This document shows, one piece after another, positions 1 through 64,000 of a stretch of DNA of 64,000 nucleotides. Below the pieces are notes generated by a model. That model had not been told where the DNA came from. It did not search any database and saw nothing but the letters and a program-made list of their open reading frames with translations. Position 1 is the first letter of the stretch, and each line of letters begins with the position of its first letter. Source of the DNA: Branchiostoma floridae (taxonomy: Eukaryota > Chordata > Leptocardii > Amphioxiformes > Branchiostomatidae); NCBI RefSeq assembly GCF_000003815.2, contig NC_049995.1, positions 5,968,475 to 6,032,474 of the forward strand, in the 5' to 3' direction. The position numbers were made by a program, and so were the translations under genes.

Positions 1-78
1 TATGAATCGTTGTTGTTAGGCAAGGTAGACTTCCGACCTGTCCTGTATCCACATTCCCCAAACATGTATGGTTTTTAA
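1..78 (-). pseudogene. Degenerate C2H2 finger beyond the stop codon of the neighbouring zinc-finger array
   Basis: On the minus strand these bases translate as a recognisable finger start (KPYMFGECGYRTGRKSTL). It lies just downstream of the stop codon of the array at 79-716 and in a different frame. The first zinc-binding Cys of the usual YMCGECGY motif is Phe here. The linker that should join it to the array (HTGxKPY) is scrambled and carries the TAA stop. This is seen directly. I infer that the array was once longer and lost its tail through a small indel plus a stop. The window edge cuts the copy off. Confidence 0.6.
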
Positions 79-716
79 TTAGTTTCTGTGTTGTCTTAGA
101 TGCTGGTCCAAATATCCTTTCTTTGTTGCAGAATAGTCACATTGGTCACACTTGTAGGGTTTTTGTCCTGTATGTGTTCTCATATGTTGAGATAAGTGAG
201 ATTTATGAGCTGCCCTATACCCACACTCTCCACACATGTATGGCTTGTCACCTGTGTGCATGGCTAGATGTTTGTTCAAGTTGGACTTATATGTAGCAGA
301 ATAGTCACACTGGTCACACTTGTAGGGTCTTTCACCGGTATGAATCCTCATAAGTTGTGACAAGTAAGCCTTCTTAGCTGTCTTGTAGCCACACATTCCA
401 CACATGTAGGGTTTCTCACCGGTGTGTTTGGCTAGATGTTGGTCCAAACTGCGTTTTTGTGCAGCAGAATAGTCACACTGGTCACACTTGTAGGATTTTC
501 CACCGGTATGAGTTCTCATATGTTCAAAGAAATGAGACTTCCAAGCTGCCCTATACCCACACTCACCACACACGTAGGACTTGTCACCAGTGTGTTTTGC
601 TAGATGTTGGTTCAAGTTAGATTTCTGTGCAGCAGAATAGTCACACTGGTCACACTTGTAGCCAGGTCTTTCAATGGTATGAGTCCTAATATGTTGTGAC
701 AAGTGAGACTTCTTTG
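79..716 (-). pseudogene. 5'-truncated C2H2 zinc-finger array (7 fingers plus a half finger)
   Basis: The frame encodes seven consecutive C2H2 fingers with TG(E/D/Q)(K/R)PY linkers, alternating YKCDQCDYSAA-type and YMCGECGYR-type fingers, as in the gene at 6,483-7,487. Family knowledge says such arrays bind DNA in the nucleus. No ATG opens the frame: homology starts in mid-finger at AKKSHLSQH, and the upstream codons (ITQTSPKQKI) look unrelated and reach a stop, with no good polypyrimidine acceptor. The fifth full finger position reads LSQLMRIH, where Leu replaces the first zinc-binding His. A stop follows QHRN. The missing front, the lost ligand and the broken tail suggest a decaying tandem copy; a 3' exon joined to an unseen 5' exon is the alternative. 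Confidence 0.7.
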
Positions 717-1304
717 CTATTTTTTGTTTGGGACTTGTTTGGGTGATTATTTTTTAATTGGTAGGTAGCTGTGTAAAAGCATAGTAAGATGTGTAAGTTT
801 TGGCCACCTAGGGGTTTCGCAGGGGCGTTGAAAGTAATTCTTGTTTTAGGTTTTGAGAAGGAATAATGCAAGAAGGGGTTGGTGGATGTTAATAACTGTA
901 GGTATGCAGACAGCTTACGTAATGATGTACATAATTGTCTACTTGTAATGCAAATTAGGTGGTAATTTGCATCATACAATAGGTATGTGTAGAAACCTTT
1001 TATAGGGCGTGTCTGTGAACAGTCCAGCTGCGTAAGACCATGACAGATTGATCTGATTTTTGGTATGTGGGTAGTTCTTGAGAAGGAGATGAAACGTACG
1101 AGGTGTTTTTTTCGTCTAGTGGCTTCTGACGGTTTTGCAGGGGATGTTTGTACGTGGAAAATGGGTTTTACAGTGGGTATTGCGCAATAGTCCTATATTT
1201 AGGTGATTACGTCATGCCGATGCCAGGATGGGATGCAGTTGTGCATGGACTTACCCCGTCCCCACAGGAAGTGATCCCAAAGGTCATAGTTGCGGCCTTG
1301 AAAA

Positions 1305-1685
1305 TGGTACTATAGGGACAGTACATTATACATGATGGGGTGTACATGTTTCCCATAAGATTTGATAATCTGTAGACCAAGAATAAGGACAATGATGATA
1401 TTGTATACAGGGGGTACATTATACGTTTTAAAAGGGTTGTACATGTAACAGTTACCGGTACAATACATTGTTGAACAAAGCAGGGTTTGTTTTTCACAGT
1501 AACTTGTAGTCATTGATGAGATTGTTTATAGGGATTGTACATTAGACATATGGGATACACAATGTAGTGGACTGCATTGTGAAACAAAGAATGTTACATC
1601 ATCATTATTGCAAGCAACAAGTCGGCAACAATGATCTGTATTGCAGGAGTCGTATATTATACGTAAAGAGGGTTGTACAAAAAAA
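1305..1685. repeat. Degenerate tandem repeat, about four units of roughly 120 bp
   Basis: The theme GTACATTATAC, followed by GGGTTGTACA and often preceded by ATAGGG or CAGGGG, recurs near 1,320, 1,410, 1,533 and 1,648. Units are strongly diverged, so the period is approximate. No coding potential is apparent. Confidence 0.4.
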
Positions 1686-3629
1686 AACTATATTACTTTC
1701 TGTAAACGTCAATATTGATATGTGCGAAGCTAGGTAGCAATTTGCATATTTAATATCTATAAATATCTCTTTTTTCAGTTACAAAATACGTTTGACTGTC
1801 CTGTTATGAAATGCTGCGGATTAATCAATTGTGCAACCTAGACCCTGGCTTGCATTAATAGAACTTGATTATAGAAGGCATCCCCCAAGTTAGGCCATGT
1901 TGATTTGATTATATGGATGACATCCTTTGGGAACTCCAAAACTGATGCGAGCGAGCGAATAAATAAAAGTTTGGCCAAAAAAAAGTTGCATTCAGTATGA
2001 AATCAAAGTGGCCAAGAAGGTTGAACATAGGACTGGACACACATACTAGTATGGTATACCAACAGTTAGGTGTAGGGACCGATACATCGTACGGGTGCAA
2101 AACATGTTTTTTTCTTGGACCAATCCGAAAAAACAGACCTGACAAAAAATTAGAGGAACAAGTTTCGCCGATTACAAAACGGACACACTATGTCGGCAGG
2201 CATTTGGGGTCTTACCGGGGGCCAAGAAGACAACAAGAGCGAAGTCAAGTAGAGTTTATAGTCAATTGTACCAAGTTTCTACAGTCAAAGGTACAGAGAC
2301 AGTTAGCCTTTATTACATGGAGACGGGATTTTAAAATGCCAGTGGGAGTCCAATAATTCACCAAACAGATTCCTTTGTAGCAAAAGTGACCAATTACAAT
2401 TGTTTCGAGTATTGCCAGTTCTAAAGTTTCCACAATAAGGTCCAGGTTCAGGTTCGGACCTGGAAATGATCCTCTGGACCTGATCCACTGGACCTCCGTA
2501 CATGTACCTCCCCCTACCAATAGATTTTTTTCTTTCTGTCCTTTCACATCTTATTCTTTGACTTTAGATTTATTTTGGCATTCTATGGCTTTAGTTCTCT
2601 GTTTTCTGATACTTTTTTTCAATCGACGGAATATTTGTGCTCATTTTAGCGACGCCTGATGGGCGAGCTTAATAGGATAGTGTACGACCGTTTGCAAAAA
2701 ATTCCAAAACTTCCCCAGGAATGTCAGGAATGTAAGATTCCGCGCGTGCGTAGTTGCATCATGTGGGACTGAACCATTACCTCCACGGGTAAGTTTTCCA
2801 GTCGAAGGGTACCATACCGATATACGTGTGCACAGCAGTGTTTTCCGTATTCGCGCAAGGCGATTTTTGACTGATCGCCGAGCAAAATTGAGAAAAGCCT
2901 AGGACTTCAGACGTACCCGAATTGTAGTATGTAGTATGGTGGTCATGGAAATGTAAACATTTGAAACAGGGGATAAAAGATTGTTGAAATATGTTCTTTG
3001 GAAAATGACCTGTGAGTCGTGGAAATTACTTCCGGGTTCGTTCGTGGTTTATGTGTCCAGGAGTTTGAAAAGTTTGGTGGCCTTCTTCATCCTTAATATC
3101 TTTGTTTCAAAAATGCAAACTAATGTGTGAAACAAGCATTGTTTGAGCTTAAATGATGTATCATGTATAACATGTGGGGGGTTGTGAGATAGCGATGTGA
3201 TAGTTTCCTTTGCCAAGAAGGTTATATTTTGGGTAGCGTTTGTATGTGTGTGTGGTTGTAGAAGACCACCATAAGACCCCATAAGTCAAGAACGCCTGGA
3301 TGGATTGTATTGATATTCGGTATGTGGGTAGGTCTGAGACCTGGAAACGATAAGATTTTTGGCCCCCTACTGGCCTGTTACGGTACTGCAGCGAAACTTC
3401 CTGGTTTGATATCTCGAGTTCTGGACATGCTGCGGCTATGATCTTAAGTGGTAGACAGCTCTTGATGCTGTAAGTAAGTGGTATAGGTTTGGGCCCCCCA
3501 GCGGCTTATCTTCGAACTGCAGGACAGGTTTAGACTTAGGTGTAAGACTTTTAAAGGGAATGACTCAAGAAGGGGTTGACGGATTGTTATGGTTTTTGGT
3601 ATGTGGATAGGTTACGCGATGCTTAATAT

Positions 3630-4180
3630 AATTACATATTAATTATGAAGAATTATGCATTATGTGTTTGTCAGCAGGGCTAGCCCTTTGTAATAGCCAT
3701 AGGCTAGTTGGGCAGCCCTGGCTGTGTGTTCGGTGCAGCCAAACCAATAAATAAATAAAGAATTATGCAGAGTGGAAGCTAATTTGCATAATAAACTGGG
3801 AAATTGTCTAAACATGCTCAGTTCAATTATAGGACCATTACAACATGTGACCTTTGTAACTGAGAAAGAAAAGAATATTGATAGATATTCATTATGCAAA
3901 ATAAATACATAATTTGCATAATTAATGAGAAAATGCTATAATGTCATTTTGGTAAATGACGGGAACTTCTTACTTGTAGCATTTAGAAGTTATGTACAAG
4001 TGAACATCGTTGAACATTAACTATGCAAATTAGGTCCTAATTTGCATAAATTAGCAGAAAAGGTGACAAAAGTCTCCTTTCTTAACATATATTGCGCATG
4101 TCTGTTTGTTGAAGATGATCAAGTTATATAGTTTATGCAAAAGAGAGCCTTGTTTGCATAATTCATGACAAACACAATTT
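3630..4180. repeat. Dispersed AT-rich repeat with TATGCAAATTAG motifs
   Basis: The motif pair ATGCAAATTAGG and CCTAATTTGCAT occurs here as a near palindrome (about 4,021-4,046) along with AATTTGCATAATTAATGA variants. Related text recurs at about 4,860-4,890, 5,690-5,720 and 40,150-40,275. The stretch at 3,775-3,900 resembles 5,600-5,715 (both contain GACCATTACAACATGTGA or a close variant). This is probably an old non-coding transposon family. Confidence 0.45.
3672..3762 (+). mobile_element. Retroelement 3'-end fragment with (AATA)n tail
   Basis: The segment has a GC-rich snap-back stem (GGGCTAGCCC, then GGGCAGCCC) and ends in the simple tail CCAATAAATAAATAAAG. Short tandem tails of this kind are typical of SINE and non-LTR LINE 3' ends. 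No coding part is attached. The family assignment is inference. Confidence 0.4.
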
Positions 4181-4534
4181 ATTCAGCAGTTGTAAAAGAT
4201 CGAATCATTTGGCAAAGGTATGGGGTCGTAGAACTCTAGTTCAACATGTGTGACTCGCTCTGTTTGGTGCGCCGCATCCGAACCATGAAAAACGGCCGTA
4301 TCTTGATGCGTACGTGCGCGTATGACTCTACATCAGTTATCAATTCATACCCGCGTAATACTAGTAGCCAAACATATAGCATATGAAATTTAAAAATAGA
4401 GAAATATCGATAGACATAAAATAATACAAATTGTTATCTAATTTTCAATCTGTAAAACTTACAAACATTAAAACCGTCGCTATGGCAATAATTTTAATTG
4501 CCACACTTTTTACAGCTGCTTTGCACAATTTATT

Positions 4535-5095
4535 GTGTGGTCGAAAACTTTTTTTTGGAAACGGACGAAAATTGGTACGAGCGCGGATGTCATCCATATA
4601 ATCAAATCAATATGGCCTTATCTAAATCAAAAATCCAAAAATCATGACGATCTGTCAACCCTTCCCGTGTTATTACCCTCCAAAGGGATGATGCAATTCG
4701 CACACGCGGAAGACTTGCTGTAAATTCCTTGAATTTTTACCAATCGGACATACTAGTACACTACTCAGTTAGGCTAATATTTCTCTCTTTGTTAGTTTCA
4801 TGTGTCTTATGTTTGAGTATCTGCTATTATGAAATGAAGTAGGCTTATAAACTGTCCTCATTATCTATGCAAATTAGCCCCTGATTTGTATGATAAAATT
4901 TGATTATGTAAGGCATCTCCTAAGCTCGCTCACTCGCTCGCTCACAGTCCATGACAAAAACTATCTGCATGCCAAATACCATGGCAATCTGTGAACCCAA
5001 ATTATTCCACTGCAAAGGGATGATGCAACTCCATAGGCGCGGAAAAATTCCTGTAGAATTCCGGACAATTTTGCCAATCGGACGTATCATATACT
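4535..5095. repeat. Two diverged direct copies of a ~150-bp repeat
   Basis: About 4,630-4,750 and 4,965-5,090 share AAAGGGATGATGCAA, a CATGACGATCTGTCAACCC versus CATGGCAATCTGTGAACCC block, and CCAATCGGACATA versus CCAATCGGACGTA. The flanking phrase ATCCATATAATCAAATC also recurs at about 1,905 (reverse strand) and 36,065, so this is a dispersed family. Confidence 0.5.
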
Positions 5096-6482
5096 GTTAG
5101 GCTAGCCCCTGAGATGTCTATAAAAAACACCCTCAAACCACCACACCCTCACCCATTTCACGAAGGTTGAGTTCCCCGAACGCTTGTTTTAATCTAAATT
5201 TTGGGACCTTACCTGGTAGATATATGTCATCTGGCCCACCAAATATTACCCGACAGCCTTTCTAGAGCTTTTCTGTCTATCGTTCTGTCTCTTTCTGTCT
5301 TTCTTTCCATCTTCCTATTTTTTCGTTCGTCGATTATAGTGTTTTTTTTTGGTAGTAATTAGCTGTAGGCCACCCAGGTTTGAGTGGAGTGGACAAATAA
5401 ATTTGTCTGGATATGCAGCCTGTGCAGTTCAGTACAAAGAAAGTGTGTGTTACACCATTATGTGGTTTACCAGGTATGCATTGCAAACACATCCTCTCTG
5501 CTCGTCCTTGGTAATGCTTCCAATTAACAGACGCACACGCCCCAAACATAAATATAACAGTAACCTTAGCTATTCTAGCGAAGGTCATAAGGAAACTGTT
5601 TAAAAAACAGCTCTGTTTTATTATAGAACTATTGCAACATGTGATATTTGTAACTAAGAAAGAGAAAAATGTTGATAAATAAATATCATGCAAATATAGA
5701 TCTAATTTGCATAATCAGTCAGGAAATGCTATAATCACATTATTGTGTCAATCAATGGTTTATTCAACGTTGACAAATCAAACATCTCCCCATCCGGTCA
5801 TTACATTGGATGTATGAATTGCGCTCTTATAAGTGAGAGGGTTATTGAGGAGGATGTTGGCCTCCAAGATGGAGACCTCCTGTCTGTCATGAACGACAGA
5901 GTCGTCTAAAGGAACTTTATAGTGTCACCTGACGAGGATGAACTGAACTGAACTGAACTTAAGTGCAGTAAGATATGGTAGTACAGTAAGTATAGTAAAA
6001 TAAAATAGCACAGCTGCAGTAACATATCATAGTACAATAAACATTCAGTTCACATTTTAGATATCAGTAAAGTAACGTTAGCATGCATTGGCCATCTTGT
6101 TGTTCTAAACTCTATTGAAATCTTTACTTGTATTAAAATCTTTAGTTTACCATTTCTCTCAAATGAGATTAGTGGTGTCCAAGCATCATAATGTTTGTTG
6201 TCACAGTGGTACTATCACAATATGGTTGCGTTCAGTAGGTTATCATGTATATAACAAGGTGGTGGTAGTCTGGAGACTGTATAATTTTTCTGTAAAGTTT
6301 TCTTGGGGTCTTGGCGTGATATGACGTCGACTGTATTGTTTTCCTCAACTCCCTACTAGTATGTCCTTTTTCAAGTGTCTGTACATTTACTAATTTGATT
6401 TTTACTACAGCAAGATGATATACGATACTAGTACGCTATCTAAAAGACTTTTCTTAGATATCCTGAAATCATGTAGTGTTCT

Positions 6483-7487
6483 TCAATGGTGGGTTTTACA
6501 ATGTTTGGCCAAAGTGGATTTCTGTGCAGCAGAATAGTCACACTGGTCACACTTGTAGGGTTTTTCACCAGTATGAGTTCTCATATGTTCAAACAAATGA
6601 GACTTCTGAGTTGCCCTGTATCCACACTCCCCACACATGTAGGGTCTGCAATTGCTGCCAGTGTGTTTGGCTAGATGTTGGTCCAAATTGAATTTTCGTG
6701 CTGCAGAATAGTCACAGTGATGACACTTAAAGGGTTTTTCACCTGTATGGGTTCTCATGTGGGTGGATAAGTGAGACTTCTGAGTTGCTCTGTACCCACA
6801 CTCCCCACACATGTAGCGTTTCTCCCCGGCGTGTTGTCGTAGATGCTTGTCCAAAGTGGACTTTCGTGCTGCAGAATAGTCACAGTGATGACACTTAAAG
6901 GGTTTTTCACCAGTATGAGTTCTCATATGTTCGAACAAATGAGACTTCCGAGTTGCTCTGTACCCACACTCCCCACACATGTAGGGTTTGTCACCTGTAT
7001 GTTGTCTAAGATGATCGTTCAAAGTGATTTTCTGTGCAGCAGAATAGTCACACTGGTCACACTTGTAGGGCTTTTCACCGGTATGAATCCTCATATGTTG
7101 TGACAAATGAGACTTCTGAGCTGTCCTGTAGCCACACTCTCCACACATGTAGGGTTTTTCACCGGTGTGTTTTGCTAGATGTTGGTCCAAACTTTTTTTT
7201 AGTGCAGCAGAATAGTCACACAGGTCATACTTGAATGGTTTTTGCCCTGTATGAGTCCTCATGTGCCGGGATAAGTCAGACTTCTTTGCTGTGCTGTACC
7301 CACACTCCCCACACATGTAGGGTTTCTCAGTAGTATTTGCTTCCTGTTGACTGACCAAACTGGTTTTGCTCGCTTTGGGCAGGTCTTTCATTGTGCTTGC
7401 ATCCTTGTCACATAAAACTTCAGTAGGAGACCCATCATAGCAGTTCTGAGGAACAGCAGTAGGAGACCCATGACCTGCCTCTGCCAT
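6483..7487 (-). CDS. C2H2 zinc-finger protein, 10 fingers, 334 aa
   Basis: I take the ATG at 7,487-7,485 (protein starts MAEAGHGSP). It sits in a strong Kozak setting (GCCATGG), and a long pyrimidine run ending TTTATTAG at about 7,495 just upstream looks like a 3' splice site, so a 5' UTR intron is likely. A longer frame upstream of this ATG would only translate that intron. After ~90 residues without known domains come ten C2H2 fingers to the end (KHCKTHH). Odd fingers read YMCGECGYxxxxKSxL, even ones F/YKCxxCDYSAAxK, so the array is a repeated two-finger unit of ~168 bp. Finger 2 has Tyr for its first Cys (FKYDLCDY) and probably does not bind zinc; the linker before finger 9 carries an insertion (TGSNCRPY). 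No KRAB or other effector domain is visible. Likely nuclear DNA-binding protein; target unknown. Confidence 0.85.
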   Translation of the reverse strand: MAEAGHGSPTAVPQNCYDGSPTEVLCDKDASTMKDLPKASKTSLVSQQEANTTEKPYMCGECGYSTAKKSDLSRHMRTHTGQKPFKYDLCDYSAALKKSLDQHLAKHTGEKPYMCGECGYRTAQKSHLSQHMRIHTGEKPYKCDQCDYSAAQKITLNDHLRQHTGDKPYMCGECGYRATRKSHLFEHMRTHTGEKPFKCHHCDYSAARKSTLDKHLRQHAGEKRYMCGECGYRATQKSHLSTHMRTHTGEKPFKCHHCDYSAARKFNLDQHLAKHTGSNCRPYMCGECGYRATQKSHLFEHMRTHTGEKPYKCDQCDYSAAQKSTLAKHCKTHH

Positions 7488-8689
7488 GGCTAACCTAATA
7501 AACAAAAAAAAACAAACAAAAAAACTACATATCAATAAAAACCAGATGGATAACATTTGCAAATAACAAACTTTGTTTACCTTCACCTAGCTAAAAAAAC
7601 TACTGTTTTACTGCTTTGTCTAATCATTCTTACACAAACACATAATCAACGAGCCCCTCCAGCCAGCTCTGTCCGGCCACTCCCTACATTTGACCAGAAA
7701 AATAACGGCGGAGAGACTGTAAGAGGTTAGGTTGGAGAGAGGGAAGCATCTGGAAGTATGAGAACCTTTTGGGTCGGAATTGGGGTATGGATTTGCACCT
7801 CTTTCACCCACCCCCCTCCCCCTTATCAGTTACCTTATAATTTGGAACAGCCTATTATGTAACCAAACACCAAGGGGTGTCTGCTATACCTCCAGTAACT
7901 ATTGTGACAACCATCTGGTTCAGGTCATTGATCATATTTGCTTGGAGAAGAAGAAGAAGCGGAGCTTCCCTTGTTTCCCTTCCGTAAAGTTACTAATATC
8001 CCCCTCCCCACCACATTTTCCTACATCAGGAAAGTCGTACATTTCATATGAATGCCAACATACCATAGATAGGACACATGATATGACTCCTATAGCTCGT
8101 AATAATGCAGTTTATTTTCATGTATATGCCGTTCTTACCTGCTTCCAATGATGATTATTACCTCCGCTCCGCACAATCTTCCGGCCGGAAATCGTCGCGT
8201 CTGTCTAGAGCAGCAAGGGGTGAAAGGTGGCCGTGGGGCTAAAGGTCATTTTCTCGCCTGCTTACCCATTCATTTTGTGGTACGTTTCGTTTACACGTTA
8301 GAGGACCTGCTTTTCTCTCGTATCCTTACTTATTCCTTCTTTCCATTATCTCTGTTTATTTTTTCCGATTTCAAAGCTGTGGGTGATTCACAAACAGTCA
8401 CATGCGTGTATAGTCAGCCTTCCTTTGGGAACAACAATAGGAAATTTGACCCAATTACTAGTATTTTTTACCATAGCGACATGCACTTCTTAGTCAAACC
8501 CAAACAACCAAAGGCGACAGAATCTTCAAAACGCTGACTGTGGTTGTTTCCATATAATGAAGAAGATCTAGAACTTAGACCATAGACCACATCATCACAG
8601 CGTATGACTCGGAATTGTGAGAAGGCCTTTTCTTATTTGCTTGTATTAGGTTGGTTTACGTGCAGTCCCTACAGATAGACTAAATACAT

Positions 8690-9125
8690 TCATTTAGATG
8701 GTTTTTGATGAAAATATACCAGGTAGTTACAAATTCTAAGGGATAATAAACTATTTATTCTTGATCTGGCCATACTGTCCGCCATCTTGGATTTGGGCTG
8801 ACGACGTCATCATATTAGCAAACTTTATGCATATCTCATTATGAAAGATATTTTAAATAACATAAGATTTTATTTATGTAACAAAATAGCAGTTATATAG
8901 CAAATAAACGTGAAAAATAAATTGTTAGAACCGAAATTATCGATTTTTGGCAAAACTGCCTGTCAACAAACGGTTGCCATGGCAAAAAAAATGGCAAATT
9001 TGTCAAACTTCGTGAAATTGTTGCCAACAATATTCTAGGAAAATTCACCAAGTTTGGTGGCTCTAGCATTAGCCGTTCTGGTGTTATACGACATCAAAGT
9101 TGGTGCAGACCTCAAGACCTCAAAG
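8690..9125 (+). mobile_element. Fragment of the TTAA-type MITE family seen intact at 56,587-57,530
   Basis: This matches 57,065-57,505 over hundreds of bases, including GCCATCTTGGATT, GATTTTATTTATGTAACAAA, CTGCCTGTCAACAAACGG and TTGGTGGCTCTAG. It lacks the terminal CCGGTCTGAATAGGGTTAA. The 3' end stops at the hairpin at 9,153, so it is truncated. Confidence 0.7.
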
Positions 9126-9152
9126 TTCTCTTTCTGGAACCTTTTTTTCTTG

Positions 9153-9265
9153 AAAAATCGTGACCTTTTCCTTTCATCCGTTTTTATCGACCAACGTTTC
9201 CACCAACAAAAAGGTGGAAAGGTCGGTCGATAAAAACGGATGCAAGGAAAAGGTCACGATTTTTT
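9153..9265. repeat. Long inverted repeat (hairpin), 52-bp arms
   Basis: Left arm 9,153-9,204 and right arm 9,213-9,264 are reverse complements with three mismatches, around a loop of about 8 bases (AACAAAAA). Arms begin AAAAATCGTGACC and end GTTTCCACC or its complement. It is embedded at the truncated end of the MITE fragment. It could be a tiny palindromic MITE or an inversion-duplication scar. Confidence 0.8.
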
Positions 9266-9454
9266 CCACCTACCTCTGCTTAGAGAGTAAGGCAGCATGT
9301 GTGACCAAAAACTTTTTAACAGAGAAGTCGGGGTTGGCGTACAAGCTGGGACCGTGACGAATCGTACAGAAGTTTGCTCATGCTTTCAACGAACGGATGA
9401 GCTGAAATACGCAAGTTTATCGTTATACGCTGACAAGAAAACTGTAAGCATAAT

Positions 9455-9942
9455 CCATTTGTAACGTCCATGATCTTTGACTTGTACGTAATCAGGACTA
9501 TTGTTATTTTTGACCGGGGCTTACATAGATAAACTAATTAGTAGAGTCCTGATTATTTGAGCCTGATGAGCGCAGACCTCTGATTGGCTGACCAGAGCAA
9601 ACATTAAGTCATGGCATTGTTAGGTTAGTTGAGCTTGGAAGATGTATTTATCTGATAAGTCAGTTCGAGACCTTGGAGCCTGAGGTATGTACACCTGTTA
9701 TTTAGTCTCTCTGTGTAGATTGTAACTTGTAGCGTAACACGTTGAGACTTTATCTTCCGCTATCTCTGTATTGTAACTAGTTAGACTTGGTAAATCAGAC
9801 ACATTGTATACCTTACACCTTTATAATCGTGAACCTGCTGTAAACTGTATCATAGTACTAGCTTTGGGTTATTACCCGGTAAAATGCCGGCACCTAAAAC
9901 AACTCGGCAGACAACTCATCACCCAGCACACGACAACCATAG
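9455..9942 (+). mobile_element. Possible solo LTR
   Basis: The stretch starts TGTAACGTCC, as many Ty3-like LTRs do, has long non-coding AT-rich text with several TGTAAC repeats, and ends in a CA-rich GACAACCA. No target duplication, primer-binding site or internal retroelement sequence is visible, so this is only a suggestion. Confidence 0.2.
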
Positions 9943-11793
9943 GGTTGTAAACAAATAGTACAAGGATTGATAGATTACATGATTCACTTTTTTTTTCATT
10001 TTTTTTTCTTAGCAAAAAGCGTCTACAGATTTGGAATCATTACAAACGATATAGTCGGCAGTCTTATAACAATATTAAACATGACGCCGATATTTACACT
10101 AGCTATCCCGTGAGGTCTAGCAAAATGTTGTTACGGGGAAGGGCGGTTATACCGGATACATAATACAAGCAAGGGGGATTGAACCGCCTTGATACAAGCA
10201 ATAATATTATAGAGAGAAACATCGTGTTTCTGCTCTACGCAGCGTCACCAAACCGAAATTCAAACATCACTGCCAAATTGACTGGATGTGCGCTAAAAAG
10301 CAACATATGCGGTACCAAAACTTGCCACACTGACTTATGGGATATTATAAACCACACTTACGATGCCATTCTGGAGCTGTTTTTTTTTAATTGGCGAGAA
10401 AAAACTTAGAGTAGCTAAAAAAAGTCTGTGTAATGTATAAATGATGTGTAAGTTTTAGACAAGTTTTTGTGCATGCCCTGTGACAATGAGCGAGAAAGCG
10501 GATCAAATTTTCTCACCTGGCGTTAAACACCTGATGTTTACTTTGCAACAAAACACAATCGGAAAGTCGTCCTTTTTGTCCCCTTTAATTATAACGCATT
10601 AGTCATGAAGTGTTAACAACGCCCAAAAGTAGCAATAGCTTTCAAATAAGCAATCTATAGTTTTTGTTAATCAGGGAAATAACAGTCTGTTCTTCATTAC
10701 TTACTCCAAAATATAGCCAGCCATTCCGATCCTAAAGGTTGTCCAATGCACATCAGTGACCAATACTAAGTAAGTGTCTGGCATTGTCTACCCTAAATTA
10801 GTGAAAACAATGAGCTCTCATCAACAGGAGAGAGCATGTTATTACCCGGCGCTGTGCGCCATTCGCACCATTAAATCCCAATGCGATCCATTTTTTAATG
10901 ACCAGTGCGATGTACCGATGTACCTAATACAAGCTAAAGCAGTTTTGCACCGAGTAAACTTGTTTAAAAGACTCCTATCTTTCGTGAGTCTGATAAGACA
11001 ACTTCTTATGAGTTTTGTATACAATGTTGTTTGATGAGCATGTTGTTGTATGAGATTAACTACTGTATTCCCAAGTTAATGTGATTGTTTACAGAGTAAG
11101 ATACAAATCGAGGGGCCAAGGGGATCAAGAACAAAAATCAACAAGACAATATTTGATTTATCTTAATTTATGTATCCGACCGAGACGTAATATGTATCCG
11201 ACCAAGACGTGCAAATATCCAAAAAAAATCGTGAAAACACTTTATTGTAAGTTGTTGGTCATGTTTCCACTAAAAAAAACGCATAAACAGAACCTTCCTG
11301 ACATCCGTGACTACATATATCGGCTATGTTTATGGCCTCCTCCGGTCAATATTGACCATGGTAAAATCCTAATTGATATCAGCCCGACGGTGTCGACTGT
11401 GGCTAAACAGTTCCATGATCCATACGAGAATGACAGTCTCTGCCACACGGGGAACATTTGCAGGCTGACCCATGTCTGTTGCAGAGTTCTTTTGGCAGAA
11501 TCTCCTTCTCTTCTGCCATGCGTATCATACTACAGATATTGACCTTATGATTAAAGTATTCTTCAATCCAAAGAGATAAGCACTCTCCGCGATCAGCAGG
11601 TGCCACACTGTGGCGCACTACAGCGCTTCGTTTTCGTTTCTACACAGACAAAAAATATCCTAGGACACGCGACGCGCGTCGAACGCCGTAGGACATTTTT
11701 AGGGCATTACAAGTAAACTGGGCCATTTTGTGGTTAATGAGTGTGTGTTTTCCTACCCTTTTATACAGGTGCTATGCTATCATCATCAACAAC

Positions 11794-14700
11794 ATGGCTG
11801 CCACAAACCAAGAAACCCACGCCAGGACAGATCAACCTCGGGCCTACCAAGACAAGAGCTACCTACACGGGTTTCTTGGAACTGTGAGTGACTTTCAGAA
11901 GACTGGGGTACTGCAGGATGTCGTCCTTCAAGTCGAAGGCCGATGGTTTCCCTGCCATCGCCTTGTTCTGTCCGCGGCCAGCCCCTACTTCATGGCCATG
12001 TTCACCAGGGGCATGGTGGAAAGTCGACAGACGAAGGTTGTTTTACAGGTGGGAATGAACTGCTTTTGATTCCAAAATACTGTGGCGAGAACGTATAAGT
12101 TCTTTCACAGAGTTGGCTACACATGCGACAGTAATTCTCTGTAATATGTCAAAGGCAAAGAACCCTGAGATGCAAGCAGTCTCGTCTCGTCCACCGTTAC
12201 TATTTTCCCGTTACCCTAGCATGTGTGGTCAAGTCTGTGAAAGAGCTTATTGTTTACAAAAACAATTTACGTTAAACTCTGCTTTAATCTGTCCCCCAAC
12301 TCCCTTCTTATAATTATTTACCTTCCTGGTAGAGGTTTTTGGTCGACTTTGTACTTCAGAAATTATTATGCTGTTTTCTTTAAGTTAGAAGTTAGAGTTG
12401 TATTATGTGCAAATGATGATAAACGCTATGTCGTTGGATTATTAGCATGGGATACTTTTTACATTTACATAATCAAACATTTCAGATTTGTGATATGTTT
12501 CCCTGTATACCACTGTACATGAATTCAAGATAATGGTATCTTATGTGGCAAAAGGTTGAGCATCCTTGCATTGTATTGTTTTGCAGGGTTTGGATGCAGA
12601 CATGTTTGGGGAGATCCTAAGTTATATCTACTCAGGAACCCTCCATGTGTCTATGGACACAGTGCAGCTCCTGTACCAGGCAGCCGACCTCCTCCAACTG
12701 GACTATGTGAGAGACACCTGCAGCAACTACATGGCTATGAACGTAGAGCGCTCCACCTGTGTGGACCTGTACATGTTTGCTGATGTCTTCTCTGTGAACG
12801 TTGTCCGGAAAGCCTGTCTACAGGAGATTGTTAGGCACTTTTCTGAGGTTAGTCTTCACATTATGGGTTACTTAGGCATGTATTCCAAATGACATGGCTG
12901 ATCCCGATCTTAGCATCACTCGAGTTTATTTGGATCCGGGAGTTTGTCCTAGGACAGGTCTTGATTGCAATCTGTACTAGTAGAATCGACGTTTGTCCTA
13001 GGATGGGTCCTGATTGCAGGTCTGTCCTAGGACAAACTCTGATCACGATCTGTCCTAGGACAATCGGCGACTGTCCTGAATCGCAATCTCTACTGTGACA
13101 TATTTATATGAATTCTGTTACATATGTATCTTGGTTTGAAAAGGTTCGGTGTGACAGGTCATTTCGTCTAATATAAAAAGCTACTGGTGTGCTGCATTTC
13201 TGTATAAATTGGCATACACATGTATAATTTTATACCTGAAAACAAGATTAGACTGAAAAAAGCTTGATGTAGTCTGTACTATGTACATCCTCAGCTTGCC
13301 TCCAGTAAGGAGTTTTGCAGCCTGAGTGTGAATCAGCTGACTGAGATCATCAGCAACGATGAGCTGGATGTTAAAGAGGAGACAATAGTGTGGGAGGCTG
13401 TGGTGAGATGGGTGCAGCACAGCAGGGAAGACAGGTGGGTGTATGTGTTTGGAAACACACATTTATTAATGCATAATCAGGTTTTAAACATGCAATGATA
13501 TTAATTGAGTAAGGCATTGCTATGATACTCTAAAAAACATTCTTCCCTGTACCTTACAGACTGCACCACCTACCCAGTATCCTCCCTCACATCCGCTTCA
13601 ACTTGCTGACCTCAGATGACACGGCAGCCATCTTGGATCACCCCCTGGTCAGGGAGGATGCTGGAAGTTTTAAAGTCATCAGGAAAGTAGTAAATGACAT
13701 TTCGTATCTGAGGAAGAGGTTCGGTATGGACACAATGGAAATGGCTCTACTTCTAAGTTTCAGGTTTGTACACTCTAGTGTCATGTCACAACAAAATGCT
13801 GAAAACTGTGTTTTTGCAATTTTGAAGTATTTTACTGTCATTCAACATTTTACTGTCATTCAACACAAAATTTTCTCACTTCGAATTATGTTTTTACAAT
13901 ATTTGCATGATTATATTGCACGATATTAGTTATACTTACGGTTTACAGACATTTGTACAATATACTTTGGGGAAGCAAATGAAATAAAAATCGTAATATC
14001 CTGCAGTTTAGTGTAATAACAATGAATTAGAATTGTTTGCCTCTCATCAGTACTTTTTAGTAAGCCTTGATGTTCGGTTCGGAACCAGCTGCCATGTTCA
14101 CTGTGACGTCATCGATGGAATAATCAACGTTTAATACAATTACCCGGAGTCAGTAATCAAAAATTGGATGTATGATATTGGATTGTGTGTCATGTTCAAT
14201 AACATCAGAAGAGTGTATATTTAGTGCAAATGTCTGTATTCATTGAATGTTACTAATATCATTGACGTCATTAAAAATATGTTGTATTCTGGTGTCATAA
14301 ACACTTTAAGACAACAGTACACATGCATTGTCTAGTCATAGATACTTACACCAGTCGTAAGTCTACTATGTGGACCGTTCTTTGCTTTTGTGCATTTTGA
14401 TAATCTGTAGAGCCTTTGCTGATAATTTTATGGTAAATTTAGCACATTTTTCTTTACTCTCCAGAAAGAAAGAGATTCTCTTCATGAACCCTCGTGAAGG
14501 AAAGTACATCCGCTGCAGTTACGGTCCTAAAGACCATGGTTATATCTCAGCCATGACAGCCACAAGCGATGACAACATCTACATGCTGGCTAGTGACTTA
14601 GAAGATTCTAGTAAGTTGTGCATGTTTAGGTACGAGCATCTGAAGAACGTGTGGGCACGTGTGTGTTCATTATCTGCGTTCATGAAGCCTGGAAATCATT

Positions 14701-15365
14701 GGCTTGGCTACAAAGAGCACCTTGTTGAAGTTGATCAGTGTCTATACTACATTGGCTTGGTACAGAGAAGAAGCGATTCCTTTATATGGATGAGAAAGTA
14801 CAACCAGCAGAAGGACCAATGGCAGGTCTGTAACGGGCTGTATCTTGATGCAGATCTAGATGCATTCCATGGTGCAGTAGTGCCCTGTGGTCCACACCTC
14901 TATTTCATCACCAAGTTAAGACTGTATCGCTACGACCCGAGCCGAGACCTATGGGTACAGAGGACCCCGACGACAAAATGTGGTCTTTCACCCTCGACAG
15001 CCGTCGCCATGGGAACAGAGATCTTCTGCACGGATGCTCTGTTTACCAAGACTATGGTGTATGACACATGGGCAGACAACTGGCAGCAACTGCAAGGCTG
15101 GTCAGCTCCAGAATCGCCCCCTCCCCGGGCCTCTAGATTCTTCGTATTGGAGAACAAGCTGCACATCTTGTTAGAAACCCACGGCACTGGCAACGTTACT
15201 GCCACTGACGGTGCAGCTTTGCGCTATCTCGTGTATGTGTATGACAGGTCTGCTAATGCCTGGAGAGATCTGAAGGCTACCATACCTGGCAATGATTACG
15301 TGGTGTGTGGTTCCATGTGTCTTGTGGCACCACATATGTACCGCCCACATTTGGATGAGCTGTAA
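11794..15365 (+). CDS. BTB-BACK-kelch protein (kelch-like), copy A, intact, 5 exons, 586 aa
   Basis: Exons by GT-AG boundaries and frame: 11,794-12,048, 12,587-12,847, 13,295-13,434, 13,560-13,763, 14,465-15,365 (TAA); total 1,761 bp in one frame. Start ATG opens MAATNQETHA; the same context (ATCATCATCAACATGGC) precedes copy B. Residues ~35-140 form a BTB domain (DVVLQVEGRWFPCHRLVLSA, then YIYSGTLHVS and LLQLDYVRDTC); ~145-245 a BACK domain (VDLYMFADVF, VWEAVVRWVQH, HPLVRED); ~290-580 degenerate kelch blades (NIYMLASD, LYYIGL, YRYDPSRDLW, MVYDTWADNWQQL, VYVYDRSANAWRDL). Family knowledge: BTB-kelch proteins are usually Cullin-3 substrate adaptors, with BTB binding Cul3 and kelch binding substrate. 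Substrate cannot be read from sequence. A neighbouring copy B has the same exon layout. Confidence 0.9.
12944..13085. repeat. Intronic minisatellite around GTCCTAGGAC
   Basis: In the intron after exon 2 of kelch copy A, GTCCTAGGA(C/T) recurs four times, each followed by a GATTGCA or GATCACGATCTG phrase. Each unit contains the palindrome TCCTAGGA. About 40-45 bp per unit, partly degenerate. A related TCCTAGGAC motif lies upstream of the gene near 11,658. Confidence 0.6.
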
Positions 15366-17092
15366 TGATTCACGTAGAGGTTTGAATGCACCAAACTACG
15401 ATGAATTAGCTGTCGAAGATGATTTACTTTCATAGTACGTTTTTGATGAACCGAGAGTACAAAATGTGTAGGTGTTGAGTTCACGAGAAAATAGTAGTTG
15501 TGTTTTCTCTTCAGTTAGTTGTTTGTATGAGCATGAATTGACCTGTCATAGTTGGATTCGGCAGGACAGGACTGTTAAATGATCGATATGTCTTGGTACA
15601 ATTCTTTTTTTTTATTGAATGCCCAGACTGTTAATAGTACTGCACTAATTCTTTGATGTTAATCTGAAATTGGTGCTTGTTTCAGCATACAAAGGTATTT
15701 TTTTGCTTCAAACCTGTATTGGTTTTGGGTTAGACATTAGGAAGAATGTTAACGTTAAGAAGGAAATGGAATGTCCTGTCATGACACACCTAATGTACTG
15801 TAAGTGCCTTAAGTTAAAGATTTCAGGACTTCTTTTTTTGCAGTTGAGAGAAAACAGATTCACGATTTGATTTTTTTATCAAGTGTAGATGGCCAAAAAA
15901 CAGTACAAGTATTTTTGCTGTTGTGTTCAGTTTACGTTGAACATGTCACCGCAATAGCTACAAACAGTAAACTTCTGAAAAACTTAAACATTTTGCGTCT
16001 TAAATCTTTATACCAAGGCTGTTGCCTTTATGAATTATTCCAATTCTCTTTCAACTGACCTTTGATTACTAATTTTATTATAACCCATATATACAATTTT
16101 AGACATATTTCCATTGATTTGATGGTTTATCAATCTCATTGCACTATATATAATTTTAAAGCTTATTTTGTATCCTCATGATGCTTAATACGCATTTAGC
16201 ACAGTATACTCATGCATGCATTCGTGCATTTTGTCAATGACACATCGATCCTCTCTACCATTTAATAGAAATAGTTCTTCCTTAAATTCGCCTTGTATAG
16301 GATAGTACTTTGTACATCTAAAGCTAAATATGTTTCTTTATAAAGGCTGTTTTTCTATGAATGACCTGATCATTGCGTCTTAAAACACTCTTGAACGTTT
16401 ATTACTAGACAAGAGCCTTTCTTGAGAATACATGTACTGTTCATTCACTCAAACCCAGAATGAAGATATAACAGTTAGATATCAATACCTGTAAATAACA
16501 CGTTGGCTACTTGTGCATGAAAATCAGTCTTCAGTGAATCTGAATGAATCATACTATTGTACATAATTCAACCAACATTACAATAAACTCATCAACAACT
16601 TCATGTGTGATTCTCTTTTATTAACTGAATGCTGCTGTTTCAAAAAAAAGTTGCTAGAACATAAATGACGAAGACGTAGCTACAGATCGTAACAGATGTA
16701 ATATCAATTGAGGTTGCTATGATGTTTCCTGGTAAGATATAAACAGGGGGATCGACAACTTTGGATTTCTCTACAAGTAACATATCCGACTAACCCACAA
16801 GCACATAACAGAATCTTCAAACCTCTATATGGTAACCTTTGGAACATATTTTCACTACAATATTAAAAGTGATGTCGGTTATTACATAATATGGTAGGAA
16901 CCTGTCTCTTTCAAGATATGATAGTAGCATCCGTACTGCTACGTTATGCGGGTAATCAGTGTTTGCCTTTCTACAATTTGACGCTGAGGTCATACCACCT
17001 TTGCGACAAAAAATGACCACCGTACTTACTGCTACATTATGTGTGTAATCAGTAAGTGCCATTTGACCTGAGGTCATACCATCATCATCAAC
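15366..17092. other. 3' flank of kelch A and upstream region of kelch B
   Basis: No coding exon seen. AATAAA occurs at 16,582-16,587 (in ACAATAAACTC), which could be the distal poly(A) signal for copy A. A block of ~65 bp is present twice just upstream of copy B: about 16,932-17,000 and 17,027-17,085 both read CTGCTACRTTATGYGnGTAATCAGT and later TTTGACSYTGAGGTCATACCA-like text. The second copy runs into the start codon region of copy B, so these may be promoter or 5' UTR repeats. Confidence 0.45.
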
Positions 17093-17283
17093 ATGGCTGC
17101 CGCTGACCAAGAAACCCACACTATCGCAGTTCGTCCTCGTTGCTACCAAGACGAGAGCTATCTGCACGGGTTTCTTGGGACTGTGGGAGACTTACAGAAG
17201 ACTGGGGTACTGCAGGATGTCGTCCTTGAAGTCGAGGGCCAGAGGTTTCCCTGCCATCGGCTTGTTCTGTCCGCGGCAAGCCC

Positions 17284-17400
17284 TGTTGGACGCCCGTTTG
17301 AGGCACTTGACATGGTCACGTAAAAAAAAGATTAAAAAATTGCGGTGGGCTAAATCAGGCTGTCAAAGGTGTCCTCGTAATCCCCACGAGTTGTTCTATC
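17284..17400 (+). repeat. Left terminal inverted repeat (117 bp) of the 11.7-kb element
   Basis: It is the reverse complement of 28,828-28,944 with about six mismatches. It abuts GCCC of the kelch B BTB exon and contains an A-rich run (GTAAAAAAAAGATTAAAAAA). Confidence 0.92.
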
Positions 17401-17869
17401 TGCCTTGTGAATCTCAAGCGATGGACTTTTACGAGAAAGTATATATTTGATGTCAAAGTTGACCGATTTTCGACAGCTTTTTCCTATGGTTTCGCCATTG
17501 TTTTCAAGCCGAAATACGCACCGTATGGGGGTTTCGGGGTGTCCGCTTAGTGGGCGAGGTTCAACTGTTTCCGGGTCACGCTATACCGTTGCGGCAGTCA
17601 CTCGGGACCTCACTCGGTAGTGTACACAAGTACTTTTGATGGTGCTGTCAGCGTTTTATCACGTTACGAAGTAATATTGAAATGTCTTTGAAGTATAAGA
17701 CAGCACTATGATCTGTAAGGTGTTATTCCAATAGGTTGCGTCGTGGGTAAAGTGAACTGTAGGTAACGTTACCCGACGAAGGCTTTTTGCATCTGACTGT
17801 TAACTGTTGCATATTAGATACATTGCTCGCGCCTGACTAAGGGATTAACTAAGATTAGAACAGTATATA

Positions 17870-20800
17870 GCTAATCAATAGCGAATAACGTTCAGAAGAG
17901 AAACTGTGCCAATTTGAATGACACAAAAAATAGCGCCGTAAGAATTGTAACGTTATATAGCTAACTTGTAGCGGAAAACGTGTTCAGAAGACAAACTGTG
18001 TCAATTTGAATGACACATCTAAAGTACCGTTGTGCGCTGCATTAAGTGTATATAGCTAACTAATAGCGAAAAACGTGTTCAGAAGAGAAACTGTCAATTT
18101 GAATGACACACTCACAGAACAGTAAGAACTATAACGTTATGTAGCTACGTATACATGTAATAGCGCAAAACGTGTTCAGAAGACAAACAGTGTCAATTTG
18201 AATGACACACTTGCAGATAGCGCAATAAGAACTGTACATAGCTAACTCATAGCGGAAAAAGCGTTCAGGAGACAAACTGTCAATTTGAATGACACACTTA
18301 CAGGTAGCGCAATAAGAAATGTATATAGCTAACTCATAGCGAAGTGTAACGTGATCAGAAGACAAACTGTGTCAATTTGAATGACACACTTGCAGATAGC
18401 GCAATAAGAACTGTATATAGCAAACTAATAGCGGAAAAAGCGTTCAGGAGACAAACTGTGTCAATTTGAATGACACACTTGCAGATAGCGCAATAAGATC
18501 TGTATATAGCAAACTAATAGCGGAAAAAGCGTTCAGAAGACAAACTGTGTCAATTTGAATGACACACTTGCAGATAGCGCAATAAGAACTGTATATAGCA
18601 AACTAATAGCGGAAAAAGTGTTCAGAAGACAAACTGTGTCAATTTGAATGACACACTTGCAGATAGCGCAATAAGAAATGTACATAGCTAACTCATAGCG
18701 AAGTGTAACGTGTTCAGAAGACAAACTGTGTCAATTTGAATGACACACTTGCAGATAGCGCAATAAGAACTGTATATAGCAAACTAATAGCGGAAAAAGT
18801 GTTCAGGAGACAAACTGTGTCAATTTGAATGACACACTTACAGGTAGCGCAATAAGAACTGTATATAGCAAACTAATAGCGGAAAAAGTGCTCAGGAGAC
18901 AAACTGTGTCAATTTGAATGACACACTTGCAGATAGCGCAATAAGAACTGTATATAGCAAACTAATAGCGGAAAAAGTGTTCAGGAGACAAACTGTGTCA
19001 ATTTGAATGACACACTTGCAGATAGCGCAATAAGATCTGTATATAGCAAACTAATAGCGGAAAAAGTGTTCAGGAGACAAACTGTCAATTTGAATGACAC
19101 ACTGGCAGATAGCGCAATAAGAACTGTATATAGCAAACTAATAGCGGAAAAAGTGATCAGAAGACAAACTGTGTCAATTTGAATGACACACTTGCAGATA
19201 GCGCAATAAGAAATGCACATAGCTAACTCATAGCGAAGTGTAACGTGATCAGAAGACAAACTGTCAATTTGAATGACACACTTGCAGATAGCGCAATAAG
19301 AACTGTATATAGTAAACTAATAGCGGAAAAAGTGTTCAGGAGACAAACTGTCAATTTGAATGACACACTGGCAGATAGCGCAATAAGAACTGTATATACC
19401 AAACTAATAGCGGAAAAAGTGTTCAGGAGACAAACTGTGTCAATTTGAATGACACACTTGCAGATAGCGCAATAAGAACAGTTTATAGCAAACTAATAGC
19501 GGAAAAAGTGTTCAGAAGACAAACTGTGTCAATTTGAATGACACACTTGCAGATAGCGCAATAAGAACAGTTTATAGCAAACTAATAGCGGAAAAAGTGT
19601 TCAGAAGACAAACTGTGTCAATTTGAATGACACACTTGCAGATAGCGCAATAAGAAATGTACATAGCTAACTCATAGCGAAGTGTTACGTGTTCAGAAGA
19701 CAAACTGTGTCAATTTGAATGACACACTTGCAGATAGCGCAATAAGAACTGTATATAGTAAACTAATAGCGGAAAAAGTGTTCAGGAGACAAACTGTGTC
19801 AATTTGAATGACACACTTGCAGATAGCGCAATAAGAAATGTATATAGCAAACTAATAGCAGAAAAAGCGTTCAGGAGACAAACTGTGTCAATTTGAATGA
19901 CACACTTGCAGATAGCGCAATAAGAACTGTATATAGCAAACTAATAGCTGAAAAAGTGTTCAGGAGACAAACTGTGTCAATTTGAATGACACACTTGCAG
20001 ATAGCGCAATAAGAACTGTATATAGCAAACTAATAGCGGAAAAAGCGTTCAGGAGACAAACTGTGTCAATTTGAATGACACACTTGCAGATAGCGCAATA
20101 AGAACTGTATATAGCAAACTAATAGCGGAAAAAGTGTTCAGGAGACAAACTGTGTCAATTTGAATGACACACTTGCAGATAGCGCAATAAGATCTGTATA
20201 TAGCACACTAATAGCGGAAAAAGTGTTCCAGAGACAAACTGTGCATTTGAATGACACACTGGCAGATAGCGCAATAAGAAATGTCATAGCTAACGCATAG
20301 CGAAGTGTAACGTGTTCAGAAGACAAACTGTGTCAATTTGAATGACACACNNNNNNNNNNNNNNNNNNNNNNNNNNNNNNNNNNNNNNNNNNNNNNNNNN
20401 NNNNNNNNNNNNNNNNNNNNNNNNNNNNNNNNNNNNNNNNNNNNNNNNNNNNNNNNNNNNNNNNNNNNNNNNNNNNNNNNNNNNNNNNNNNNNNNNNNNN
20501 NNNNNNNNNNNNNNNNNNNNNNNNNNNNNNNNNNNNNNNNNNNNNNNNNNNNNNNNNNNNNNNNNNNNNNNNNNNNNNNNNNNNNNNNNNNNNNNNNNNN
20601 NNNNNNNNNNNNNNNNNNNNNNNNNNNNNNNNNNNNNNNNNNNNNNNNNNNNNNNNNNNNNNNNNNNNNNNNNNNNNNNNNNNNNNNNNNNNNNNNNNNN
20701 NNNNNNNNNNNNNNNNNNNNNNNNNNNNNNNNNNNNNNNNNNNNNNNNNNNNNNNNNNNNNNNNNNNNNNNNNNNNNNNNNNNNNNNNNNNNNNNNNNNN

Positions 20801-23800
20801 NNNNNNNNNNNNNNNNNNNNNNNNNNNNNNNNNNNNNNNNNNNNNNNNNNNNNNNNNNNNNNNNNNNNNNNNNNNNNNNNNNNNNNNNNNNNNNNNNNNN
20901 NNNNNNNNNNNNNNNNNNNNNNNNNNNNNNNNNNNNNNNNNNNNNNNNNNNNNNNNNNNNNNNNNNNNNNNNNNNNNNNNNNNNNNNNNNNNNGCGCAAT
21001 AAGAAATAAGAAATGTATATAGCAAACTAATAGCGGAAAAAGCGTTCAGGAGACAAACTGTGTCAATTTGAATGACACACTTGCAGATAGCGCAATAAGA
21101 ACTGTATATAGCAAACTAATAGCTGAAAAAGTGTTCAGAAGACAAACTGTGTCAATTTGAATGACACACTTGCAGATAGCGCAATAAGAACTGTATATAC
21201 CAAACTAATAGCGGAAAAAGTGTTCAGGAGACAAACTGTGTCAATTTGAAGGACACACTTGCAGATAGCGCAATAAGAACAGTTTATAGCAAACTAATAG
21301 CGGAAAAAGTGTTCAGAAGACACACTGTGTCAATTTGAATGACACACTTGCAGATAGCGCAATAAGAAAGGTACATAGCTAACTCATAGCGAAGTGTTAC
21401 GTGTTCAGAAGACAAACTGTGTCAATTTGAATGACACACTTGCAGATAGCGCAATAAGAACTGTATATAGCAAACTAATAGCAAAAAAGCGTTCAGGAGA
21501 CAAACTGTGTCAATTTGAATGACACACTTGCAGATAGCGCAATAAGAACTGTATATAGCAAACTAATAGCAGAAAAAGTGTTCAGGAGACAATTTGTGTC
21601 AATTTGAATGACACACTTGCAGATAGCGCAATAAGAAATGTATATAGCAAACTAATAGCTGAAAAAGTGTTCAGGAGACAAACTGTGTCAATTTGAATGA
21701 CACACTTGCAGATAGCGCAATAAGAACTGTATATAGCAAACTAATAGCGGAAAAAGCATTCAGGAGACAAACTGTGTCAATTTGAATGACACACTTGCAG
21801 ATAGCGCAATAAGAAATGTATATAGCAAACTAATAGCGGAAAAAGTGTTCAGGAGACAAACTGTCAATTTGAATGACACACTGGCAGATAGCGCAATAAG
21901 AACTGTATATAGCAAACTAATAGCGGAAAAAGTGATCAGAAGACAAACTGTGTCAATTTGAATGACACACTTGCAGATAGCGCAATAAGAACTGTATATA
22001 GTAAACTAATAGCGGAAAAAGTGTTCAGGAGACAAACTGTGTCAATTTGAATGACACACTTGCAGATAGCGCAATAAGAACTGTACATAGCTAACTCATA
22101 GCGGAAAAAGCGTTCAGGAGACAAACTGTGTCAATTTGAATGGCACACTTACAGGTAGCGCAATAAGAAATGTATATAGCAAACTAATAGCGGAAAAAGT
22201 GTTCAGAAGACAAACTGTGTCAATTTGAATGACACACTGGCAGATAGCGCAATAAGATCTGTATATACCAAACTAATAGCGGAAAAAGTGTTCAGGAGAC
22301 AAACTGTGTCAATTTGAATTACACACTTGCAGATAGCGCAATAAGAACAGTTTATAGCAAACTAATAGCGGAAAAAGTGTTCAGAAGACACACTGTGTCA
22401 ATTTGAATGACACACTTGCAGATAGCGCAATAAGAAATGTACATAGCTAACTCATAGCGAAGTGTTACGTGTTCAGAAGACAAACTGTGTCAATTTGAAT
22501 GACACACTTGCAGATAGCGCAATAAGAAATGTACATAGCTAACTCATAGCGAAGTGTTACGTGTTCAGAAGACAAACTGTGTCAATTTGAATGACACACT
22601 TGCAGATAGCGCAATAAGAACTGTATATAGCAGACTAATAGCGGAAAAAGTGATCAGAAGACAACTGTGTCAATTTGAATGACACACTTGCAGATAGCGC
22701 AATAAGAACTGTATATAGTAAACTAATAGCGGAAAAAGTGTTCAGGAGACAAACTGTGTCAATTTGAATGACACACTTGCAGATAGCGCAATAAGAACTG
22801 TACATAGCTAACTCATAGCGGAAAAAGCGTTCAGGAGACAAACTGTGTCAATTTGAATGGCACACTTACAGGTAGCGCAATAAGAAATGTATATAGCTAA
22901 CTCATAGCGAAGTGTAACGTGATCAGAAGACAAACTGTGTCAATTTGAATGACACACTTGCAGATAGCGCAATAAGAACTGTACATAGCTAACTCATAGC
23001 GGAAAAAGCGTTCAGGAGACAAACTGTGTCAATTTGAATGACACACTTGCAGATAGCGCAATAAGAACTGTATATAGCAAACTAATAGCGGAAAAAGTGT
23101 TCAGAAGACTAACTGTGTCAATTTGAAACACACTTACAGGTAGCGCAATAAGAAATGTACATAGCTAACTAATAGCGAAGTGTAACGCGTTCAGTTGACA
23201 AACTGTGTCAATTTGAATGACACACTTGCAGATAGCGCAATAAGAACTGTATATAGCAAACTAATAGCGGAAAAAGTGTTCAGGAGACAAACTGTGTCAA
23301 TTGAATGACGCATTTATAGAACAGCGATGTATGTAAGAACTGTATATATCAAACTTAAAGCAAAAAACGTGTTCAGAAGACTACCTGTGTCAATATGACA
23401 CATTATAGAACAAAGCTGTTAGAACTGTATATAGCAAACTAATAGCGAAAAACGTGTTCAGGGGACAAACTGTGTCAATTTGAATGGTACACTTGCAGAA
23501 TAGCGCCGTAAGAACTGTATATACATGTAACGTTAGCTAGCTTAAAGCAGAAAGCGTGTTCAAGAGACAAACTGTGTCAATTTTAATGACACACAGAATA
23601 GCGCCAAAAAACTGTATATAGCTAACTTAAAGCATAAAGTGAGTTCAGAAGACTACCTGTGTCAATTTGAATGACACACCTATAGAATAAGCACTGTTAC
23701 AACATGTATATATATTTAACTAACAACGCAACGTGTTCAAGAGACAAACTGTGTCAATTTGAATGACACATTATAGAACAGTGCTGTAAGAACTTTATAT

Positions 23801-24150
23801 AGCAAACTAATAGCGAAAGACGTGTTCAGGAGACAAGCTGTGTCAATTTGAATGGCACACTGACAGAATAGCGCCGTTAAAACAGTATATAACTAACTTA
23901 AAGCGAAAAGTGTATTCAGTAGACTACCTGTGTCAATTTGAATGACAGATTTATAGAAAAGTGCTGTAAGAACTGTATATAGCGGATAACGTGTTCAGGG
24001 GACAAACTGTGTCAATTTGCATGACATACTCACATTATAGCGCCGTAAAAACAGTACATAGCTATCCAATTAAAAAAAAACGTGTTTAGGATACAAAATG
24101 TGTCTATGTGAATGACACATTCATAGAACAGCGAGGTAGATTTATTTTGA
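17870..24150 (+). repeat. Satellite array, ~89-bp monomer, left arm of the 11.7-kb element
   Basis: Successive GTGTCAATTTGAATGACAC cores are 89 bp apart (for example 18,369 and 18,458). The monomer also contains GCAGATAGCGCAATAAGAAC, a TATATAGCAAACTAATAGCG block and GTGTTCAGGAGACAAACT. About 70 units, including the gap. Two sub-types alternate irregularly: CAAACTAATAGCGGAAAAAG and CTAACTCATAGCGAAGTGTA. Blocks of several monomers are duplicated (about 21,900-22,170 resembles 22,630-22,890). Units are most uniform at 18,360-23,300 and decay at both array edges. Frames open through it are low-complexity artefacts. Confidence 0.95.
20351..20993. other. Assembly gap (643 N)
   Basis: The run of N lies inside the left satellite array, with satellite sequence on both sides. 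True length there is unknown, so the element may be longer or shorter than 11,661 bp. Confidence 0.99.
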
Positions 24151-24219
24151 CGAAAGCTTGCTCTAACAAAAACTTTTTCAATCGGATGATCATACTATTT
24201 GATTATCGCTTTACTTTAC

Positions 24220-27200
24220 TTGTTTGTCATATGAATTGACACAGTTGCCCTCCTAACGAAGTTTTCTGTTGTAAAATGGTTATATGCAGTTCTTACAGCG
24301 CTTTTCTTTAGGTGTGTCATACAAACTGACACAGTTTTGTGTCCTGAACACATTAGCCGTTAAGATTTAGTCATACATTTGTATACTATACGTTCGGCGC
24401 TATTCTACAAATGTATCGAAACAAATCGACACAGCTGTGCTTTTGACTACGTTTTCATCAATAAAGTTGTTAGGTACAGCCCAAAGTACACTTTTTACCA
24501 GTGTGTCATATAAATTGACACAAATTCTTTACTGTCCAACTTTTTCCGTGATCAATTTTACACACGTTAAACAGCGCTTTTCTAATTGTGGGTGATATAG
24601 ATTGACACAGTTGTCCCCCGGAAAAACGTTTTCCATTTTTAAGACACGGTTCAAACATCGCTTACAAAGGTGTCAGACAAATTCACGCAATTTCCCTCCT
24701 GAAAAAGTCGTCCGCCATCAAGACAATTTTACACTGATTTCACATCGTGTTTCATAGCGTGTCATATGAAATAACAGTTGTCCTCCTGACAAGGTTTTCT
24801 GTCATTTGATACAGTTGTCGTCCTGACCGTGAGGGTTTTCCGTTTTGTGAAATTTCAATAAGTTTTAAAAAACTTGTTAATTGACACAGTTGTCGTCCCG
24901 ACCAAGTCTTCCATCAGTTAAATACTGTTTAATCATCGCACTAGTGTGCCATACTATCAGTGACAGTTGTCCACCAAAGTTTCCGTCATGAGGCAGTTTT
25001 ATACTGTTTAACACTCGGTTATTAATTGCAAAGCCGTCCTCCTGACAAAGTTTTCTGTTATAAACTATTGTGTCAATTAATGTGACAAACTAGCAAACTG
25101 AATAGATATGCCTAAATCGTATAATCATTCGATTGAAAAAGTTTTCGGCAGAGCGAGTTTTCCGTCATAAGATAGTTATTATGCGTTTCAAAAGTGTGTC
25201 ATATGATTGACACAGTTTTCAGCTCAGACAGCGCAGTACTAGATTTGACAGTTTACTTGAACAAGTTAGTATTTGAGTTACTTTAAACCCTACCATGGTC
25301 CAAACTCCAGTAATCAGTTGTTAATTGATATGAAATAACCGCATCTAAAGTCATATATATTCGAAGGAACGCCATTTAGTTCGTAAGAAGGGACCTTAGA
25401 ACTTGTCTGACACACTTGCAGAAAAGCGCTGCCTGAACCGCGCTATTATGTAAGTGTGTCATTCATATTGACACAGTTTGTCTCCTGAACACGTATTTTG
25501 CTATTAGTTAGCTATATACAGTTCTTACGGCGCTATTATGTAAGTGCGTCATTCAAATTGACACAGTTTGTCTCCTGAATACGTTTTCGGTATTAGTTTG
25601 TTATATACAGTTATTTGGGCGCTGTCTACAAGTGTGTCATTCAAATTGACACAGTTTGACATTTGAACACGCATTCCGCTTTAAGTTAACTATATACAGT
25701 TCTTACAGCGCTATTCTATAATGCATTGTGTCATTCAAATTGACACAGTTTGTCTCCTGAACATGTTTTTCGCTCCTAGTTAGCTATATACAGTTCTTAC
25801 GGCACTATCATGTAAGTGTGTCATTCAAATTGACACAGTTTGACTCCTGAACACGTGTTTTCGCTATTAGTTAGCTATATACAGTTCTTACGGCACTATT
25901 ATGTAAGTGTGTCATTCAAATTGACACAGTTGGACTCCTGAACACGTTTTCCGCTATTAGTTAGCTATATACAGCTCTTTTAGCTTTGTTCTATAAGTGT
26001 GTCATTCAAATTGACACAGTTTGACATTTGAACACGCATTGCGCTTTAAGTTAGCTATATACAGTTCTTACAGCGCTGTTCTATGAATGCATCATTCAAA
26101 TTGTGTAATTCAAATTGACACAGTTTGACTCCTGAACACGTGTTTTCGCTATTAGTTAGCTATATACAGTTCTTACGGCACTATTATGTAAGTGTGTCAT
26201 TCAAATTGACACAGTTGGACTCCTGAACACGTTTTCCGCTATTAGTTAGCTATATACAGCTCTTTTAGCTTTGTTCTATAAGTGTGTCATTCAAATTGAC
26301 ACAGTTTGACATTTGAACACGCATTGCGCTTTAAGTTAGCTATATACAGTTCTTACAGCGCTGTTCTATGAATGCATCATTCAAATTGACACAATTTTTC
26401 TCCTGAACACCCTTTTTCGCTATTAGTTAGCTATATACAGTTCATTCAGCTTTGTTCTGCAAGTGTGTCATTCAAATTGGCACAGGTTGACACCTGAATA
26501 CGTTTTCCGCGATTTCTTAGCTATATACAGGTCTTACATTGCTGTTCTATAAATGTGTCATTCAAAGTGACACATTTTGTCTCCTGAACACGTTTCTCGC
26601 TATTAGTGAGCTATACACAGTTCTTACGGCGCTATTATGTCAGTGTGTCATTCAAATTGACATAGTTTGTCTCCTGAACACGTTTACGCTATTAGTTAGC
26701 TATATACAGTTCTTACGGCACTATTATGTAAGTGTGTCATTCAAATTGACACAGTTTGACTCCTGAACACGTTTTCCGCTATTAGTTAGCTATATACAGT
26801 TCTTTTAGCTTTGTTCTATAAGTGTGTCATTCAAATTGACACAGTTTGACATTTGAACACGCATTCCGCTTTAAGTTACCTATATACAGTTCTTACAGCG
26901 CTATTCTATAATGCATTGTGTCATTCAAATTGACACAGTTTGTCTCCTGAACACGTTTTTCACTATTAGTTAGCTATATACAGTCCTTACGGCACCATTA
27001 TGTAAGCGTGTCATTCAAATTGACACAGTTGGACTCCTGAACACGTTTTTCGCTATTAGTTAGCTATATACATTTCTTTCAGCTTTGTTCTATAAGTGTG
27101 TCATTCAAAGTGACACAGTTGGACTCCTGAACACGCATTGCACTTTAAGTTACCTATATACATATTTTTTACAGCGCTGTTCTATGAATGCAGCATTCAA

Positions 27201-28420
27201 ATTGACACAGTTTGTCTCCTGAACACGTTTTTCGCAATTAGTTAGCTGTATACAGTTCATTCAGCTTTGTTCTATAAGTGTGTCATTCAAATTGACACAG
27301 TTTGTCTCCTGAATACGTTTTCGCTATTAGTTTGCTATATACAGTTCTTTGGGCGCTGCCTACAAGTGTGTCATTCAAATTGACACAGATTGACATTTGA
27401 ACACGCATTCCGCTTCAAGTTAACTATATACAGTTCTTACAGCGCTATTCTATAATGCATTGTGTCATTCAAATTGGCACAGTTTGTCTCCTGAACATGT
27501 TTTTCGCTCCTAGTTAGCTATATACAGTTCTTACGGCACTATCATGTAACTGTGTCATTCAAATTGACACAGTTTGACTCCTGAACACGTTTTTCGCTAT
27601 TAGTTAGCTGTATACAGTTCATTCAGCTTTGTTCTATAAGTGTGTCATTCAAATTGACACAGTTTGTCTCCTGAATACGTTTTCGGTATTAGTTTGCTAT
27701 ATACAGTTCTTTGGGCGCTGTCTACAAGTGTGTCATTCAAATTGACACAGATTGACACTTGAACACGCATTCCGCTTCAAGTTAACTATATACAGTTCTT
27801 ACAGCGCTATTCTATAATGCATTGTGTCATTCAAATTGGCACAGTTTGTCTCCTGAACATGTTTTTCGCTCCTAGTTAGCTATATACAGTTCTTACGGCA
27901 CTATCATGTAAGTGTGTCATTCAAATTGACACAGTTTGACTCCTGAACACGTTTTCCGCTATTAGTTAGCTATATACAGTTCTTTTAGCTTTGTTCTATA
28001 AGTGTGTCATTCAAATTGGCACAGTTTGACACCTGAATACGTTTTCCGCGATTACTTAATAGCTATATACAGGTCTAACATCGCTGTTCTATAAATGTGT
28101 CATTCAAAGTGACACATTTTGTCTCCTGAACACGTTTCTCGCTATTTGTTAGATACATACAGTTCTTACGGCGCTATTATGTATGTGCGCCATTCAAATT
28201 GACATAGTTTGTCTTCTAAACACGTTTATCGCTATTAGTTAAGCTAACATACAGTTCTTACGGTGCTATTATGTAAGTGTGTCATTCAAATTGACACGGT
28301 TTGTCTCCCCAAGGAGGTCTCCCGAACACGTTTTCCGCTATTAGTTCCCTGTATACACTTCTTACAGCACTGTTCTATAAATGTGTTATTCAAATTAACA
28401 CAGTTTGTCTCCTGATGTCT
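24220..28420 (-). repeat. Satellite array in reversed orientation, right arm of the 11.7-kb element
   Basis: The same satellite reads here as GTGTCATTCAAATTGACAC, then GTTTGTCTCCTGAACACG, then GCTATTAGTTAGCTATATAC and GTTCTTACGGCGCTATTATG. From 24,220 to 25,430 the units are strongly decayed; from 25,430 to 28,420 they are regular. Higher-order copies are visible: a ~285-bp block near 25,909 recurs near 26,194, and a ~360-bp block near 27,365 recurs near 27,725. Sub-types differ from those of the left arm (for example TTTGACATTTGAACACGCAT), so the arms have been evolving separately. Confidence 0.93.
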
Positions 28421-28827
28421 ACGAGAATGCCAGTTAGTTCGTTCGGAAGGGACCTTACAACCGTTGCAGATTCGCAACGTGGGCCGAGACGATACGAACA
28501 AACACAAACTTAAAAAACGTTCTGCAAGTTCAAACATACTTTCGCCAAGAGTCCCTTAACAAACCTAATTTAACAATATGCGTAAGCCTGACTTGAATCC
28601 TCCTCTACCGAACCTCAGACTGAGACCGTCAAGATACCTGGTGACCCGCGTTCAATGACCTCACTCGTACGACCCGGAAGTATATGATCGTAATCGGTTG
28701 CACGGAAACCCCCATGCAGTGCGAAATCGAGGCCGAAAACAGGCATAAAGAGCCAGTTTGAAGGCTAACTTTGACTCTTCAAATCTCATCCCGAAATAAT
28801 ATTTGAATCAACACGAGTACTGTAGGC

Positions 28828-28944
28828 GATAGAACAACTCGTGGGGATTACGTGGGCACCTTTGACAGCCTGATTTGGGCCACCGCGATTTTTTAATCTT
28901 TTTTTTACGCGACCATGTCAAGTGCCTCAAACGGGCGTCCAACA
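28828..28944 (-). repeat. Right terminal inverted repeat (117 bp) of the 11.7-kb element
   Basis: It mirrors 17,284-17,400. It ends GGGCGTCCAACA and is followed by GCCCCTACTTC, the continuation of the BTB exon (SPYF). Confidence 0.92.
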
Positions 28945-31900
28945 GCCCCTACTTCAGGGCCATGTTTACAAGTGACATGGCGGAAAGTCGGCAGAAGACA
29001 GTTGTGTTACAGGTAGGGTTGGCGTGACGTGTGGTTAGAATAGAGTGAAAAGGGCAACTTTCAAAGTTGCTACTTATCATGGAGAATTTATAACCACGTA
29101 TATATACAATAATAACCACGAGTTCTTGTTAAACTTTTCTCTGATAAGTGTTGTGTTCCTTGTCATGCCCCCTCCCCAGTTCGTACTAACCCCTTTGGTA
29201 TTTCGGGCTTCAAGTTCAACTTTCTAGCCTATAATATTTTCAGTTTTCAAAACTTAGAAATGCTTCCGGTTATAAGCACCAGAGCACGGTGTATAAGTTA
29301 AAATAATGTAGAAAAACGAATGCATGTTAATCATTGATATAAATAATACTTAATCATATTTTAATGTTATGAACGTTTGGATGCTTGAAATCTTTTACAG
29401 GATTTGAGTGCAGCTATTTTTGGGGAGATCCTGAGATACATTTACTCCGGAAACCTTAATGTATCGATGGACAAAGTGCAGCCCCTGTACCAGCTGCAGG
29501 CAGCCAGCCTCCTCCAACTGGACTATGTGAGAGACACCTGCAGCAGCTACATGGCCATGAACGTGGAGGGCTCCAACTGTGTGAATCTGTACAAGTTTGC
29601 TGATGTCTTCTCTGTGGACATTGTCCGGAAAACTTGTCTGCAGTTTATCTGTAGAAACTTTGTTGAGGTGGGTCTGATATTTTGATACTAGGTCAGTAGT
29701 CACTTTATCCTAGTCACTTCTCTCTCACGATTGGGAGCTTGGAAGCAATGCCATTAATTTTCTAGAAGACGTGTTAATGTACAATTTTTGAAAAATTATA
29801 GTTTTATCATTTCTTGCACTGTAAGTATTGTAAGTACGATGACCATTCTTTTAAAGATCAAATTTTGTGGATGTGTGGGCCTGAGTTAGATGCAATGGTA
29901 GGTGCAGCTCAGACATACTGTACGGGATAGCATCTGGAATTTTGGATGATGACGTTAAACTGATGGCCCAGTGTATGAAAGAGCTTAAGAGTATGCCTCA
30001 AGCGTTAAACCCCTGCACGTAATGGAACCCAACAAACCTATCAACAAAGTGTAGGTGTGATGACCCGATTCGTTTGGTTGAAAACGTGTGACGTGACAAG
30101 GCCACCATGCAGTTTCACGAATTTGGTTACATTTCATTTTCAATTTAACCATCATATCTGTCATCAGGAAAATATTGAAGATTAAAACCCACTTTTCAGA
30201 GCTAGTTTTTCAGTTTCAGAAAATCTTTACCAAGAAAGTTTTTTTCCACAGTTTTACACATCTACAATAAATAACATGTCCACAGATTGCCTCCAGTGAG
30301 AAGTTTTGCAGCTTGAGTGTGAGTCAGCTGACTGAGATCATCAGCCACGATGACCTGGATATTAAAGAGGAGACAACAGTGTGGGAGGCTGTGGTGAGAT
30401 GGGTGCAGCACAACAGAGAGGACAGGTGGGCGCTGTATAATTATCAATATATTTTCCAACCTTGTGTCTTCTTCATTGCATGTATGAAGTCTTGGAGATT
30501 ACTTTGAATGACAAGTTGTTTTTTTCCATGAGGCTCAGTGTCCCTTACCAGGTAACTCAACCACCAAAAACTGCGAAAAATGAATAAAAATTGGCAGGAT
30601 AGAATTCAAAATGTCCAAAAATATTTTCTACACATGACAGGCATATATTATGCAGTATTTTAAGATGGGCAAACTACTATTGAAGATGGCCTACCTGTAC
30701 TATAGTATAATGCAATGGTGCCAGGCTAACCTTGTTTTAGTGCAGTGACCTCAGATGACCCCTAAAATGTATGCCATAGCTGGATTCAAACATATTCCCT
30801 GCAGTGATTTAAAAAAAGTCATCCTATGTACCCTACAGACTGCAACACCTACCCAGCATCCTACCTCACATCCGCTTCAACCTGCTGACTTCAGGCAACA
30901 TAGCAGCCATCTTGGAACACCCCCTGGTCAGGGAGGACCCTGGGAGTTCAAAGGCCATCAGGAATGTGGTAAAGAAGAGGAACCCCAACCTGAAGCCAAG
31001 GCTTGGGATGACCATGGAGATGGCTATTCTATCCAACACAGAGTCTGTATATACTTCTTTTGTTTGACTTTCTAGATTGCGACCTTGCGCATTGTCTTTT
31101 TTCAATTCCAGTTATTTCACCCAAAGCAAACATTAACATGCGCAGCGACACGTGCCTTCCAGGTCTTCCATGAAAATTGTGTAAACCTTATTACAGTCCG
31201 CAATTACAAACACTTGAACATATAATGCAAATATTTTACAGACGTTTAACAATTAACAGGAAAAAAAGTAAGAGGGCCAGCAATCTTAACCTACAATGTA
31301 TTAGTCAGCATTTGTATGTTTCAGGGGTGGGCGCGCTATGTTGAAGGTCCATACACAGGCCGCCTTTCCTGTTGGTGCCTTTGTTTCCTTTTGGAGTATG
31401 TAAAACATTATTTTCAGCATCTCTGCTTATCAATTCGTAGTTAGGTTATGAAACCAGTGTTTTCTACCATATCACCTCATTATAACTGACAGAATGAAGT
31501 GGATGCTACCCGAAACGTTTGACCATCTTCAAAACCATATCGCTTAAGTAATGTTTCTGTTGTGTCATATTACCTGTATATAAATGTTTTACCCTCATCA
31601 ACGCAACATTTTATGTATGTTACCCTTTCCAGGACCGATGAGCTCCTCTTTATGAACCCTCAGCAAGGGAGGTACATCAGCTGCAGTTACAAACCTGAAG
31701 ACATACCTGAAGTCACAGCCTTAACAGCCACCAATGATAACAACATCTACATCCTGGTTAATGAGTATGACGGCCTCGATCAACTGTATATGTTCAGATA
31801 TAACCATGCAGAAAACTTTTGGGGACATGGCGGTATATCAAAAGTATCTAAATTTAAAAGAGTGCACTCAGGTTTGTTAACTCATTGGAATGAGTTCCTT

Positions 31901-33604
31901 GTTGAAGTTGACCATGTTTTATACTACGGTGCTGCTGATCTAGGAGAAGGCAATACATTGGTGAGGATGAGAAAGTACAACTGGCAAATGGATCAGTGGC
32001 AGGGTTGTTCACAGTTGCAAATTGATGGAACAGAATCTAGTGAGCTCAGCGTGGCATTGTCCTGTGGTGCACAGATCTATTTCATCATGACCTCAGCAAT
32101 GCATCGCTACGACCCAAGCCAGGACTGTTGGTGCGAGCGGACTCCACCGAATATGAAATCACCTTACTCACATTTCACAGCTGTTGCCATGGGAACGAAG
32201 ATCTTCTATACATATCTTGAATTCACTCAGATGATGGTGTATGATACAGATTCTGACCGCTGGCAGAAACTACAAGGCTGGCCAAACCCAGGAAACCGCA
32301 GCATCACTCACACTCCCAGTCTTTTTGTACTGGAGAACCAGCTGCACATATTGTTGGAAGTATATGACAGGGACACACCGGGATTATCATCAGACTATCT
32401 GGTATATGTGTATGACAGGTCTGCTGATGCCTGGAGAGATTTGAAGGCCACCCTGCCTAAAAAGGAGTATATAGCACACGGTCCTTCTTGCCCTGTGGCA
32501 CGCATGTATCTACCATACCTTAGAGGGGCGCAAAAACACATTACTGCTTATGCTTGTCAGCATTAATGCGCAAATAAAGGGCACATGGAGTACAGGGTAG
32601 GACTATACAACAAGAATTTCTTTGCCCCCACAATGGATAGATTTTGTACTAGATGTTACACTTTAGGAATTTATAGAATTTTTTGTTCCTTTTATATATA
32701 AGGGACATATTAAAGTGGAATGATAGTTGTACTTAGATTTTGTGACAACATGTGATTCTATTTGTATATTCCTTACATGGTTTTCTGCAATCACCATTGT
32801 ATTTGTTGAGCAATTGACAGCTTATAACGTCATATTGATGTTACCATTGACAACAGAAGTAGCATACATTATTACTTTTATCTACACTTGCCTTTACATT
32901 GTAGCTTTACGCCACCTTAAAAGGTACGTATTCATTGTCATCAGATTTAGTGGTGAGACCGCTCTTAATAGGGTCAATGCCTAAATAATGTTTTATCTCA
33001 TCAATTGATGGACAGCAAAGATTATTTACTACAACTATTAAAACACAGTAAAAACTATGAAAGAATGGTTTACAACGCGAAACAGTTTCAAAGGCTTTAA
33101 TCAGATTTCTATTCAGCATGCATCAATCTCATGGTTATTAAAACATTATACATGTAGGTACATGAATCATAATGATGTAATAGTATTGACTTCAAAATAG
33201 TTGAAGCATCTTATCTAATTGGTCGCATAAAGGAGTGAATATTAATAGTTTTTCTGGAACAACTTTGATGCAAACGAAAAGAACATTTGTAAAACATTTC
33301 AGAAATCATAACCTCCTCCAGACGTACATTATGCAGAATAAATTGTGATATATGATGCCACTCGAACGTTGTTTATTGTTTATGTGTAGGGGTCGAAGAC
33401 CAAAAGCTTGTAGCAGGCCTTTCAATTCACCTTTACGGCAGTGTAGGTAAAATATATGAGGTAGTGTAGGTAAAATATATGAGAAATTGGAAACACTAAA
33501 AGTGGTTACATTCATGAGTAAACAGAACATTCTTGAATACCCTTGTACCGACTCGTGTAAGATCTTTCAAAACTTAACTTATTTTAAGTGCCTAGAACAC
33601 ACGT

Positions 33605-33833
33605 AAGGCTTTGGTCACATTTTCAAACCGGGGCCCGGCCGGGATGATTTGATTAACGGAAAATTACAATATATTCCCAGAAATATACACAAATAATACC
33701 CATGAACTGAACTGAACTGATGCCCATGAATCTTAATTTTACAATTTGTGTATTTTGATGTATTTTATATCATTTATTTCGCTCCCGAAAGCCGTCCGAC
33801 CGGGCCCCGGTTTGGAAATGTGACCTAAGTCTT
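33605..33833. mobile_element. MITE with GGTCACATTT..CCGGGGCCCGG inverted ends
   Basis: The left end reads AAGGCTTTGGTCACATTTTC then AAACCGGGGCCCGGCCGGG; the right end is the complement of AAGACTTAGGTCACATTTCC then AAACCGGGGCCCGGTCGG. It is 229 bp and non-coding. A second copy of the family lies at 56,551-57,673, where another element has jumped into it. A TGAACTGAACTGAACTGA run sits inside. Confidence 0.75.
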
Positions 33834-33838
33834 ACACA

Positions 33839-34130
33839 GTGGTGGCAATCACAAAATATCTATCTTTGGGGAAAAAATACATTTCAATTGCATTCAAATT
33901 AGAACATCTCCCCTCTTTGTACATCTCAATCCGTCTGTCTATAAAACTAAAAACATGTACAGCCCCTACCTGTTATAAGGACCAGCCAGTAGATAAATCC
34001 AGTAGCGATAAGTTTCCCACTCATTTTGGCAAACCCGTGCCCGGCACCCTCACACTCAGGGTTGACAATCACGGCAAAGCCTATGATATCAACCCTGACA
34101 AATCAGCCACAGTATTCGGTTATTAGGGGT
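33839..34130 (+). repeat. Left copy of a dispersed repeat that recurs inverted at 36,680-37,030
   Basis: Translated similarity between this segment (+) and 36,680-37,030 (-) is patchy but ordered: YLSLGK, then PSLY, then PTC, then DQPxD or NQPAD, then DKxPxH and PxPG. It immediately follows the MITE at 33,605. No start, splice or domain supports a gene; it may be the arm of an old transposon. Confidence 0.4.
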
Positions 34131-34510
34131 GCCTTGCTTATGAATATTAATGAGCTTGCCCTTATATGGGCAGTCAGCCGTTGGGGATCGGGCGTTGGCA
34201 TGGTGAGCAAACAAAGTCATGGTAATATGTAACATGATTGGCTGATAGCTTCCCAGCGGCCTTTGCGAGACAGCTTGCGACAACAACAAGCCCAAGGAAG
34301 GCCTGTTCTCTGATTGGTTGACAGCTTAAATTGTTTGTGGCGACAATCATAATACCCGTAGGTAGGGCCTGGGACAGCAGGGCCCCATAAGGTAGTGCCG
34401 TTGGGGACCGGGCGTTAGGAGGATGGTGCCCGGCTGGGCGGATGGTTTCTCAGTTCCTGCTGATAATGCTGAGGTAACGTTACCCTGTACCAGTACAGAA
34501 ATAATGTGGC

Positions 34511-34725
34511 GTCGTGCGTGGCGTAACCGGTAGAGCGTTCGGCTCGGAATCTAGAGTAAAAGAGTTCGATACCCGCTGTGTACACGACGTTGTGTCCTTG
34601 GGAAACACGACCTTCCTCCATTCACCCAGGTGTAAAAATGGGTACCTGACTTCGCTCGGGGAGATAAAAAAAGACTACCTCTACTTTCTGACTGTACTGT
34701 GTATGTGGCACTGCTAATATGAGGT
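34511..34725 (+). mobile_element. tRNA-derived SINE
   Basis: The head resembles a tRNA: an A-box-like GTGGCGTAACCGGTAGAGCG at about 34,518-34,537 and a B-box-like GAGTTCGATACCC at 34,562-34,574, spaced as in tRNA genes. The body continues TTGTGTCCTTGGGAAACACG and GGGTACCTGACTTCGCTC. It has no 3' half of a cloverleaf, so it is a SINE and not a tRNA gene. Confidence 0.75.
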
Positions 34726-36679
34726 ACTGACTTGAGTCCACTGACACATTGTCGTCCTCTGCCCAAAGTAAATAGGAAGAAAGAACGTTGTTTATTCCTC
34801 GTAAACATGCCGCATTAATTTTCGTTCTGTTAAAAATTATACACACCATAGGCTTCATTAGTTCCAAATGGAGAAGCATTCAGATCGTTATCATCTTGCA
34901 ACATATGACTGGTCGAAACCATTGTAAAGACGAGCAGTGAGCATTTTTGAAAAAGGCAATAGAAAACAGACCCCCTCCCCCCAAAAAAACACATTCAACT
35001 TTGAAACAGGTGGATTGTTCTTTAGTAATTATCTAATTTTTCAAAGGACATTTTGGCGATTTTTTCTGCAGTAAGTCAAAATGAATCTGAATTTATTACC
35101 CCCCAATAGAGATATATTACACCCTGACGAATAACGCCCATGTTGTTGTTAGCATCCAATAATAAATGTCAAGCCAAGCAAACTTTATCTGATAATTGCT
35201 TGACGACAGCTTGGCAACGTGTTTATAGTGCATTTGACAATATTGTAACACAATAAAAATCTACGCGGAACTATATTGTACCATGATAAAACCACAAGGC
35301 CCGTGTCACAGTTGCAGGTTCTAAGAAAATGTTGTATAGTGTCTTATACACCAAAATGCTTGGTTACCATGTTTTTGTTCATACCTCGAAGTTACTAGTA
35401 TTCCCAATGGATAAATAATATTTGATCCAGTTATAATGCTTTGCTAGCTATGGTTTGCATTCCTCAAAAGTCATATAAATTGCTGGAAGTCGGGTCTTTA
35501 TCACGAGTTAATTTCTATCTTTCTCAGCAGTTGATTTTATGAATTTGGAAAATGTATGAATATTTAGGCACCCCTATAAAGGTAAGTTACAACGGTGGTG
35601 CACAGGGACAATCTCCACGTGTCATTGAGGCCCCCTAGCATTTCATATCATTTTTGCCGCTATCAGTGATACTCTATACAATTCTCCAAAGTCTGGTGCC
35701 AGGTATTAGTAAATGCGAATTCAGAGAAGTTTTGCAGCATAAAATTATAAATCATAAAGTTATATATGCCTTTTGAATATAAAATGATATAGTCTAAAGT
35801 CTAAGATGTAAAAATAAACTATCGTTCTGAATACAATATTCAGTTTAGTACTATTTAGATTGCTTAGTCATTTATTCAATTTTCATTGTCATTAAGTCAA
35901 CATTCGCCTTATTTCAAGTCTGCGTGGGGTCTTCCTATCTGAAGGGCCACCCCCGGTTACTGTGAGCGTCGCCATAAACCAGCTGTCAGCCAACCAGAGA
36001 ATAGCCTATTAGTTTTCAAAAGGGATCTCGCAAAGGCCCGATTGGGGTATACATTGGATCTCATCCATATAATCAAATCGATTAATGAAGAAAATCTATA
36101 TTTACATTGTTTTGCATTATAGGACTCAAATACATGTAACAAATGTCGCTTGTATGTGGCAGGTGGAAAATTACCAGATAAGAATTTGCATCTTTAATTT
36201 AAATGTGTGCTAATTCTTCTAACTACATGTAGTAGGTGATTCTATTGTCAATAATGTAACCTTGTATGTTGCTTAAAACTTTATATATGAAAGCACGGAT
36301 AATGTAGATGTGGAAGTAATTTGCATAAATAGAATATTTAATCGAGATATGAGGTCTCCGAACTCTTGTTTGTAATGTTTCTAAAATGCCGGTTCAATTT
36401 GAAATTATGGGATAGCTATGGGTCAAGAATGCAAGCAACGTCTGTGTATTTTAGAGGCTTGTTATTGACAGAAATTACTAGGGAGGGGCGGAGGTAGTCT
36501 TGAATAAAGAAAATCGTCATTAGCTTACATTTATCAGTGCGGAAGGTCATATCGTTTTTCTACGCCCATTCAATTGATGAAGGACAGTAAAGTTTTACAA
36601 AGGGAAAGGTCGTCGACATATTTGGAACGATCTGCATGATTGGAGACTTAGGAGGGGCGGAGTTAAAGAAAATCGTCAT

Positions 36680-37030
36680 TAGCTCACATTTCTCATTGCG
36701 AAAGTGTGTAGTTCCTTCCTCGTGAGAAAAGCAACCGTGTGTAGTACTTTTCTACGGGATATACTGTTTTTTTTAACAACACAAGGTACAGTTGTCTGAA
36801 CATTATCAGCGTAAACTAAGAAACTATCCGCCCAGCCGGGCGCGGGTGTGGTGAGATGGGGAGGACACTTGTCGAAGCCGTGATCATCTGCTGGCTGATT
36901 TGTACCACAGGTAGGGACTGTACGCATGTTTAGGTTCGTAAAAAGGTGAATAAAGAAATACAAAGAGGAGAAAGGCTCTAATTCTAAGTTCTGAAATGAA
37001 ATGGTAACTTTTCCCAAAGATAGATACATT
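36680..37030 (-). repeat. Right copy of the dispersed inverted repeat
   Basis: This pairs with 33,839-34,130 in opposite orientation. The two flank ~2.5 kb of unrelated DNA that includes a SINE. Both contain a GCCCGG-rich patch (about 34,040 and 36,833). Confidence 0.4.
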
Positions 37031-37247
37031 GCTATTGTTATACTGTGTCACAGGGACTTTTATGAGATAATGTTTTATAGGAATACAGCTACTTAGTTTA
37101 GTGCGTCGAAAATACAGCATTTGTGAATCCTTCTTGACTGAAGACAGGCTTGTAGTACTTTATATGGGGGTTAGTTTTTTTTATCAGACATACCCTATTC
37201 TGACCACTTCTATTTCATAATGAAGGCAACATTTTATTCGTAAGTTG

Positions 37248-37420
37248 GCTCACTTTACTCGGTGAAAATGAGTACCTAGCTTCGGCTAGGGCCGTCCCTC
37301 GGATAGGACGTTAAATGGAGGTCCCGTGTCTGGGGAGAGCCATACCCCAGGCACATTAAAGAACCCCCACACGTGCGATTGTGTCATTCTGTCTGACTGG
37401 AGTTGGTGATTCACTACAAA
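37248..37420 (+). mobile_element. SINE body fragment
   Basis: It shares the GAGTACCTAGCTTCGGCTAG phrase with the SINE at 34,511 (GGGTACCTGACTTCGCTCGG) and continues with CCTCGGATAGGACGTTAAAT, GGAGGTCCCGTGT and CACATTAAAGAACCCCCACA, a tail type common in invertebrate SINEs. The tRNA head is missing here. Confidence 0.6.
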
Positions 37421-37691
37421 TCACCCGGATAGAGGCCTAGCGAACCTCTGCCTTGTATCAGCCTTATGGTGAGTGACATGTTGGAACATTCATCCGGACG
37501 GGAGACGTGGCGCATCACCGTCTTGCACTCTGCCAAATAAGGGTATATCACCTCAGTCCTGGCCTATGCACATACATACATACATACGTTGGCATCAGTT
37601 TGGGGTTCACAGAGGATGTCATCCAATTTGTTGTGTATTCTTAGTTCGGTTTATATCATTGATGCATGGTTAAATCATGATATCACGCGTC

Positions 37692-37830
37692 TTGTGTGGC
37701 GTAAATAGTGGAGTGTTGGTCTAAAAACATCAGGGGTCCCGAGTTTGATACTCACTGATGTCCCTGGCGTTGTGCCCTTGGGAAAGGCACTTTGCTAATC
37801 CTTTTCGTGACAAGGACTCCAGTACTCAAT
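37692..37830 (+). mobile_element. tRNA-derived SINE, second head copy
   Basis: GTGTGGCGTAAATAGTGGAG and GAGTTTGATACTCAC are decayed A and B boxes, followed by GTTGTGCCCTTGGGAAAGGC, which matches the SINE at 34,511. The tail is lost. Confidence 0.65.
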
Positions 37831-38444
37831 TCTCTAATCCTGTTATTATGAAGGCGAACAAAAGATGGATCAAGTTATCTGGATGGAAAATTAAACATAT
37901 GAAATTTTTATGAAGCATTTTGTGTCACCACATTGTTAGTACCGTAGTATCGAAGTGCTCACACAATGTCCTGTTGTTACTATTATTGTCATGGAAAGTG
38001 TCATAAGGCGACTGTGGAGTTACACAGTTAGTGGAAGTAATGAGAGAGGGAACTCGGAATCGAATGATCATAAGAGCAAAAAAAGACGAAAAGGTATATG
38101 TGGGCGTTTATATAACGGGGGCCGCCCTTGCTGATCTTATTATGCATAAGTACGCCGTGTTTGTTCCTACTGACTATGATGATTAGAGAAGTTAATAAAC
38201 CAAGTCCAAACAACAGCTATTTTTTTTCTATTTAAAATATTCACAAATATTCACTTCCCCTTTTTTAAGACAGAATTTTCACAATAATGTTGAAAGCGCC
38301 GAATCAGTGTGGTCACCTGTTACTAGGTATTGGTGGCTCGTGTTCATAAATAAACAACCAGTAAAAAAAGAACACAAAACTGTCATACACATAAGAAATA
38401 AAGCTTCACAAAACACTACAAATATTGGTATTCAAATGTTTGTT

Positions 38445-39300
38445 GAGTAAAAGACCGGCCATGGAAAAAAACAACAAAAGCATCACGAATGTCGGACACT
38501 TCGGCACATGGACACTTCGGCCCCCTGCCAATCAGGACATTTCGGCCCCAAGCCGAGGACACTTCGGCCCCAAGCCGAGGACACTTCGGCCCCGGGTCCA
38601 TTCCACGATAGGTATCTAACACGTAGCCCGAATTGACTAAATAACGTATAATTTAGGACATATAATTTTACTTGAACCTTGCTATACAGTATTATATGGT
38701 ATTCTCCTGTCTACTCGAGAAAATCGCCTTTAGCGAATACGTTTTCTTGCGTTTCCGGGGCATGAAGTCCCTTTTTGCTCCGGATTTCTGCACGACCCTA
38801 GCTTCCATGAAGTCTTACCTACTGCGATGTGGAGTTAGCCGTCTTTAACAGTCCAAAGTACTCCACAACGCGACCTTTTAAAAATATTTTTTTTTTTACT
38901 TCGATTGAACTCATAATTTTTGCTCTCCTAATTTATAGCAAGAGGCGTCGTTGTCTAACAAAGAAACGCGGTCTCTATTGAAAATCATGCTGATTGCTGA
39001 TGCGCGCACGCACGGACTGTCTGACAAAGAAACGCGGTCTCTACTTAATGCTCAATATGTTTTATCGTTGTGTTTCACATAGCTTTTCGATTAATTTGTA
39101 CATTGCAAAGCATGCCCACGCACATAAGAACTAGCGGGGCTGAAGTGTCCTCCGAGCCTGGGCCGAAATGTTCTCGGCCTGTGGCCGAAGTGTCCTGGAC
39201 TTGGGGCCGAAATGTCCGGGCCGAAGTGTCCATGTGCCGATCGAACTGTCCTGATACCAAGCATCACGGCCGTTGTTTTCCCCAGGGCCAAACGATTTGT
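38445..39300. mobile_element. Small foldback element with inverted 22-bp minisatellite arms
   Basis: Left arm 38,496-38,600 has five units of GGACACTTCGGCCCCAAGCC; right arm 39,136-39,250 has the same unit in reverse (GGCCGAAGTGTCC). Outside the arms both sides carry an AAACAAC and GCATCAC motif pair in inverted order (about 38,466-38,486 and 39,262-39,282). Exact ends and target duplication were not found, so boundaries are approximate. Nothing in the ~530-bp middle looks coding. Confidence 0.65.
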
Positions 39301-40149
39301 TAGTCTAACAAATGATTCGTGCCGTCTATAAAAAAGAAACTTCACAGAGTGATGTCGAATATGTTTTCCAATATGTACACAGAGTTTTTTGTTTTTTTGG
39401 CGTTGTCGTTTTTCGTAATGATTTTGTTAGTCGGGCCGCCTCATTCAGTGCATTTCGCCCATTTCCCATGAAAATACGACCTGGATTGTGAAAGATTTGG
39501 CCCTCCTCGCAGGAGACAAGAAGCACACACAATCACAATTCTACTGTGAAAAAGAAGATAATATATAATAAAATTAGAATTTTTATTTATGTTTGTCAAA
39601 ATTGGTCACCAGCTTCCGAAGAGAGCAAATTCCAAAAGCGGGGCAAGTTAGGGCACACTGTCTAACGTATCTCAAAATCGGAATTTCTATTCACGATAAC
39701 GTCCTCGGTGTTTGCCAGTTGTAACGCGGAGGGTGAAGGGTCCATGAACAGTATGGATGCTTTCCTTATTCAAGTATGGTCTCTAGATGAATTTGTTAAA
39801 AATTCGTTGATCAAGACTTGATCACTCTTTGCCAACTCGTGATGGAGCGCCGTAAGTTCGAACGCGTAAAAAAGCGGGCATCTTAAGGCGGCCCCCGTCA
39901 TGTAAGTATGTATACTATGTACATTTATGCAATGCAGTACGTGTGTTTGGGACGCGTGTGCATATGTCTGTGTGCGCACAAATATAAAGAGGAACAGAGA
40001 GAGTGACCAATAGACTCGGCAAAAATAATTCACTTTTTAACGCATATTGTTTGAAAGTGCCCATCCTGGCAATACTCGTGTATCCTACTAAAAGACATTA
40101 GATATGTATCTAAAAGACATAGCATCACAACACAATCAGGAGTGGCAGA

Positions 40150-40275
40150 TACCAATTATGCAAGTAAGTCCCTAATTTGCATGGATATTTCAAAAGTGTA
40201 ATTCTTCTTCTAAGAACAGTAGAAATGGTTGGATCTTTAACATTGTGACCTGTGTCCGAGCATACATTATGCAGA
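40150..40275. repeat. Fragment of the TATGCAAATTAG repeat family
   Basis: CCCTAATTTGCATGGATATT and GTGACC...CATTATGCAGA-type text match the family at 3,630-4,180. It lies just before the first recognised exon of the multidomain gene. Confidence 0.4.
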
Positions 40276-40343
40276 TGTGAAAGATATCAGCATTATCATA
40301 ATATCGAATGACCCCCCCCCCCGACTCTTGTCCTCTTCCGTAG

Positions 40344-40927
40344 TGGCCAATGCGACTAGATGTGGAGTTAACCTGACAGCTCCCTCTGGAGGTCCTGTGA
40401 CGTCACCAAACTATCCCAGCAACTATGGCAACAATGAGAACTGCGAGTGGACGATCACTGTACCAGAGGGAAGCAACATACGTCTCATATTGAATAGTTT
40501 CACTACTGAGATGGGTTGGGACCTTCTATCCATCTACGATGGAGCCAATGATAGTGCACCAGCGTTACAACGGTATTGCATAAATTATCTTTACATTGAA
40601 GCTACATTCTGATAAATACTGTAATAATTGCCGTTTAACAGTGCGACTTGGGATTCAGTGATTACCATTCTATGTGATAAATTCAATACACCAGACTGAA
40701 AGGAACATTTTGTTCTAGAAAATAAAAAGACACCAGACCAAGTACATGAAGTTTGTAAATATTACACTTGTTTGTGTGTCCAGCCTTTATTATTAACTTC
40801 ATGATGTCCAGGCTAACAGGTGGTCACCCGGCTGTCAGCACTGTCACCAGCACATCTAACATGGTGTTCCTGAGGTTCACATCTGATAGCAGTAACACAC
40901 AGGAGGGTTTCAGCATCTCCTACATGG
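40344..40927 (+). CDS. CUB domain exons (2) of the multidomain gene
   Basis: Exons 40,344-40,572 and 40,812-40,927. The domain opens [19 protein letters not shown] and contains [15 protein letters not shown] and GFSISYMG, the usual CUB landmarks. Only the first cysteine pair is present; the second pair expected near the YCG position is absent (ALQRLTGG). CUB domains mediate protein or glycan binding, often calcium dependent. The acceptor follows a C-rich run and TCCTCTTCCGTAG. Confidence 0.85.
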
Positions 40928-41942
40928 GTAAGGTTTATGAACACATTTTTCATAAGAAACATATCTATTTAGATTCGGCGACCCCTCTCTCCCACAAAAC
41001 TACCCCGAAATTTTTATAATTAGCTGCTAAGTCAAATGATTTTAAACGACCGCGTAGTTTTGTAGAAAACAGTAGTCTTTTTAAACCTCATTAGACATGG
41101 TTTAGGAAGACTATCAGGAATACGGATAATCTATTCGTGTTATTAGTAAGTACTTCAGTTAGAAGATATCGAAGTAAACATTTTCGTCTTTTTGTATCTT
41201 TCGTATATTTTTGTAAAGCATTCGACGCCGTTTAGAAAAATGGCCTCCTATATTATTTGACAAGCTGGGTATAAAGGACAAATTTCATCAAACTATCAAA
41301 AATTTGTATTTAGAAACCTTCCTGTGAAGCCGTGTCATGGTCTGACAGAACTTTTTTTTTACAAACTGCGCTGTCCGGCACGGATGTAACTTAGTTCCAA
41401 CTGTATTCAAATAGTTTCTAAGGTATATTAATCTGTCCTTGATAATGATATTTGTAACCCTCCAACTATGTACAGTTAGCAAGTCTCTTGTTTATTGAAT
41501 GCAGATAACTTGGTTCTTTTTTTTTCTGAAACTAGGCAAGGTCGAAAATCTTCATTAAACAGACAAGAAGAATACTTTACACTTGGTACCAAAATGTAAC
41601 GTTAAACTAAGGAAAACAAAGATTGAAAAAAAAAATCAACCAATATTTGTGAGGAACGAGCTCTATAATTTTAAATTGCTTCTTTTAGGCCGTGCTGCAG
41701 GTCATTGTTGGGATCCTGGAGTACCAGCCAATGGGAACAGGGATAACAACAGTAACTTTACATCAGGACAGACAGTCAGGTACACCTGTATGGACGGGTA
41801 CCAGCTGTGGGGGACTGCCAATATAACCTGCCGGTCAAACGGGACATGGAGTCATGCTGCACCAACTTGTGAAGGTGATGCATTGTATTCTTAGAATTAG
41901 TCAAAACTTTTCTCAATGAAAAACGGAGATAATGTGTGTGTT

Positions 41943-41990
<48 letters not shown>

Positions 41991-44900
41991 TTTCTATTAT
42001 ATTCTAGGAAAACTCACCAAATTTGGTGGCTCTAGCGTAAGCCGTTCTGGCGTTATAGGACATCGAAGTTAGCGCGGACCTCAAAAGCCCCCCCCCCCGT
42101 GTACACGAACTTATACGATCGTTCATATTGAAATTTTGCTTTCATAAGGGTTTGCTTCTTGTGTTCATTTCATAATATAAACCTTCTTGATACTATCTAT
42201 TTGCGCTATTACAGTGTGTATTTATTGAAATATATTCGAGTGATATATGGTAGTTTATTGGTGAAACATTACAGATCTGGCGGTGTGGTTTACAAACATG
42301 TATTCGCAACTCGTCTGTGAAAAGGAAACAAATGAAAGAGAGACCTTGCAGACAATCCTAGTTAAATGGGCACAATATACAGTCTTCATACATACCTTGT
42401 AGCGGTATTTCGAAAATTGAACGTAAAAGAATCATGGTACGCAGTTCTAACTCAGTACAAGTAAGAATGTGCCTTTATTGCATTAGGAAATATAACGTTC
42501 GACTCCAAATAACTAGCAAAGTATTGAAAGAAAAGGGTCGACGAAAAATCGTTAATCAACAGACAATTGGTGTGAACTATTCATCCCTGTCCCTCGCGTG
42601 CCACTAGACCAGTACGTGGTAATTGGGTACTTTGCACGTGAAGGGATCGTGTCCTCGCTAGAAATCTACGGGTTGTGTTTTAGTAACGAGCCCCCCCCCC
42701 CCCCCGGTCTGAATAGGGTTAAGAAAAAAATCTATTGACGACTACTGCACATTTATGTGTGGGATTTTTCAGTGTCTTTTGTACATAATAATAGACAAAT
42801 GCAATCTTATAGTTGTAGGTAAATCACAGTACGATTGTGACTTCGAGGTGGATCTGTGTGGTTGGACCCAGTTTGCGGGCGATGACTTTGACTGGATCCG
42901 GCGTCATGGACCCAGTTCATATGTAGTCCTACCATTCGATCGCCCATCAGGTCCGAGTACTGACCACACCATGGGAACAGGTACAACTAGCTATATAAGA
43001 CGTATTTTCTTTTACACACTCAATTTATTGAATCTCACCTGCTGACGTTTCGATGCCTGTCAGACATCTTCATCAGAGCTTCTAATTGGGGTTCGGCTTC
43101 TCGCCGCTAATGGGGCGAGGGGGAGGGGGTACAAACTCAGCCGCGTTTGCGATTATATAGTGTTCTCGCCGTAAAAGCGCCCCTACATCGGCTACATAAA
43201 GCGGCGGGAAGCGGACCTTCACAATTATGCGAAAATAATTGATGTTGCCATGGCAACGGGTTTCTGACAGGCATATTTTAAGAAATTTACTAATTTCAGT
43301 TCAACTTATAATATTTAATGATTATATTGCTATACCACACTTGTTTATCTATATCATTAACATCCTTTGTAATTTTATGTAACATTTATAATCAATTACT
43401 CAGAATTTTTGCTAATTTGATGACGTAATGGGTCAAAATCCAACATGATGGCCAGTGTAATTAGCAATGGCGAATGTAATTAGGTAAATACATGTTATCA
43501 TTACTCAAATTCCGTCAGAATCTTTCTTTGGTTTTATAAAACACATTCACGTGAACCTTTTTAGGCCACTTCTATTGGATTTTGAGGTCACCGTTTCTTG
43601 TGTCAACGTCTGTAACGAAATCATTTTCTGCATGTGCCGTGTAGGTTTAGAAAGGTTGGACTTAATATGAAAAAGATTTGGTCTAGATTTAAAGTGACCA
43701 TTATTTAAATTCATTTCTTTTCTTTACTCAGACCGAGGCTGGTACATCTATTTTAAAGCGTATGGCAAGGACCCGTTCAACGGACCCGTTCTTCTGAGTG
43801 CAGACATCCCGGCTAACCAAACCAAATGTCTGCAGTTCTGGTACCACATGTACGGGGATGATGTGAATGAGCTAAACATCAAACTGTACGCTAATCAGAC
43901 CTTCTCCCAGCCTATCTGGACCAGGCAAGGGAACCAGGGGGAATCATGGCATCAGGCTTATGCATCTGTTAATGGTTTGAGTACTCAATATAAGGTTAGG
44001 CAGCTCTATTACCAAATCGGACTTATAAAACAACTTATATTCCTTGTACCGTATATATGTATATACGTTAGTGGAACATTTTAAGGCAATTCTAATTTGT
44101 GAAATTACCATTAAAAGTGAACGTTCTAAAATCTTTTCATTAGTTTGAATGCTGTCAAACTTATAAAGTAGATCACATCACAAATATATTTCATTCGTAT
44201 TGGCTGTATAGTGAAACCGATTTATTGACAATGTTTATTTTTGCTTCAAAAAAAAAAGATTGCTTTGGAGGCCGGCCTGGTCGGAAGTAAACCAGAATTA
44301 GGTGACATCGCTGTGGATGACGTCACGGTGGCAGACGGGACCTGTCCTCCTGGTGATACGGTCTTACGTATTGATTGAATTATAAATATATTAACCTATT
44401 AACCTACGTACATGCTGGAAATATTACCGACTTGCATCTGGCAGACATTTATCAAAAGATCTTTCAAAAATTGTACAGAAAAAAACAGGTTCCCAATAAA
44501 GTTTTTTTGTATGAAGAAACCATTCAGATTGAAAGTTGATACGTGGTTCTTTGTAAACCTTGCCTGGGTGTAAGTTCACACAAAATTGCCCCAAACGAGT
44601 ACTTATGCAAGTAAGAAGGTGGGAAAACATGGTAACGTCTCTGACTACAACACCAGCGTGTTCGATTTTAAGATATTGATATTTACAAAGTTTTTTTTTC
44701 ATTGTTTTCATTCAGGCCAATGTTTTGATCCTGGTGTGCCTGCCAATGGTTACAGGGATAACAACAGTAACTTTACATCAGGACAGACAGTCAGGTACAC
44801 CTGTAAGGACGGGTACCAGCTGTGGGGGACTGCCGATATTACCTGCCGGCCAAACGGGACATGGACTGATGCTGTACCGTATTGTGGAGGTGATACATTG

Positions 44901-47900
44901 TATTGTTTTTTTCTTAAGACTGTGGTCAAGCCATTTATGTAGCCTACATCAATCGTATGTAGTGAACACGATGACTATCATTGTCCCCACACATGGAGGT
45001 GCCAACAGGGGTGCCCCTTTAGAATCAAATTTTGGGACAGTCAATAGTTGCACGACGAGGTTGATAGAGTAGCTTTATTATCAGTTACTTGCAAATGTTG
45101 CATTCTTGTCATACTTATCATATTATCCCTACATGATTTACACTTGTTAAGTTTTCACCAACACGACAATCAACGCAAACCTGTTGACATCCGGGTTCCT
45201 CACCAATATTTAAACGTCTATATTATGATTTAAATAGTGCAAAATTAAAATCTATGTCTAAGACTATTACACTCATAATAGTGTTGTATTCTATAGCTGC
45301 AGTGTCTTCTGTAAATCAACATAGAAAACATCAACGTGGAATTTTATAATTCTAGGACAATCACATTACGACTGTGACTTCGAGACGGACCTTTGTACTT
45401 GGACCCAGTTTGCGGGCGATGACTATAGCTGGAGCAGGGGCCAAGGAGAAAGTGTGTTCGAATTCACAGGCCCAACTACTGACCACACTCTGGGAACAGG
45501 TACAGCTACACACAGGGGTCGAAATACTTTTTTCTGCATACCTGCATTGATGCAGGTAGCATTGAAAATTACCTGCTCCAGACAAATTTTACCTGCACCA
45601 CTCTGATTTTAGGAAGTATGGAACATACTAAAATTGTTAAAGAGCCATTGCTATTTTTCGTTTTAAATATTATAGCCATGTGTATATATAGGTGGTAAAA
45701 GTCAACGCAGCTACTAACAATCCATATACACCTAAATTGTAGGATATTTATGTATAAAACACAGTATATGGACTAGCTATAGTGCAGGTTATAATCAGGT
45801 GCAAGTAGACACCAGAAATGCCTGCACAGCTCCAGTTTTACCGGCACAACCTGCATAGAAGAAGAAGAAGAAGAACTTTATTGCGCGACAATTGTAGCAG
45901 GTTCAATGTATGGCAATCTGTATTTACATGGGAGTTGAACCATGTACTATTGCAAATATCTAACAACTAATCTAATGCAGGTGGTATTTTGAGCCCTGGG
46001 CCTGGCTACATGCTATCATCCTAGCCTCTATAGTAGTCTCTACTCCAAGGCATTTTTTCGTCCACATTTTGAATCACATATACTCGCATCAGTCCCCAAG
46101 TCAGTATGACCTTATAGTGATTAATAGATAGTCAGGCATAGTAACAAACCACTGATGTAATGCTGTTTGCCTATAGCAGTGCCCGTGCTGTACCCGTATG
46201 GTATACCGTAATTGATAACAAGTACAATGTGCACGTATCCATAAAAAACCGTTAATCTTGACCTTTGTTGTAGTGTTGTTCTATGATTTTTCAATATGTA
46301 TGAAGTTGATCAGCATTCGCTTGCCGTACATGTATTGGACAACAGAATGGATGAATGGAAGTAGCAATATATGGCGAGGGCTTTGTGTGTGTTCTTATGG
46401 TTATGGTTTGAATGCTGCGGTTATATATCCTGCCGTCATTAATTTTAACTCCATATTAAAGTCGTTTGCGAGCTCATTTAAGCCCGGCAAAAATAGACAC
46501 AGAGCAGTGCCTCGTTTACTCCGTATCCCTAACGGTCCCCTTTTAAAACTGTGACCATAGCAGGCTGTAGAAATGCTGAACTTAGAAAAGAGACACAATT
46601 TCGAGTATTTGTCTAGATTTAAAGTGAAAAGTGAATAAATTAATTTCTGTTTTTACTCAGACCGAGGATGGTACACCTACATTTCACCTAGCATGCCATC
46701 GCACTACGGAGCCGTTCTTCTGAGTGCAACCATCCCTGCCTATCAAACCAAGTGTCTGTATTTCTGGTACCACATGTACGGCAGATATGTGAATACTCTA
46801 AACATCAAACTGTACGCCAATCAGACCTTTTCCCAGCCCATCTGGACCAGGCAGGGGACCCAAGGGAAGTCATGGCTCCGGGCTTTTGTGCGTGTCAATG
46901 GATTAAGCACTCAATATAGGGTAAGTGTAATTTACTACCGAAAATAGCCAGATTATGCAAATGCATGCATTCAACATTTATATACTGTAAATGCAGAAAT
47001 GTTCGCGGTGGATTAATGTTCGCGGTTTTCGCGGTTACCACTTCACCGCGAACTTAAAACCACCGCAAACATTTTTCTATTATAGTACTAGACTGCAGTG
47101 TATGGTGTTACCGCGAAATTAAATCCCCGCGAACTTAAATGCATTTACAGTAATTCATTATTGGTTATGTGCAATTTTGAACAACTTACACCCGTTACGA
47201 TTTTGATCGACAAACTATTTATGACTTAGAAGCACTTTTTTACATTCATCATCATCATTATTCATATTTTTTTACATTAGTTATACCAAATAATTAGTAT
47301 CTACACAGGGTACATGTATTTGAGTCCTATAATGAAAACCTTAAAATGTAAATCCTTCCAGAGGTTCTTCAGTTCTGCTGACTAAAAAAAAATCCAGTAA
47401 CGCAAACACACAGACAGACCCACATACGTTCAGACACACAGACAAGGTCTAAATTATATCTTCAATTTTCATGAATAGAAAAAAGCCTTTTTAAGTTATG
47501 AGACCACGTACAGGTTCGAGCTATTGGTGTTTTTAACTAATTTGTCAAATTGCATTGCTATATTAAAAGGAAATTATCCCAAACTTCATAAATTTAGATG
47601 TTGTTTGCCCAACTTCTTTTAAAGTAGATAACATAGATTAAATCACTGAACTTGATTTTTTGTGCAGGTTGTACAGCAAAAGCAACATATTGACAATTTT
47701 CTTTTCATTGTATTGAAAAAAAGATTGCTTTAGAGTCAGTGAAAGGTGTCCGAAGAGAAAGCGACATTGCTGTGGATGACATCACCGTGACAAACGGTTT
47801 GAAAATACATTTTCTATTGTATAATTAGCGTATTTCAGTCAGTTAACTGGCACGGTCAGGATCCTTTCGGTTAGAGCACTGCGTTTGTGGGAAATGGGAG

Positions 47901-50900
47901 TAGACAGTTGCTAGCAACACTACTTATCGAATTGTCGGTAATTAAGAATATGTTGAACATAATATCATTAATTATTCTTGTGAAATTAATGTATCTGATC
48001 TAATGTCACATACAATACGTGAGGTCGTTGATTACACTTTGTGATCTAACAATGTTTTTCTTTATTTGTGAAATGTTTTATATGAGCTGCGCATGTTTTA
48101 CTCTTTCTCAAGGTTTTGTGTATAAAGATAGTGTATAGAATATGATCATCATGATGAAGGAAGAAGACTCGTATAGTTGTACTTGTTTCCTCATGATGCA
48201 GGTCATTGCTGTGATCCTGGTCTACCTACCAATGGTTACAGGGATAACAACAGTAACTTTACATCAGGACAGACAGTCATGTACACCTGTACGGCCTGGT
48301 ATCAGCTGTTGGGGACTGCCAATATAACCTGCCGGTCAAACGGGACATGGAGTAATGATATACCAACTTGCGAAGGTGAGATAAAGTTTTTTTGTTTTTT
48401 TTACTACAAGGCGCTAAAACGTTTGGTAACCCGTTTTACACATGTAAAACGGTAAGATTTAAGCCAGTCTGGACGCATATTGTACTCAAATACGGAGTTT
48501 CATTTTTACTATGGACGCATATTTAACTTAAACACAGAGTGTCATTTTTACATTGACTTTGTTCAATTCGTTTGCTCTAACTTTGTTAACAACGGTTCGA
48601 ATTTGAAAAATGCGTAGGAAGTACAGGCGTGTTTGTTTTGTAATAAATCAATCAATAAACAAATATAAAGATATATATTCAATAGATGCGATATGTTTCG
48701 AAGTACCAGCTATTCATTATTCTATCATATTCATCTAATCCTAAAATCACAGACAGAGTTCTTCACTGCCATTCACTATTTCAAAAGTGATACCTGTCAG
48801 GTCGTATGAGGGAGTTGATGCATGTTTAAAAATAACCAACAACTTTGTATTTCTAACAATATGGCTGTTTTCAATAAGTCATCGGGCAAGAAAATTGCAC
48901 TAAACTATTAATGAAAGGAACCATCTTTAGACCCCAACAGAATCCGTCTTTACGGAGGTTCTGCACAAAACGAAGGACGTGTGGAAGTCCGGCCGGACGA
49001 CAGTAAGATCTGGGGAACAGTCTGCCGCGATCATTTTGACATGAGGGATGCAGACGTTGTTTGCAGGATGTTGGGCTATGTCAGGGCCATAGATGTTATT
49101 TGGGCAGATTACCTTGGTAGGATTGAACTTTTTTTTTTTCAAAATTGTATTCAAAAACACATCAATAATTTTTTTCATGATTTTTTTAAAACTAACAACA
49201 TTTTTTTTGTAAACTTGCAACTATTGTTTTTGTTACAGATTTACCAACAAGGCCAATCTACATGGATGATGTACGGTGTGATGGGAACGAGAGCAGCCTG
49301 TTTAACTGCTCGTACCCAGGATGGGGGATTCACAACTGTTACCATTGGGGAGATGTGGGAGTTGTCTGTGGTACATTAGGATGTGTTTTTAATCAATATT
49401 TAGAGTAAATTAAAAAAAAAACTAGAAAGGCCGGTATTTGCTTATGAGCAAATTCAGCAATTTTTTACTTACTTACTTACTTAATCCTCTTCTGTGCCCA
49501 GTGGCACGTTAGGCTTCAGGAAGTTCTTCCACCGCTGTCTGTCGGCAGCAACTTTTGGTGCCTCATCCAATGAGAAACCCCTCTTCTTCACCTCCTTCTC
49601 TATGCAACGCCTCCATGTCTCTTTCGGCCTTCCTCTAGCTCTCTTTCTCTGTGGGGTCCACCGCAGAGCAGTTCTTGTCAAACTGTCCGGCTTCATGCGG
49701 CAGATGTGTCCTAGCCACCGCCATCCACGTGCCGCTATTTCTTCGTTGACTGGAATTAGTCCTGTTTTGGCATGTAGTCTTTTGTTTGATATGGTGTTAG
49801 GCCAGAAGATCCTCAAGATTCTGCGCAGACACTTGTTTTGAAAAACATTGAGCAATTTTTTACTTCTCCTTAAATATGGACATATATTATCATAAATGAT
49901 GTTTCAAAATCAATGTATACCATAAAAAATTAAACTTGAGATGGTATTCTAGACCCCAGTAGAGTCCGTCTTGTCGGAGGTTCCGCCCGAAACGAAGGAC
50001 GTGTGGAAGTCCGGCCGGTCGACAGTTTCACCTGGGGCACAGTTTGTCAGGACCATTTTGACATGAGGGATGCAGACGTTATTTGCAGAATGCTGGACTA
50101 CCCACGTGCCCAGCAAGTTCTTAATAATGCATATTTTGGTCAAGGTAAGACGTACATTTTGCCGTTTAAATTCAAATTTGAGTCCTGACATATTTTTGAT
50201 CGGTGTTTGATGACTTGCTGAACAAACCTTTTACCCGATAGGAACAGGACCAATCTACATGGATGACCTACGATGTGATGGCCTGAACGAGAGTAGCTTG
50301 TTTAACTGCTCGTACGCAGGGTGGGGGGTTCACGACTGTGATCACGACCAAGATGCAGGCGTGGTCTGTCTTACAAGTAAGTTCATCTAACATCATAACA
50401 CATGGATAGACAAATGGTCATTTTGTAAGCCGTGCTATGCTGCTATAGCACTTTTTCCTGTGTTCTCGCTGGCTGATTGGTTACACAATGACAGTAAACT
50501 GACGACTTGACATGCTTAAAAGGCAAATAGAGCGACGTGGTGGACATTATTCACGTCTATTTTTTTTTACAAAGAATGTCTCCACGTTTAGAAATCATGT
50601 ACTGTAAACATACTTGCATGTGTAGGCTGTATGACCAATTGAAGAAATAGATAGACCCAACATTGCCAGCAAAGCTTTATTTCCACGTCAACGGTGGTCG
50701 TTTGCTAGGGGCAGCTGCAATGGAAGGTTTTAGGTTGCCCGAGCTCCCGTGCGCACCCCCCCCCCCAAAAAAGGCTACCGGTAACTCTGACATCTTTCAA
50801 AAGGTCAGGATATTAGAAAAAAAAACTCGCATCTGCATCGACAAAAGTAAAATGTGTAAATTAGCAGTATGTGCACCCGAGATTGTACCTATTGTGTAAT

Positions 50901-53900
50901 CTTGTTTTTGTGTCTGTGTCCTTAGGCTCCGGTTCTGGAGGCGGACAATGTGGTATGTATCTTGTACACATTTGCAAATCACTATTTGCTTGTAGGCTGC
51001 GACATAAATTGGTGGCGAACGTAACGGACCACGTCACACAGTACAAGCGGGAGATTCAGTTACATTTCTGAGAATGGATATAGGCACATTTTCTGTCCTA
51101 CAGCTGGTAGTACTACCAACATTGCCCGGGGTCAACAAGCACAGCAGTCTAGGACCCAGGTTGGCAATGCTGAAAATACTGTGGACGGGAACACAAACCC
51201 ATCTTTGAGGTCCTGCACATTAACCAGCTACGTAGAGAATCCGTGGTGGCGAGTCGACCTGGGTGTCTCCAAGTGTGTGGACAGAGTCGTCATCACCAAC
51301 CTACGGTCCTGTTGCTCGGAATACCTCAGGTGAACGTTCACTATTACGCAGGATTAGAATTCCATGCTATTCAACTTGATTTGTTAAAAGAAGCCTTTTC
51401 CGACTTGGGAAATGCTGGCATTTTTGAGCTGGAAATTACAAGTAAGGGGTTTGGCTATTTTATTTTGTGAAAATGAAACGCTATGTTTGGGGTCTCCTGG
51501 GCAGTCTAAGATATGTTTGGTGACCCTTGACCTACTCAGGGAGGATAGTAACAGTTCGTTCTGCTGCTGTGTTGGCCTTTACACCGTACGAAAATGACCG
51601 AAACGTTCTAGACAGACAAAATACAAGTCAGAATTTGCTGCCAATTTGGGTTTACCACCGACTAAACCTCAGGTAGGTGACTTTTGACAGCCCTTTTCTG
51701 ACATGTTTTCTACGTATGAGAGACTAAATTGGTGGCCTTTCACACTCAGCGGCTTCAAGCTGTACGTTGGAGACAACCCAACCGTGACCGACAACCCAAC
51801 GTGTGGGGGCGAGCAAGGGTCTACACTGGGCAAGTGGCAAATAACCGTGAGCTGTGGCCTTCGTACCGGCCGGTACGTGGGGATAGCTCTACCGGGCTGG
51901 AATTCCTTCGCCTTGTGTGAAGTGCAGGTCTTTGGAGGTAAGATTGTTTTGCTTTTCCGGGTTGTGGTTTGCTGTTTTCTGTTCTTATTCTCTAGTCTAC
52001 ACTTATTCTAATACTCGCATCCTGTACCTAATACTTAATCATTCAAAAGGGTTCGAGTTGGTTCCGTATCTATATTGTTGCTTATGGCCTTCATACGTAG
52101 TCAAACGCATAATGCGTACCTCATACGCCTTTGAACCATTTTGTGTAAGGTACTCTGGCATAATAGTAAGTTTAAGTAGTATTTCTGATAACTAATATGT
52201 GCTAGATTTGGTTGAAATTTCTTTGTCAAGTTGCCCCAAACAAGTAGTTGTAGTGTTCTGGATGCCGGGTCGATGTTTTTATAACATTCTATAAAGGAGA
52301 ATACATATTATATTATATATTCTGCACTAATATACAAAACGTTTCCCTTACCATGTTTCTCTGGTTCTGGAGGTGGACAAGCTACTCAACGTGGTATGTA
52401 ACTTACACAGATTAAAAACTTGGTATTGACTTAACACCTGGTGTAGACTGGTATATATCTACATGTACTGCCACCCGATTACTTTATATTCTCGGTTGCG
52501 TGTTAGATATTAAAAAAGGCTCTAACTGCTGGTACACCGAATTTATCTGTCGGCTTATGTGATAACATGTGACGCTGATAAACCTCAATTTTTTTCACAT
52601 TATAATGTGAATTACCTTACGTCAAACTTCATTGTTGTTTTGCAGAAAATTCACATACTTTTCACATTTATGCACATCTTAGTGGTATTCCATCACCCAT
52701 GTCCAGTATCAGGGTGAAATGCACGAAGTTGTCCTAAGTTAAGTTAGATGTCTGAAGTTGTCCAAAGTTGTCCAAAGTTGTACGAACTTGTCCGAAGTTA
52801 TGACGTCATCTAAACTTTGGACAGTCAGCCGGGTGGTGTACGGAGTTGTACGAACTTGTCCGAAGTTATGACGTCACGCTAACCATGACGTCATCTAAAC
52901 TTTGGACAGTCAGCCGGGTGGTGTACGGAGTTGTAAGAACTTGTCCGAAGTTATGACGTCACGCTAAGCATGACGTCATCTAAACTTTGGACAGTCAGCC
53001 GGGTGTACTGATCAGGTCGCGTATTCCTAGGAAGATGTCGCCTAGCATGACTTTGGCGATACATATACTACACTACGCGTCTACAAGTTTTCTGTGTTAC
53101 GTTCAAATGTCTCAACTGTCATTTCTAGAACTTTTTTCTAATGTTCTCATCTTCTTAGACGTCACAATCTGACGCTTACGTCACTAACTCAGGTGTTTTC
53201 GTAATTCGAAACCGGAATGCGTTCTTCGAACGGTGTCGTTTTTCAGTCTAACAGTTTGAAACCGTGTGGCGATGAAGTCGCCACGGCTACTTTTTAGTCT
53301 GTGTCTTTGACGAAATAGACTTTTTTAACGGGGGAATTACGGACAATATTATATCATATCATGTCGTGCAGTAAATCTTTGAAGGCTACAGATCTCCATT
53401 CGTCCTAGAGAGTCGAGTTTGACTGGAAGGATTTTCCGGAAGAACTTGTTCAGGTGGGTTAGTCGTATTAATCGCACCTTGATATCTTTTGAGTTCTGAC
53501 TTTTGATTCATAAATCTTATATTCTTTAGAAGTTACATCTTACAAAACAACAGATTTTTTTATCAGAATGCAGATTACTTATCTTTATTAAGATTTGTCT
53601 TATTCTTCACAGGGATGTTGTGCTGTTGCATCTGTTTTGTGCGTGCCAACGGTGGCTGTTTTATATAGCCTTATCACGGTCGCGGCTTTTGCTGTAAGCC
53701 AGGCACAAGTCTCTCCACCTGACACCAAATGGAGGGAAAATGTTCTTCTGTGGACAGCCATCTGTCTGCCAACAGGTAGATTTACTTCTTAACACCTTTT
53801 TATTGTTTCAAATCAAACGTTTGATTCAATGTAGATATAACGTTATATGTTCAAAATTTACAACCGTCATTTCTAGAACCAATACCTTGTCGAACATTCT

Positions 53901-56900
53901 TTTGCTTAACGTCACCAACAGACATTTACGTCATTTGCTCAGGTGATTTTTGAAATTCGAACCCGGAATGCGTTCGTAGAATGGTGTCGTTTTTCAATCT
54001 CTGTATTGCGCCACGGCTGCTTTTATTTCATTTGTTCTATTCTTTCTAAACATCTATTAGCGGGGATCAATGATGATAGGTAAGCGGAAAATTGATTTTT
54101 TAATGTATACAGAATTGCGATGATGTTGATCATTTTTGCGTCGATATCTGTTTCCATAAGGATTATTTATTATACGCTATTCTTAATATAAAGTAGTTAA
54201 AATGACCAGCTACTTAATGTTGTTTACCTGATTTTATTATTTGCTATTGCTTTGTTTAGTTTAGTGTTAGCGTTGTCTTCGAAAAGATAGCATTGATGAG
54301 ATGATTAAGTGTGTCTTGTAAATGAATCGTGAAACGATAAATAGCGACGACAACAATTAACGTTGGCATTAGTGAGTGACAATTTCTTTTTAATTAAAAC
54401 ACAGCGAAGCAGAAGAAGACATGAATAAGTCCATTGAGGCAAACGATGTGATCGGGGGAGAGAAAAGGAAGCTGTGCGCCGCTTCAACGCTGCTGTCTCC
54501 ACTATGTGATGCAGACGATGACTACGACTTTGCTCTGACAACCAATAAAAGGAGATCAATTTAAACAGTCTTTCTATGTAAAAGGGGTGTGACCGTGCAG
54601 GCAGAAAATGGCATACTTCTGTACTAAATGGTGGAAGTACTTCAATTAATTGTTAAATTACAAGGAATAAAATAACAACTACTACTTCTTATGATACAAA
54701 GTAGTGAAAGATGACTGCAATACATGTAGTTTATAAGTAGATAGGGGAGATGTTTTCAGGTACTTGTATTTAGAAGTGACGTAAAAAAAGGGAAATATAA
54801 TATTAAGAGTGAACTTAAATTATTTTGTGTGCATTGTTAAAACGAACGTTAAGAGGAGAAATAAAAGACAAAAAAATTGAAATAAATGAATTTTTTTACA
54901 TTGCATGAACATTGATTTTGTGCTGATTAATGTGCATCTATATTTTATTTGTTTATATGCGTGAGTGGTGTGTATCTTATTTACACATATATAAGTTTTT
55001 ACTATGTATTAATTAACTTGTTGACCTACCCTGCCTACTGTACGAAGTTAGATGACGTCACGTAACTTTGCACAACTTAGGACAACTTTGCACACTTGTT
55101 GACCTACCCTGCCCACTGTCCAAAGTTAGATGACGTCACGTAACTTTGCACAACTTAGGACAACTTTGCACACTTGTTGACCTACCCTGCCCACTGTCCA
55201 AAGTTAGATGACGTCACGTAACTTTGCACAACTTAGGACAACTTTGCACACTTGTTGACCTACCCTGCCTACTGTCCAAAGTTAGATGACGTCACGTAAC
55301 TTTGCACAACTTAGGACAACTTCGCACACTTGTTGACCTACCCTGCCGACTGTCCAAAGTTAGATGACGTCACGTAACTTTGCACAACTTAGGACAACTT
55401 CGCACACATGCCGCCCTACCCTGCCCACTGTCCAAAGTTAGATGACGTCACGTAACTTTGCACAACTTAGGACAACTTCGCACACATGCCGCCCTACCCT
55501 GCCCACTGTCCAAAGTTAGATGACGTCACGTAACTTTGCACAACTTAGGACAACTTCGCACACATGCCACCCTACCCTGCCTACTGTACGAAGTTAGATG
55601 ACGTCACGTAACTTTGCACAACTTCGGACAACTTCGTACACTTGACACCCTACCCTGCCTACTGTACGAAGTTAGATTACGTCATCCAATAAATGTTTTG
55701 ACGTCATCTGTGACTCCCGATATAGCATCAAAGCCAGTGGGAAACGGTTGTAACTTAGTACAACTTCGTACAACTTCGTACACCCTAACTTCGTGCACTT
55801 CACCCTGATACTGGACATAGCTCTATTCCATACACATGTTTACTACTTCGGATGGCCGCGTCTGACCTCAAATTAATTTAGAGCGCCTGTTTGGATGAAT
55901 TACGGATTCTAAACCTTTGTAAAAAGGCTGCGACGTTTTTGGGCCGTAGAATTCATGCAGCAAGAGATATCATACGTTGATGCTATTAAAGAAATATTCT
56001 ATAATTTCCAGTAGAGTCCAGTAGAATCCGTCTCATTGGAACTCCTGGTTCAGGCCCAAACGAAGGGCGTGTGGAAGTCCGGCCGGCCGACAGTTTTAGA
56101 TGGGGGCTGGTTTGCAGTAACAATTTCGACTTGAAGGATGCGGAAGTTGTTTGCAGAATGTTGGGTTATCCTCATGCAGATCAAGTTCGTCCTTCTGAGT
56201 ATTCCTATCCAGGTATATGCTATTTCTCACGCGTAACTTTTCATTACACGTGCCGAAACATATTAATCACTTTGAATTCTCTGCCTTTGTGATGGCCACA
56301 TATCCTCCGCATTCTTTCCTTCTTTACATTTAGGAACAGGACCAATCTACATGGATGGCCTACGGTGTAATGGAAACGAGAGTAGCCTGTTTAACTGCTC
56401 GTACCCAGGATGGGGGATTCATGACTGTAATCTAGTTGGCGTTGCTGGCATCGTCTGCGGTACATGAATATAATACCTGTTTCTATATCTACCTTACTCC
56501 AAGTCGTTTTACAATTTACCTGAAACAGTATAGACGCGATGGAAGGCTTAGGTCACATTTCCAAAAGGGGGCCCGGCCGCGATGTTTTAACCCTCTTCAG
56601 ACCGGGCTTTTTTGGTCATCCCTGGACCGGGGGGGGGGGGCTTTTGAGGCCCTCCATTTCTAAGTCCTATAACTCTAAAACGACGAGCCGTAAGGCCACC
56701 AAATTTATCGGACATAATTTCGACATAATATCTGACAAGTATGTGACGTTTGACGTTACGTTGACGTAAGATGACGTAATCATGACGTCATCAATTTGAT
56801 TACATTGGCCAAACCCATGAAAATTGGGTATTCTCAGAAAACTTGAATGTAAAAAATGTAACATCAAGTGCAGATAACAGAATAATAATGTTTATTACGA

Positions 56901-59900
56901 CTTGCGTTGCCAATAGCAACATCAATGACGTCAATATGACGTCATAAAATGACGTCATGCACATCTAAAATACGAGTTGGGCTCCGCCATATTATATCCA
57001 CCACCTTGAATTTTTAATAAAAAATACTTTTTATTGCAACAAATAATCACAAAGGGCAATGGAAATAGACTAAATTGATGCATTTAGATGGTATTGGATG
57101 AAAAAATACCAGGTAGTTACAAATTTTAACGGATAATTAGCTTGTTATTCTTGATCTGGCCATTCGGTCCGCCATCTTGGATTTTGGGCTGATGACGTCA
57201 TCAAATTAGCATAATTTATGCATATATAATTATGAAAGATATGCTGAATAATATAAGATTTTATTTATGTAACAAAATCGCAGTAATATAGCAAATAAAT
57301 GTGGAAAATACATAGTACCAAAAATAGTGATTTTTGGCAAAACTGCCTGTCAACAAACGGTTGCCATGGCAACAAGAAAAAATGGAAAATTTGTCAAACT
57401 TCATGAAATTGTTGCCAACAATATTCTAGGAAAACTCATTAAATTTGGTGGCTCTAGAGTAAGCCGTTCTGGCGTTATAGGACATCGAAGTAAGCGCGGG
57501 CCTCAACCCCCCCGGTCTGAATAGGGTTAAGAAACGAAAAAAAATAGAATCTATACCTAGAAATATACACATATTATGCCCATGAAACTTATTTTGACAT
57601 TTTTAATGCCTTTTATATCGTTCTTTTTACTCCCAATAGCTGCCCGGCCGGGTGCCGGTTTGGAAATGTGACCAACGCCTAAGGAACATAGTCTCTACCA
57701 GACTCCGGGTCGCTGGAAAACCGTAGAAATGGAACAAATAGAGGAGTAAGCAAGCCTACGATCGCAAGCTGTTTACCAGCCGGCTATACTTCTCTGACCT
57801 GCTTACTCCTCTATTTGTTCCATTTCTACGGTTTTCCAGCAACTCGGAGTCTGGTAGAGACCATGACGAACAAGTGATGCCGTCAAGAGCAATGACCTAT
57901 TTTCACCCTTCAGGACAATTAGCTATAGGATACCACTGATGATTTATTTATATTGTACAATGGAAAATACAATTACAGATTGTTGCTCAAGTAAATGTTC
58001 GTTTAGATTACAGCAGGATCCGCCTTACCGGGGGTTCTGGTCAAAACGAAGGACGTGTGGAAGTCCGGCTGGCCGACAGTTTCACCTGGGGCACAGTTTG
58101 TCAGGACCATTTTGACATGAGGGATGCAGGCGTTGTTTGTAAGATGTTGGGATATCCCCGTGCCCTACAAATTTATAACGATGCCTATTTCGGCCAAGGT
58201 AACATTATGTTTTTGTTTCGTTTTTATACCTAATTCCTTGTTACCTATGCCAAAAAGTTTATATTTTGGGCCAATTCTGTATACTCTTATAAATAAAGCA
58301 TAAATATCTAAAATATAATGTACTAACGTTGCGTTAATAACATATGGACTACTAGTATCATTTTTGTCATGTCCTTAAATTTATTATCATGAGATGACGC
58401 GCATTGTATCCCATGTAGGGAGTGGGCCAATCTTTTTGGATGACATACAGTGTAATGGAAACGAGAGTAGCCTGTTTGACTGCTCGTACCCAGGATGGAC
58501 GATTCACAACTGTGTTCATGGCCAAGATGCAGGCGTGGTGTGTGGTACGTCATTTTGCATTTCACTATAATATGTCTTTGATTTTTGTATCAATTCGTTA
58601 CGTATAATCTCGGCTACAGAAAGTGTCTTAATGTACATCTTTGCTTCTTCCATCATCTTTGTGTATTGGTAACCTTGTTGATTTCTGACCAAGTGCCAGT
58701 TTTGAAAACAGTATGGCCAAGCCAAGACGGTTCCATAATATTGCGAACACAGATTTATATGCTGTAATATCTTGAGAAAGCTAACTAATTTGCTTGTCAA
58801 TGAATAATAACGTTATTTCACGGTACGTGGTATTTAAAAATGTGTTTCTATTTTTTACAACTTCTAATTGTTTTACACTGGGGGGAGCTTGCTCTCAGGA
58901 CACGCGGTATTAATCCTATTTTGATCGTACGTGGGAGTGTCTTCTAATGGCAGCGCCAACTTTCATGTCGCATATAACCTAGACGGCTTATGTTAGAGCC
59001 ACCAAATGTAGTGAGTTTTCCTAAAAATTAATTGGCAACAACCGTTCGTTGACGGACATTTTACGGACGAAATTCGCTAATTTTGTGTTTAACAATGTAT
59101 TTCTTATGTTCGTTTGCTACATTACTGCTATTTTCTTACATAGATAAAATCTTATGTTATCTAAAAAGTAAACACGTCATCGGTCAAAATCCAAGATGGC
59201 AGACCGCATGCCCAGATCAAAATAACTAGCTTATTGTCCCTTAGATAATGTGACTACTTATCAATTTTCCAGCATAATACGTTTAAATGAACGTCTTAAG
59301 TCTATTTCCATTGTCTTTTGCGATTATTTGGTGCACGATTGTTGTTTTTTTCATATTCAAGGTGGTGGATATAAGATGGTAGAGCACAACTAGTATCTTA
59401 GTCATTTTATGACGCCATTTTGCCTTGATCTTCACTTGACTTGATGTAATGTTTTGTTGCATACTAAGTTTTCTGGGAATACCTAATTTGTCGTGGAACT
59501 AGGCAATATAATCAAAACGATGAGGTCACCACTACGTAATAGCGTCAAATTTATCAACCTTTAGACATTGTATATCTTATCCTCTGAAACTTTGGTGGTC
59601 CTATGATAAGTCGCTTAATAATTATAGGAATTAGAACGGACAGGCCTCAAAAGCCCCCATGGTCCAGGATTGACCGACAAGCCCAGTCTGAATAGGGTTA
59701 ATCCCCAACTCATTTGAATGGACATTAATTTAAAATCAAAATACCTTTTTTGATTCATTGACATTACATGCGAATTCCCATCAATATTAGATGAATCTCT
59801 CCTGCTGATTGCTACCAAGAAGGAATTATTGCAAGTTGATGTCCAAGACTGGTCAACGTCAAGAATTGCTTCATCAGGAGCCTTTTCCATTGACTACGAT

Positions 59901-61590
59901 CCTATGACCGAGTTCATGTACTGGACAGATTTAGTTGGAGATAGGAAAATTAAACGGGCTCGCCATGATGGAAGTATGACAGAGACCATTTTTAAATCAC
60001 TACCCGGCTACAGTAGGTGGTGTTTTCTTTGTTACTGTTACAATTCGTCGTTATGCATTATACCTTGCACCACAGATGTTTTAAACATGAAAAACATAAT
60101 TCTGCTATTACAAGGAAAACTCCGGTTGCTCTTGCCAGATTACCCTGTCACTCGCACTTATAATGTTATTTTTTCTGTAACCTAACAATAATATCTCCAC
60201 GCTTAAATCTAGCTATGTTCCTGAGGTTGGACCAAGCTGGGGATAATATTTACTGGACGAACTGGTACGGTAGTACTATCTCGGTGTCCCGGAAGGACGG
60301 ATCGTTCACCAGAACACTTGTGACAACTTGGGCCCTTTATTTGACCCTGGACAGCAGAAATGGGTGACTTTTACAAACAGACAGGCCTTTAAAACCATTG
60401 CAGTTAGGCTATCAAAATCAGATGCACATAATTCTTACAGCCAAGTATTGATGTATTCAAATATTCATCTTTCCATTTCAATGTTGTATTCCGTTTGCAA
60501 GATAGGTCATTTATAACTAAAATAAGTAAAATGATCGTTTATTGGAGTTTTAAAGTTTGGCTTTATTAGTGGCAGCTTACTTTCCTTTTCTGTTATTTCA
60601 TCACCTTTAGTAACCAATGACGCTTTTTATTTCTGTCTTGATATTCAATGGGCAGGCTTGTTTTCACAGTTTCATGTACTGGAGGGTCTTGGATTCAGAT
60701 GGGAACAGAATTGACCGTGCTGCGATGGACGGCAGCAATGTAACTACCATCATTAGTAACCGTTATAATCCCACTGCTCTTACAATAGACTACAAAGGTA
60801 AGACATATGTAGCACATAGAATTCTAATACATTACGTTACTATTCTTCCAATAATCGCGGCATTTCTCCCACGGATGAAGTATTTTTCTTTTTTCAATTC
60901 AATTTTGGGTGATTATTCGAAATTCCATTTGTTTTTAGCCGAAGTGTTTTGAGCTGGTCTATTTTATCGTTTTTCACGATGTGCACTGGAGGAGTCCATT
61001 ATGAAGGGGGGTTAAATATTCATTTCCGGGATTAAGTGTGTTAAGTAGAAGTCATCTTTAAGCATAGAAATTATCTGGGAAGTGTGTTCTTGCATGGGAT
61101 TTGGAGATGACTGAGCTATGCTTCATTTGCTCTCGAGCAAATAAATGTCAGTCTTTTCAGTTAAATCTTGTTTTTCTCCTCATTAGAGAATCGTCTGTAC
61201 TATTCGTCACGGAGAGCGATCTACAGCTCAGACATGCTCGGCAACGATAAACGACGAGTTAACCGTGACTACAATGGACAATTTGTAACTATTTACTCGC
61301 TTGCAGTTGATGATAACTACGTTTACTCGGTGACATCAATAGGTGAACTCGTAAGGTAAGGAAATTACCTTTATCTTTCCTATCTTTCTCGTAGGAAAGT
61401 GTACTAATTATGAGTCAAATTCAAAAGTCACTGTCTTGTGTTCCCCTTAAGTATTACTTCGGAATAATTTGACATATATACCGCACGTTTAGGTTCTCCA
61501 AAACCAACATGAATGAGACTGTTCTGGTTCATGACATGAGTACTCCATATGACATCTACTTGTCAACGGCATCGCCTAACGCCACCAATG
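40344..61590 (+). CDS. Multidomain secreted or membrane protein: CUB, CCP, MAM, SRCR, fucolectin, LDLR-B (partial, 27 exons)
   Basis: Assembled from 27 exons with GT-AG edges; coding length 4,374 bp, 1,458 codons, one frame, entering and leaving in phase 1. Order: CUB, CCP1, MAM1, CCP2, MAM2, CCP3, SRCR1, SRCR2, a 9-codon Gly/Ser linker, FTP fucolectin, SRCR3, SRCR4, five LDLR-B/YWTD exons. Almost every domain is bounded by phase-1 introns, the classic signature of exon shuffling. All modules are extracellular, disulfide-rich binding domains, so an adhesion, scavenger or immune-recognition role is plausible but not shown. No signal peptide or transmembrane segment was found; both termini are outside what I could assign. 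It could be two adjacent genes: after SRCR3 the intron start reads GGTACATGA, which would also end a protein at VCGT-stop. The continuous frame favours one gene. Confidence 0.75.
41689..41874 (+). CDS. CCP/sushi domain 1 exon
   Basis: Single phase 1-1 exon. It has four cysteines in the CCP pattern: [37 protein letters not shown]-glycosylation sequons (NFT, NGT) are present. Very close to CCP2 (44,716) and CCP3 (48,202), so the three arose by exon duplication. Confidence 0.9.
41933..41990. repeat. (TG)n microsatellite
   Basis: Nearly pure TG dinucleotides, with two small breaks, in the intron after CCP1. Confidence 0.95.
41991..42722 (+). mobile_element. TTAA-type MITE end, interrupted inside its C tract
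   Basis: About 41,991-42,103 matches the terminal region of the element at 56,587-57,530 (TTGGTGGCTCTAG, GCCGTTCTGGCGTTATAGGA, CCTCAAAAGCCCCC). The expected end, CCGGTCTGAATAGGGTTAA, appears only at 42,704-42,722 after another C tract. About 590 bp of unrelated sequence separates the two C runs, so something inserted into or duplicated across the C tract. Confidence 0.65.
42819..44352 (+). CDS. MAM domain 1 exons (3)
   Basis: Exons 42,819-42,980, 43,732-43,994, 44,259-44,352; phases 1-1, 1-0, 0-1. Landmarks: [40 protein letters not shown], then DIAVDDVTV and a final GTC. MAM domains mediate cell-surface adhesion and dimerisation. The acceptor before the third exon is an unusual A-rich TTCAAAAAAAAAAG, also seen in MAM2, so it is an inherited feature of the duplicated unit. 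Confidence 0.88.
43020..43260. mobile_element. Likely transposon remnant in the MAM1 intron
   Basis: The text CTGACGTTTCGATGCCTGTC followed by AGACATCTTCATCAGAGCTT is a phrase often seen in animal repeats, and GTTGCCATGGCAACGGGTTT follows at about 43,245. No ends were found. Family unknown. Confidence 0.35.
44716..44889 (+). CDS. CCP/sushi domain 2 exon
   Basis: Single 174-bp phase 1-1 exon: [36 protein letters not shown]. Four cysteines. Preceded by a good acceptor (TTTTCATTCAG). Confidence 0.9.
45356..47796 (+). CDS. MAM domain 2 exons (3)
   Basis: Exons 45,356-45,499, 46,661-46,920, 47,724-47,796, same phases as MAM1. Landmarks: [50 protein letters not shown]. The third exon is 21 bp shorter than in MAM1 and lacks the closing Cys that MAM1 has in GTCPPG. 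Its acceptor is A-rich (GTATTGAAAAAAAG). Two transposons sit in its introns, one starting 13 bp after the first donor. Confidence 0.85.
45513..46004. mobile_element. hAT-like MITE with a nested retroelement tail
   Basis: Left end CAGGGGTCGAAATAC and right end complementary to CAGGGCTCAAAATAC; such CAGGG ends are typical of hAT-derived MITEs. The interior has several GCAGGT or CCTGCA motifs. A block at 45,858-45,960 starting GAAGAAGAAGAAGAACTTTA looks like the reverse of a retroelement 3' end inserted in it. A candidate imperfect 8-bp duplication is GCTACACA on the left and GCTACATG on the right. Confidence 0.5.
46983..47152. mobile_element. 170-bp MITE, TACTGTAAATGCA ends, TA-flanked
   Basis: Both ends read TACTGTAAATGC with GTTCGCGG just inside, and the interior is rich in CGCGAA and TTCGCG. 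The ends begin and finish on TA, which suggests a Tc1/mariner-type origin. Lies in the MAM2 intron. Confidence 0.85.
48202..48375 (+). CDS. CCP/sushi domain 3 exon
   Basis: Single 174-bp phase 1-1 exon: [36 protein letters not shown]. It has the four CCP cysteines plus one extra beside the first (HCCD). The normal DGYQL is AWYQL, so this copy has diverged at a conserved Gly. Confidence 0.88.
48931..49370 (+). CDS. SRCR domain 1 exons (2)
   Basis: Exons 48,931-49,116 and 49,239-49,370. Six cysteines: [40 protein letters not shown], matching group A SRCR domains, which are also typically split over two exons. Opens [20 protein letters not shown]. Group A SRCR domains act in scavenger-type ligand binding. 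Confidence 0.9.
49464..49855 (-). mobile_element. 3' end of a non-LTR retrotransposon ORF2
   Basis: The minus-strand frame ends with features of LINE reverse-transcriptase C termini: [12 protein letters not shown], then [14 protein letters not shown], then a short tail ending GTEED and a stop. Downstream is a simple tail of TAAG units (on the plus strand TTACTTACTTACTTACTTAA, about 49,464-49,483). The core reverse transcriptase and everything upstream are missing, so this is a dead 5'-truncated copy sitting between SRCR1 and SRCR2. Confidence 0.85.
49953..50376 (+). CDS. SRCR domain 2 exons (2)
   Basis: Exons 49,953-50,144 and 50,242-50,376. Six group A cysteines: [41 protein letters not shown]. 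Opens [20 protein letters not shown], near identical to SRCR1 and SRCR4. Confidence 0.9.
50926..50952 (+). CDS. 27-bp micro-exon encoding a Gly/Ser linker
   Basis: Between TGTGTCCTTAG and GTATGT lies a 27-base phase 1-1 exon encoding SGSGGGQC within a Gly/Ser run. It joins SRCR2 to the fucolectin domain in frame. Both splice sites are strong. It probably acts as a flexible hinge with one free Cys. A degenerate duplicate lies at 52,359-52,393. Confidence 0.65.
51104..51937 (+). CDS. Fucolectin-type (FTP, F5/8C-like) lectin domain exons (2)
   Basis: Exons 51,104-51,329 and 51,750-51,937, phases 1-2 and 2-1. Landmarks: [78 protein letters not shown]. These match the eel-fucolectin/tachylectin-4/pentraxin-1 family. 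In that family a His plus two Args contact fucose; SCTL replaces the usual SCTHT, so the ligand His may be missing here and fucose binding should not be assumed. Confidence 0.87.
52359..52393 (+). pseudogene. Degenerate duplicate of the Gly/Ser linker micro-exon
   Basis: GGTTCTGGAGGTGGACAAGC matches the linker exon (GGTTCTGGAGGCGGACAATG), and the donor and first intron bases also match (GTATGTAACTT versus GTATGTATCTT). The acceptor AG is gone (CATGTTTCTCTGG), so it is unlikely to be spliced. It suggests that a linker plus fucolectin unit was once duplicated and the second lectin was lost. Confidence 0.55.
52735..53010 (+). repeat. Left minisatellite arm (~83-bp units)
   Basis: Roughly three units of GTACGGAGTTGTACGAACTT, GTCCGAAGTTATGACGTCA, ATGACGTCATCTAAACTTTG and GACAGTCAGCCGGGTGG. 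Each unit has one or two TGACGTCA palindromes. Confidence 0.9.
53361..54564 (+). pseudogene. Four-exon gene inside the 3.1-kb element, DUF3987-like start, unusual C terminus
   Basis: Exons 53,361-53,453 (ATG), 53,613-53,775, 54,061-54,079 (19-bp micro-exon), 54,405-54,564 (TAA); all GT-AG, 435 bp, one frame of 144 aa. An in-frame TAG at 53,406-53,408 breaks the first exon; alternatively that TAG is itself an acceptor AG and exon 1 begins at 53,409. The product contains [12 protein letters not shown], a hydrophobic helix ([20 protein letters not shown]) and [11 protein letters not shown], resembling from memory the N-terminal part of DUF3987 ATPase-like proteins just before their Walker A loop. 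The loop itself is missing and an acidic tail ending TTNKRRSI follows. AATAAA at about 54,860. I infer an internally deleted derivative of a gene once carried by a larger element. Confidence 0.5.
55015..55800 (-). repeat. Right minisatellite arm (78-bp units, about eight regular copies)
   Basis: Units repeat every 78 bp (for example 55,095 and 55,173): TTGTTGACCTACCCTGCCCA, CTGTCCAAAGTTAGATGACG, TCACGTAACTTTGCACAACT, TAGGACAACTTTGCACAC. Every unit holds TGACGTCA. Variation is ordered: the early units have CTTGTTGACC, the later ones CATGCCGCCC, and the last decay toward the terminus. Confidence 0.93.
56012..56459 (+). CDS. SRCR domain 3 exons (2)
   Basis: Exons 56,012-56,212 and 56,334-56,459. 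Cysteines: [40 protein letters not shown]. Opens [19 protein letters not shown], three residues longer than its sisters. The donor GGTACATGA doubles as a possible in-frame stop, so an alternative protein ending here (IVCGT) is possible if the intron is retained. Confidence 0.87.
56551..57673. mobile_element. MITE of the GGTCACATTT family, split by a nested element
   Basis: Left end GGTCACATTTCCAAAAGGGG then GCCCGGCC; right end complementary to GGTCACATTTCCAAACCGGC then ACCCGGCC. The body right of the nested element matches 33,650-33,780 (AGAAATATACACA, then ATGCCCATGAA, then TTTTATATC). Without the 0.94-kb insert it would be ~180 bp. Confidence 0.75.
56587..57530. mobile_element. 944-bp TTAA-flanked MITE (piggyBac-type), complete
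   Basis: Ends read TTAACCCTCTTCAGACCGGG and, inverted, TTAACCCTATTCAGACCGGG (one difference in 20). TTAA at both sides and CCC termini fit piggyBac-type target use, though Kolobok and Sola3 also use TTAA. A G-run and a C-run sit just inside the two ends. No transposase. Its right half matches 8,690-9,125 and 41,991-42,103. Confidence 0.8.
57691..57862. mobile_element. 172-bp palindromic MITE, ~62-bp arms
   Basis: The left arm from GTCTCTACCAGACTCCGGGT to GAGGAGTAAGCAAG is mirrored at the right end with only a few mismatches, around a ~45-bp centre. Non-coding. It lies 18 bp from the end of the MITE at 56,551-57,673. Confidence 0.85.
58007..58544 (+). CDS. SRCR domain 4 exons (2)
   Basis: Exons 58,007-58,198 and 58,419-58,544. 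I start exon one after GTTTAG because this gives phase 1 and the DxSRIRL opening seen in SRCR1 and SRCR2. Cysteines: [40 protein letters not shown]. The usual Gly of PGWG is Thr here. Confidence 0.88.
58910..59701. mobile_element. Diverged TTAA-type MITE
   Basis: Right end AGTCTGAATAGGGTTAA with CCTCAAAAGCCCCC just inside; candidate left end TTAATCCTATTTTGATCG. Interior carries reverse-orientation family phrases (GAGCCACCAAAT, CCAAGATGGCAGACCGCATG) and GGTGGTGGATATAAGATGG. It ends 90 bp before the first LDLR-B exon. Confidence 0.6.
59791..61590 (+). CDS. LDLR class B (YWTD) repeat exons (5)
   Basis: Exons 59,791-60,012, 60,213-60,363, 60,670-60,797, 61,187-61,355, 61,493-61,590, with phases linking cleanly (1-1, 1-2, 2-1, 1-2, 2-1). 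Repeat landmarks: [92 protein letters not shown]. These form a beta-propeller blade series; six blades are normal, so one more exon or an EGF-like module is expected beyond 61,590. Exon 60,213-60,363 uses donor GTGACT, which I chose because it restores N-G-F-M-Y-W. Confidence 0.85.
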
Positions 61591-61903
61591 GTAATAACCT
61601 CTGATGTAATTATGATCGCATTTGTGTGTTGATAGTACTTTATGTTTATTGTTGAACAGCAAACCATGTGAACGGATTACTGATTAGATTGTTAGACACA
61701 GACAGATCAGGAAAAAATGTTTCGCCCTCTCGTGGTTTTTCAAGGTGTTGTATGTCAAGTTCCAACCATATGCTGTAGTCACAGTTTGGGGAAGAAGTAA
61801 AATAGATTTGGATCAATGGTAGATTTTTTGCAGTGTGGGTTTGATTTTGTTATAGTTTGGATAGTTGTGTTTTCATAATTAAATATGCATAAACCATGTT
61901 ACT

Positions 61904-62818
61904 TTAACCCTCAAGCACCCGACCCTTTTTTGCGACTAAAATGACCGTGTGGGGTCCAAACGGACCCCAACATGTTTTCTTCATAAAATTTCAGTTCCAA
62001 TTCTTATTGATGATCATTGTACATACATTGATTCGTCAATAATAGAGGAATATTTTGTGATGTTAAGGTGTTTGTAATTGAATCTCATCATCATAATTTC
62101 TGCTAAAGATCGGAAGGACCACGTTTTGCACTAAATCTCTTCTGACTAGAGAGAGGAATTTTGAGGGCCTTAGAAAATTTATGTCGTTTAACTCATGAAC
62201 GGCTAGTGATAAAGCTACGAAACTTGGTAATTTATCACAAAATATTGTTAGCAAAAAATTATAGTTAATAAAATAAGTTAATCATTTTTTGGTTACCATG
62301 GCTAGGGAATTATGACAGGCAGAATTTTAGTCAAAATTTTCCAATTTCGATTAAAACAAGCTTTTTTTGAAACTACACTTGATTTCTTACAACAATTAAA
62401 TTCTATAAAATTTGATATAATTTGATATGACGTCAATGGTCAAAACCAAAGATGGCCGACATTATTAGCTAAATTACGTTCATAATGTCGTCACATTATA
62501 TTGGCACAGAATTTTTTGAAGATTTAGTATTACATGTTTAATATCCTCTGAAAGTTTTGTGGTCATACAATAAGTAGTTAAAGAGTTAGTCCCAAAAGTG
62601 TGTTTTAAAACTGCACATTTTTGCTGGGGTCCGTTTGTACTCCAGACGGACGGAATACAGAATCTCTTTATAGTTTCCACATTATTGTACCAATCTTCGT
62701 AAAAACGTAAGAGAAGGTATAGCAGATATTGCCTGACAAAGTCACGGAAGGAATTTTTCTTCAGATCAAAAATGTTCAAACGGTCCAAATGGACCCCACT
62801 CGGGTGTTTGAGGGTTAA
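61904..62818. mobile_element. 915-bp TTAA-flanked MITE with GGGGTCCAAACGGACCCC-like ends
   Basis: Left end TTAACCCTCAAGCACCCGAC; right end complementary to TTAACCCTCAAACACCCGAG. Just inside both ends lie GGGGTCCAAACGGACCCC or GGTCCAAATGGACCCC. Interior shares family phrases (GGTTACCATGG, TGACAGGCAGAATTT, CAAAGATGGCCGACA) with the other TTAA elements. No transposase. Confidence 0.78.
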
Positions 62819-63570
62819 TAACTTCATCGGACAAAATCCAAGATGGCGGACCACATGACGACATCTAGAATAGTAGCCCATAACCCAATTGAATTTGCAG
62901 TTACTTGGTATTCTTTAATCAAAAACAAGAACGAGAATGAATGTGTTAGTTTACTTCCATCGTATTTTGCGATTATTTGTTGCAAACATGTATTTTTTTT
63001 TTAATTCAAGGTGGTGGATATGAGATGGCAGAGCTATACTGGTACCTTAGATATACATGGCTTCATTTTATGCTATTGGCAACACAAATCGTAACAAACA
63101 TTACCATTCTGATATCTGCACTTGCTGCTACGTTTTTATACCATACCTAACTATCTTCAAGTTTTAAATCTGGAAAAACCGGAAATAGGGTTACAAATAT
63201 AAACATTTTCAGGGGTACGATTCCCGCAGACCATCTACAATGTTCACACCTGTATCGCGTACCACATTGGCTTTCTACCACATTAGTTTTCCTGCACTAA
63301 GATGTCCCCTGCACCTTTTTACATGCTTTCATCCAATACAATGAAATTGATGACGCCATTATTACCCATAGTACGTTTTAATACCGTAAAATTCCATAAC
63401 ATCAATGAATATTGCGTTTACATCATTCTCTGATTTTGGTGGTCGTATGACAAGTCGTATAAGAGTAACTGGACCTAGAAGGGGCGGGCCTCAAAAGCTT
63501 GCCCGGCCCAGATTGACATCAATAGAGCCAGAATTGACATCAATAGAGGTAGCCAGAATATGGTTAAAAG
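62819..63570. mobile_element. Fragment of a TTAA-family MITE
   Basis: CAAAATCCAAGATGGCGGAC, GGTGGTGGATATGAGATGG and GGCCTCAAAAGC recur from the elements at 58,910 and 56,587. The left end abuts the complete element at 61,904-62,818; no terminal TTAA was found on the right. The AGATTGACATCAATAGAG phrase is repeated twice near 63,510-63,550. Confidence 0.5.
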
Positions 63571-63635
63571 CGTGTAGTAAGACCAAGTTCACAATAAAGC
63601 CATTAGGGCATTAGCCCACTCTATATTTTTTTATT

Positions 63636-64000
63636 TTGATTTTATTTCATTTATTTGCACATAAAAAAGGGCATACATAGGGTAAAGATAAACAATACTT
63701 AAAATCCGTGCAGGAGTGAGGTAGAAGCCAAAAAAGGCTTACAGAAGCCCTCCTGCTAACAACTAGTAAACACAATTCGAATGAAATAATCGGACAAAAC
63801 GTACACAAACGATAACAAAACATAAATGTGTAACAGCAATTTGATGATTAAGGCAAATTTGAAACAAAAAAAAGAATACAAATCATAAATAAAATTTGCA
63901 GGATCGATTCGCCACGCACCCTCCTCGAAGTAAAGAAATTGTATATTACTCCCGGAAGCAGTATTGAGGTTGACTGTATTATCTCTGTCTGCAGTAACTG
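63636..64000 (-). mobile_element. LINE 3' UTR fragment (CR1-like), reverse orientation
   Basis: On the minus strand the segment runs into AATAAATGAAATAAAATC as a 3' tail. It contains a strong hairpin between GCAGGAG and CTCCTGC (about 63,710-63,757) with inner AAGCC and GGCTT arms. Such terminal hairpins and short tails suit CR1/L2-type elements. No ORF remains in the window. Confidence 0.5.

Follow-up and report, generated by a model that had tools for sequence, protein, structure and literature searches.

Fixed spacing between a YY1-type motif and the insertions of a satellite-armed foldback transposon family in Branchiostoma floridae

Copies of a transposon family in Branchiostoma floridae, one of which interrupts a kelch gene in the 64,000-nucleotide stretch of DNA analysed here (the window), are for the most part inserted at a fixed distance from a motif resembling the binding site of YY1. 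Among 27 two-ended copies, 22 have CCAT exactly at outward position 16 on one flank and a 23rd has it at position 17, while at every other position from 1 to 56 it is found in at most 1/27. We give a probability of roughly 60% to the explanation that this is a young family mobilized by a transposase that acts in trans and is docked by the YY1 orthologue at a fixed spacing. The fixed distance, which the first-pass annotation missed, is the surprising part, and what is new is the target preference rather than the satellite-armed architecture.

Spacing between insertion sites and the target motif

The occurrence of CCAT at position 16 compares with 0.21 expected from its density in the window's host DNA (P 4e-42); the motif and the position were picked after the flanks had been seen, but no plausible correction for this alters the conclusion. 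For ATGG, the motif in reverse, no position stands out, the maximum being 2/27. The rule can be written as the duplication (4 bp), 10 nt and GCCAT, within the wider consensus CCGCCATnTTG. The insertion lies on the 5' side of the motif strand, and either end of the element may face the motif. The flank logo equals the published YY1 consensus, given as CCGCCATnTT with the core GCCAT (PMC8998550), including the unconstrained position after CCAT.

Three of nine unpaired ends with a readable flank also have CCAT at position 16, which gives 25 such ends in total, and the other six lack the motif on the flank that is present. Of the ten fixed letters of CCGCCATnTTG, all are present in five of the 25 and nine in six; four of the ten are already set by the selection for CCAT. 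The motif faces the right end in 17 cases and the left end in 8, which is not convincing as an orientation bias. CCAT is missing at both 16 and 17 in 4/27 copies. Two of these have one-letter variants of the core, GGCAT in L020 and GCCAC in L043, while L018 has no near match at either position. L013 has two mismatches at the motif position, but CCGCCATCTTTG begins near position 31. A damaged end on C16 (L056) is flanked by a perfect CCGCCATCTTGG with CCAT at 11-12 rather than at 16.

In the kelch gene, the motif GGGCCATGTTT occupies outward positions 13-23 from the right end of the element, belongs to the coding sequence for F-R-A-M-F, and agrees with 7/10 fixed letters of CCGCCATnTTG. This exon would have been targeted because its F-R-A-M-F codons spell a YY1-type site.

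The element in the kelch gene and its family

The element spans exactly 17284-28944 (11,661 bp; Table 1) and its ends read TGTTGGACG...CGTCCAACA. The first-pass annotation had described a foldback transposon, giant and non-autonomous, whose arms consist of satellite and which is inserted cleanly into the BTB exon with GCCC on both sides; all of this is borne out. Its inverted termini, given there as 117 bp at about 95% identity, are real (94.3%) but slightly longer, about 121-122 bp. The two opposed satellite arms are likewise seen, but the interior, described as nearly all satellite, also holds an N gap, seven inverted monomers (six at a stricter threshold) and a mostly non-satellite core. 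The gap (643 bases at 20351-20993) lies inside the left arm, the length of which is therefore an assembly estimate. Compared with the majority sequence, the window copy has 3/588 substitutions in the first 590 bp, from an alignment of 17 copies, and 0/516 in the last 520 bp, from an alignment of 19.

Table 1. Features of the element, its termini and the interrupted kelch exon in the window
Feature	Coordinates	Strand	Basis
Kelch copy A paralogous exon, empty site, GCCATG at the equivalent place	11794..12048	+	alignment to copy B
BTB exon of kelch copy B, 5' half	17093..17283	+	exon rejoined in silico
Target duplication GCCC, left copy	17280..17283	+	junction read
Left terminal inverted repeat, TGTTGGACGCCCGTTTGAGG...	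17284..17405	+	94.3% over 123 aligned columns vs right terminus
Left subterminal unique region	17406..17878	+	alignment of 17 copies
Left arm of 89-bp satellite monomers, + orientation	17879..24137	+	monomer mapping
Seven diverged satellite monomers, opposite orientation	24215..24801	-	monomer mapping
Core, mostly not satellite, about 0.6 kb, without long reading frame	24802..25435	.	satellite and ORF scan
Right arm of 90-bp satellite monomers, - orientation	25436..28415	-	monomer mapping
Right subterminal unique region	28416..28823	-	alignment of 19 copies
Right terminal inverted repeat	28824..28944	-	aligned to left terminus
Target duplication GCCC, right copy	28945..28948	+	junction read
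BTB exon of kelch copy B, 3' half, then GT	28949..29012	+	exon rejoined in silico
YY1-type target motif GGGCCATGTTT, core GCCAT 28959-28963	28957..28967	+	flank motif reading

Removal of the element and one GCCC leaves the 255-bp exon that had been predicted, which is open, ends at GT and aligns with copy A (at 11794-12053, with 85% across 191 bp and 84% across 70 bp). A search with the kelch gene gave 71 matching pieces in the lancelet genome and ten loci, one being the window's own and nine being paralogues. The exon site was matched by a text pattern in six of the nine, and all six are empty; from GCCC through GTTT, five are identical to the target in the window and one differs by a single base. 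The loss of one kelch gene is less dramatic because the lancelet has many paralogues.

The first-pass annotation proposed a search for other genomic copies of the terminus and for a shared 4-bp duplication, and both were found. A 34-base pattern with at most three mismatches identified 65 termini (0 in the reversed control) and 27 two-ended copies. The duplications are exact over 4 bp in 19 of the 27 and over 5 bp in two, have one mismatch in four, and are absent from two (L013 and L028). The duplicated letters vary between copies and are unspecific in sequence, while the termini are conserved as TGTTGG...CCAACA, in degenerate form TGTTGNNCGCCNNNNNGAGGCANNNGACATNGTC. Copy ends differ by 0-2.3% from the majority, with one outlier, and the family is apparently young.

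The copies are 3.9-17.2 kb in size, the largest containing a nested element. Twenty copies, including that in the window, were read through, and seven were read at the junctions alone. All 20 have a left array in + and a right array in - orientation, with roughly 9-63 monomers on the left and 15-33 on the right where the arms are free of N gaps. Among the 19 copies other than the window's that were read through, 15 have a block of 2-7 monomer matches in the opposite orientation after the left arm. No transposase-like frame or autonomous copy was recognised in the copies read through. Frames above 200 residues were found in only one two-ended copy read through (L025/L026, 17 kb), and these lie in a nested, unrelated element; by eye, they resemble the YqaJ, PHD and DDE_4 parts of an ISL2EU-type transposon. 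A gag-like frame at L052, beyond a short right-end piece, was by eye assigned to a neighbouring LTR retroelement. Both were rejected as candidates for the transposase. The inverted arms with variable numbers of tandem repeats, the non-coding interior and the target duplication are those of a foldback element, and the feature is one copy of an apparently young, non-autonomous DNA transposon family that probably moves by cut-and-paste.

The palindromic box TGTGTCA..TGACACA is the best-conserved 19-bp window in all three sets of main-family monomers, left, middle and right (loci L012, L020, L025, L026 and L028 excluded from the count), and may be a protein-binding site. As a constrained site it was rejected, as it ranks 56 of 83 in the satellite of a diverged relative (relative B). 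The word TGTCAA, considered as a transposase site common to the termini and the satellite, was too weak, with 69/2000 shuffles reaching its count.

Related termini and known transposons

A genome search by spacing and motif gave 57 matches, including five known copies, and 40 of the other 52 were read. By eye, 39 of these are unrelated DNA, and the pattern is thus mostly unspecific. The remaining match is the diverged relative, which has related ends (16-29% diverged from the main family), a related satellite and a perfect CCGCCATCTTG, and which has no matching target duplication. A 20-base terminus pattern gave 82 matches, compared with 30 in the reversed control, and those with 2-3 mismatches were read in part. 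L054/L058 and L109-L128 are copies of a single relic terminus that lies within a different repeat, the flank being common to 20/20 L109-L128 sites, which are 20 of about 75 extra matches to the inner terminal piece (140 minus 65); no autonomous element was seen at these relic termini. L055, a relative that is old and truncated, keeps a few monomers, and L057 shows no similarity.

The claim in the first-pass annotation that the element type had not been described before was overstated: FB and the sea-urchin TU are satellite-armed foldback elements. So is Tetris of Drosophila virilis, which has monomers of about 220 bp, terminal repeats of up to 1,735 bp and duplications of 8-10 bp, and is placed in Mutator by its authors (PMC4079207). 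Like Tetris, as described in the portion of that source consulted, the lancelet family is non-coding, has variable numbers of satellite monomers in its arms and a middle domain, and its autonomous partner has not been found. It differs in its 89-bp monomers, its 4-5-bp duplications and its fixed flanking motif. Duplications of 8-10 bp, as in Mutator-type foldbacks such as Tetris, are not seen: in the 21 copies where the duplication is exact, it measures 4-5 bp.

Ginger1 and Ginger2, families of which are reported from Branchiostoma floridae, have TGTNR termini, inverted repeats of 40-270 bp and 50-180 bp, respectively, and duplications of 4 bp (5 bp in TDD-4/5) (PMC2836005). The lancelet ends also begin with TGTNR and have terminal repeats within the 40-270 bp range of Ginger1. 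The duplication is 4 bp long in 19/27 copies, but its sequence is the CCGG or CCGT/ACGG of Ginger1 in 0/19, and the TATA of the Ginger2/Tdd target RTATAY is likewise found in 0/19 exact 4-bp duplications. Unlike in Ginger1 and Ginger2, as far as the consulted portion of PMC2836005 describes them, the lancelet motif lies outside the duplication, and no transposase is seen in the copies read. The transposase of Ginger1 and Ginger2 is Gypsy-integrase-like, and none of the lancelet copies read was a coding one. IS481EU resembles the family in its TGT..ACA or TNT..AYA ends and its often 4-bp duplications; it differs in that it is reported from parabasalids and has duplications of about 4, 15 or 25 bp, and the portion of PMC10045372 consulted does not mention satellite arms. 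Among the open-access titles listed, none connects YY1 to a target rule of a transposon; in the portion of PMC3983033 consulted, the sole mention of Yy1 is in a table that lists ChIP data sets.

YY1 is reported to help retroviral integration (Inayoshi 2010, as cited in PMC8998550 and PMC12958612) and to bind retroviral integrases (PMC8998550). Common to the retroviral case and to our proposal are YY1 and an integrase-type enzyme, the latter inferred here. The retroviral effect, as described in the consulted portions of these sources, is one of facilitation and of enrichment in viruses, whereas the lancelet case is a base-exact distance rule in a DNA transposon.

Explanations of the target rule

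In Ty1/Ty3, Tf1, the P element and similar systems, a host protein bound to DNA directs where integration occurs; these use other host factors than YY1 and are mostly retroelements. For the lancelet family, we propose that the transposase acts in trans, comes from a relative that was not seen, and would be of an integrase-like kind, because of the TGT..ACA ends and the 4-5-bp stagger. It would dock beside a putative bound YY1 orthologue, and strand transfer would then fall just outside the YY1 footprint. Against this proposal weigh the failure to find a transposase or an autonomous copy among those read, the four two-ended copies and six unpaired ends that depart from the rule, the duplications that fit neither Ginger1 nor Ginger2, the 7/10 match of the window's own site, the diverged relative's lack of a matching duplication, and the mostly unrelated DNA picked out by the search on spacing and motif. 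The satellite arms would be carried baggage, growing and shrinking, supposedly via unequal exchange. A broader claim, to which we lean slightly less than to its opposite, is that of a transposon lineage with a base-exact rule (4-bp stagger, 10 nt, YY1 site), an integrase-like transposase docking on YY1, and a rule that is old; tethering would be ancestral to the lineage because the rule is common to the relative with 16-29% diverged ends, and it might link DNA transposons to the YY1-integrase contact reported for retroviruses.

The strongest competitor, which we consider clearly less probable, is that a DNA-binding domain of the transposase itself reads CCGCCATnTTG and that YY1 is uninvolved. 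A fixed spacing and a single-sided motif fit such a domain as well as a tether, and no transposase was seen whose domains could speak against it. However, the motif equals the consensus of a conserved host factor, down to the free position after CCAT, and reading by a host factor for which binding to integrases has been reported requires fewer assumptions.

An improbable alternative to docking on YY1 is a preference for open promoter or start-codon DNA, the spacing being a by-product of the position of a nucleosome or an initiation complex. YY1 sites lie near transcription starts (PMC8998550), and both ATGGC and YY1 sites are common in such DNA. Yet this does not account for the single-base precision (22/27 at position 16 and one at 17), and the window insertion lies within a coding exon, with the ATGG strand of the motif antisense to the gene. 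The motif is also mostly not a start codon: in 23 joined flanks, the frame from its ATG closes within 31 codons in 21 (introns not modelled), while the two in which it stays open for 50 codons or more speak for this alternative.

An ordinary satellite-armed foldback without a target rule, with the motif due to chance or shared flank ancestry, agrees with the Tetris-like architecture and the unspecific duplicated letters, but is very improbable, being refuted by the P value unless the 27 flanks are non-independent, and the copies were not multiplied along with their flanks because these differ outside the motif. Equally improbable is a misassembly in which the half exons are not joined by element DNA: the gap and the difficulty of assembling arrays speak for it, but the conserved ends, the exact 4-bp duplication here and in 19/27 two-ended copies overall, the recurrence of the layout in other copies and a public protein model that begins directly after the insertion (MFTSDM), though very likely from the same assembly, speak against it.

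If the docking on YY1 is true, the family would be a case in which the host-factor address of a DNA transposon can be read to the base, with a tether that is testable via one protein and a natural route toward site-directed insertion. It would explain how a giant, repeat-laden element landed in a coding exon. Satellite DNA can in this manner be spread over the chromosomes, the insertion in the window bringing nearly a hundred monomers beside a regulatory-type motif.

The kelch insertion and its surroundings

The BTB domain of kelch copy B is cut by a transposon, the termini of which are 94.3% identical in an alignment of 123 columns. The first-pass annotation had described it as a large, cleanly bounded insertion whose removal, together with one GCCC, leaves an exon of 255 bp. 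The insertion is real. GCCC lies on both sides, the termini are paired, and the restored exon resembles its counterpart in the paralogue, copy A; the 255-bp exon was reproduced and is open up to the GT. Further downstream, those exons of copy B that can be aligned with copy A likewise keep an open frame. The same site is empty in all six kelch paralogue loci that were readable, i.e. those matched by a text pattern among the nine other loci returned by the search (three were unmatched). A public protein model from Branchiostoma floridae (identity 96%, query coverage 88%) starts with MFTSDM, directly past the insertion. The gene has many paralogues, and a search with the right half exon and downstream DNA matched 71 pieces but no second near-identical locus in the assembly. 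The element contains no reading frame of more than 127 residues among overlapping frames, except for those that cross the N gap.

Two tandem arrays elsewhere in the window have units with GATGACGTCA-type and TTGGACAGT-type sequences in common, and are perhaps parts of another repeat-built element. C2H2 zinc-finger-like frames, recognized by eye, are repetitive at 84/168 bp.

Features of the kelch locus and of related loci (bare coordinates are window positions)
Feature	Position	Size or strand	Remarks
C2H2 zinc-finger-like frames	79-753; 6483-7586	- strand
Kelch copy A, stretch aligned with the restored exon	11794-12053
Transposon	17284-28944	11,661 bp	start TGTTGGACGCCC, end GGGCGTCCAACA; GCCC on either side; left to right: terminus, ~475 bp unique, left satellite arm, seven diverged monomers, ~0.6 kb core, right arm, ~410 bp unique, terminus
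Left satellite arm		89-bp monomers	holds the 643 N
Seven diverged monomers			between left arm and core; orientation opposite to left arm
Right satellite arm		90-bp monomers	orientation opposite to left arm
YY1-type motif GGGCCATGTTT	28957-28967		in coding sequence
Tandem arrays	52755-53005; 55016-55684	85- and 78-bp units
Relative B (L129)	C10:5978604-5986603	reverse strand	element 124-3659; perfect YY1-type motif at predicted spacing
Copy with nested element (L025/L026)	C12:10871606-10888829	17 kb
Altered terminus pair (L048, L056)	C16:19073222-19087194	14 kb apart
Contig with termini (L042, L008)	C341:1-10001	13.8-kb contig

A young foldback family

The first 34 bases of the element have 65 matches in the 513-Mb genome at up to three mismatches, and the reversed control has none. 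These termini represent 27 two-ended copies (3.9-17.2 kb) and 11 unpaired ends, two of which, on contigs C7 and C13, are accompanied by a match to the inner terminus where a partner end could plausibly lie. Besides the window copy, 18 two-ended copies and L025/L026 (two overlapping pieces) were read whole, while the remaining seven were read at their junctions only, one left junction being taken from L002. The copies read through have a common layout with arms of different lengths, except that the usual core is missing from L012 and L028, no inverted block is seen past the left arm of L016, which has a gap, and more than half of L020 is N. Divergence from the majority sequence is 0.3-2.2% in the left 590 bp (17 copies aligned) and 0-2.3% in the right 520 bp (19 copies), excepting the outlier L028 (2.7% and 14%, respectively). 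The window copy differs at 3 of 588 bases on the left and 0 of 516 on the right. Two distinct end types, left and right, are common to the copies; no type could be assigned to the L029 left end. Given the low divergence and the shared end types, we read the family as recently active; it is a real, young, satellite-armed foldback family.

The best-conserved 19-bp window in the left, right and middle monomers (489, 360 and 65; 914 of 1051 aligned, five loci left out) lies within a palindromic box, TGTGTCAATTTGAATGACACA, which is a possible protein-binding site. A diverged relative, relative B (L095/L129), retains much of the box arms (TGTGTCATGGGCATGACGCA), and the box is not the best-conserved stretch of its satellite.

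Several loci depart from the simple two-ended form. L025/L026 contains a nested element, the frames of which we take, by eye, to resemble parts of YqaJ, PHD and DDE_4. In the C16 pair, the first T is replaced in both termini, one terminus is reduced to 19 bp, and a perfect CCGCCATCTTGG lies outside, about 4 bp nearer than in intact copies; this may represent a transposition that failed or was rearranged and left no duplication. The first base of contig C341 is also that of a terminus, and two further termini lie inside; the contig reflects either a collapse of repeats in the assembly or a scaffold break. At about 75 genome sites, a relic terminus of this lineage (L054, L109-L128) lies inside a different multicopy repeat and has the same flank, so that a second element has multiplied part of this one.

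Target duplication and the YY1-type motif

Exact target duplications of 4 bp flank 19 of the 27 two-ended copies and exact duplications of 5 bp another two (L011 and L019), while four have one mismatch (L017, L020, L040 and L043) and two lack a duplication (L013 and L028). The duplicated letters have no common sequence. CCAT is found at outward position 16 of one flank in 22 of the 27 copies, including both with 5-bp duplications, and at position 17 in L024; the exceptions to the motif are L013, L018, L020 and L043. Elsewhere in positions 1-56, CCAT occurs in at most one copy per position, and for the reverse motif, ATGG, no position stands out as a peak. In the host DNA of the window, CCAT has a density of 1 in 253 per strand position; on this background, the number of copies expected to carry it at position 16 is 0.21 (P 4e-42). 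Motif and position were picked post hoc, and correcting for alternatives numbering some tens of thousands would leave the verdict standing. Twenty-four copies were assigned to position 15, with mismatches tolerated so that L013 and L043 are included; their logo reads (C)(C)GCCATnTT(G), and the base directly past CCAT is nearly free. Outside the motif, the flanks as printed are unlike each other. The motif is also present at three of the nine unpaired ends with a readable flank. Where CCAT lies at position 16 (25 ends), the element end next to the motif is the right one in 17 cases and the left one in eight, and the enzyme therefore seems largely indifferent to which end is near it.

If the rule is lineage-wide, other elements ending in AACA should be located 12 nt before CCGCCATnTTG. 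This pattern has 57 matches in the genome, five of which are known copies; a reversed control gave 17, but reversal destroys the motif. Of the 52 new matches, 40 were read, yielding one related element, relative B, while the other 39 appeared unrelated by eye. Its terminus, TGTTGACCGCCGAAAAGAGGCACAAGACAT, is related to that of the family, and a second inverted terminus lies 3.5 kb off (51 bp, 96%). Both ends of relative B resemble the window element (71% over 282 bp and 84% over 133 bp), and it contains a single array of about twenty 101-bp monomers, with a consensus 61% identical to the 89-bp satellite. Relative B supports the target rule only in part, since its flanks have no matching duplication. 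Next to the element in L129 is a frame of 1192 residues that looks LINE-like by eye.

Known elements and the proposed reader

Foldback transposons with satellite arms have been described before, FB and TU among them. The architecture is also that of Tetris from Drosophila virilis (PMC4079207), and the earlier suggestion that the element type was undescribed was too strong in this respect. TGT..ACA ends with a 4-5-bp stagger belong to integrase-type elements in the reports on Ginger (PMC2836005) and IS481EU (PMC10045372). Membership in Ginger fails by target letters, as none of the 19 exact duplications is CCGG or CCGT/ACGG, and none is TATA. The family, its duplications, the motif and its spacing are shown directly by the sequences. 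From the ends and stagger, together with the motif, we infer an integrase-type transposase, which would be docked at the target by YY1, a conserved gene-control protein, and would act in trans. As a pattern, the base-exact YY1-type address has very strong support; as a mechanism, its support is only moderate.

No report of a YY1-addressed transposon was found in the open literature searched. The family is known in its architecture and, as far as searched, new in its target rule; what makes it of interest is this base-exact address of the YY1 type.
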